From positions 1 through 45,145 of the forward strand of contig CATKHK010000155.1 of assembly GCA_949751835.1 (NCBI GenBank): a DNA stretch of 45,145 nt, read 5' to 3'. Origin of the DNA: Blepharisma japonicum. Lineage: Eukaryota; Ciliophora; Heterotrichea; Heterotrichida; Blepharismidae. The notes under the pieces were generated by a model that ran no database searches, was not told the origin of the DNA, and worked only from the letters and a program-made list of their open reading frames with translations. This document shows, in pieces, positions 1 to 45,145 of the stretch. The translations under genes were made by a program, and so were the position numbers. The number at the start of each line of letters is the position of its first letter. The first letter of the stretch is position 1.

Positions 1-2151
1 TAAAATTTTCTCTGCCTTTGCATATTTTCCATTAGAAATTTTAAATAAATTAATATAAATTTTGGCAAGTTCTATATAGTCACTCATACAATCTAAGTCA
101 TTGATTTTTATAGATTTTTGAGAAATATATAAAATTTTATCAATATTTAATAATTTTTCAGCTTCACTCAATCATTTTCCTGCTTCTTTCATTTCATTTA
201 AAGAAATATGTAGTTTGGCTCTCATGATGAAATAGCAAGGCATTCTAAACTTCAGATGGTCGTTATTTTCTAATATTTTATTTATTCTAATCAAAATAAC
301 TCTGCATGTTTCATAGCTAGATTTTTCATAAAAATGACTGAAAACAAAAATTGAAGATTTCAAAAAAAAATCAATTTTAAAAACATCATAGTGATCTATA
401 AGATTAAAAGCTTCATCAAAGCATCTATCTGCTTCCTCTAAATTGCCTTTAAGATAGCATAATTCTCCAATGAACGCATTAACAATAAATAATTGATTTT
501 TATAACTTTCATTAAATTCTAACATCTTTTTTTGTGCTTCAGTTAGAAGCTCCCATGCTTTTTCAAAATTAAGCATTCAAAAATAAGCAATTCCCATAGA
601 AAATTTAGCAAATAATAACTCATGCTTAAATCATTGATTAGTTATGCGCTCAAAGTATTTCAAAGCCTCTTCATAACGCTGGCTATTTAAATAAAATACT
701 CCAAGTGCTTTATTAATTTCTTGCTCATTGGGATCTGTTATAGGTAAAATACTACACAAAGATTTAGCATTGAAAAGAAATTTGTGTGCTTTATAAAAAT
801 CTCCTTTTCAGATTTGAATATCTGCTAAAGAAATCCACAAATTTGATAATTCATAAGAGTTTATAAAATTTTTGGGTTTAGACATTTTAATGTATTTTCA
901 TATGATTTTAGAAGCTTTATCAAAATTGTTCAGAAGATAATAAATCTCTCCAATAGTTGTATAAAATAGACATTTATCTTGAGTTGAGGAGCATTTATCT
1001 TCAATTATCTCAAGAATTTCTTTTATCTCTTTATTATTTTTTAGGGCACTATGTGCTTTGGCCAAGTAACGATAAGCTTCAATTAAAAGCTCTAAGGAGT
1101 CGTCACAGAGTTGCTTCTTATAATAATTAATAGATTTCATAAAGCATTCTATTGATTCCTTATAGTTTTTATTGTTATAATAGAATAATCCTCTCTCTTG
1201 ACAAATTCTAATCCCAGCACTTTTATCATAATTTTCACAAAAGCGTTCTGCTTGAAGGAGAATTTCACAGAAATCTCCAGAAATGCTTTTATCCCCAGAA
1301 GCTATAGAAATCACATGATCCAAAATAAAATATAATAAAAACTCTAATTTTTTGGACGACTTATCTGCTGGATTTTCGATTAATTTATATATTGTTTTAT
1401 ATGCTTTTCATAGTTTGCAGGGTTGTTCAATACTTTCTTTCTCTATTATCTTTTTGAGGATATTACCAAATAAATTCAAAATATATTTAATCATTTTAAT
1501 TGAAGGATGATCATAAAATTCTAAATAACTTAAGAGGTTTTGATATAATTCATATGCCATTTCATATTCAGATATTTTTATAAAATCCAAAAATATTGTA
1601 CCACAGAAAAGTGATAAGCGAGGTTTATTGTAAGCAGACTTATAAACCCAGCCATGATTATATTTTTGATCCTCAAATTTAAAATAATTAAAATCATACA
1701 AATGCGCTTTAACTGACCTACGAAATTCTAATAATATTACTCGGTTTCAATTTTCCTTTATATATTTTAGCGTTTTTTCCTTTGGCTGAATTAAAAAATA
1801 TTCAAAAGGACTGAAAATGAGCTTCATCAGGACATAATTCTTTCGCATCAAAAATAGCCAGATATTGCCGCAGTTAATTAAAGCCTCCTTTAATTGTGTT
1901 AGGCTATTCTTATATTCTTTATCATCGTTCTCTAAGATTTGATTTATTCGGGATATAAATTTCAATTCTATTGTGACTAAAAATCTGTATAAAATTTCTT
2001 TGGATTCATTGTTAATTGGGATTTTTATACGTTCTAGTTCATAACCTTGGGCTTGAAGTGAAAAATAATGCTTTGGGCATGCTTTAAACTGATCGCATTT
2101 GGATTTAAAGATTGCGTCTAGAGAGCAGCTAGAACAGCTTACTTTTTTCAT
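1..2151 (-). CDS. TPR-like repeat protein with Cys-rich N-terminus, C-terminus outside window
   Basis: One continuous frame of 717 codons runs to the first base of the window, interrupted only by TGA (Trp), for example at 1747-1749, 1408-1410, 898-900 and 172-174. It starts at ATG 2151 with a short Cys-rich segment (CSSCS, a further Cys, then CPKHY) that could bind metal but matches no zinc finger I can name. The rest is helical with repeated patterns such as LFYYNNKNYKESIECFMKS, GEIYYLLNNFDKASKI and ALGVFYLNSQRYEEALKYFE, which have the A/G/Y/F/A spacing of tetratricopeptide repeats. TPR arrays are protein-binding scaffolds; the partner is unknown. No intron is needed. The start is chosen as the first ATG before the Cys-rich segment. 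The stop codon is not in the window. Large TPR families are common in ciliates, so function cannot be narrowed. Confidence 0.75.
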
Positions 2152-2499
2152 ACTTGATATTTTATTTTATATCTATTTTAAAAGAATATTTGCAATATTC
2201 TAACTATTTAGAAGCAGCTGAAGAAAATTAATCAAAAAGTTGCGAAATGATCTGGATATATATATAATCCTTTTTGCATTTGGCCTGGCCTAAAGAGAGT
2301 GAGGCAGGATATTAAAAAGAAAAAGTGAGTCTGAGATACATTGAGATCTTAATAAAAATAAATAACCATTTTTATTAAATGCTGGGTATCCTTTTTTCAT
2401 GTAATTGTAAACAAATTTTATTTTCTGGAATATTACTTTTATATGCTATATTTTAGCAATTTAATCAAAGAAATTACTAAACAGCAGATTTAATATAGC
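2152..2499. other. AT-rich intergenic stretch
   Basis: No supported gene. It presumably holds the 5' flank of the TPR-like gene, which is transcribed leftward. Possible further decay of the SABATH relic that follows could not be aligned here. Confidence 0.5.
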
Positions 2500-2790
2500 G
2501 AATCATCTTAATTTTATCAGAGACTTAGTGAGATTTATTCAAAATTTATATATTTTGAGCAATAATCTGTCTGATAATAGCTTAGCAGCTGTCAATACAA
2601 ACATATTTCAGTCTGGTAAGCCTTATATAAAAAAAAATTTGATCTTTGTTTTATCAGCAATAAGCAGATCTTTATGGATAGTTTTTATATCAGTAATTTA
2701 GTCTACATCGGCTTTTCTAGAGAAGCTATCTATTGATTATGTAAACCATTAAATGTTCTTGACTATATTATCCCATTATTATTATCATCA
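2500..2790 (+). pseudogene. SABATH methyltransferase relic A
   Basis: The plus strand aligns at DNA level, with many substitutions and stops, to the central part of SABATH-3 (minus strand, about 8060-7800). Matching stretches cover the segments for HNDLPDNNW, ESDESYIKIPDVYFSAIGRSFY, HIGFSSAAIHW and QPLSAPDHILP. For example, 2570-2590 corresponds to the NDLPDNN codons, and 2745-2775 to PLSAPDHILP. No reading frame survives. It is therefore a dead copy. The 3' third of the gene is absent; instead the sequence passes into the EF-hand-like relic, at the same junction as relic B. Confidence 0.75.
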
Positions 2791-2800
2791 TCCAATAGCC

Positions 2801-2936
2801 GTGAATCTTCAACTGATTTGAAAGCCAGAAAGCCCATCTAAATTACAATCTAGTTGTGTCAGCACTTTAAGAGCTTAATATAAAAATGCAAAATTATAAT
2901 TGCATTTACTTTTTGGAAGCAATTGCTTCTAGCCAT
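2801..2936 (+). pseudogene. EF-hand-like relic A (5' part only)
   Basis: This segment aligns with the minus-strand sequence at about 5690-5570, upstream of the EF-hand loop of relic B. A 16-nt block around 2857-2872 is identical in both, and a second near-identical block covers the codons for IASSH. Similarity stops before the Ca-binding loop. Both copies carry an in-frame TAA at the same place, so that stop is older than the duplication, or the coding region began after it. Confidence 0.6.
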
Positions 2937-3568
2937 CCTATAAAATTTTTCTAATTTTTTTAAAATTAAACTATATATATCTCTCTGAGCCAAGTGATAA
3001 GTACCTCAATTTTATAATAAAATTTATTCTTAGATTTGATAATCTGCTGCTCTTTCGAGAGCTCCATAAAGAATTTTTATTTAAATAGCATAATCTTTAT
3101 TTAAATTTAATAATATAATGAAAAATTAAAATAGAATTTATCAAAGACTTAAAACCATAGATCAGATATACGAAATAATTATATTTAAATAAAAACCATT
3201 AACTTTATTAATATAAGATTCTTTAATTATAAATTTTTGTTGAGTTCATTGAAAATTCACTCAAAGCAAAGCTCTTGCTTAGCTATAGAATAAATCTCAC
3301 TCCAGTATTATATTGGACAACCAAATAATTACCAAGTTTACTGGTGCTTATTTTACCGTAGAAGTAGACTTTGGTTATACAGATGAGACATTGGAGATGA
3401 AGGCTATGAGGAATGAGACGATGAAGATGAAGGGCACGAAAGTATGAAATAATAATGAAAATAAACAAAAAAGGTGAAAATATAAATTATATAAAAAAAT
3501 TGCTTCAAAGGCAAGAATCAGTATAAAAAGTATAGCTATACATTTGGAAAAAAATAAAATCAAATAGG
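2937..3568. other. AT-rich intergenic stretch
   Basis: Short open frames on the minus strand (3283-3468, 3375-3590) are low-complexity F/L/I-rich translations of AT-rich DNA with no paralogue or motif. No gene is supported. Confidence 0.5.
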
Positions 3569-3673
3569 AGCAGCGTTCACATTTTGACACTGCTTTTTGT
3601 TTATTTATTTCCTATAGTTCAAATTTGTATAGTGATTTTGATATTTTTGAGAAAATATTCTAAATCTTATTAA
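3569..3673 (+). pseudogene. 3'-end fragment of the PhoD-like phosphatase gene
   Basis: It encodes the last 34 codons of the PhoD-like protein (SSVHI..., hydrophobic segment, RKYSKSY, stop), matching the end of the gene at 9504-10670. About 100 bp before the SABATH start are identical between the two arms; differences appear only near the outer edge. Nothing of the rest of the phosphatase lies upstream, so this is a passenger of the duplication. It may persist because it overlaps the SABATH promoter, which in the right arm must also lie in this sequence. Confidence 0.85.
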
Positions 3674-3690
3674 AATCAATAATAATTTGC

Positions 3691-4734
3691 ATGAAATATA
3701 TTAAAAAATTAATGGAAACAGGAGGATTTGCACTTCAGAACTACAATACTTCTTCATCCCACCAAAGAAAAATTCTTATGGCAGCAAAAGATTCTTTTAC
3801 TGAAATTCTTAATCATACAAAAACAATTACAAATGGGACAGTTGTAATTGCAGACTATGGGTGCTCAGAAGGTAAAAACTCAATGGAATTTCTATTTTCC
3901 ACCCTCAAGGCGTTCAGGGAAAATTCATCTCAGCCAATATTTATTATTCATAATGACTTGCCTGAAAATGACTGAGTGAAAGCTTACAAAACGCTTTTGG
4001 AATCTCAAGAATCTTATATAAAAATCCCTGATGTTTATTTTTCAGCAATAGGAAGATCCTTTTATTCGCAAATTTTACCAAGTAATTCCTTGCATATTGG
4101 GTTTTCTTCAGTATCAATACATTGGCTGTCTCAGCCTTTGTGTGCTCCGGATCATGTTTATCCATCATCTTCAGAGGATTTAGGATTCCTAGAAATTGCT
4201 TCCAATGTAGCTCATAATGATTTAGTCACTTTTTTAAGACATAGGCATCAAGAATTAGTAGAATCAGGCAGACTGTTATTGCAATTCGCTGATCGTAATG
4301 ACAAAGATAACATCCTTACTATAGTTTTACAAACAGCTTGTGAAAACCTATTTAATAAAGGATTAATTACAGCTGAGGAAAAAAGAAATATAACGGTACC
4401 ACTGTATAGAAGAAGTAATGAAGAAGTTTTGAGAGCTTTAGATGAAGTTAGTGGATTATTTAGAGTGATTTCAGTTGATAGAATCAGGACTGAAAGAAAT
4501 CCTAATGAGACTGAAGAGGAAAGAAAAGAAAGTGTGGATCAAGTGCAAAAATTCGTCTGGAATATGATGAGAAATCCTATGTCTAAGGCTATAAAAAGGT
4601 CTGGAGAAAATTTTGAAGCCATTTTTCTAGAGTTTTCTAAAGAAGTAGATTGCCATGCTGAGTCCGCATATGCCCAATATTGCATATCAACTTATCATTC
4701 AATTGTTTTAGAAAAAATTAAATTAAATCCTTAA
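3691..4734 (+). CDS. SABATH-family methyltransferase 1
   Basis: A 347-residue protein, within the usual 330-380 range of the SABATH family (salicylate/jasmonate/IAA carboxyl methyltransferases and caffeine-pathway N-methyltransferases, Pfam Methyltransf_7). The SAM-site signature IADYGCSEGKNS corresponds to plant IADLGCSSGPNT. HNDLPENDW matches the plant LNDLPxND motif, SIHWLSQPLCAPDH matches the plant WLSQVP region, and RHQELVESGRLLLQF matches the R..EL..GG.m.l strand. TGA codes Trp at 3973-3975, where SABATH-2, -3 and -6 have TGG. The second Met (3712, METGGFA) aligns with the start of the paralogues and may be the true start. This is the plus-strand copy of the inverted repeat with SABATH-4. 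The substrate is unknown. The family transfers methyl from SAM to a small-molecule carboxyl or ring nitrogen, probably in the cytosol, as no signal peptide is visible. Confidence 0.9.
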
Positions 4735-4760
4735 TATAAGTGATATAAAAATTTTTTAGC

Positions 4761-5204
4761 TTCTAATATTTTTGATCTAATTAAATTAATTAAATTTATA
4801 TACCTTAATTACTGCTTGCCTTAAATGCTCTCTTTATGTCATTTATATTACACATTGGAATTCTAAGTTGGTTTCTCATGCGATTTGAAGATAGTCAAAA
4901 AGTTTTTTGCCATGCAAGATATAGCTTCTGCAGATATTCTGGAGTTTTTATTTATTTTTATCAAAGAGAAGATCAGTTAACTTTATAATCTGGCTCCATT
5001 TTGATTTTTCTCTTGGTAAAAAAATAGCACGATATACCACCCACCGGTATTTTCATTTCAACCGCTAAAGTACTCATATATTTTAATTATTTATAAATTA
5101 TAAAAGTGTGTTTTATTATTGGTGTTAATTCAAAACTTTATTAACCATTGTTATTAATTATTTATAAAGTTAGGATGCATCATTTATCGGATTCGAAAAA
5201 TATT
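4761..5204. other. AT-rich intergenic stretch
   Basis: No open frame or paralogous relic was recognised between the end of the left repeat arm and the EF-hand-like relic. Confidence 0.5.
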
Positions 5205-5695
5205 TTATATAGATAATTCTTCCTTTTGCATTATATCCATTTCCGAGAATTCCATATAAGTAAAATCATTCCCAAATATTATCCCTTGTCCAACCCAACT
5301 TTCTGACAGCAAAACTGAAGCTTTCAAGCCCAACACCTCATCTAAGTCATAGTCAAGATGTCTATAGGCGCATACCAGAGAAAAGGCAAAATAATCCGCA
5401 TTTCCGTTATCATCAGCATATTTCTCTTGAATTATTTTTAAAATGCGTGTGACCGGCTCTTCATCAACTATTTCTGTATTTTAAGGTTTTAGATAGCCAA
5501 TCCTCATTCATTTTTCAAGGAAAAGCATATTTATCTTGCCATCTCCATCAGTATCTAATTTAATTAAAAAATAATGGCTAGAAGCAATTTTAATCACGCT
5601 AAATTTTGAATTTTGCATTATCATCTTAAACTCTTAAAGTGCTGACGAGTTTGATATTAATTTATATGTCTTCTCATTTTCAAACCAGCTGAAGA
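5205..5695 (-). pseudogene. EF-hand-like gene, broken (relic B)
   Basis: From ATG 5624 the frame reads 47 codons, then TAA at 5481-5483, then 92 open codons to TAA at 5205. The part before the stop contains a canonical EF-hand loop, DTDGDGKIN, followed by MLFLEKW with a TGA Trp. The part after it has a weaker loop, DDNGNADYFAF. Upstream of ATG 5624 the same frame continues as SWFENEKTYKLISNSSAL and a TAA, which looks like older coding sequence. No 15-16 nt GT...AG intron can remove the TAA at 5481. EF-hand proteins bind Ca; the parent gene is not in the window. The long clean 3' half means a recently broken gene or an unusual short gene is also possible. Confidence 0.6.
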
Positions 5696-5699
5696 TTCT

Positions 5700-5985
5700 T
5701 TGCTGTCTGACGAGGATCGGATAATTTATTCGGAAGCATTCAATGGTTCAAATAATCGATGGATAGATGATGAGAAAAACCGATGTGGGCTCAATGACCA
5801 AGTAAAACATTATCCATGAAGATCGAAAAATAAAGGTCAAGGATTTTTATAAGACTCACCAGACTCAAATAGGTTTTATTTGACAGCTAACCAGCTATTA
5901 TCAGCAAATAATGATTTGAAATATGATAAATCCTGGATCAGTTTCACTAATATTGTGAAAGATATGCGGATTTTTTTCTTCAAAT
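5700..5985 (-). pseudogene. SABATH methyltransferase relic B
   Basis: The minus strand aligns to SABATH-3 from about the RKFREISSQP segment through HNDLPDNNW, NKTILESDESYIKIP, GFSSAAIHW and PLSAPDHILP, with scattered indels and stops. The frame is lost throughout. It ends at the same point as relic A and is fused to the same EF-hand-like sequence. It lies head-to-tail with SABATH-2, -3 and -4 on the minus strand. Confidence 0.8.
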
Positions 5986-6191
5986 TTTTCTAATTTGAAT
6001 TTAGTTAAAACTTACACGCAAATTTGCAAATTCTTAAAATTCCTCTCCAATATCAATAATAAATGCTTTGGGATGCAAACTAAATCAATTTTTAAGAAGC
6101 TTCTCTTCACATTATACAATGTACCTTTAAAATCTTTTGTGATAACTTTACTTAAATTTTAAATTAATTTCAAATAAAATATTTAAATTAT

Positions 6192-7202
6192 TTAATTTGC
6201 TATTTTTTCCAGCACAACTAAATGAAAAGTCGGGAAACTCGTAAATGGAATCTCGCCAATCACTCTCTCCACCTCTTTTTTATACTCATCTATTACATTT
6301 CCCACATCTTCTCTTTTCACCACTTTCTTTAAAATTGCTTCCAAATGTGAGCAAGCCAACGCTTTTAAGCTTTCATACAGCTCCTCTCTGTTTTCTTCAT
6401 TCGGTCTCCATTCATCATCAGCCTTCTTCCACTCTATAACTCTGTATAAGTTTCCAACCTCATCTAATGTTCTTCTCAATTCTTCATCATTTCTGGCATA
6501 TACAGGAATTGTCACATTTCGCTTTTCTTCCTCATTTATGATGCCTTTCGCATACATATTTTCGTTGACTGTTTGCAATATTACTGAAGGAAAAAGGTTT
6601 CCAATGGAATCCGTAGGAAAAACTATGAGGAGTCGACCGGAGGGGACTAGCTCTTTATGACGGAGGGTTAATAGGCTGACAAGATAATTGTGGGCTACTT
6701 CTGAGGCTTGGGATTTGAGTGCGAGATCGGAAGAGGAGGAAACGAAAATGTGGTCAAATGCACCAATGGGGCGGGGGAGGAAGTGGAAAGCAAGGGCGGC
6801 GAGGCCAATGTGGACTGAGTTATTAGGAAAGATTTGCTGATTGAAGGAGCGGCCAAGTCCTGAGTAGTAAACATTTGGGATATTTAGGTAGGATTCTGGA
6901 GCTTGCAAGACAGTTTTAAAAGTCTCACCCCAATTATTTTCAGGTAAATCATTATGGACAATCATAATTGGCCTGTCTGAATATTCTCTGAATCTTGGCA
7001 AAGTTTGATTAAAGAATAAAACTGAGTTGTAGCCTTCCGCAGATCCGTAGTCAGCAATAACGATATTTCCAGTAGAAATTTCGCTAATATGTCTAATGGA
7101 ATCTCCAAAAGGCTCAATTAGCTTCATTAAAGCTCTCCTTTGGTTACTTGAAACTAGATTATACCCTTTAATTGCGCATAACCCAGACATTTTATTTTTC
7201 AA
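6192..7202 (-). CDS. SABATH-family methyltransferase 2 (divergent)
   Basis: A 336-residue intact frame without internal TGA. The SAM-site motif IADYGSAEGYNS and HNDLPENNW are kept, as are GRSFNQQIFP, RHKELVPSGRLLIVF and GIINEEEKRNVTIPVYARNDEE. It differs from its neighbours in the substrate-pocket region: where they have SSxxIHWLSQPLSAPDH it has AALAFHFLPRPIGAFDH, so the aromatic Trp is Phe. The N-terminus also differs (MSGLCAIKGYN instead of MATGGFALxNYN). The Met at residue 5 may be the true start. Its start lies 33 bp from the stop of SABATH-3 on the same strand. It is likely a paralogue with altered substrate preference; conservation of the SAM motif argues against loss of function. Confidence 0.9.
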   Translation of the reverse strand: MKNKMSGLCAIKGYNLVSSNQRRALMKLIEPFGDSIRHISEISTGNIVIADYGSAEGYNSVLFFNQTLPRFREYSDRPIMIVHNDLPENNWGETFKTVLQAPESYLNIPNVYYSGLGRSFNQQIFPNNSVHIGLAALAFHFLPRPIGAFDHIFVSSSSDLALKSQASEVAHNYLVSLLTLRHKELVPSGRLLIVFPTDSIGNLFPSVILQTVNENMYAKGIINEEEKRNVTIPVYARNDEELRRTLDEVGNLYRVIEWKKADDEWRPNEENREELYESLKALACSHLEAILKKVVKREDVGNVIDEYKKEVERVIGEIPFTSFPTFHLVVLEKIAN

Positions 7203-7235
7203 GATATATATACTAGTAATAACTTACTTAAACTT

Positions 7236-8255
7236 TTATTCTCTTGCGATTTTTTCCAGCACAATCGAATGATAGCTCGACAAAGAATTCCTCACATCAA
7301 TGCTCTCAAATACCTCACATGCCTCCTTTGCAAAAGCCTCAAAAATTCTCTCAAACTCTTCACTATCCCTCTTTATCGCTCTCTGCAAAGGTGTCCTCAT
7401 CATGCCAGGTCCATACTTCTTGACCTGCTCCACAACTTCTCTCAAATGTTCATCAGAAACCCCTTCAAACCTTTTTGCTTCTATTTTTTCTATTGAAATT
7501 ACCCTAAACAAGCCTTCAACCTCTTCTAACACCTTTTGGATTTCTTCATTACTTCTCCTATAAATCGGCATTGTCAAGTCTCTTTTTTCTTCTTCTGTAA
7601 TTAAGCCTCTGGCTAATAAATTAATAGAGACTTGCTGCATTACAGTACTTGCTAAGCTTGAGTTATTATTAGAATCAGCAAATTGTATGAGCAAACGGCC
7701 ATTATTTACTAATTCTTTATGCCTGTTATATAGAAAAGTAATTAAGTCTCTATGGGCAAGTTCTGAGGCTATAGCTTTAAAGGCAAGGTCGTTGGAAGAG
7801 GATGGGAGAATATGGTCAGGAGCACTTAAAGGCTGAGATAGCCAATGGATAGCTGCTGAGGAAAAACCGATATGGACGGAATTATTAGGCAAAATCTGAT
7901 CATAAAAGGACCTACCTATAGCTGAAAAATAAACATCAGGAATTTTTATATATGATTCATCAGACTCCAATATGGTTTTATTGGCTGCGACCCAGTTATT
8001 GTCAGGCAGGTCATTGTGAAAGATGTGAATGGGCTGGGACGAAATTTCTCTAAATTTCTGAAGAGTTCTGCTAAGAAAGACCATGGAGTTGTAGACTTCA
8101 GAAGACCCATAGTCAGCGATTGCTATGGTGCCATTTGTGAGGGTTGGAGAAAAATTGAGAATCTCGCTAAAAGTTTGTGTAGCTTTGAGGAGCATTTTTC
8201 TCTGTTGGGCTGAAGATTCATTGTAGTTTGGGAGAGCAAAGCCACCTGTCGCCAT
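7236..8255 (-). CDS. SABATH-family methyltransferase 3
   Basis: A 339-residue intact frame starting MATGGFALPNYNESS. SAM-site IADYGSSEVYNS lies at about residues 46-57, HNDLPDNNW at 80-88 and the pocket segment AIHWLSQPLSAPDH at 135-148, followed by RHKELVNNGRLLIQF and GLITEEEKRDLTMPIYRRSNEE. Both diagnostic Trp residues use TGG here, which calibrates the TGA codons of the paralogues. Both relics (2500-2790 and 5700-5985) align best with this copy. It is followed 33 bp later by SABATH-2 and preceded 187 bp upstream by SABATH-4, all on the minus strand. No intron or signal peptide is visible. Confidence 0.9.
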   Translation of the reverse strand: MATGGFALPNYNESSAQQRKMLLKATQTFSEILNFSPTLTNGTIAIADYGSSEVYNSMVFLSRTLQKFREISSQPIHIFHNDLPDNNWVAANKTILESDESYIKIPDVYFSAIGRSFYDQILPNNSVHIGFSSAAIHWLSQPLSAPDHILPSSSNDLAFKAIASELAHRDLITFLYNRHKELVNNGRLLIQFADSNNNSSLASTVMQQVSINLLARGLITEEEKRDLTMPIYRRSNEEIQKVLEEVEGLFRVISIEKIEAKRFEGVSDEHLREVVEQVKKYGPGMMRTPLQRAIKRDSEEFERIFEAFAKEACEVFESIDVRNSLSSYHSIVLEKIARE

Positions 8256-8417
8256 TGTCTTTATTATTAATTTGGATGATTAATAGTTTATTTTTGTGGA
8301 GACGTCATTAATTAAATTATGATTAATTATTAATTGAAAGAAAGGAGAATAATTGTGACTATGGAGAAGAAATATTTAAGAAATTGATAGGTTTGTCTGT
8401 GGAGATTAATATTTTAA

Positions 8418-9608
8418 TTAAAAAATTTTTATAGCATTTATATTAAGGATTTAATTTAATTTTTTCTAATACAATTGAATGATAAGTTGCTATACAATAT
8501 TGGGCATATGCAGACTCAGCACAGCAATCTACTTCTTTAGAAAACTCTAGAAAAATGGCTTCAAAATTTTCTCCAGACCTTTTTATAGCCTTAGACATAG
8601 GATTTCTCATCATATTCCAGACGAATTTTTTCACTTGATCCACACTTTCTTTTCTTTCCTCTTCAGTCTCATTAGTGTTTCTTTCAGTCCTTATTCTATC
8701 AAGTGAAATCACTCTAAATAATCCACTAACTTCATCTAAAGCTCTCAAAACTTCTTCATTACTTCTTCTATACATTGGTAACGTTATATTTCTTTTTTCT
8801 TCAGCTGTAATTAATCCTTTATTAAATAGGCTTTCACAAGCTGTTTGCAAAATTATAGTAAGGATGTTATCTTTGTCATTACGATCACCGAATTGCAATA
8901 ACAGTCTGCCTGATTCTACTAATTCTTGATGCCTATGTCTTAAAAAAGTAACTAAGTCATTATGAGCTACATTGGAAGCAATTTCTAGGAATCCTAAATC
9001 CTCTGAAGATGATGGAAAAACATGATCCGGAGCACACAAAGGCTGAGACAGTCAATGTATTGAGGCTGAAGAAAACCCAATGTGCAAGGAATTATTCGAT
9101 AAAATCTGTGAATAAAAGGATCTCCCTATTGCTGAAAAATAAACATCAGGGATTTTTATATAGGATTCTTGAGATTCCAAAAGCGTTTTGTAAGCTTTCA
9201 CTCAGTCATTTTCAGGTAAATCATTATGAATAATAAATACTGGTTGAGATGAATTTTTCCTGAACGCCTTGAGGGTGGAAAATAAAAATTCCATTGAGTT
9301 TTTGCCTTCTGAGCACCCATAATCTGCAATTACAACTGTCCCATTTGTAATTGTTTTTGTATTATTAAGAATTTCAGTAAAAGAATCTTTTGCTGCCATA
9401 AGAATTTTTCTTTGATGGGATGAAGAAGTATTGTAGTTCTGAAGTGCAAATCCTCCTGTTTCCATTAATTTTTTAATATTTTTCATGCAAATTATTATTG
9501 ATTTTAATAAGATTTAGAATATTTTCTCAAAAATATCAAAATCACTATACAAATTTGAACTATAGGAAATAAATAAACAAAAACCATTGCCAAAATGTGA
9601 ACGCTGCT
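8418..9608 (-). repeat. Right arm of the large inverted repeat (SABATH-4)
   Basis: Reverse-complement match to 3569-4760. This arm is the probable source, because here the PhoD-like 3' end is joined to its complete gene while in the left arm it is only a fragment. Confidence 0.9.
8443..9486 (-). CDS. SABATH-family methyltransferase 4
   Basis: A 347-residue frame containing two TGA Trp codons: 9202-9204 in HNDLPENDW and 9052-9054 in SIHWLSQPL. SABATH-1, its inverted-repeat twin, has TGG at the second site, a direct TGG/TGA swap at a conserved residue. SAM motif IADYGCSEGKNS and the other family motifs are intact. The alternative start METGGFA at 9465 aligns with the paralogues. The stop of the upstream PhoD-like gene at 9504 is only 17 bp from the first ATG, so promoter elements must overlap that gene's 3' coding end. 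Substrate unknown; predicted cytosolic. Confidence 0.9.
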
Positions 9609-10670
9609 TCTATAAGTCTCGCTTTTTTCGCACAAATAGCTCTTCTTTGATTTGCTATACAGCTCATCTATGCTTGTCTTTTCTAATAGCAAATATTTCC
9701 CCTCAGAATCTCTTATAGCCATCTCAATATTTCCAGAATCCCAGTCTACCTCAATTGTCCCAAAATTAAATTCCAATATCCTCGGCCCAATATTATAAGT
9801 AAAGCTCATGATTCCATAAGCAGGAATCCATACCAAAGGTCCAAATGTAGTAAAAACCGTATGGGTCATCCCGCTTGATGTGATCTCATAAATCGGGAAA
9901 TTCTCACATGTGTTTTTAAGAATTTCTCCCATATGGACATCACCAGATAATAAAATAACTCCAGGGGTTTTATTTAATAAATCGAGAAGTTTCTTGAAAG
10001 ATTTTCTGTGTCATCTTTCAGTTTTTATTCATCTTTCTTGGGAGTTTATTTGGAGCCCATTTCCTAGGATTGTGATATCTCCAGGGTTGTTTAGCTCATT
10101 TTCAAGCCATTTTCATTGGTCTTCTCCTAGTGAATCTCCTTCTAAGTCTCACTTATTGTCTCGAAAGGACCTTATGTCAACTAAGATTATTTTAATTGAT
10201 TTTCCTTTTTGTCCAAATGTATAACTATCATAAATTCCTTCATGCCTGAGCCTTTTGCTATTTTCTTCCTCCAAAAATTCCAAATATAGTATTTTCGCTT
10301 CACTTTTTAAATGAAAAGTTTTGTCCCCATCATTTATCCCATAATCATGATCGTCTCATACCCCAGTTAGCATTGTGGTATTTCTAAGCTCCTTATACCC
10401 AGGATTTTCTTTTAAATTATCATAAAGCTGCTTTCACGAGCTTAAATTTCTTGGATATGAGGCAATATAAAAATAGGGAATATCTGCATATACAGAATCT
10501 CCAAGCCAAATGTAAAGGTCTGGGGATCAATTTGTGATGGAATAAAAGATTTTAGGGTTGGGAGGTCTGTTATGATGATGACAAGAGCCAAAAGCAATTT
10601 TTGAGAGTGTTTTAGACTCATCTATAGGGAGGGAAAAGGCTATTGGAATTAATAGTAAAAATGGTCACAT
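9504..10670 (-). CDS. PhoD-like metallophosphatase, membrane-anchored
   Basis: A 388-residue frame with eight TGA Trp codons, the highest use seen here among complete genes (including residues 2, 48, 79 and 105). It starts with a short signal peptide (MWPFLLLIPIAFSLP). Metallophosphatase motifs follow in order: FGSC near residue 28, WLGDSVYAD at 55-63, VWDDHDYG at 104-111, LGNGLQ, and LSGDVHMGE at about 241-249 with the metal-binding His. These match the PhoD/alkaline phosphatase D-like branch of calcineurin-type phosphoesterases, which hydrolyse phosphomonoesters or diesters. A hydrophobic segment near the C-terminus (about residues 355-378) followed by RKYSKSY predicts a type I anchor with the catalytic domain in the secretory lumen or outside the cell. 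No introns. Its 3' end was copied into the left repeat arm at 3569-3673. Confidence 0.9.
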
Positions 10671-11188
10671 TATATTGCGAACACGTAAGCGAAATGATAA
10701 AAACTTATGAAATTTGGGATTTTTTATTAAATACTAGAAAGAAAAGTTGCAGCACTGGGGAGGATTTTTTATCCTATTAGTGTATAAATTGTAAAATTCT
10801 ATAGATTCTTTCAGATTAAAAATTTTAAATTTTGATGGGAAGAAATCAGAAGATAGAAGAACCATAGCTAATGCACAGCTTTCAAAAGGATTAATTCTTT
10901 GTTTTAGGCTTAAATTACATATTTTATAGCGACTGCTATGATAAATTTAAGCAGATAGGCATCTTGATGAGAATTTCAAAAGAAAAATTCGAACAATAAG
11001 ACAAAGTTGTGAAATATTTTTATTAAAATAAATGGTAGAGTAGAAAGAAATATTCTGGCATGAAGATAAGATTTATCATAATTAAGTTATAAGGTTAATA
11101 CTAATAAAATAGGGGGAAAAATATAATTTCATAAAAATGAAAAATTCCTTACCTATAGCAAGAATTAGTAAATTTTATTTATTACTAA
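10671..11188. other. AT-rich intergenic stretch
   Basis: No supported coding sequence. It contains the 5' flank of the PhoD-like gene and the 3' flank of SABATH-5. Confidence 0.5.
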
Positions 11189-12187
11189 TTAAAGTTTCTC
11201 AAGAACTATTGAATAATAGCTGGAAATGCTATTTTCAAAGTCTGTCCTATCTACAATATCTTCAATTTCTTTTTCTGCGAACCCATATATCCTGTCAACC
11301 TCTGCTTGACTTTTGGTAATTGCCCTTTCGAGAGGAGTTTTCATACTAACAGTCGCGAACTTTTTGATATGCTCAATATATTGTCTTGAGGCTCTACCTG
11401 GTGCCCGTGGCATATCTACACTTTTCGACTCTAACACTCTAAAATAATCACTGACTTCATCCAAAGCTCTCTTTATTTCTTCTGAGCTTCTTCTGTACAT
11501 TGGAATTGTTAAATTCCTTTTTTCCTCTTCATTGATAATTCCTTTAGAAAAAAGGTTCTCACTGGCTTCTTGCCAAATATTACTAATTAAGCTCTCGTGA
11601 TTTCGATCAGCGAATTGGAGAAGTAATCGACCTGAAGGAACAAGCTCTTTATATCTTAGCTTTAGGATAGAGACTAAATCTTTATGGGCATGCTCAGAAG
11701 CTAAGGTAAGAAATTCTGGATCTTCAGAGGCTGAAGGGATAATATGGTCTGGAGCGCTTAATGGTTCTGAGAGCCAGTGAATTGCTGATGAAGAAAACCC
11801 GATGTGAACTGTTTTTTCTGGAAGAATTTGCTCGTAGAAGGATAAGCCAATAGCTGAGAAGAAAGTGTTTGGGATTTTCCTGTAAGATTCGTGAGAGTCC
11901 ACAATTGTTTTAAACGCTTTCATTCAGTTGTTGTCAGGCAAGTCGTTATGAATTATATATATTGGCTGTTGAGAGCTTTCTCTGAATCTTTGTAAAATGC
12001 TAGTTAAAAAGACCATGGAATTGTAAACTTCCGATGAGCCATAGTCCGCTATAACAATTGTTCCATTTTCTGTTTCTTTTGCATAGTTTAAGCTGTCATA
12101 AAGAGTTTCAGTCGCCTTTAGAAGAACTCTTCTTTGATATGATGATGACTCGTTGTAGCTTTGAAAAGCAAATCCACCGGCTGCCAT
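11189..12187 (-). CDS. SABATH-family methyltransferase 5
   Basis: A 332-residue frame starting MAAGGFAFQSYNESS. TGA codes Trp at 11924-11926 in HNDLPDNNW, where SABATH-6 has TGG; conversely the Trp of AIHWLSEPLSAPDH is TGG here and TGA in SABATH-6. Motifs IADYGSSEVYNS, GLSFYEQILP, RYKELVPSGRLLLQFADRN and GIINEEEKRNLTIPMYRRSSEE are all present. It is a close sister of SABATH-6, of identical length, separated from it by 3.15 kb that includes a broken J-domain gene. The two form a subgroup distinct from SABATH-1 to -4 (SEPLSAPDH rather than SQPL). Confidence 0.9.
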
Positions 12188-14156
12188 TTATTTATTATAA
12201 ATTGAAAAAAAACTTTCTAAAGAAATCCATATCTGAACGAAAATGAAAGACTTAAATAGCTAAATTTTTTTTCTCACAAGGTATAAATAGCAAGAAGCTA
12301 AAAAATTTAGCTTATCGTTTAAATAAAAATTATTATATTTAAAGCAGTAGGTTTCTGTTGACAAAATTCTAAGCAGTTCCTTTTCAAAAAGGTCAGCAAA
12401 TTAATAAAAATTTAAATTTCATGTGACTGATAAACTTCAGTGAAAAGTACCTTTTATAAATTTGTGGAGTTGAATTATCATAAAGAACTGATTTCTTTTA
12501 TTTTGCTTACAAAAAACCCACAAGATGACATTCGGAGACACCATAAGTTAGATTCATTTTGGATTGGTTTTAATTCATAATATTTATAAAACCTAAAATA
12601 ATGAGCCTGCCTTTTACTCGAGAATTATTATGTTTAAAATAAAAGCTAAGCAGTTCATGAAATTTTAAATTTTTAATTGTTATAGCTTGAAGGTATTTTT
12701 CGATATGAAAATTCCAACCAGTAAACTTTGGATTTAAGCTTAATCGAAGCTAAAATATTTTTGATATGCTATAATTATAGCAAATTGAAAATAAAATACA
12801 CAAAGCTCTATTAGGTAACCATTTTACAGATTAAAGTTCCCATAATCATGTGTTGACAAAATTTTTTAACTCACTTAGAAATGGCAACTAGCATTGCTTT
12901 AACTCATAATAAAAAATTAGATATGCCATAAATTATTATTTGCTTATCTTCTAGACACAGATTATTACATTTTTATTCTATTTTTATAAAAATACCTAAA
13001 TATTATAATAATTTTTAAAAGGAATCCCACCTAGGCTAGCTGTAAGGTAAATACTTTCTAATATTTTAAAAATTATATAAAGGCTTTGGGAGAAAGCAAT
13101 GCTCCTTGAAATATATACTGACTTTTTCCATATTATCCTAAATTATTTAATTTTTATAATAAAGCATCTTTTTTCAAAAAAAGCCTGAATACTTAATATG
13201 GCTATAGAAACTGTAATATAATTTCTAAATTGGCTTAAATTAGGTTTTTTACATGAAATAATGGGAATTAATATAAATTATATCATAATTTTTATTTTTA
13301 GCATAAGTTTTATGATAAAAATCCTTTTTTCACTAGATAATGCCACAACAAACCAAATTCTGCAGTTTTATTTAAATACCAAATGTTTTATATTATGATA
13401 ATTTTATAACACAGAGTCTACTTACCTGGATAAATAATTTTACTCAATTCAAAACCCCTATTTAAAATGATAAAAATTGAATGATAAGAAGAAAAAGTTC
13501 ATAAATTTGATTTTGAAATTTTAGAGCAGACTTATGCCATAAGCAATGCCATTTCTCTTATTTTTACTATATTTTAGGTATTCCCTCAAAATTTTATTTT
13601 CAACAAAAGTGTACCATTAGTTACAGATTGATGAACTCTCTAGAAGTGAACCTATTTTCAAGAATTAAATAGGTGTTTGCTCTATTTTTGAAGTCTAAGG
13701 ATCAAAAATGGGCTTCTAGGAATAAAACATCATTTAAGGCTATATGCGAAAGGAATGGAGAATTAAAATATTGATAAAACTATTATTCTATGGCAGTTTG
13801 TTAATCTTGAAATTAACTCTATAGTTATTTTCAAATAAATACCATAAGGCCAAACAATTCTATAGCCGCATAGAAAGCTCAATATATAACCAATAATTAT
13901 TTAATTAAAATAAGTCTTCAAATAAATATAGAAATCAAAATGGCAATTAAAATTAGAACAATATAATTGAAGTTAATTGATAGTTTCTAAAGCCTATATT
14001 GTGCTAAATAAATTTTACTAATTTTCCCTAGTTTTAATTAGGATGGGAGCAGAACAGAATTACTTAAGACTTTCTACTACAAACTCCCTTAACAAGGTAA
14101 GAAAACCAAGTTTTTAATATTAAATTTCTTTAGCTTTTTATTATTTAAGCCCGCCA
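12188..14156. other. Long AT-rich gene-free stretch
   Basis: About 2 kb with stops in all frames even with TGA read as Trp. I found no relic of a window gene and no repeat array. It is unusually long for a heterotrich macronuclear chromosome. Confidence 0.5.
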
Positions 14157-14775
14157 TTAGCCATGAGCTTGTCTATATCCTTTAATAATCGCGTAAAACC
14201 CCATGTACTTGCAAAATTCTTGTTTTGCCCAATCTTGTCTTTCTGGATTTTTATCAGGGTGATATTCCAAAGCCTACTCCCTTTTCTTAGTTTCAACATC
14301 TTGATCGCTTGATGATTCACTCAGCTTAAAGGCTTTAAGAGCTGCATCGTATACATCTTTTTTTAAGAGAAGAGCTGTCTTCATCTCTTACTGCAACGGC
14401 TGTACTTCTTGACGATATATACTTCCCAACTTTATAGCCTGCAAATGCACCAATACCTGCTCCTATTGCTGTTCCAATCCCAGGACAAATGAGAGAACCT
14501 ATTACTGCACCAAGGCTTAGTCCTACTACGCCACAGGTAAGCCCTGCTGCTTCTTGATTAAGCAGAGATAAGGCTTCTCACCCTGTAATAGATCCCATGA
14601 ATCATCTTGCCAGGGTTTGTGCACATTGAAAAAGCACGTTTGTGAACAAAGAACTGAAGGGATCACTATAGATGCTTACATTTCTAGTTGTATTAGCTTT
14701 AACAACTGCTGTCGTAGATGCTATTATCCCATCGATTGCTTGGCATCGCTTTTTGGATGGCTGCTCTCTTTCCAT
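14157..14775 (-). pseudogene. Broken J-domain protein with glycine-zipper segment
   Basis: From ATG 14775 the frame gives about 140 codons, including two TGA Trp and a glycine-zipper hydrophobic stretch (GLTCGVVGLSLGAVIG then GTAIGAGIGAFAGYKVGKYI), typical of membrane-inserting Gly-rich segments. A frameshift near 14370-14390 is needed to continue into DVYDAALKAFKLSESSSDQDVETKKRE. Then comes an in-frame TAG, then ALEYHPDKNPERQDWAKQEF, the HPD motif of a DnaJ J-domain, ending at TAA 14157. The J-domain is also too short just before HPD (the usual YRxLA is missing). No 15-16 nt GT...AG intron repairs either lesion. J-domains stimulate Hsp70 ATPase; this copy is probably dead. Confidence 0.7.
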
Positions 14776-15341
14776 GGCTATTATTTAATAGGGTTAAAAT
14801 TGATTTCTATAATTTTATTATTATAATTAGAAATAGTTTTCAGATTTTGTTTATTAATGTGTAAGAAATTAAGATATAAATTAAAGAAATAATCATTTTG
14901 GAAATAAATATAATTAAATTGATAAGATAAGTTCATATAAGTATGAATAAATAGTTGAAGTTAGAGTATAACTCTGGTTTTAATAAAAATATAAGTTAAT
15001 AAATTAGATATTTAAAATAAATATTAAATCAGCTAAAGCTATCGATTTAAATGAGTCTGAAATATTTCCATATAGAAATTAAGGAAATAAAATTAAATAT
15101 TTCTCTTAAAAATTTAGTCTATTGGCGCGAGATTTACAATAAGATTTTTATCAATAATTAAAGAGTTTTGCTTATTTATATATCTACAGAGTTGTTTTAT
15201 GACAGATTAAAGTATTGAAACAAATGAACCAAGAAATTAAAATAATTAATGAAAAAAATTAGAATTAAAAAATATTCATAAAATTCGTGATTTATTATTT
15301 TCAATTAATAATTTCAGATTTATTTTAAGACCATAATTGTT
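14776..15341. other. AT-rich intergenic stretch
   Basis: No coding sequence supported. It lies upstream of the J-domain relic and downstream of SABATH-6. Confidence 0.5.
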
Positions 15342-16340
15342 TTAAAGTTTCTCAAGAATTATTGAATAATAGCTGGAAGTGCTATTTTCAAAGTCCGTCC
15401 TATCTACAATGTCTTCAATTTCTTTTTCTGCAAACTCAAAAATCCTATCCACCTCCGCCTGTCCTTTAGTAATTGCTCTTGCAAGAGGAGTTTTCATGCT
15501 TACTGCTGCGAATTTTTTGATATGCTCAATATATTGTCTTGAGGCTCTGCCTGGAGTCCTTGGCATGTCTACACTTTTAGATTCTAGCACTCTATAATAA
15601 CCATGAACTTCATCTAAAGCGCTTTGTATTTCTTCAGCGCTGCGTCTGTACATTGGAATTGTTAAATCCCTTTTTTCCTCTTCATTGATAATTCCTTTAG
15701 AAAATAGGTTTTCACTGGCTTCTTGCCAAATGTTACTGATTAAGCTTTCATGGGTTCTATCGGCAAATTGAAGTAATAGCCGGCCTGAAGGGACAAGTTC
15801 TTTATATCTAAGCTTTAAGATGGAGACCAAATCTTTGTGAGCATGCTCAGAAGCTAATGCAATAAATTCTGGATCTTCAGAGGCTGAAGGGATAATATGG
15901 TCTGGAGCGCTTAATGGCTCTGAGAGTCAATGAATTGCTGATGAAGAAAATCCGATATGAACTGTTTCTTCTGGAAGAATTTGCTCATAAAACGATAAAC
16001 CTATAGCCGAAAAGAAAGTGTTTGAGACTCTCCTATAGGATTCATTAGAGTCGACAATCGTTTTAAACACTTTTATCCAGTTGTTGTCAGGCAAGTCATT
16101 ATGAACTATATATATTGGCTGCTGAGAGCTTTCTCTGAATCTCTGCAAAATATTACTTAAAAAGACCATGGAATTATACACTTCTGATGAACCATAATCA
16201 GCGATTGTAATAACTCCCTTTTCAATTTCTTTTATATAGTTTAAACCGTCAAAAAGGGCATCAGTCGCCTTTAAAAGGATTCTTCTTTGGTATGAAGAAG
16301 ATTCGTTGTAACTTTGGAAAGCAAATCCGCCAGCAGCCAT
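15342..16340 (-). CDS. SABATH-family methyltransferase 6
   Basis: A 332-residue frame starting MAAGGFAFQSYNESS, with one TGA Trp at 15927-15929 (AIHWLSEPLSAPDH). IADYGSSEVYNS, HNDLPDNNW, GLSFYEQILP, RYKELVPSGRLLLQFADR and GIINEEEKRDLTIPMYRRSAEE are intact. It is the nearest relative of SABATH-5, with the same length and differences scattered over the whole protein. A SAM-dependent methyltransferase of small molecules is the family role; the acceptor is unknown. It is the rightmost member of the cluster. Confidence 0.9.
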
Positions 16341-17279
16341 TTATTAATTATAGGGTTCATTATCATCAACCTGATTAAGCCACATTTTAATAACTAACAT
16401 GACAGTTCAAGAAAAATCCTTACATTGTAAAAATTTTTACCATGGCTCCTTAGGTTTTAAATTTAAAGCTCCTAGGGCGCATTAAGCGTAAAAGTTGGCG
16501 CTTTAGGGACCTATCCAATTTAAAAAATTATTTCCAGAAAATTCGTTAATTAGTCATCCTTTATAATTATATTTTTATAAAATATTTTTTATTTGTTAAA
16601 GGGATTCTAACTACCTAAAGAAAATTTCTTAAATGCCTCCAATCTTCTTTTCATGCTCCTAATTTTTGTAGCTTAACCTTTAAGATCATCATTAATTTAA
16701 GCAAAACTGCCTGGCCAGTGCAACCTTATACCCAGTGAATAGATAAACTTTGGTTTTTTTTTAATTTTTGCCTATATTATATCTGCCAAGAAAGTATCTT
16801 CTCAGTACAGACAAAGTAGGAATCAGCTAGAGCATTTTATTTTCACGACTATTTTTTTCCTTTTTATACAAGCAATACAAATTTTTTAATTAAGAAATTA
16901 TATTAGACAGCATGATTTGAATTTTCACTAAATGTTAGGAATTTTAGCATACGAAGATATCTTTTTATCAAAATAATTTTTATGACACAATTCGTATATT
17001 TAAAAAAACGTCTATGAAGTTTCCATATTTTATACTCAATTATATAAATTAAACAAAATCATGAATATTTGCTCAATGCAATTTTTTTGTTGAATTAGAT
17101 AAAAATTTAAAAAATTCTTAAACTTTTTATTAAAATGCAATGATAAGAATTAAATAAATTAAAAAGTCAAATCTTTTTTTAACTCAATAAATCATACAAA
17201 ATGTAAATTTATCTTAAAGTTTCCAAAATTATATTTATAAGTCTTTATATCAATTAAACTCAATGAGAATTTATTAGGA
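16341..17279. other. AT-rich intergenic stretch
   Basis: No gene supported. A slightly GC-richer patch near 16450-16515 has imperfect short inverted repeats of no clear meaning. Confidence 0.5.
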
Positions 17280-18458
17280 TTATTGATAAGCTGAAACCAG
17301 AAGCAAAATAGTCCAAACACTCATCGGAATTGCACAAATCAAATACATAAACAGATACACCTTTGAGATGTTATCTACTTGATTTTTATGAATCACACAA
17401 ATCATAAGCAGTTGTAGCGATGTAGGAGATGCAAAAGTTACACCTACCATGATTACCATAACGCGGTTCTATATAAATTTTACAACTACTCCAGCCCAAT
17501 ATAAAGGAAAAAGCATTGCAGCCCCAAAAATAGGCATGACGACCATTTTGCCAACCATAATCAAATTTAAGCAGGTCCTATGTAAAAATTACCAGCTAAT
17601 ATCTGCTTCTGGTGGGTATCCTTGGCTTAAGTTTGATCCAAGCATAAGGTTTATGATGGGTGAAGCGCACGCTCCAATGCTGGTCATGGCTGCGAATAAG
17701 TTGTTCTTAAACACAGCTCCAGACCCTGCAAAAACATACTCCTTCATGTATGGGATCAAGGCTAAAGGCACTGACACCAAAGTTGCATAAATTGGAGGAT
17801 TTAAGGTCTTTTTGATTTTCCAAAGCCATGAATTTTCGTTTACTTTACTTGTCCCATTACGACTATCACTTTCCAATAGCTCAATTTCATTGGTATTTTT
17901 TGGAGTAATTGCTGGCTTCATCATCCTTCATAATCCTTACCCATAAGCAAAAGTCCACTTATAAACAGTAATAAACACTGTATAAATAAGCACTATCTCG
18001 GTAGCCTTATTTTTAAAATGATGGTCTGGCTTGGTGATTGAATTGTTCCCCAGTACTGATGCATAAACCAAAGGAATTGCAGTTGTGTCTTGAAAAGCGA
18101 TGCAAGCCTTCATGAGTTTGGCTAATTCTGTGTCTGCGTGGGTGAGTTTCCCAAAAAGCCATCCCACTCCATAGCCTATAAAAATGTGAACTAAATAGCC
18201 CTTACGTGAACAAAATACAAATAGCAAGCCAAATTCACCCATTTGGCTGACACTGAACTCATTTATCATTTCACAGAACAGCAAACATGGCAAAATGACC
18301 CATAGGGTCACTTTTGACATTGTCTCTGTGCCGGATTTTGAAAGTCACTGAATGATTTATACCCCTTTGCGTGTTATAAAGATCCCTGCAGAGGCCTCAG
18401 CGATTATAATAAGGGCACCATCAATAGCAACGATAATTGAATCAGTGACTATGGACAT
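17280..18458 (-). CDS. Auxin-efflux-carrier (AEC/PIN-like) transporter with four 15-nt introns
   Basis: Removing introns at 18348-18362, 17926-17940, 17578-17592 and 17469-17483 gives a continuous frame of 372 residues from ATG 18458 to TAA 17280. The product is strongly hydrophobic: an N-terminal half with MSIVTDSIIVAIDGALIIIA and ITRKGW, then LWVILPCLLF, a hydrophilic loop (PAITPKNTNEIELLESDSRNGTSKVNENSW), and a C-terminal half ending MVIMVGVTFASPTSLQLLMICVIHKNQ. The two-bundle layout with a central loop, the IGACASPIINLMLGSNL segment and the SPTSLQ motif fit the auxin efflux carrier family (Pfam Mem_trans), found across eukaryotes including non-plants. TGA codes Trp right after intron 1. 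The substrate is unknown; some family members sit in the ER. Each intron restores frame or removes an in-frame TAA/TAG. Confidence 0.85.
17469..17483 (-). other. 15-nt intron 4 of the AEC-type gene
   Basis: GTAAAATTTATATAG on the minus strand. It lies between codons and removes the in-frame TAG at its own 3' end. A at position 10. Confidence 0.85.
17578..17592 (-). other. 15-nt intron 3 of the AEC-type gene
   Basis: GTAATTTTTACATAG on the minus strand. It splits a Trp codon (TG|G) and removes an in-frame TAA. A at position 10. Confidence 0.85.
17926..17940 (-). other. 15-nt intron 2 of the AEC-type gene
   Basis: GTAAGGATTATGAAG on the minus strand. It splits a Gly codon and removes an in-frame TAA. 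A at position 10. Confidence 0.85.
18348..18362 (-). other. 15-nt intron 1 of the AEC-type gene
   Basis: GTATAAATCATTCAG on the minus strand. It sits between complete codons (GGG and TGA) and removes an in-frame TAA. A at position 10. Confidence 0.85.
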
Positions 18459-19315
18459 ATATTTTTATACCATTATTCAAAGTTATTTTTATTATCTTCA
18501 ATTAAATTGATGCCATTTTCTTCAACCATTTCATCGCTGTTGCATTAATATGAATGTTGAATTATTTCTCCCAGCTAAAATGATGCAATTAATAAAAAAA
18601 GGCTTCATGCGAGGCGTATTTATTTAAAAAATTTAAGAATTATCTCTCATTTAAGAATTAATGAAAAAATTGGAATATAAACTTTATTAAATTGAGTTAC
18701 TATTTTTGAATTTAAAATGCTTTCTTTGTTGACTTTTGAACTAATTATTTGTCCTTTGCAAAATTTCTTAAAAAATGGTAAAGAGAATTGTGAAATTTAG
18801 GGAATTTGATATAAAATAATTTTTGCTTATAAATATGCTGTCTACTTCAGAAAATCAGCCAATATAAATTAAATCATTGATATTGACTCTCTGGTTGTGT
18901 GTTTAGATGCTATTCAAAAATTCGAGCTTACTATAATATTTATTGCATTTTTATGTTCTGCTGCTTTGTTATATTATTGAATATATAAATTACTTTAATA
19001 TAAAAATACTTTAAAATAATTTAATTGAGTATTCTGATCAAAAATTATTTAAATTTAACCCTATTAAAGCTAAAAATTTAGCCATTTTCAAATAATTATC
19101 TCACAATAGTTTCAAGACTGTTAATATAAACGAAAGAATACCAATTTTACGTGAATTTTGTCTTATATTGATATAGTTAAGCCTACAACAGCAAAAACTA
19201 ATATTAAATATAAAATGTTTTGGCTCAGCAATAGCTTGCTTAGGCATTTCTAATAGTGCAATTTCTCTTTATATTCAAGAGTCTTAGAATTAACATAATA
19301 TTTTAAATCTAATTA
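18459..19315. other. AT-rich intergenic stretch
   Basis: No coding sequence recognised. Confidence 0.5.
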
Positions 19316-20041
19316 TCAATCGATTTCACCCATATCAATTGAACACATTGCTTCGGAGTGGTAAATCCCGCAATCGTTATCACTTTCTTCTTCACAGAGC
19401 CATTCAGATCTCTTTACAATGCTTTCCAATTTTTCACAATTCAGATGCAATGAATTATTTTCCATTGATTTTGCAATATCTTGAAGGTAATTAATTTGAC
19501 TTAAATAATCCATCACTTCTACTCTATAGCTGTAGCTTATGATATTCAGGTACTCGATTTCCATTAGCTGAATATCAATTAAGCAGAAACCTTCTATATT
19601 TTTGTAGTCTGAGGCAGAAATAAAGGCATTATCTGAGATTCTCTGTGCTACTAATGTAGACATGAGCAATATATTTTTTCAGTTGCTGCTCATTAGTGGG
19701 ATATTTGAGTATAGCATGAATTTTTTAATGTACACTGCTGTCAATATTAAGCATTCAGCACTAAATTTAAATTCTTTGTTCAAATATATGATGAATTCCG
19801 AGATTTCTTGGATGCTCACAGCATTGTAGCTTTGCGAGCTATCTTGATAGGAAAAGTATTCACTTTCGGGTATCTTTTCAGGGCTTGCGATTCAATTGTT
19901 ATCACGCAATTGCTGGAAGAAATTTTCAATATCCAGATATAGAGCCCTTGCAATAGAAGAGGTCAAACCTATGACATCAGGATTTCTTGAACTTAGCCAT
20001 AGGGAAGAAGTTGAAGGTGAGCCAGTAGCTTTTGAGGTCAT
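19316..20041 (-). CDS. P-type (Pho80-like) cyclin 1
   Basis: A 241-residue frame from ATG 20041, with two internal TGA Trp codons (NNWIASPEK and SSNWKNILL). The middle has the P/U-type cyclin-box pattern: EISEFIIYLNKEFKFSAECLILTAVYIKKF, then NWKNILLMSTLVAQRISDNAFISASDYKNIEGF, then LMEIEYLNIISYSYRV. These correspond to the Pho80 segments ..AIYYIDR.., ..LTA..VA.K..D....N..YA.IGG.. and ..LE..FL..V.Y... The tail is acidic with SEWLCEEESDNDCGIYHSEAMCSIDM. P-type cyclins bind Cdk partners (Pho85/Cdk5-like); no kinase partner can be assigned from the window. Closely related to cyclin 2. Confidence 0.8.
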
Positions 20042-20546
20042 TTTGCTAATTTATAGCCTATGAAAAAGATGCAACTGAAGTGAAGCTAAAGAGTTATTGA
20101 AGGTTTTAGCAAAGATTTTTATGTGAAAGTTTATCGGCATTTAAAATAACTGTTGAACCATAAAAAATGCTATTTAAAATAAAATTGATTATTAATATAT
20201 TTTTTATTTGGAATTTGATTGGAAATTTAGTTTTTACATTTTAGGGCAAAATTAAGCTTTTTATTATTTATTACGTGGCGAGTTTCTAGTTGATTTTTAC
20301 ATTTTTACTATTAGTGCTATTTTAAATATCTTAATGAATTACATATAAACAGTTCTTTAATTTTCTACTTATCCATTAAATTTTAATTGTTCTTTTATAT
20401 ATATAACTTTATGTAAATTTTGTAATTTAACATTAAATGCAATACTAATGAAATTCTAATTCGGGTCAGAATAATTAGTAAAATTAGAAAAATCATTTCT
20501 TTATTTCATATTTGTTAAAGGGAGTAAAAGATCAGCCTTAGCTATA
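20042..20546. other. AT-rich intergenic stretch
   Basis: No coding sequence recognised. Confidence 0.5.
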
Positions 20547-20670
20547 TTAGTTGCTCGTTTGTTCAGCGAAATCTATATTTATGCACATATCTGCTTCGAT
20601 TTCATATATTTGAGAGCTTTCTTTGCTTTTTTGTGATATTTTCGGTCTTGCTAGCTATTTTCTGTGCGAT
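20547..20670 (-). pseudogene. Possible cyclin C-terminal tail fragment
   Basis: The minus strand reads KISQKSKESSQIYEIEADMCINID before TAA at 20547-20549. This resembles the tail of cyclin 3 (KSKEIPQ...NIYASETIYCINTI). It would be the missing end of the relic at 20980-21540, separated from it by about 300 bp of unrelated sequence. The match is short, so this is tentative. Confidence 0.35.
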
Positions 20671-20979
20671 TTAGAATTAATAAATTATCTTATATATGAG
20701 AAATTTGCTAAAATTGGGGTAGAAGCTCAGCTAATTAAAAGTTTTTGCTAGAATATGGCGATATCATAAATCGCGTCATTTTATTTTATTTGACTGCTAC
20801 ACATTAATAATAGTGAGATGAGGGTCTATTCTGTGTGCAGACTGCTTTCGAGTTCCTTATAATTGAGCTTCTTCTCTTTAACTAAGCGGTTGGGCTAGAT
20901 GCATCAAAAATTTGAGTTCAAGCAATGAATATCATTATATAAAATTTAAGAAAATTCATAAAATATAAAGGAGTAAGTG

Positions 20980-21540
20980 CTAATTGTCAATTCTCCACTC
21001 TATCCCATAATCTTCTTTAAAATTCTTGAGAATTGATCCAGTTAATTCCTTAGAAATCTCATAATCATTCTCAATTATTTCTTGGAATTCAATATTCTAA
21101 GAATAAAATCAATGTGTTGCAGATTAGTAACATATTTAGTAAATTCTGAGCGTCATAATGCACTGATTTCATCGACTTTTGAGAAAGAGAAAGTGGCAAC
21201 CCTTTCCATTTTGATCCCATAATGAAAATCTTCCTGTGGCTCTTTCCAAGTAGTTTGCAGTCAAGATTCATGAATCTGTACTAAATTTCATATCTTCACA
21301 AAAAATAGCAAAGATAGCGATAAGCATCCTCTTTGCTTGAGATTCTCACTTTTAAAAATGTATACTTAAATTTTCCCATCCCAAAAAAGTATCCGAATCA
21401 AGATGAGAAAGAGACTCAAGACTTTAATATGCACTTTCTTTGACATTGGCTTTTAAAAGTCGTTGAAATTTTAAGGAAAAGTTATCAGGATTGAGACACT
21501 CAAAAATCTCTGTCTGGTAGGTTATTGTCAGTTCTTCCAT
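20980..21540 (-). pseudogene. Cyclin relic related to cyclin 3
   Basis: From ATG 21540 the minus strand reads MEELTITYQTEIF...FSLKFQRLLKANVKESAY and then TAA. In shifted frames it continues with MKFSTDSWILTANYLERATG and, near the end, EFQEIIENDYEISKELTGSILKNF...EWRIDN. These match the cyclin 3 segments FSLKLRAQIKESAY, LKFTIETWILAAAYLEKA and EFKEIIEYNYEVDKEELIKIAESIL...NWKID in the same order. Several stops and at least two frameshifts separate them, and none fits a 15-16 nt intron. It is a dead duplicate. Confidence 0.75.
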
Positions 21541-22100
21541 TTTGTTTGGATTTTCCTCGGTAAGTGAAATACAAGAAAACATGGAATTTTTTTTGAAATT
21601 TAAAAAAAACTCAAAATTGTAAGATTTTGTATAAAAATTGTGTGAAATTTGTAATTAAGCATATGATTATATCAGATTTTTATGCATTCTCTATAACCAT
21701 TAATTATTTAAACTAATTATTTTTGCATCATGAAATATATTGCATTACAGATAATCAAAAAGGATTTTAGACTTGTAGATAGAGATGCAAGTTAAAGCTT
21801 AATTAAGCAAAATGAGATGCTATGATTGCCATAATTACGCCCATCAGCTAGAATAAATTTAACTTTATTAGTTTTTTTAACTTTAAAATAGAAGAGAATA
21901 AATAGGAATTTTAGTTTTCATATTAATATTAAATTGGATAAGCCAATATGAAAGAATTATCGGATTTAATTTTTGAACTCCAAGAGAAATTTACTCTTCT
22001 TAGGCTTGCAAATTTTTATAATTTACTTAATTTCCTGCTAAAACAAAGCAAAATAACTTTGAAATTAACTATTCTTAAATATCAAATATTTTAAGACTAA
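21541..22100. other. AT-rich intergenic stretch
   Basis: No coding sequence recognised. Confidence 0.5.
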
Positions 22101-22847
22101 TTAGTAATCTATTTCGTCTATGTCAATGGAATACATTGCTTCAGAGTGATAAATGCCACAATCACTATCGCTTTCCTCTTCAGACAGCCACTTTGATCTT
22201 TTTATAATGTTTTCCAGTTTTTCATTATCTAAATGTCACGAGTTGCCTTTGAAAGATTTTGAAATGTCTTGAAGGTAATTAATTTGATACGAATACTCTA
22301 TGGCTTCTAATTTATAGTCGTAGTTTATTATATTGAGAAACTCTATTTCCATTAATCTAATATCTTCTAGGCTGAAGCCTATGATATTTTTGTAATCTGA
22401 AGCGGAAATAATAGCATTATCAGAGGTTCTTTGTGCTATCAATGAAGAAGTAAGTAGTATATTTTTTCAATTACCACTCATTAGTGGAATTTTTGAGTAT
22501 GCTAAAAATTTTTTAATGTATACCATAGTCAAAACAAAGCATTCTTTACTGAATTTGAATTCTTTATACAGAGTCTGAATAAATTCTGAGATTTCTTCAA
22601 AATCTACTGATCTTGCTAATTTTTCGTCATTACAACAATCGGGAATATCTTGAAAGGAGAAATAATCACTTTCAGGGATGTTTTCTAGATTCTTAAGTCT
22701 AGGGTTAATTCTTTGTTCTTGGCAGAAATATTCGATTTCCATGTACAGAGCTCTTGAAATCGAATAGATTAGATTGAGGGTTTCAGGTGCTCGTGCGCTT
22801 ATCCATTGGGCGGAATTTAGAGCTGAGTTAATTGTTTTCGAGATCAT
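22101..22847 (-). CDS. P-type (Pho80-like) cyclin 2
   Basis: A 248-residue frame from ATG 22847 with TGA Trp codons in SGNWKNILL and NSWHLDNEK. Cyclin-box segments EISEFIQTLYKEFKFSKECFVLTMVYIKKF, IAQRTSDNAIISASDYKNIIGF and LMEIEFLNIINYDYKLE align position by position with cyclin 1. The tail KWLSEEESDSDCGIYHSEAMYSIDIDEID is also shared. The acidic DCGIYHSEA tail is conserved between paralogues, so it is likely functional. It duplicated together with cyclin 1, with the cyclin-3-type relic lying between them. Confidence 0.8.
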
Positions 22848-25025
22848 CTTAACTATTTTATTACTGATTAAAAAATGGCAGTAGAATTAAATAATCAGTG
22901 ATGCGATTTTAAAAACAATGTGTTGGGAAAGAATGCAAAAGAGGATTAGTCACCTTATAAAATTTACTGTTCGATTAAGGCTAAAGAGTTATTTAATAAG
23001 AAAATGGCTACCTTGTGCAATAAAAAAACTTTTTTATAAATAATTTTTATAGATGATTCCAATGAAGGATGCCTATATTATAGTTTTAATAACTTCAATA
23101 CCTGCCCTTATTATATATATACCCAAAAATTCTTTTTAAATTTTATTTAGAATAATTATCTAATAATTTGAGTAAATTATAAAGTATAAATATTTAATTC
23201 GCTTTAAAGTTGCTAATTTTACCATCGCTTTTAATAATTTGTCAAAAATGACTAAGGATTGATTAAGTGATTTTATTTAGTGTAATTTTAGAATTTCCAA
23301 TTGATTTAAAATAATAAGAAATCAATTCGTAGTAATTGCATGAAGGCCAGAATTCTTAAGAAATTTACTTTAAAACTTATAAATTTTTAAGCAGCCTACC
23401 AAAATATTCTGTAGTCTAGCCTAGGGATTTCTATGGGTAAAAATTCGACAGAATATTTAATTTATAAAATTTTTAACCCATCAATATTAGGTAGGCAAAG
23501 AACTGAAAATAGATTTAATTTGATAACTTAAATTTTAATTTATGAATACTGAGCACCTGCTATATTTAATTTGATTCAACTAATTCAATTTATTTAAGGG
23601 CATATCACCAAAGGATGAATAAAAGTTAAAGTATTCGCATTGAGTAAACTTTTCATATTATTTTGCCATAATTATGTAACCGATAAATAAAAATTTAAAA
23701 AATTTAAAATTAAAATTAGCTGTCAAGCAGAATTAAGAATATAATAATAAAATTATATTTAACATAATTATTATTTTAGAAAATTTTTTATTGATATAAA
23801 ACTGTCATAAAAAATCACACATAAGAAGCTTTAATGCTTTTAAATAATGATTTAAAAGAATTGCCAATAGGAAAATTAATATTAATTATTTAAAATCTGC
23901 ATCCTAAAAGAATTTTTAAAGTAAATAAATAATAGCACTTTCCACGTGTGATGCTTTTTTCACACGTGGAGTGCTATAAGCAATTATAGCAATGCATAAT
24001 ATCCAGAAAGTGAAATCATAAATATGATCAATTCTTATATAATTTTAAAAAAGTTATAAATAAATAAACGAGCACTAAAGATTTATAACCAAATATTTTA
24101 ATCAAAATATTAAAAATATATTAATAAAATTAGTTGAAGCATAGCTTGTAATAGTTTGTATGAATTTTTCCTATCTTTTTTAAATTTTAAAGAACGATTA
24201 TGAAATTCTTTATAGGTTTATAAGTATATGAGCGATTTAAGTAAAATAAATGAATTAAGGAAATAGTTTTGTAAGTTATTATCATTAAAAGTGCGAAAAA
24301 ATACTTTAAAATATTAGTTGGAATATAAAAAATTTATATTATACATCATTTTGAATTTATTGAATTTAAATTAAAAAAAAATTACGAAATATAATAATGT
24401 GTATGCATTTTATTAAGAAGAATCTATTCATAATTTTAACTACTTTTCAAAAAAACAATTATTAATTTTATTTTGTCGTTTCACCCCACTTTGAGTTTTT
24501 CTAATTGTTTTTTGCACTATTCCATTTTGTTCTTAACAGTTTTTTACAACATGAGGATTTGCATATTTATTATAATCTTCTCTTGTCATAATTTATAACT
24601 ATTTTAAAAATAGATAAATAAATAAATAAGTGTATATGTTAATGTTTAATTTGATTATTGCTACTAAGTTAAATAAATAATAGCCTTTTCTCAAACTCTG
24701 CATATCATTTGCAACATTTTATTAATTTTATATTGTTTTTTTGGCAGTTTTTGATACAGTTGGGTTTTCTCCAAATGGCTAAAATGATTGCAAAAAAAGT
24801 GGGTTCTTCACATAGACAAGCAATAAGCAGTTAATTAAAATTCAATTATTAAGTTATTATATACACATGAAATTACGCTTTAAACGCTAACTTTTATTGA
24901 TTATTTTATTAAAATTATAAATGGATACTTTTAAAAATCCTGAATAATAATATTATTTTTATATTTTAGCTTTAAAATATTCAAATTTACTTTAATATTT
25001 TTATGAATATTAATAAATGCAATAC
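22848..25025. other. Long AT-rich gene-free stretch containing a hairpin
   Basis: About 2.2 kb with no supported gene. Apart from the hairpin at 23934-23975 I see only homopolymer-rich AT sequence. Two short semi-open minus-strand patches (about 24480-24600 and 24680-24800) have no motif I recognise. Confidence 0.5.
23934..23975. repeat. Strong inverted repeat / hairpin
   Basis: TCCACGTGTGA (23941-23951) and TCACACGTGGA (23960-23970) are perfect reverse complements around an 8-nt T-rich loop. The stem extends by AGCAC (23934-23938) and GTGCT (23971-23975), with 2 unpaired T on the left. That makes 16 bp paired, much more GC-rich than the surrounding DNA. It contains CACGTG twice. Function unknown. 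Confidence 0.85.
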
Positions 25026-25721
25026 TTAAATGGTATTTATGCAGTATATTGTTTCTGAAGCATAAATATTTACTTCATTCTCATCTTCTTGTGGGATTTC
25101 TTTGGATTTATCTGCAACTTTTCCTAGACTTTTCTCATCAATTTTCCAATTTTTATATGAATCTGATGGAAAATATCCAAGAATTGACTCAGCAATTTTT
25201 ATTAATTCCTCTTTGTCAACTTCGTAATTATATTCAATTATTTCCTTAAATTCAAAATCCATCATAATCAAATCAACAAATTCAATATCAGGAATAATCT
25301 CAGCAAATTCTGAGCTACCTAATTCATTTCTTTCACTTATTTTTTGGGAATTTAAAATGGAAAATGCTACAAGTTTTCTCCAATTGGAGCATAATAAAGG
25401 AAGCTTTGACATCGCCTTTTCTAGATATGCAGCTGCCAAAATCCATGTTTCTATAGTAAATTTTAAATTATCTGAAAGATAGCAAAGATAATCATGAATG
25501 CTTGATTGGCATGGAATATCTTTTGCTGTCGAAGAAGAATACATGAACATTTCTTCATTGCCGAAAAAATATTCAAATTCTGACAGCTGTGGCTTGGCTT
25601 TCTGATATGCACTTTCTTTTATTTGAGCTCTTAATTTGAGTGAGAATGCCTGCAAAAAGTCATTAACACTAGGAATCTGGGAAATCACTGCTTGACTGGC
25701 TAATATAAGATCTTCTTTCAT
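25026..25721 (-). CDS. Divergent P-type cyclin 3
   Basis: A 231-residue intact frame. It shows a weaker form of the cyclin-box pattern: SIHDYLCYLSDNLKFTIETWILAAAYLEKAMSKLPLLCSNWRKLVAFSILNSQKISE, then FAEIIPDIEFVDLIMMDFEFKEIIEYNYEVDKEELIKIAESI. The CSNWRKL segment corresponds to SSNWKNIL in cyclins 1 and 2. The tail ends IYASETIYCINTI, comparable to IYHSEAMCSIDM. It is the parent type of the relic at 20980-21540. All Trp codons are TGG. Likely a Cdk regulator by homology; divergence makes this less certain than for cyclins 1 and 2. Confidence 0.65.
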   Translation of the reverse strand: MKEDLILASQAVISQIPSVNDFLQAFSLKLRAQIKESAYQKAKPQLSEFEYFFGNEEMFMYSSSTAKDIPCQSSIHDYLCYLSDNLKFTIETWILAAAYLEKAMSKLPLLCSNWRKLVAFSILNSQKISERNELGSSEFAEIIPDIEFVDLIMMDFEFKEIIEYNYEVDKEELIKIAESILGYFPSDSYKNWKIDEKSLGKVADKSKEIPQEDENEVNIYASETIYCINTI

Positions 25722-26646
25722 ATTTTTTTATTTGATTAAATAAATGCAGCTAATAATATTTGCAATCTATTATTATAATAAAAAAACTTTACAAAAGTGT
25801 TGAATAGAAAATTCTTTTTGACCCTAAGTAAAATGTGGTTAATATGGCATATTTGAGTTAAATTATATATCTTATGCTCGAATGAATAATACTATTTGAG
25901 ACTTAAACTCTCAATAGCTAAATATTATAATGTAAAAATCAATTGTTTAATACTTTACCTTTATAGCTAAATTTAATATAATTCAGAAGCTTACAATCAT
26001 ACTTTGTATGAAAAATTACCTGTAGCTTGATCATAAAATTAAAATTTCAGGGATTTGATAAATAAAAATATTATTATAAAACAAAGATAAGTCAAAATAT
26101 TAGAAAATTTTTTTAATAAAGCTAAGCCAAAAATTTTTCCATTTAATTTTAAGTATTTGATAGATCTATTACTAAAAAATAATTTCTTGGTTAGAATTTA
26201 CACTTATAAAGGCATAAAAATCAATTTTCATTATAAATCAAATCTTATTTTATTCAAAAAATAATGAAATTTTAAAATCCACTTATATCGAATAGGCCAC
26301 TATTTTAATTTGTTGTCATATTGATTTAGAAATTAAAGTTGTATTTTTGAACAAAAATTACTGATCTCAAAAGCTACCTTATAATTTATCCTAATCTCTT
26401 AAATATCAGATTGATTCAATTTTATTAATTTAAATTACTAATTAAATTCATTAAATATCAATTAAATTTTAAACATAATTTTTGTCAGACAATAGAAACT
26501 AATTTTCTCAAACCAAAAAAAATTAATTAATCCTAAATTAAAGCCCTAAAAATCAAAAAAATTCAACTTAATAAATTTAATCTTCGAATAAATCATAAAG
26601 ACATGTTATTACCAGTTATAATAACTGGTCATTATTGTTTACAAAT
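25722..26646. other. AT-rich intergenic region between divergent genes
   Basis: Upstream flank of both cyclin 3 (leftward) and the TauE-like gene (rightward). It contains the 19-bp palindrome at 26611-26629; nothing else recognised. Confidence 0.5.
26611..26629. promoter_or_regulatory. Perfect palindrome just upstream of the TauE-like gene
   Basis: ACCAGTTAT, one base, ATAACTGGT: a 9-bp perfect inverted repeat ending 17 bp before the ATG at 26647. It could be a dimeric protein-binding site or an mRNA leader hairpin. The role is inferred from position only. Confidence 0.4.
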
Positions 26647-28179
26647 ATGAGGCTAATACTCCTTATCCTTCTCATCGCTTTAGTGACAGCCCAAAACAAA
26701 TTCTCACCAAAATGCAAAAAAGACACTGACTGCGACCCTCTGAACCACTGCAACGAAGAGGTCGGTAAATGCGTCCACAAAGATTTGATGCCACTGAGCG
26801 GACAGGAAGTCGCAGGTACGATCCTGGTTCTTCTGATGAGCGCTTTATCCAATGCCGGCGGAATTGGTGGCAGCTCAATTATGATTGCTTTTCTGCTCCT
26901 GATCTTCAACTTCGAGACACACATGGTCATCCCGATAGTTCAGGTCATCATAATGAGCGGAAGCATTGTCGCAGTCTTTTTAAAATTCAAGAACAGGCAC
27001 CCTACAAGGGATCGTCCACTCATTTTCTACGACATCCTCATGCTTGAGGTGGCTCCTCTTCTCCTTGGGAGCTCAATTGGGGTTTTCCTCAACATCGGGT
27101 TCCCTACATGGCTAATTTTAGCTATCCTTATTTGTGTGACATTGACATTAGCCATTATTACTTTCCGCAAAGGCTATGTGTATTACAAAAAAGAGACAAA
27201 AATTAAGAGAGTTTCGACCATAATGAAGGTCACCCATCAAGACACCGTTGAAATAGATACCATTGAGTTCAAGGCAGAGAACAAAAATGATGAGCTTGAA
27301 ATTATTGAACCAGGCGACGAGCTCGAAAAAGACCAAGACAATTTGGAGCGTGAGGATGAGTCACCGAATGCTTTGGAATATGGAAAGAAAAAGCACGCTA
27401 GCTTCGTTATTGTGGAAGAAGAGACAGGCAGACCAATCAGAGATATCCATTCTGAGCTTCAGGGAATTTATAAAGAAGAAGCCAAGGGTTTTTATCCTAT
27501 GCACATTATAATAATATGTGCAATTTATGCATGGGCAGTGCTTGCAGCTTTTTTAAGAGGGGATAGCAATGTAAAATCAATCGGCGGCTGGAAAATTTGT
27601 ACAAACGATTATTGGGGATTTGTAGGAGGGTTCATCGCTTCTATGATTTTAATTGGTCTTTTTGTTGCAAGGTATCTAAATAAAAACACCCATCATAAGT
27701 TAGAACTAGGCTATGACTATGATGATCATGACCTAAGGTGGCATTTCAAAGAAAGCATGATGCTTATGTGTTTTTCATTTATAGCTGGATTTACATCAGG
27801 ACTAATAGGTATCAGTGGAGGCGTAATTATGGGACCTGTCCAATTAGCATTCGGAATTCGACCAGAGGTGTCTGCAGCTACATCCTCAGTCATTGTTGTT
27901 CTTACTTCCAGCTTGAATTTCATCCTATTCTTAAAAGCAGGTATGGTCACAGAAAATTACTCGCTTTGGCTTATGGCTTTTTCAGTGCTTGGCTCGGTAG
28001 CTGGGATTTTAATCGTGAAAAAGATCGTTGAGAAGCAAAAAAGACCTTCGATTATTGTATTCTGCTTGGGAACTGTGTATATTTGTGCATTTTTGCTTAT
28101 ATTAGCCTATGGAATTAGAAAGATGTACAAAGAGGAAGAAAAAGGCATCGCCAAGTATGGCTTCCAACACTTCTGCTAA
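26647..28179 (+). CDS. TauE/SafE-family membrane transporter
   Basis: A 510-residue protein from ATG 26647 (MRLILLILLIALVTAQ, a signal peptide). A Cys-rich luminal/extracellular segment follows (CKKDTDCDPLNHCNEEVGKC). The first membrane bundle contains LSNAGGIGGSSIMIAFLL, the G-rich motif of the family. A long acidic cytosolic loop (about residues 185-270) comes next, then a second bundle with FIAGFTSGLIGISGGVIMGP. The paired GGIGG.. and G.IGISGG.. motifs define TauE/SafE proteins (sulfite/organosulfonate exporters in bacteria). Plant and protist homologues share the N-terminal Cys-rich part. The substrate here is not known. All Trp codons are TGG and the coding region is GC-richer than its surroundings, suggesting codon-biased, well-expressed DNA. 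No introns. Confidence 0.88.
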   Translation: MRLILLILLIALVTAQNKFSPKCKKDTDCDPLNHCNEEVGKCVHKDLMPLSGQEVAGTILVLLMSALSNAGGIGGSSIMIAFLLLIFNFETHMVIPIVQVIIMSGSIVAVFLKFKNRHPTRDRPLIFYDILMLEVAPLLLGSSIGVFLNIGFPTWLILAILICVTLTLAIITFRKGYVYYKKETKIKRVSTIMKVTHQDTVEIDTIEFKAENKNDELEIIEPGDELEKDQDNLEREDESPNALEYGKKKHASFVIVEEETGRPIRDIHSELQGIYKEEAKGFYPMHIIIICAIYAWAVLAAFLRGDSNVKSIGGWKICTNDYWGFVGGFIASMILIGLFVARYLNKNTHHKLELGYDYDDHDLRWHFKESMMLMCFSFIAGFTSGLIGISGGVIMGPVQLAFGIRPEVSAATSSVIVVLTSSLNFILFLKAGMVTENYSLWLMAFSVLGSVAGILIVKKIVEKQKRPSIIVFCLGTVYICAFLLILAYGIRKMYKEEEKGIAKYGFQHFC

Positions 28180-28606
28180 TAAATCTTTTAAGTAGCTTGA
28201 ATAATCTAACTTTCTTGTATAAAAATTTATCTGAGGATTTTTAGTTGATGAATCTATAAAATTCTGGATTTTAGGCATAGATAAAAGATTGTGGGAAGGA
28301 GAACTAGACAATAAAGGGTTTTCGGCTGAAATTTTGTGGTAGGAAAAAGAAGAGCTGAGAGTGATGCTGCCTTAAGTTTTAGTCTCCCATTTTTCTTATG
28401 ATAAAATTTCAAAAGAACCTGATAATATTTTCATCAAAATTATTGACAATTATTATAGCTTGTATTAGACTAAGAAGAGAAAACACTATAATTTCAATTA
28501 TCTTGAATTCTTGTAAAATTAATAATCGGCATCATTCATTTACAATAATGTTTATCTTCTACATGAACTAAAATAATCTTTATAATATTTTTCATTTAAA
28601 ATGTTA
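28180..28606. other. Intergenic region between convergent genes
   Basis: 3' flanks of the TauE-like gene and the kinase. A minus-strand frame of about 70-87 codons (28102-28363) is Ser-rich but overlaps the TauE coding end and lacks support. Confidence 0.5.
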
Positions 28607-30154
28607 TTATGCAGCATCTTCAACTTTTCCTTCTTCTTTTTTTTCTTCCTCTTCTTCCTCACCATTTAGTTTTTTCAAAATCTTATCAGCGTCAAGTCGT
28701 CTGGCTATATCTTTTTTCAGTATATATCCTAGCACTTCTCCCAAATTGGATTTTTTGTATTTATTCATAAATTCTGACAATTCTGATTGGTTTTTTTTCC
28801 AACTATACCCTTCACCATTTCCTTTCCCTCTCAAGCATTGGCATAAAGTCAGCCCTAGAGAGAACATATCAGCCTTTTTAGGATCATATATTATTGTTTT
28901 TTTTGAAGAGTCATTTGAGGCTTTTAATTCATCATAAGCAGTTTCCAGCTCTGGGGCCATAAATCCTACTGTTCCTTGAACTGGGTATCTAGGTCCTTGA
29001 TTTTTGTCTAAATCAAGGGAGATATTAAAATCAGCGATTTTCAAAAATATTTCCTCCTCTCCTAATCTGTTTTCATCTATTATTTTTTTAACGAAAATAT
29101 TTTGCGGCTTTATGTCTAGATGCGCAACGTTTTTTTCGTGAAGAATCCTTAGGCCTTCAAGCAGCTGCTTTGCAAATTCCAGGACTCTTTTATCTGAAGG
29201 CACGTTTTTTCTGACATAATCCATCAAAGTCTCTTCATAAAGCTCCATCACTACTCAATACTCGGAATCTGGTTCTTCATCAATTTTTACATACCCATAA
29301 TATTTTACAAAATGTTCATTATAATGATTGTCATCATAAGCATTAATTTTTTGCAAAATATCGGACTCACTTTCTATCATTTTTGTATATCTTTCGTTTT
29401 TCTCAACTTTTGAGCTGAACTTGTATACTTTTATAGCCACTTCAACTAACTCATTCTTTGGATTTCGCCATATTCCTTTGTGTACTTTTATTGAAAAATT
29501 GTCCTTTTTATTACTAGAATAAATTTCTTCATGGAATTCGAAATCTTGACTATTGAGTTCTTTATTTATTTTGCTATTTGCAAGATTTTCTTTTAGCTTC
29601 TTAAATCGTTTAGAGTCCATTGGATCAATAATATCTTTGATTACCTTTGCTAGGTTATGAGAAGTTCTGTTGTTTAAATTTTCCTCCATATATTGAAAAC
29701 AATAATTAATAAACATAAGTTCTGTACCTCTCGTATCAAAGTCGTTCTGTCTCATTTCGAGGATATAATTAACAGAGCTTATCAAATAGCTTTCAAAGTT
29801 TTTTTCTTTGGGAATTATGTTTATAAGCACATTACATCGAGATTCTATATAAAACTTTTCAATCAGAGCATCTTGGAAAAGCTCTGGATGTTCACATATG
29901 GACTTAAAAAGTTCTAGAAGGATAGGAATGTCTGTGCACGCTAAAATTGATATGGTAAGAGAGCGAAAGAGCTGATTAATGGTATCAAGATCTTCATAAT
30001 TTTGTATCAATTGGCAAAAATTATTGAGATATTCGCAAATTTCTTTTGAGAGTGAATCATAAGTTTTTCCTTGTGACTGCGAAATATCTGGAAGGTTCTT
30101 GAAGGACGGATTTGGCGTAAGAAGCTCGCTTAAAGTTTGATATAAATCTCCCAT
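28607..30154 (-). CDS. Atypical protein kinase (HLD, DFN motifs) with N-terminal helical domain
   Basis: A 515-residue frame joined through a TGA Trp next to 29251 (EYWVVMELYEETL, the hinge region). Residues 1-200 are helical with no recognised domain. The kinase domain spans about 210-495: VAIKVYK with the ATP lysine at 242, VAHLDIKPQNIFV at 343-355, IADFNISLD at about 373-381 and GFMAPELE at about 397-404, then DMFSLGLTL. The catalytic Asp and Asn of HxDxKPxN are present, but Arg of HRD is Leu and Gly of DFG is Asn. The Asp of DFN can still bind Mg, so activity is possible. Loss of HRD Arg suggests activation without activation-loop phosphorylation. The C-terminus is Glu/Lys-rich. Next to two PP2C phosphatase genes. 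Confidence 0.85.
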
Positions 30155-30343
30155 AATTTATTTGTAATCTACAAAATACTCCAATTCCATAATTTATAAT
30201 TAGATAGAAAGATAACATTTTGATAAATAACTTATACTTAAGATATCAATAAATTTTTTAGATTTTAATAATCATGGATAGATATTTTTGCTTATAAATG
30301 AATCTAATATAAAATCTTATATAAATAATTATACTAAATAAAA

Positions 30344-31576
30344 TTAAATATCAATTTCATTGATAGAGGCTATTATAACTGTAATATCATCTTTCTTCCC
30401 ACCAATAAATTGTTTCCCTGTATATTTAGAGCTTTCCAAGCTAAATGGTGTCTCATTCTGGCTACTCATTCGTTTTTTTGCTTCAGAAACAAGCCTTTCT
30501 GCTACGCTTTTGAGGTCATTTTTATTCTCTTCATAAGATTTTTTCACAATTGCAAAAATTTCCTCAGTAAATAAATTATCCCACAGTCCATCAGTCCCAA
30601 TAACCAAAATGTCACCTTTTTTTATATGAATACTGTAATTGTCAGCGTCAGAAATTTCGTCGGAAGAAATTTCTTTTGGAATATATTTAATATTTTTTGA
30701 AGAGGTAATTATTTGGGAATTTGTAAAACTTTTAGAAAGTTGATATGGACAATTGAAGAAATGCTGCTTTGGGGATGCTTTAAAAATTATTTCTATATCA
30801 GAGTAACCTTTCCTAAGAATAATCACTGAAGAATCCCCCAAGTTTGATATTCGAAGATGGGAGCCTTGCAAAGTTATTAGAAGAAAAGTCGAACTTCCTC
30901 CATTAATTACTTGTGAATACGATTGAGAAATAATTTGCTCCCCATTCAAAGGGCCATGCAGATAACTTTTCAGTTTCTTTGATATGATTTCAAAAGCAGA
31001 GTCATATTTGTCTACAACTCTTTTGCATTTTTCCATTAATTCATGAGAAAATGCTGAGCTTGAAATTCCGAAATCCCTCTTGATCCCTCCAACTCCGTCT
31101 GCAACACCTAATGCAAACCTTGAAAAAAAATAAGCATCTTCATTATTTTCAGAATTTTTACCTTGAGAAATGCACTTGGTTTTAAATTGGAATTTTGTTG
31201 TTTGGGGTTTTAAAGAAGGTCTTGGTGGCCTTAAATAATTCACTAAAGTCCCTTTCAAGTTATTTCTTTTCGGATAATCATTAACTAGTATTTTACTTCC
31301 CTTTTTAATCAGCAAAAATTCTGAACCCTGAGGAAGTCATATTTCGATGAAGTATTCTTTGTATTTTAAAGAATAAGACAAAGGAATCTCAACTTCTCAT
31401 TGAGGATTCGTATGAGAGCCAATGAGATAAACAGGCTCAATTGCAATTTCCTTTTGCAAAGAAATTCTTGTTAAAATTTTATTGTTTCGTTTTTGACACA
31501 TAGAGTAGTATTTATATATAGCCTTTCTCAAACGATTGAAAAGTTCTGAAAAAATCAGTTTTTCTTCGATATTCAT
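30344..31576 (-). CDS. PP2C-family protein phosphatase 1 (PTC7-like ADGVGG type)
   Basis: A 410-residue frame with two TGA Trp codons (HTNPQW and IEIWLPQG) where the tandem paralogue has TGG. Residues 1-120 form a shared N-terminal region (EEKLIFSELFNRLR, ISLQKE, PVYLIGSHTNPQW, LPQGSEFLL) that I cannot assign. The PP2C domain follows: NEDAYFFSRFALGVADGVGG, GSSTFLLITLQGSHLRISNLGDSSVIILRKG, DILVIGTDGLWDNLF and KDDITVIIASI. These are the metal-coordinating Asp motifs of PPM phosphatases, which dephosphorylate Ser/Thr with Mn/Mg. I chose Met 31576 because similarity to the paralogue starts there; an upstream ATG at 31633 is in frame but its extension is not conserved. Confidence 0.88.
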
Positions 31577-32569
31577 GAGTGTGTAAAGAGATTTATTACC
31601 ATTTTTAAAACCTTTTCTATAAGCCAATAGCATGAAGCTGTGAAAATGTCACCAGTAACCTATCTTTGTTTGACCTATTTGGTGGGTCTAAGGAAACTCT
31701 TAAAGATTTTTCTGTATTAATTTATTATAAGAAAATAAAAAAATTACAGAGACCAACACCAATTACAAAAAGTATGAAAGAAGTAGATTATTCGATATTT
31801 CCAACCAAAAATAATCAAAGCCTTTTGAGTGGTATTAAAGTTCTAATTCAACTGAAAAATAAATTCGGCTCTCGAAGGTTATAAACAGAGCTATTATCAT
31901 ACACGAAGCTTATTTCATATTAAAAAGCCATAAAAACAATGATTAAGAAATGGCTTTTTTATCTAGAAATATAAGAAATGATGAAAATTGTTCTACTGAT
32001 ATTAATAATATTGTATCGATAACTCTCAATAAAATTTATGATTTAACTTACAATTTATTTAATTTCAAATTTACTTACTAAACCTTGCCTTTTTAAATGT
32101 GGGATACTAATTCATCATAGGCAAAAAGGCATTTAAAAATTGAAAAAAGTACTTGAAGCAAAAGCCATGACCTAACTAAATAATAAACTTGGTTTCATAA
32201 GTAAAACCATATTTTACCAAATGCATGCATTTGAGTTATTTTTCACCATATTATGATAGATAATATGGATAAATTAAAATTATTAGTTAAAGAAATCCTG
32301 TAATTGCACTTATCTTAAAGGTTTTAATAATAAAATTCATATTTTAATTTTTATTTCCTTTTAAGAAAAAAACATAAAGATCTCCTTAATTTGTTTCAAA
32401 ATCTTCAATCATATAAATTAGTTACATTTTATGTATATATAGGTCAAAATAGTTTTAATAGATGATATTTTAATAAAAAATAAACAGATTCTATATCAGC
32501 ATGAATATTAAGTTTTTGTTTTATAATTACCCTTATGATTTATATATAAAAAATTTAAGTTAGGTACAA
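31577..32569. other. Intergenic region with duplicated upstream flank
   Basis: The part just upstream of PP2C-1 (about 31590-31790) is similar to the region upstream of PP2C-2 (about 33820-33990), showing that the tandem duplication included flanking DNA. The plus-strand open frame at 31666-31884 lies in this flank and is not conserved as protein. The remainder is AT-rich without genes. Confidence 0.6.
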
Positions 32570-33808
32570 TTAAAAGTCGATATCACTGATGGAGGATACT
32601 ATCACAGTAACATCATCTCGCTTTCCACCAGTAAAATCTTTTCCTGCATATTTAGAACTTTCTAAGCTAAACGGCGTAGCTTCTGAACTGCTCATTCGTT
32701 TTTTTGCTTCAGAAATTAATCTTTCTGCTGCAATTTTGAGGTCATTTTTATTTTCTTCATAAGATTTTTTCACTATTGCGAAAACTTCTTCTTCGAATAA
32801 ATTATCCCACAGCCCGTCAGTCCCAATGACTAAAATGTCACCTTTTCTTATGTGGATGCTGTATTTATCAGCGTCAGAAACTTCATCTGAGGAAATTTCT
32901 TTTGGGATATTTTTTGGGTTTTTCAGAGATGAGATTACTTGGGAATTTGTAAAATTTTTGGAAAGTTGATACGGGCAGTTAAAGGAATGTTGCTTTGGTG
33001 TAGATTTAAAAATTTTTTCCAGCTCTGAGTAGCCTTTTCGAAGGACCATCATTGAAGAGTCTCCCAAATTTGATATTCGAAGATGAGAGCCTTGTAAAGT
33101 TGCTAGAAGAAAAGTAGAACTTCCTCCATTGATTACTTGAGAATATGATTGGGAAATAATTTGTTCCCCACTCAAAGGGCTGTTGAGAAAGTGTTTCAGC
33201 TTCTTTGAGCTGGATTCAAAGGTAGAGTCATATTTTTCTGCAACCTTTTTGCAATTTTCCATCAGCTCATGAGAAAATGCAGAACTTGAAATCCCAAAAT
33301 CTTTTTTAACTCCTCCAACCCCATCTGCCACACCGATTGCAAATCTTGAGGAAAAATAAGCATCTTCATTGGTTTCAGGATTTTTACCATGAGAAGCGCA
33401 CTGGCTTTTAAATTGGAATTTTGCTGCTTGGAGTTTTAAAGAAGGTCTAGTTGGTCTTACATAGTTTACTAAAGCTCCTTCTTGGCCTTGCCTTTTTGGA
33501 TAGTCATCAATTAAAATTTTACTTCCCTTTTTTGTCAGCAAAAATTCTGAACCCTGAGGAAGCCATAATTCAATGTAATATTCATTGTATTTCAAAGAGT
33601 ACGACAAAGGAATTTCAACTTTCCATTGGGGATTTGTGTGTGAACCAATTAAATAAACTGGCTCAGTTGTTAGTTCTTTTTGTAAAGAAATTCTTGTTAA
33701 AAATTTATTTTTTCTTTTTTGACATTGAGAGTAGTATTTATATATGGCTCTTCTCAAGCGGTTAAAAAGTTCTGAAAAAATAAGTTTTTCGTCTTGATCA
33801 GTGGACAT
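32570..33808 (-). CDS. PP2C-family protein phosphatase 2 (PTC7-like ADGVGG type)
   Basis: A 412-residue tandem paralogue of PP2C-1 with all PPM motifs: NEDAYFSSRFAIGVADGVGG, GSSTFLLATLQGSHLRISNLGDSSMMVLRKG, DILVIGTDGLWDNLF and RDDVTVIVSSI. Trp codons are TGG at both positions where PP2C-1 has TGA. An upstream in-frame ATG at 33829 would add MVINLIE. The same nucleotides exist upstream of PP2C-1 but out of frame, so the internal Met (MSTDQDEKL) is preferred. It likely has the same activity as PP2C-1. The shared N-terminal extension suggests a common targeting or regulatory role. Confidence 0.88.
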   Translation of the reverse strand: MSTDQDEKLIFSELFNRLRRAIYKYYSQCQKRKNKFLTRISLQKELTTEPVYLIGSHTNPQWKVEIPLSYSLKYNEYYIELWLPQGSEFLLTKKGSKILIDDYPKRQGQEGALVNYVRPTRPSLKLQAAKFQFKSQCASHGKNPETNEDAYFSSRFAIGVADGVGGVKKDFGISSSAFSHELMENCKKVAEKYDSTFESSSKKLKHFLNSPLSGEQIISQSYSQVINGGSSTFLLATLQGSHLRISNLGDSSMMVLRKGYSELEKIFKSTPKQHSFNCPYQLSKNFTNSQVISSLKNPKNIPKEISSDEVSDADKYSIHIRKGDILVIGTDGLWDNLFEEEVFAIVKKSYEENKNDLKIAAERLISEAKKRMSSSEATPFSLESSKYAGKDFTGGKRDDVTVIVSSISDIDF

Positions 33809-33829
33809 TTCAATAAGATTTATTACCAT

Positions 33830-34948
33830 TTTCAGGGACGTCTTTTATGTGTGCTATTAATATGGAACTGTGAAAACTAATCAGTAACATTGATCTTTGT
33901 TTCAATTTGGGAATGAGCAAAGAAATTTCCTTAAAATCAATAATTAGAGACATCAAGAAATCCTATAGCGAGCACATTAGTTTTTAATATAAAAAATAAA
34001 TAGAGAAAGGGGAAAAATAGACAATCAAATCGAAAGAAAATAAAATTTATGATTTTTTGATGCTTAAGAGTCAAGAAATAATTAAAAGCCATAGTAAATC
34101 GATAATCCTCAAATTAATTTTAAATGGGAAATTAAAATATTTTTAAAGAATTTTGAATGAAATTTGCCATGATCACACTTATTTTTTACTTAAACTCAAT
34201 AAAATTATAATAAAGCAATAGTCTCACCAAGCTAAAATGGCAAAAATTGTTTCTTTCATCAATTTTAATGGATAATTGTCACATTTTAAAAGGAAGAAAT
34301 AAGCTAACTTTCTAGCTAAGAGAAATTAAATTTGAATTTACCTTAAAATTGTTGTAGCATAAGCAGCCCATCCTTGAGTAGTAGCTGCTAATAGCCAAGA
34401 GTAATGCACAAAATATTTTTCCAACTATTTGTCTAAAATTGGTAACTAATTGCAGCCTATTTTGCAAAGTTGGCTAATTATTGAATCATTTGCTAATAAC
34501 TCATTAAGCTAAATTTTAATTGAAAATTATATGAATAAACCTTAAAAATTTACTATATAAAAATAAAGGAATTAAAGCATTTTCAATTCTCTATTTTATT
34601 GCAATTTCTTTGATCCCTTTTATAGCTTTAATAACAAAAGTTCTCAGAATATTTAGCCATTTATAATATTACTTCATTTTCCTTTATCAATTTATTTTTC
34701 CATCTTTAATAAAATAAGCTATCATTAACAGATTTTTGACTGATAAATACATTAAACCCTAAAACATTGATATCTATTTAAAATTCAAATAATTTTTTGC
34801 TTAATTCTTTTTTTCAAAAATTTTAAAATTTAAGCTTTCCCAGCTTAAGTCTGACTTATTAACCTTTCTTCCTTTAATTTTTTCTAATTTTCTTCTATTC
34901 CCACCTTCATATTTCTAATAACTTCTTAGGCGAGATAATTCTATTAAT
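33830..34948. other. AT-rich region between divergent genes
   Basis: Holds the duplicated PP2C upstream flank (to about 33990) and the promoter side of the cathepsin-like gene. Pyrimidine-rich tracts occur just before that gene (about 34790-34920). No gene recognised. Confidence 0.5.
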
Positions 34949-36010
34949 ATGGATCACTTGTACTTCAGTGACTTCCCAAAGACAAACAATAAGAAAAAAT
35001 ACATATTTGCTCTAGTCGGAGCTATTGGACTTGTCTGCGTATTAGGAGCTATCATTGCCTTATCTTCTAGCCATAACACCCCAGTCCTTAAACAATTTTC
35101 TGCAGAAGAAGACGAATTCCAAGCCTGGATGAAACTTTACAATAAGGTCTACAAGACCCAAGAGGAATATGAGAGGAGACTTAAGACCTTCCAAGAGAAC
35201 TCCGTCATAATTCGCATTCATAACAGCTTAGACTATGACTTTGTCTTGGGAAGTAATCAATTCGCTGATATGGACTATCATGAATTCGCAACTACTTATT
35301 TGAGAACTTTGGTGCCAAAAAGAGAAGAGACTATGAGAGTGGCTGCGAGGACATTGAAAAGTTACCCAAGCAGTGTGGACTGGGTAAAGCAAGGCGCTGT
35401 TACCCCAGTCAAAGATCAAGGAAGCTGTGGCAGCTGTTGGGCATTTTCAGCGGCGGGATCTATTGAAGGAGCTTGGTTCCTTGCAGGTAATGAGCTAGTT
35501 TCCCTTAGTGAACAAGAGCTTATTGATTGCTCGTATTCATATGGAAACCAAGGCTGCAATGGAGGATGGATGGACTCTGCTTTCCAATTTGTCGCCAAAT
35601 ATGGAATTACCTCAAACAGCAGCTACCCATACACAGCCACAAATGGCACTTGTAATGAAGTTCTTGCCAGTGACAAAGTCGCGACCATTACAAATTTTAC
35701 AGATGTGGAGTCTAATTCAGCACCAGCTTTGCATGAAGCCATTGCTTTAAATCCAGTCTCAGTAGCAGTGGAAGCCAGCTTCTGGGCCTGGCAATTCTAC
35801 AAGAGTGGTGTAATCACTAAGAACTGTGGAACAAATCTGAACCATGGAGTTTTGGCAGTCGGGTATAATGACGACGCGACTCCTCCTTATTACATTATCA
35901 AAAACTCATGGGGTGCAACTTGGGGAGAAGCTGGCTACTGCAGACTTGGCGTTAAAGACGGAGAAGGAGTCTGTGGAGTCCAGATGGCACCTTCATACCC
36001 AGTTGTTTAG
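34949..36010 (+). CDS. Cathepsin L-like papain-family cysteine protease, type II membrane-anchored precursor
   Basis: A 353-residue protein. A short cytosolic N-terminus with NNKKK is followed by a membrane segment at about residues 18-40, which acts as signal anchor. The I29 inhibitor prodomain follows ([32 protein letters not shown]...N with FADMDYHEF). The mature C1 peptidase begins near [27 protein letters not shown], with catalytic Cys163, His299 (NHGVLAVGY) and Asn319 (NSWGATWGE); the oxyanion Gln lies in KDQGSCGSC. All catalytic residues and paired cysteines (QGCNGGW, CGT) are present, so an active lysosomal/food-vacuole endopeptidase is expected. All Trp codons are TGG and the sequence is GC-richer than the flanks. 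It ends 73 bp before the Exo84-like gene. Confidence 0.95.
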
Positions 36011-36083
36011 GTAGACTAATTTAATCATTCTTTGCATCAACAAATATTATAAATCTAATACAAAATCTTAATAGAAAATTTAT

Positions 36084-37895
36084 ATGAAGCAAGCAGTCCG
36101 ATATACAGAATTCATCCGAGAGCTCGAAACTGACCTCGAAAAGCTAGATCAAGACATGAAAGAGCAAGTCTATGGGAACTATTCCACATTTATTGAAACA
36201 TTTAATGAACTCAACAATCTGCAATCTCTATCAGTCTCCTGCTATTCCCCAACTCTTGCCACAATTAACTCTGCATTGGATGAGCTTTTAAAGCCAGCCC
36301 AAATAGAAAAAATAAGCACAGGTGGGAGCATTATTAGAGGAAGCGTCGAATGGTGGCAGGAGTTGCCTGACGAAATCGACACCCTTTTAAATGACGAAAA
36401 ATACGAAGAATGCATCAATGTAATAGAAGAAGCTGGGAAGGTAAAAGTAACCCCAGAAAGCATCAGTTTAAAGCATGAATTTAATTTATTTGTGCTGAGG
36501 GTTATAGAAACTATTGCTAAAGAGCTTCAGAAGATCCAAAATACAACCCCAAGTATGTATATTGGCTACCTTAAAAGACTAGATGCCCTACCTGCTGCTG
36601 AAGATGCATATTTTTTAGGGAAGGCTTATCAGCTTAAACAGTATATCACAAGACTTGCAGCAGCTGATAACCCATTAGATGGACTTTCAAAACAAGGACA
36701 AATTTTTGTTTCATTATTAAGAGCTACTATAAAAGAAAGTCAAGACCTAGGCTTAAGCTCGTCTAAATTGTATGCGTGGATGTGTGACCAAATCAATGAA
36801 ATTGCTTGGGATATAGGCGAACAATTTTATTTACTTGAAAATATTCAGGACCTAGCGAATACCCTACAAAGTATCCTTAAGTCCTGTGACAGCTTGGACC
36901 AGACTGGACTTCATATGTCTCCTCAATTGCAAAAAGCCCTGCTCCCTGCTACACAAAAAAGAATCCAGGAAATTTATGCCAATGAAGAGTTGAGAATTGA
37001 GACAGAGGTAAATAATGAGTTATGGAAGCCAAAAATTATACAAGCTGAACAAGACCAAAATATAGGGATTTTCAGATTGACTTCAAGCTGTTTAGCACTA
37101 TATCAAGAAATAAATAAAATCATCCAAGAAGCTGCGTTGTTTTTAGACGAGCACCTGATGTGGTCTTCGTCTTTATGCCCCGTCTTCGTCAAAACGATTT
37201 CTTTTTTATTCGAAAAATACGTTGGAAATGAAAAATTTGACGATAAAAAAGACTTCAAAATTGTCCAGGTAATTGCTTGTAATTTATGAAATATTGCCAG
37301 CTTAATCCCAAGCTTGGCAAGAAAAATGGCTATAGCCTTGAAAGTCCCAAGATTGGAATTAAATGAAATTTTGGTTATTGAGGGAATAGCAAATTCAAGG
37401 GCGCTTGATATTTTGATGTCGTATTCAGCTAGTAAGTGGATAAATGAAATTCCGAATTATTTAACCACCCTTCAAAGTATTACAAAGCTACAGACATCAG
37501 ATGAATTAAAACAAGCTTACAACATAAAGCACCTCCAAGCTATCAAAGAAGGTGTTGAGTCTGTTGCGAGCGCAACAGACAGGAATTCAGCCAGAATGAA
37601 GCAATTTATTGAAGCAGTCGCGGGCACATATGTAAAAGCTTTAGAAGATTTATTGAACCAAAATGGAGGGAATTTCGAGATCCAAGAAATTGTCCCTGGA
37701 GGATTTCAACAGCTGATTGCAGATTTGCATATGATCAATATAATTGCAAAAAATTATGAAGGGGTAACTAATATTAGAGAGGTTACCAAAGGACTTGTGA
37801 CAAAGTATTCAGGGATTAAGCATTATGATGAAGACATGCTTATGTTCCCTGAAGAAGCTTATGAAGCTATGTTTAAGGTTTTATCATTAATTTAA
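36084..37895 (+). CDS. Exo84-like exocyst subunit
   Basis: A 603-residue frame containing one TGA Trp (37278-37280 region, CNLWNIASLIPSLARKM). The N-terminal segment FIRELETDLEKLDQDMKEQVYGNYSTFIETFNELNNLQSL is a coiled coil as in exocyst (CATCHR) subunits. The C-terminal part, PGGFQQLIADLHMINIIAKNY...PEEAYEAMFKVLSLI, resembles the Exo84 C-terminus (GLQQF..DM.F...A...L and PE..F...). The protein is helical throughout with no membrane segment. Exo84 is part of the exocyst tethering complex for secretory vesicles at the plasma membrane. Assignment to Exo84 rather than another CATCHR subunit rests on these weak motifs. Confidence 0.65.
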
Positions 37896-38483
37896 ATATG
37901 ATTTAGTAGAAATAAGGCACACTTCGACTATTATGGACTTTTATTAAATTTTTACTACAATTCATCTTTCGTTTATAATTAAAAAATGGCCTTATAAATT
38001 ATCTAATTATTTTCTATACGAGAATTTGAAATCTCACAAGCATATTCATCGAATTGGATTCCCCTTCAATTGACTGCATCTCTCCACAGATGAAAAAAAA
38101 TTAACCACAAATTTCTAGATAAATCAAAGTTTTTATTAAGCATCTTATTTTATAATACACCCAATTAATAAAATAACATAAATTTTAATTTCTAGTTCCA
38201 TCTCTTCATAAGAAATTTTTGAAAAGAGAATGTTTTATCTATAATAAACTTTATATAAGGAATACCTCTTAATGATCGCAATAATTGTAAAAATAAATTT
38301 AATGATTTTAGAATTACAACGATATGAATTTATTAGTATTGTCTAAATTTTTAAGATAATCATAATTCTATAAGAAAAATGCAAGAATATAAGACTTTTG
38401 TATTTCTCTAATAACTAGGATTACCCTTTTTAGCTCAAAAGCCATTTTCCCTGTAGTAATAATCTTTAATGGTTAAAACCATT
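37896..38483. other. AT-rich intergenic stretch
   Basis: No coding sequence. It contains the 5' flank of the first GH1 gene. Confidence 0.5.
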
Positions 38484-40088
38484 ATGAGTACACTAATTTT
38501 TGCTTTATTATATCTTGCTTCCTGCACTCACCTACCACACGATTTCATGTGGGGAACAGCTACAGCTGCTTACCAAGTAGAAGGAGCCTAGAACGAGTCA
38601 AGAAAAAGCATGAGTATGTGGGACTATTTCGAAAGCATCCCAGGAAGAATATACAATAACCAGTCAGCTCACGTAGCTGACGATTTCTACCACAGATATC
38701 CTGAAGACATCCAAATTATAAAGCACCTTGGAAATAACGCCTTTCGCCTTTCCCTTTCATGGACTCGTATCCTACCAACAGGGTTTAGCAATAACCCTAA
38801 CCCTGCTGGGATAAAGTTTTATAACGACTTATTTGATAGCTTACTAAACGCTGGTATCGAACCTTGGGTTACTCTTTATCACTGGGATTTGCCCCAAGTC
38901 TTCAATACTTTTACGAACACAAGTGGATGGCTTGACCCAGAAATGCCCAATAAATTCGGTGATTTTGCAGATTTTTGCTTCAAAACTTTTGGCAAAAAAA
39001 TAAAATATTGGGTCACTTTTAATGAAATTCAGACTTTTGTGACCCTTGGATATGGGACTGGAATCCATGCTCCAGGCCGATGTAGCCCAGGCTTTGGAGC
39101 TTGGTGTCAGTCTGTAGGTGGCGGTAGTAATACTTCGACTGAGCCCTATATAGCGGCTCATCATGCATTGCTAGCTCATGCTTTAGCTGTAAAAACCTAT
39201 AGAGAAAAATACCAGAAGCACCAGCATGGGAAAATAGGGATTGACTTGAACAGTTTTTTCTCTTATCCTTACAATACTTCTAACCCACTTGACGTCCAAA
39301 CATCACAAACTGCCCTTTTGTTTAAACTTGGATGGTTTGGAGATCCAGTTGTCTTTGGAAAATACCCAGATGAGATGCGCAATCTTATAACGGGAAATAG
39401 GCTGCCCAGCTTTACTTCAGAGCAAAGTGAACTGATAAAAGGCTCATATGATTTCCTAGGGATAAACTATTACACCAGCAATTATGCTAAATATACAGGT
39501 GTAGTCGGGAGCAACTTTTATAATGATGGAAGATATACAACTGGGGCTTATAATGCGACTGGAAATTTAATTGGGCCTTTTGGAGGGGCATCCTGGCTAA
39601 ACGTATATCCGCAAGGGATCAGAGACTTGCTTAATTGGGTTAAAAATAGATACAATGATCCTATCATATATATTCTTGAGAATGGAGTTAGCTGCCCCAA
39701 TGAGAATACAGCAGAAGATGCTATAAATGATTCATTTAGAATGGACTATCTATATGGCCATGTGATGAATATAGCTAAAGCTGTAAGCTCTGATAAAGTG
39801 AACGTTAGAGGATATTTCCATTGGTCTCTTATCGATAATTTCGAATGGGCTGATGGGTTTAGCAGTCGATTTGGAGTCACTTATGTAAATTATGACCAAA
39901 ATCTGACGAGAACTATTAAAAAATCAGGGTACTTGTACAAGAACATTATTCATGCATTTGACGAGATAAAGATAGAAGATGTCGTAGAGCTTTCTGTGGA
40001 CGATTTAATGAGCCAAGAGGATTATGATGAAAATGATGAGTATGGAGATTTTGATGAGGACTCTGCATATGGAGATGAAGATGAATAG
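38484..40088 (+). CDS. GH1 beta-glucosidase A, with in-frame TAG at an expected Trp
   Basis: Starting at ATG 38484 the frame encodes a signal peptide (MSTLIFALLYLASC) and the GH1 N-terminus (LPHDFMWGTATAAYQVEGA). Codon 36 is then TAG (38589-38591), and the protein continues without another stop: NESRKSMSMWDYFESIPGRIYN..., WVTLYHWDLPQ, the acid/base Glu in TFNEIQTF, the nucleophile Glu in ILENGVS, and EWADGFSSRFGVTYVNY. The family has Trp at the TAG position (VEGAWNE..), one base away (TGG). The 15-mer 38577-38591 starts GTA and ends TAG in phase, so splicing would remove VEGA and the stop. However, it lacks the A at position 10 seen in all four introns of this window and would delete a conserved substrate-site motif. 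Acidic C-terminal tail. Start at 38610 would lose the strand with the sugar-binding Gln. Confidence 0.8.
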
Positions 40089-40143
40089 GTTTTACTATTT
40101 ATAATTAAATAGGAAACATATTTATTTAAGTTTTTTAGGATAT

Positions 40144-41717
40144 ATGGTGAAAAGATATGTTCTCCTCTTTATAGCTTGTGGAGCTTTTGCATCAGTTTTG
40201 CCAGCAGATTTCAAGTGGGGTGCTGCGACAGCTGCTTTCCAGGTAGAAGGGGCTGCAGCTTCATATGGGCGTGGGCAGTGCATATGGGACTTATTCGAAA
40301 CTTTCCCAGGAAGAATTTACAATAACGAAACAGCTAATATTGCTGACGATTTCTACGACAGATACCCTTCAGACATCAAAATCCTCCAGCAGCTCGGCAT
40401 AAAGAACTTCAGAGTTTCCATCTCCTGGACCCGAGTCCTCCCCACTGGTTCTCCAAACGCCCCAAATCCAGCTGGGATCCAATTTTACAATAATCTCTTC
40501 GATGCTTTGCTCGCAGCTGGAATTGAGCCGTATGTAACCCTTTACCATTGGGATTTGCCACAAGCTTTTAACAATTCACAGATAAAAGTACATGGTTGGA
40601 CCCTGACATCCCTAATAAGTTCAATGCATATGCTGATTTTTGCTTCAAAACTTTTGGAAGCAAGGTAAAAAACTGGCTTACAATGAATGAGGTAAGTACT
40701 TTTTCATGGATAGGGTATGGAGTTGGGACTCATGCCCCAGGCAGATGTAGTCCTAACTGGGGATCTTGGTGCCAAAATATAGGAGGGGGCGGGAATTCAT
40801 CTACTGAGCCTTATATTGTGACCCATCATGCCCTACTTTCCCACGCTTTAGCAGTCCAGACTTATAGACAAAATTACCAAAAGACTCAAAAAGGCAAAAT
40901 TGGGTTGACAATTGATAGTGGGTTTAGCTTACCTTGGGATGCTACAAACCCTGACGACATTAAAGCAGTCGGCATTTCTCTAGCATTTTCATATGGCTGG
41001 CTAGGTGACCCAGTGGTATTTGGCAAATACCCACAAGAAATGAGCGATTTTATAACAGGAAACCGTTTGCCTTCTTTTACAGCTGAACAAAAAAAGCTAT
41101 TAGAAGGCTCTTTTGACTTCTTAGGAGTGAACTATTACGCCAGCAGCTATGTTCAATATACAGGAACAGTAGGAAATGACTATGGGAGTGATGGAAGATT
41201 CGACTCAAGCCCTTACAATAAATCTGGAAACTTAATAGGCCCTTTTGCAGCTTCCACGTGGCTTAATGTATACCCACCTGGTCTTCGGGGACTTTTAAAC
41301 TGGGTAGCTAAAAGATATGGCAACCCTGAGCTGATTATTTTCGAAAATGGGGTCAGCTGTCCAGGGGAAAATGATATGCCAGAAGCGCAAGCTCTTAATG
41401 ATACATTTAGAATGGATTATATATATAACCATATCATGAATATGGTAGATGCTATTGTAAATGATAAAGTCAATGTAAAAGGGTATTTCCTGTGGTCGCT
41501 GCTGGACAACTTTGAATGGAGTGATGGGTATCATATCAGGTTTGGGATCACTTATGTGGATTATAACAATAATTTAACCAGAACAATTAAAAATTCTGGA
41601 TATTTGTATCAGAGCTTGATTGGGTATTTGGGGACTCATCATGTTGAAGAAGCAAAGGAGATTTCAATGCATGAGTTTGTGAAGAGAGGAAAATATTTGC
41701 ACCAGCTAATTGAGTAA
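40144..41717 (+). CDS. GH1 beta-glucosidase B, interrupted by a 1-nt frameshift
   Basis: Tandem paralogue of GH1-A, 55 bp downstream. Signal peptide MVKRYVLLFIACGAFASVLP is followed by ADFKWGAATAAFQVEGA and WVTLYHWDLPQ-type motifs up to about 40580. After AFNNSQIK the frame is lost and resumes one frame over as TWLDPDIPNKFNAYADFCFKTFG. Aligning with GH1-A shows 35 nt where A has 36, so one base is missing, most simply in the A run at 40584-40587. The rest is intact: MNEVSTF (acid/base), IFENGVS (nucleophile) and EWSDGYHIRFGITYVDY. GT...AG mini-introns cannot explain a 1-nt loss. GH1 enzymes release glucose from beta-glucosides; with a signal peptide it would be secreted or food-vacuolar. It is either a recent pseudogene or an assembly error. 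Confidence 0.8.
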
Positions 41718-41947
41718 CTTTAAATGCATAATTTTGATAAATTAATTAATAGTAAATTATAATCCAGCATCTATGCATAGGGGACAATGTGCAAATTTCT
41801 TAAAAAACAATTTTTGAGGAATTTTTTATTAATATTTATATATACCTTTATATGTAAAGCATCACATTTAATATGAAATAATTAAAAATAGCCTCTTGAG
41901 TAGAGCACCATTTTTTGAAAAATTGCCATTTTTAAAACTTTATTAAA

Positions 41948-43303
41948 ATGTTTGATATTTCTGGGGCAGAGAAAAGATTTCTGAAGGGCGATCTACATAA
42001 TGTCATTCTCCTTACAATTCTTTATCTACTTCAGGGTATCCCTCTTGGACTTTCATATGCATCTCTTCCATTTCTACTGAAAAAGCACTTGTCATACTCA
42101 GATATAGGAATTTTCAGTATCTCTGCATTTCCTTTTTCCTTAAAATTCCTATGATCCCCTCTGGTGGATGCTTACTTTATAAGACAAATTGGAAGGAGAA
42201 AGACATGAATTATTCCTTTGCAAATTTTAAGTGGATTTATGATGATTTTTTTGAGCTACAGAATAGATGAACTAGTAAGAAATGCAGACAATGTATGGAC
42301 TATTACTATTTTATTTACCTTCTTGATCTTTCTTTATGCTACACAAGATATTGCAGTCGACGGGTGGGCTTTGGAAATTTTGAGGCCCGAGCATAAATCT
42401 CTCGCCTCCACGTGTCAGAGCGTAGGGCAAAATATCGGATTTTTTGCAAGTTTTACGATATTTTTAGCCTTTAACTCAGTCGAATTTTGCAATAAATACA
42501 TTTATTATGAGCAAATGGAAGAGCCTCTTGTCAGTTTGCCTCAATTTATGTATTTTTGAGGAATAATTAATCTTATCACAAGCTTATACTTGATCCTATT
42601 TTCTGAAGAAAAACCCATGAAATTCGATGAAGATCAAGGCTTTGTTTCAATTTTTGGGAAAATAATGGAAACCGTGAAGCAAAGGCACTTTATGTGGCTT
42701 ATAATCATAGGGCTTACTAATAAAATGTTTTTCGCTTCTAACGATTCAATGCTTATGCTGATGCTTATGGAAAAAGGAGTCCCTGAAGCTGATTTAGGAT
42801 TGATTTCTGCGTATCAGCTTCCAATAGATATTATTGTTTCTATTGTGGTAGGGTGATACACAAGGCATGGATACCAATTCAAATACTTTTGCTACGGGTA
42901 TATTATAAGAATTATAATGAATTGCTATGGGATTTTCCTACTTCTTCTTGACTTAAACAGTGCTTACTATTATTTTTTCTTAGTTCTAGGAGGCTTTTTT
43001 GGGTCTTTAGGGTCAAACTTGATGTTTGTATCAATTGGGTCCTTTTTCAATATAATTGCAGACGAGTCAATTGGGGGCTCTTTGCTTACGTTTTTAAACA
43101 CGATATGAAATTTTGGAGGAACGTGGTCTAGGTTCGCTGCTTTGAATTTAGTAGACCATCTGAATTTTGGAGAAACTCATGGGTATTATGTACTTACCAT
43201 TGCAAGTGCAGTTTTTGGTGTAGTTTATTATCCAATTATGTGGAGCTTGACTAAGAAGATAAGTTCTGTTAACACCAATGACTGGAAATTAAAAACAAAT
43301 TAA
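41948..43303 (+). CDS. Acetyl-CoA transporter, SLC33A1/AT-1 type
   Basis: A 451-residue frame with five TGA Trp codons, all at conserved places (KFLWSPLVDAYF, RKTWIIP, FMYFWGIIN, VVGWYTRHG, NTIWNFGGTW). The N-terminus GDLHNVILLTILYLLQGIPLGLSYASLPFLLKK, then SPLVDAYFIRQIGRRKTWIIPLQ, TQDIAVDGWALEIL and TCQSVGQNIGFF are hallmarks of the AT-1 branch of the major facilitator superfamily. About 11-12 membrane segments are visible. SLC33A1 imports acetyl-CoA into the ER/Golgi lumen for protein and glycan acetylation; the bacterial relative AmpG moves muropeptides. The motif set favours AT-1. No introns. Confidence 0.92.
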
Positions 43304-43398
43304 CATTATTTTCAGATATATTAAATAAATAGTTTGTCAATAATTTTCATTTCTTACCAGTTAATCTTGATAAACATTTTAAACATCGAAAAATTAGC

Positions 43399-44028
43399 AT
43401 GCTTTATTCGCTATATGGATATTGGCAAAGTACTTGCGCATGAAGAGTTCGAATTGTTTTAAATCTAAAAAATATAAGATACAACTACATCCCAATTAAC
43501 CTTTTAGAAGGAGCTCAAAAGCTAGACGATTATAAGAATCTTAATAATCTTGAACAAGTTCCAACACTTATCGGAAAAACGTTTAAGCTAACACAAAGCA
43601 TGGCGATCATTCAATACTTAGAAGCAGCCCACCCTCTCCCTTCCCTAACTCCCACTGACTATCTATTAAAAGCAAAAATGTTTGAAATTTGTGAAATTAT
43701 CAATTCAGGCATTCAACCATTGCAAAATCTCTCTATGCTAAAAAAGATCAAAGAACTCGGAGGACATCCCAAAGGATTTGCACAAGAAGTTATTAGAAAA
43801 GGGTTTATTTCAGTTGAAGATCTCATATTACAACACCATGGAAAATATTGTATCGGAAATGATATTACATTAGCTGATGTATTTTTAATTCCACAAATAA
43901 ATAATGCGCTGAGATATGGAGTTGATATGAGTAGTTTTCCACAGGTGATGAGTGTATTAGAAGAATTAAATAAAGTTCCTGAAATTATTAAGGCTCCTCC
44001 AGACTACCAAATTGATGCCATTAAATAA
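43399..44028 (+). CDS. Zeta-class glutathione S-transferase / maleylacetoacetate isomerase
   Basis: A 209-residue frame. MLYSLYGYWQSTCAWRVRIVLNLKNIRYNYIPINLLEG matches the SSCSWRVRIAL active-site region of zeta GST/MAAI (the second Ser and Cys are Thr, Cys and Ala variants here: STCAWR). TGA codes the Trp of AWRVRI. EQVPTLIG and QSMAIIQYLEAAHP are the cis-Pro and glutathione gamma-Glu binding elements. The C-terminal domain has INSGIQPLQNLSML and TLADVFLIPQINNALRYGVDMSSFP. The enzyme isomerises maleylacetoacetate in tyrosine/phenylalanine breakdown using glutathione, in the cytosol. The start at ATG 43399 is set by the beta-1 strand. Confidence 0.9.
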
Positions 44029-44069
44029 TATTTTTTTAATGAATTATTTTTCATAGCCAGATAGCTATA

Positions 44070-44615
44070 TTATCCACCAAAATAATCCTCTGCCTCACCA
44101 TCCACTTGCTCTTCGCAGCCACCTCCACTTTCGCTTGCATCAGCTGATCCACAATACCAAAAGAAACACGGCCATGGCTTTCTACGCTTTTCCTCTGGGT
44201 TAATTTGGCGATAAATCACGACTGGGCCAGGATAGGCTTGGCTTGCTCCAGCCTGATTTATTACGCAATAAGTCTGAGTATTCTGAATGCCATATGGCTG
44301 AATATTTGACAGTAATTGCGGCTGCGGATAATTTTGATGAAGGTTACTTGAATAAAATTGATTCTGCTGATAAAATTGAGTGTTAGGTGGTTGGGATACA
44401 TTAATATAAGCTGGAGGAGATTGATAAACTTGAGTATTTATCTGAGGATAGTATTGGTTTGGTACTATAATATTTCCAGGATTAAGAGAAATTGGGGATT
44501 GAGAAAGAATTCCATTATCAGGCATTGAATTTGAATAGTTTTGAGGATTCAGATTGGGATACATCTGTGGGCTTCTTGCATCAACTGATTTATGAGATAC
44601 ACAACTGCTGCCCAT
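44070..44615 (-). CDS. Q/N/P/Y-rich protein with N-terminal MGSSC lipidation motif
   Basis: A 181-residue intact frame. MGSSCVSHKS fits N-myristoylation at Gly2 with palmitoylation at Cys5, suggesting membrane attachment. Residues 15-130 are low-complexity Pro/Gln/Asn/Tyr-rich, with repeated QxYxxPP-like units. The end has EEKRRKPWPCFFWYCGSADASESGGGCEEQVDGEAEDYFGG, including a Trp/Cys cluster. No known domain. A scaffold or surface-associated role is a guess. It is convergent with the GST gene (41 bp between stops). Confidence 0.65.
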   Translation of the reverse strand: MGSSCVSHKSVDARSPQMYPNLNPQNYSNSMPDNGILSQSPISLNPGNIIVPNQYYPQINTQVYQSPPAYINVSQPPNTQFYQQNQFYSSNLHQNYPQPQLLSNIQPYGIQNTQTYCVINQAGASQAYPGPVVIYRQINPEEKRRKPWPCFFWYCGSADASESGGGCEEQVDGEAEDYFGG

Positions 44616-44870
44616 TTTTATTTAAAATATCTTAAAAAATAATTTGATTGTTTTAAAAATCTTCAATTGTAAGCTATTGACTTCTTATTTTAAAGTGATC
44701 TGAAGATAAAAATAAATGTATTAATAAAATTATCCTGCAAAGATTTTAGCATATAAACATAGAAGCTATAATAATTAATGCTTGGGTATATTGCAGCACC
44801 CATTAAATCTTTAGCAATTAGATGAACTAAAAGAACAATTTCATTTATTTCATCTTCAAGATAAGAAATT

Positions 44871-45145
44871 ATGGAAAATCTTAAAAAATCATTGAAGGAG
44901 CTCTTCAGAGAATTAGACAAAAAACTAGAAGAACTTGAAATCCTACAAACAAAACTTGACCCAGATACAATAGAAGTGTGCTTTGATGCGAAAAATCCTG
45001 AAAAAGACATCGAAGATACAATATCTCGAATTTTGTCTGATATCAAAACTCAGGCAGAGCAAATGAATGTATCAGCATCATCAAGTTTCGACACAACTCT
45101 TAGCATCCAATATCTGAGTGATCACAAAATTTATTCTAAGCGTTT
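44871..45145 (+). CDS. Coiled-coil protein, C-terminus outside window
   Basis: From ATG 44871, preceded by an in-frame TAA, 91 codons are open to the window end: MENLKKSLKELFRELDKKL with heptad spacing, then LDPDTIEVCFDAKNPEKDIEDTISRILSDIKTQAEQMN. This is helical, charged and likely coiled coil. The layout could suit the N-terminus of a Golgi SNARE or a tethering protein, but no diagnostic motif is in view. The opposite strand also has an open frame (44690-45046); heptad pattern and start context favour this one. Confidence 0.55.
   Translation, partial: MENLKKSLKELFRELDKKLEELEILQTKLDPDTIEVCFDAKNPEKDIEDTISRILSDIKTQAEQMNVSASSSFDTTLSIQYLSDHKIYSKR

Follow-up and report, generated by a model that had tools for sequence, protein, structure and literature searches.

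The window, by which we mean the whole stretch of DNA analyzed (contig C155, 45,145 nucleotides), contains a cluster of six intact reading frames of the Methyltransf_7 family. They encode proteins of 332-347 amino acids and lie within positions 3691-16340 when read in code 4 (Table 1). The number of genes agrees with the original prediction: all six frames are full-length, and all six proteins score above the Pfam gathering cut-off of PF03492 (29.8 bits), with values from 92.4 to 139.8 bits. No other family exceeded its own cut-off in a Pfam scan of the six proteins and an NCBIfam scan of the same proteins returned nothing over a cut-off; a better match to another methyltransferase family was looked for in both collections and none reached the required score.

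Table 1. Features of the window. Gene coordinates follow code 4 (TGA = Trp) and include the stop codon.
Feature	Position	Strand	Description
Relic 1	2525-2936	+	closest to gene 3, frame broken
Arm A of inverted segmental duplication	3564-4758	+	opens with 3' end fragment of PhoD-like gene
Orphan PhoD-like 3' fragment	3564-3677		beside gene 1; 96%
Gene 1	3691-4734	+	predicted Methyltransf_7 enzyme, 347 aa
Relic 2	5574-5950	-	closest to gene 3, frame broken
Gene 2	6192-7190	-	predicted divergent Methyltransf_7 enzyme, 332 aa; PF03492 92.4 bits
Gene 3	7236-8255	-	predicted Methyltransf_7 enzyme, 339 aa; PF03492 109.8 bits
Arm B of inverted segmental duplication	8419-9613	-	putative parent; gene 4 and end of intact PhoD-like gene
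Gene 4	8443-9486	-	predicted Methyltransf_7 enzyme, 347 aa; PF03492 130.7 bits
PhoD-like phosphatase gene	9504-10670	-	upstream of gene 4; PF09423 38.4 bits (cut-off 27)
Gene 5	11189-12187	-	predicted Methyltransf_7 enzyme, 332 aa; PF03492 119.2 bits
Glycine-zipper gene	14335-14775		small protein (PF13488), between genes 5 and 6
Gene 6	15342-16340	-	predicted Methyltransf_7 enzyme, 332 aa; PF03492 121.0 bits
Intron	17926-17940		15 nt, GT..AG
Cyclin-like gene	19313-20041		by Pfam
Cyclin-like gene	22101-22847		by Pfam
Cyclin-like gene	25026-25721		by eye
Paralogue of PP2C gene	30344-31633		close tandem paralogue of next gene
PP2C gene	32570-33829		by Pfam
Glycosidase gene (GH1)	38610-40088		by Pfam
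Glycosidase gene	40144-41717		by eye; split between two frames

The genes bear the marks of the ciliate host that had been proposed for this DNA. TAA is the stop codon in all six, and genes 1-6 together contain 5 TGA and 12 TGG codons. A scan of the window for introns of 15-16 nt that join reading frames gave 11 candidates, compared with one in the reversed control. The genome of Blepharisma stoltei is described as reading TGA as tryptophan and as having introns of mostly 15-16 bp (PMC9942806). Because the window has both features, we can soundly infer a Blepharisma-like host.

The ten neighbour proteins that were scanned with Pfam comprise a TPR protein, PhoD, a glycine zipper, two cyclins, TauE, a kinase, PP2C, an exocyst-like protein and GH1. 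Three of the flanking groups are themselves tandem: the cyclin-like genes form a row of three paralogues, the PP2C gene and its neighbour point to a local duplication, and the two glycosidase genes stand side by side. An intron test confined to the second of these glycosidase genes found none, whereas the scan of the whole window gave the 11 candidates.

The history of the cluster can be read in part from the DNA itself. Arms A and B, which carry genes 1 and 4, are inverted relative to each other and 95.9% identical over 1195 nt. The arm with gene 1 includes an orphan 3' piece of the PhoD-like gene, which is intact beside gene 4, so gene 4 is probably the parent and gene 1 is best read as its inverted daughter copy. 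For gene 3 the nearest kin is dispersed, on contig C134 (80% over 332 columns). The subgroups 1/3/4, 2 and 5/6 that were originally proposed agree with the phylogenetic tree: genes 1 and 4 group with gene 3 and the C134 copy (support 93/78), genes 5 and 6 form a pair (100/100), and gene 2 stands apart in a weak grouping with copies from contigs C5 and C15 (90/72). Allelic doubling seems an unlikely source of the copy number, to judge by two observations, namely that the PhoD-like flanking gene has no further copy above 67% except the fragment beside gene 1, and that the closest gene pair measured (dS 0.12) lies on a single contig.

The two relics reported earlier are both real. In blastn against the DNA of gene 3 they gave E-values of 3.8e-21 (relic 1) and 3.6e-15 (relic 2). 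The reversed-sequence control covered tblastn, in which the best values were 1.2e-7 and 4.9e-5; the rest of the window, with the six genes set aside, gave 0.082 at best, and the reversed sequence 0.40. A profile search at E 0.01 also found relic 1 (1.2e-6, with matches within 2465-2838), although it missed relic 2. The relics are 68.5% identical to each other over 413 columns in opposite orientation and flank gene 1; they thus form an old inverted repeat.

Selection was examined by the Nei-Gojobori method in ten pairs of genes. Three young pairs include window genes: genes 1/4 (dS 0.119, dN/dS 0.197), genes 5/6 (dS 0.742, dN/dS 0.079) and gene 3 with its C134 copy (dS 0.831, dN/dS 0.138). Two pairs come from outside the window, the C15 pair (dS 0.267, dN/dS 0.315) and the closest C5 pair (dS 0.174, dN/dS 0.095). 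Each of the five shows a significant excess of synonymous changes, with Fisher p values from 3e-7 to 1e-42, and genes 1, 3, 4, 5 and 6 are under purifying selection. The pairs 1/3, 1/5 and 2/C15 were saturated or nearly so, with an infinite dS for gene 2/C15, and were left uninterpreted. The inverted copy of gene 4, the constrained young pairs and the decayed relics together bear out the view that the cluster evolves by birth and death.

The family extends well beyond the window. A profile search of the genome (45.2 Mb, 224 contigs) found at least 23 matches, 22 of them over the cut-off. Six are in the window, six lie within 13 kb on contig C5, two are on C15 and nine other contigs have one each. 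The C5 genes constitute a second tandem cluster at about 267.6-280.7 kb (L014:3126-7190, L015:870-7236), made up of five full-length frames together with a frameshifted copy and several fragments. Tiny introns were considered for the broken copies. Within the part tested of the copy on C18 (L017), which is split, none of the GT..AG stretches of 15-16 nt gave a long frame, nor did the one candidate examined in the C5 copy with the frameshift. The member on C13 (L018:2000-3127) is very divergent and lacks most of the motif residues; by eye, its Arg/Ser-rich N-terminus resembles a mitochondrial targeting signal.

The assignment to the Methyltransf_7/SABATH family, as originally made, is confirmed by profile comparison and fold as well. 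A profile of the six proteins matched the mycobacterial fatty acid O-methyltransferase FAMT with an E-value of 4.9e-36 and the plant salicylate methyltransferase SAMT with 2.3e-20, together with eight further plant SABATH sequences. When each of 20 paralogues was compared with the FAMT core and with six plant cores, FAMT outscored every plant core in 19; only the highly divergent copy on C13 departed from this. The structure model of gene 1 matches solved members of the family, with an identity of 19-25% to 13 solved entries over the aligned fold; at this level of identity a substrate cannot be transferred from one protein to another. The model of gene 2 has a pLDDT of 90.9 and a pTM of 0.90. 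In sequence and in fold the ciliate proteins are closer to FAMT than to the plant SABATHs. Membership among the JHAMT-like enzymes was also considered and dropped, as the fold match was only weak.

Next we compared active-site and pocket residues, in SAMT numbering, in an alignment of 20 paralogues, the six window proteins among them, with 47 bacterial and 6 plant rows. The residues D57, N65, D98, S129 and F130, which we take to be the SAM-site residues of SAMT, are kept in all six window proteins. Together with the fit of the gene 1 model to solved members, this speaks for the SAM pocket that had been expected. Q25 and W151 are, on our understanding of the SAMT structure, the carboxylate anchors. 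Q25 is kept in all six proteins and W151 in five, the exception being gene 2 with a Phe, so both anchors are present in five of the six. Among the 20 paralogues the Gln occurs in 17; at the Trp position 12 have Trp, three Phe and three Tyr. The Gln is found in 33 of the 47 bacterial rows and is therefore not universal in bacteria. The WLSQP region described in the original prediction is recognisable, but the motif is not exact; it reads WLSEP in genes 5 and 6 and FLPRP in gene 2.

The substrate pocket is altered. Y147 and W226, presumably the aromatic walls of the salicylate pocket in the SAMT structure, are absent from all six window proteins, which have V, L, A, A, S, S at the first position and T, S, S, T, S, S at the second (genes 1 to 6 in order); the plant rows retain Y147 in six of six and W226 in four of six. 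These replacements suggest that the pocket is more open than in the plant salicylate methyltransferase. The site of SAMT M150 is occupied by His in all six window proteins, in 17 of the 20 paralogues and in 13 of the 47 bacterial rows. By our count in the alignment it is also the site of the FAMT mutant Q154A, which is known from a PDB title. An ancestral plant enzyme that prefers benzoate is reported to carry His at this site as well, and H150M to turn it from benzoate to salicylate (PMC10853004).

A scan of genome contigs gave 73 bacterial loci, of which, judged by record title, about 40 were mycobacterial, 12 alphaproteobacterial and 9 acidobacterial. In four phylum samples, each including its centre genome, the family was over the cut-off in 4/398, 1/247, 1/240 and 9/296 genomes. 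Eleven of 12 bacterial genomes had one match and the remaining one had two. Among viruses, 30 stretches matched the search pattern and none was confirmed as a relative. A first tree of 73 rows, 47 of them bacterial, supported the bacteria with 98/98, the plants with 100/99 and the ciliates with 84/36. After removal of four long rows (46 bacterial rows, 230 columns) the values were 89/87, 100/100 and 100/98, respectively. In neither tree was the ciliate branch nested in the plants or in the sampled bacteria. The plants are on their own side in both trees and the bacteria form a separate side, so in these trees the ciliate proteins belong neither to the plant SABATH clade nor to the bacterial FAMT clade; they appear as a third branch, separate from the sampled plants and from the sampled bacteria. 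Both trees are unrooted, include six plant rows limited to the core region, contain no protist besides the ciliate and have several rows whose amino-acid composition is deviant, and hence they do not separate descent from old transfer. The lean towards plant-type chemistry in the original prediction is not supported, given this position outside the plants, the higher FAMT scores and the loss of both aromatic walls.

What these enzymes do, on which class of substrate and to what biological end, we infer as follows. It is likely that the genes encode working SAM-dependent Methyltransf_7 (SABATH/FAMT) enzymes, most probably ones that methylate the carboxyl group of small acids, and that they multiply by duplication under purifying selection. 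SAM would provide the methyl group and methyl esters would be the products. An open pocket would favour a larger or aliphatic acid over a small aromatic one, and the copies may differ in substrate. Tandem, inverted and dispersed duplication supplies new genes, and purifying selection maintains some as working copies while others decay. Carboxyl methylation is our best guess; the data give no support to a substrate resembling salicylate or gamone.

It counts against a carboxyl substrate that PDB titles name plant members of the family which methylate nitrogen, that gene 2 has lost the Trp anchor and that the Gln anchor is not universal in bacteria. An alternative is that the proteins are N-methyltransferases for nitrogen-containing substrates, purine-like or otherwise; the caffeine and theacrine enzymes, from this superfamily, are of that kind. 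We consider this quite improbable, because Gln25, taken here as a carboxylate anchor, is kept throughout, the tyrosine at 147 that all six plant rows share is absent, and the plant N-methyltransferases fall among the other plant rows, apart from the ciliate proteins. The His at site 150 does not set nitrogen methylation apart, as it also occurs in the bacterial rows and in the benzoate-preferring plant enzyme mentioned above (PMC10853004). Small aromatic or tryptophan-derived acids, methylated by heterotrichs for instance in the gamone 2 pathway or for pigments, were considered conceivable in the original prediction. The Blepharisma-like nature of the host fits this, and Blepharisma is indeed described as making the tryptophan-derived gamone 2 (PMC9942806). 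Gamone 2 is given, however, as 3-(2'-formylamino-5'-hydroxybenzoyl) lactate, a formula without a methyl ester, and as common among Blepharisma species (PMC10892320). A lactate common to the species is a poor fit with a fast-changing cluster for methyl esters. Moreover, both aromatic pocket walls are replaced in every window protein, and the ten scanned neighbour proteins do not look like a biosynthetic set. A role of the cluster in gamone 2 synthesis is thus unlikely, and methylation of small aromatic or tryptophan-derived acids in heterotrich chemistry seems decidedly improbable.

It is conceivable that most copies are drifting or without enzyme function, and that the cluster is duplication noise; the two relics in the window and the frameshifted copy and fragments in the second cluster would fit this. 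The low dN/dS of the three young pairs with window genes (0.08 to 0.20; gene 2 is outside this test) and the complete set of SAM-site residues in all six proteins make it very improbable indeed. A fairly recent transfer from bacteria, as opposed to old descent or old transfer, draws some support from the paralogues that score FAMT above the six plant cores and from the rarity of the family in the sampled bacteria, a patchy spread that could be the product of transfers. It nevertheless appears unlikely, since the ciliate proteins are not nested in the sampled bacteria in either tree and the genes are AT-rich and written in the ciliate code, as expected for long residence.

Most of what is known of SABATH enzymes comes from plants, in which hormones and scents are tuned by them. 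No paper on SABATH or Methyltransf_7 proteins in ciliates was among the matches listed, which covered open-licence titles and the starts of abstracts; this does not imply their absence from print. The family is known, and what seems to be new is that in this ciliate it has a branch of its own, an altered pocket and two tandem clusters. The mycobacterial FAMT (PDB 5f2k, 5f2n, 5f2o) is on a separate branch of the tree and has Q154 where the window proteins have His and, at SAMT position 147, a Trp in place of V, L, A or S. The 12 bacterial genomes counted above carry one or two matches each, whereas the ciliate has a large family. The plant SABATHs (SAMT 1m6e, loganic acid MT 6c8r, IAMT 3b5i and the caffeine enzymes 2efj, 2eg5 and 6lyh) score below FAMT and form a long branch of their own, and their Y147 and W226 are missing from the six window proteins. 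The insect juvenile hormone acid methyltransferase (JHAMT, 7ebx) is likewise SAM-dependent and, according to its PDB title, methylates a lipid acid. The cluster may point to new methyl-ester chemistry in a single-celled eukaryote, and the plant and bacterial enzymes could be compared with the ciliate branch as an outgroup. As a tentative idea, which we hold to be possible rather than probable, the ciliates would represent a third independent SABATH/FAMT radiation, in which an open pocket yields varied methyl esters, made from larger or lipid-like acids and employed for diffusible signalling or defence, in parallel to land plants. The separate branch, the second tandem cluster and the changed pocket suggest, in any case, that expansion of this family is not unique to plants.
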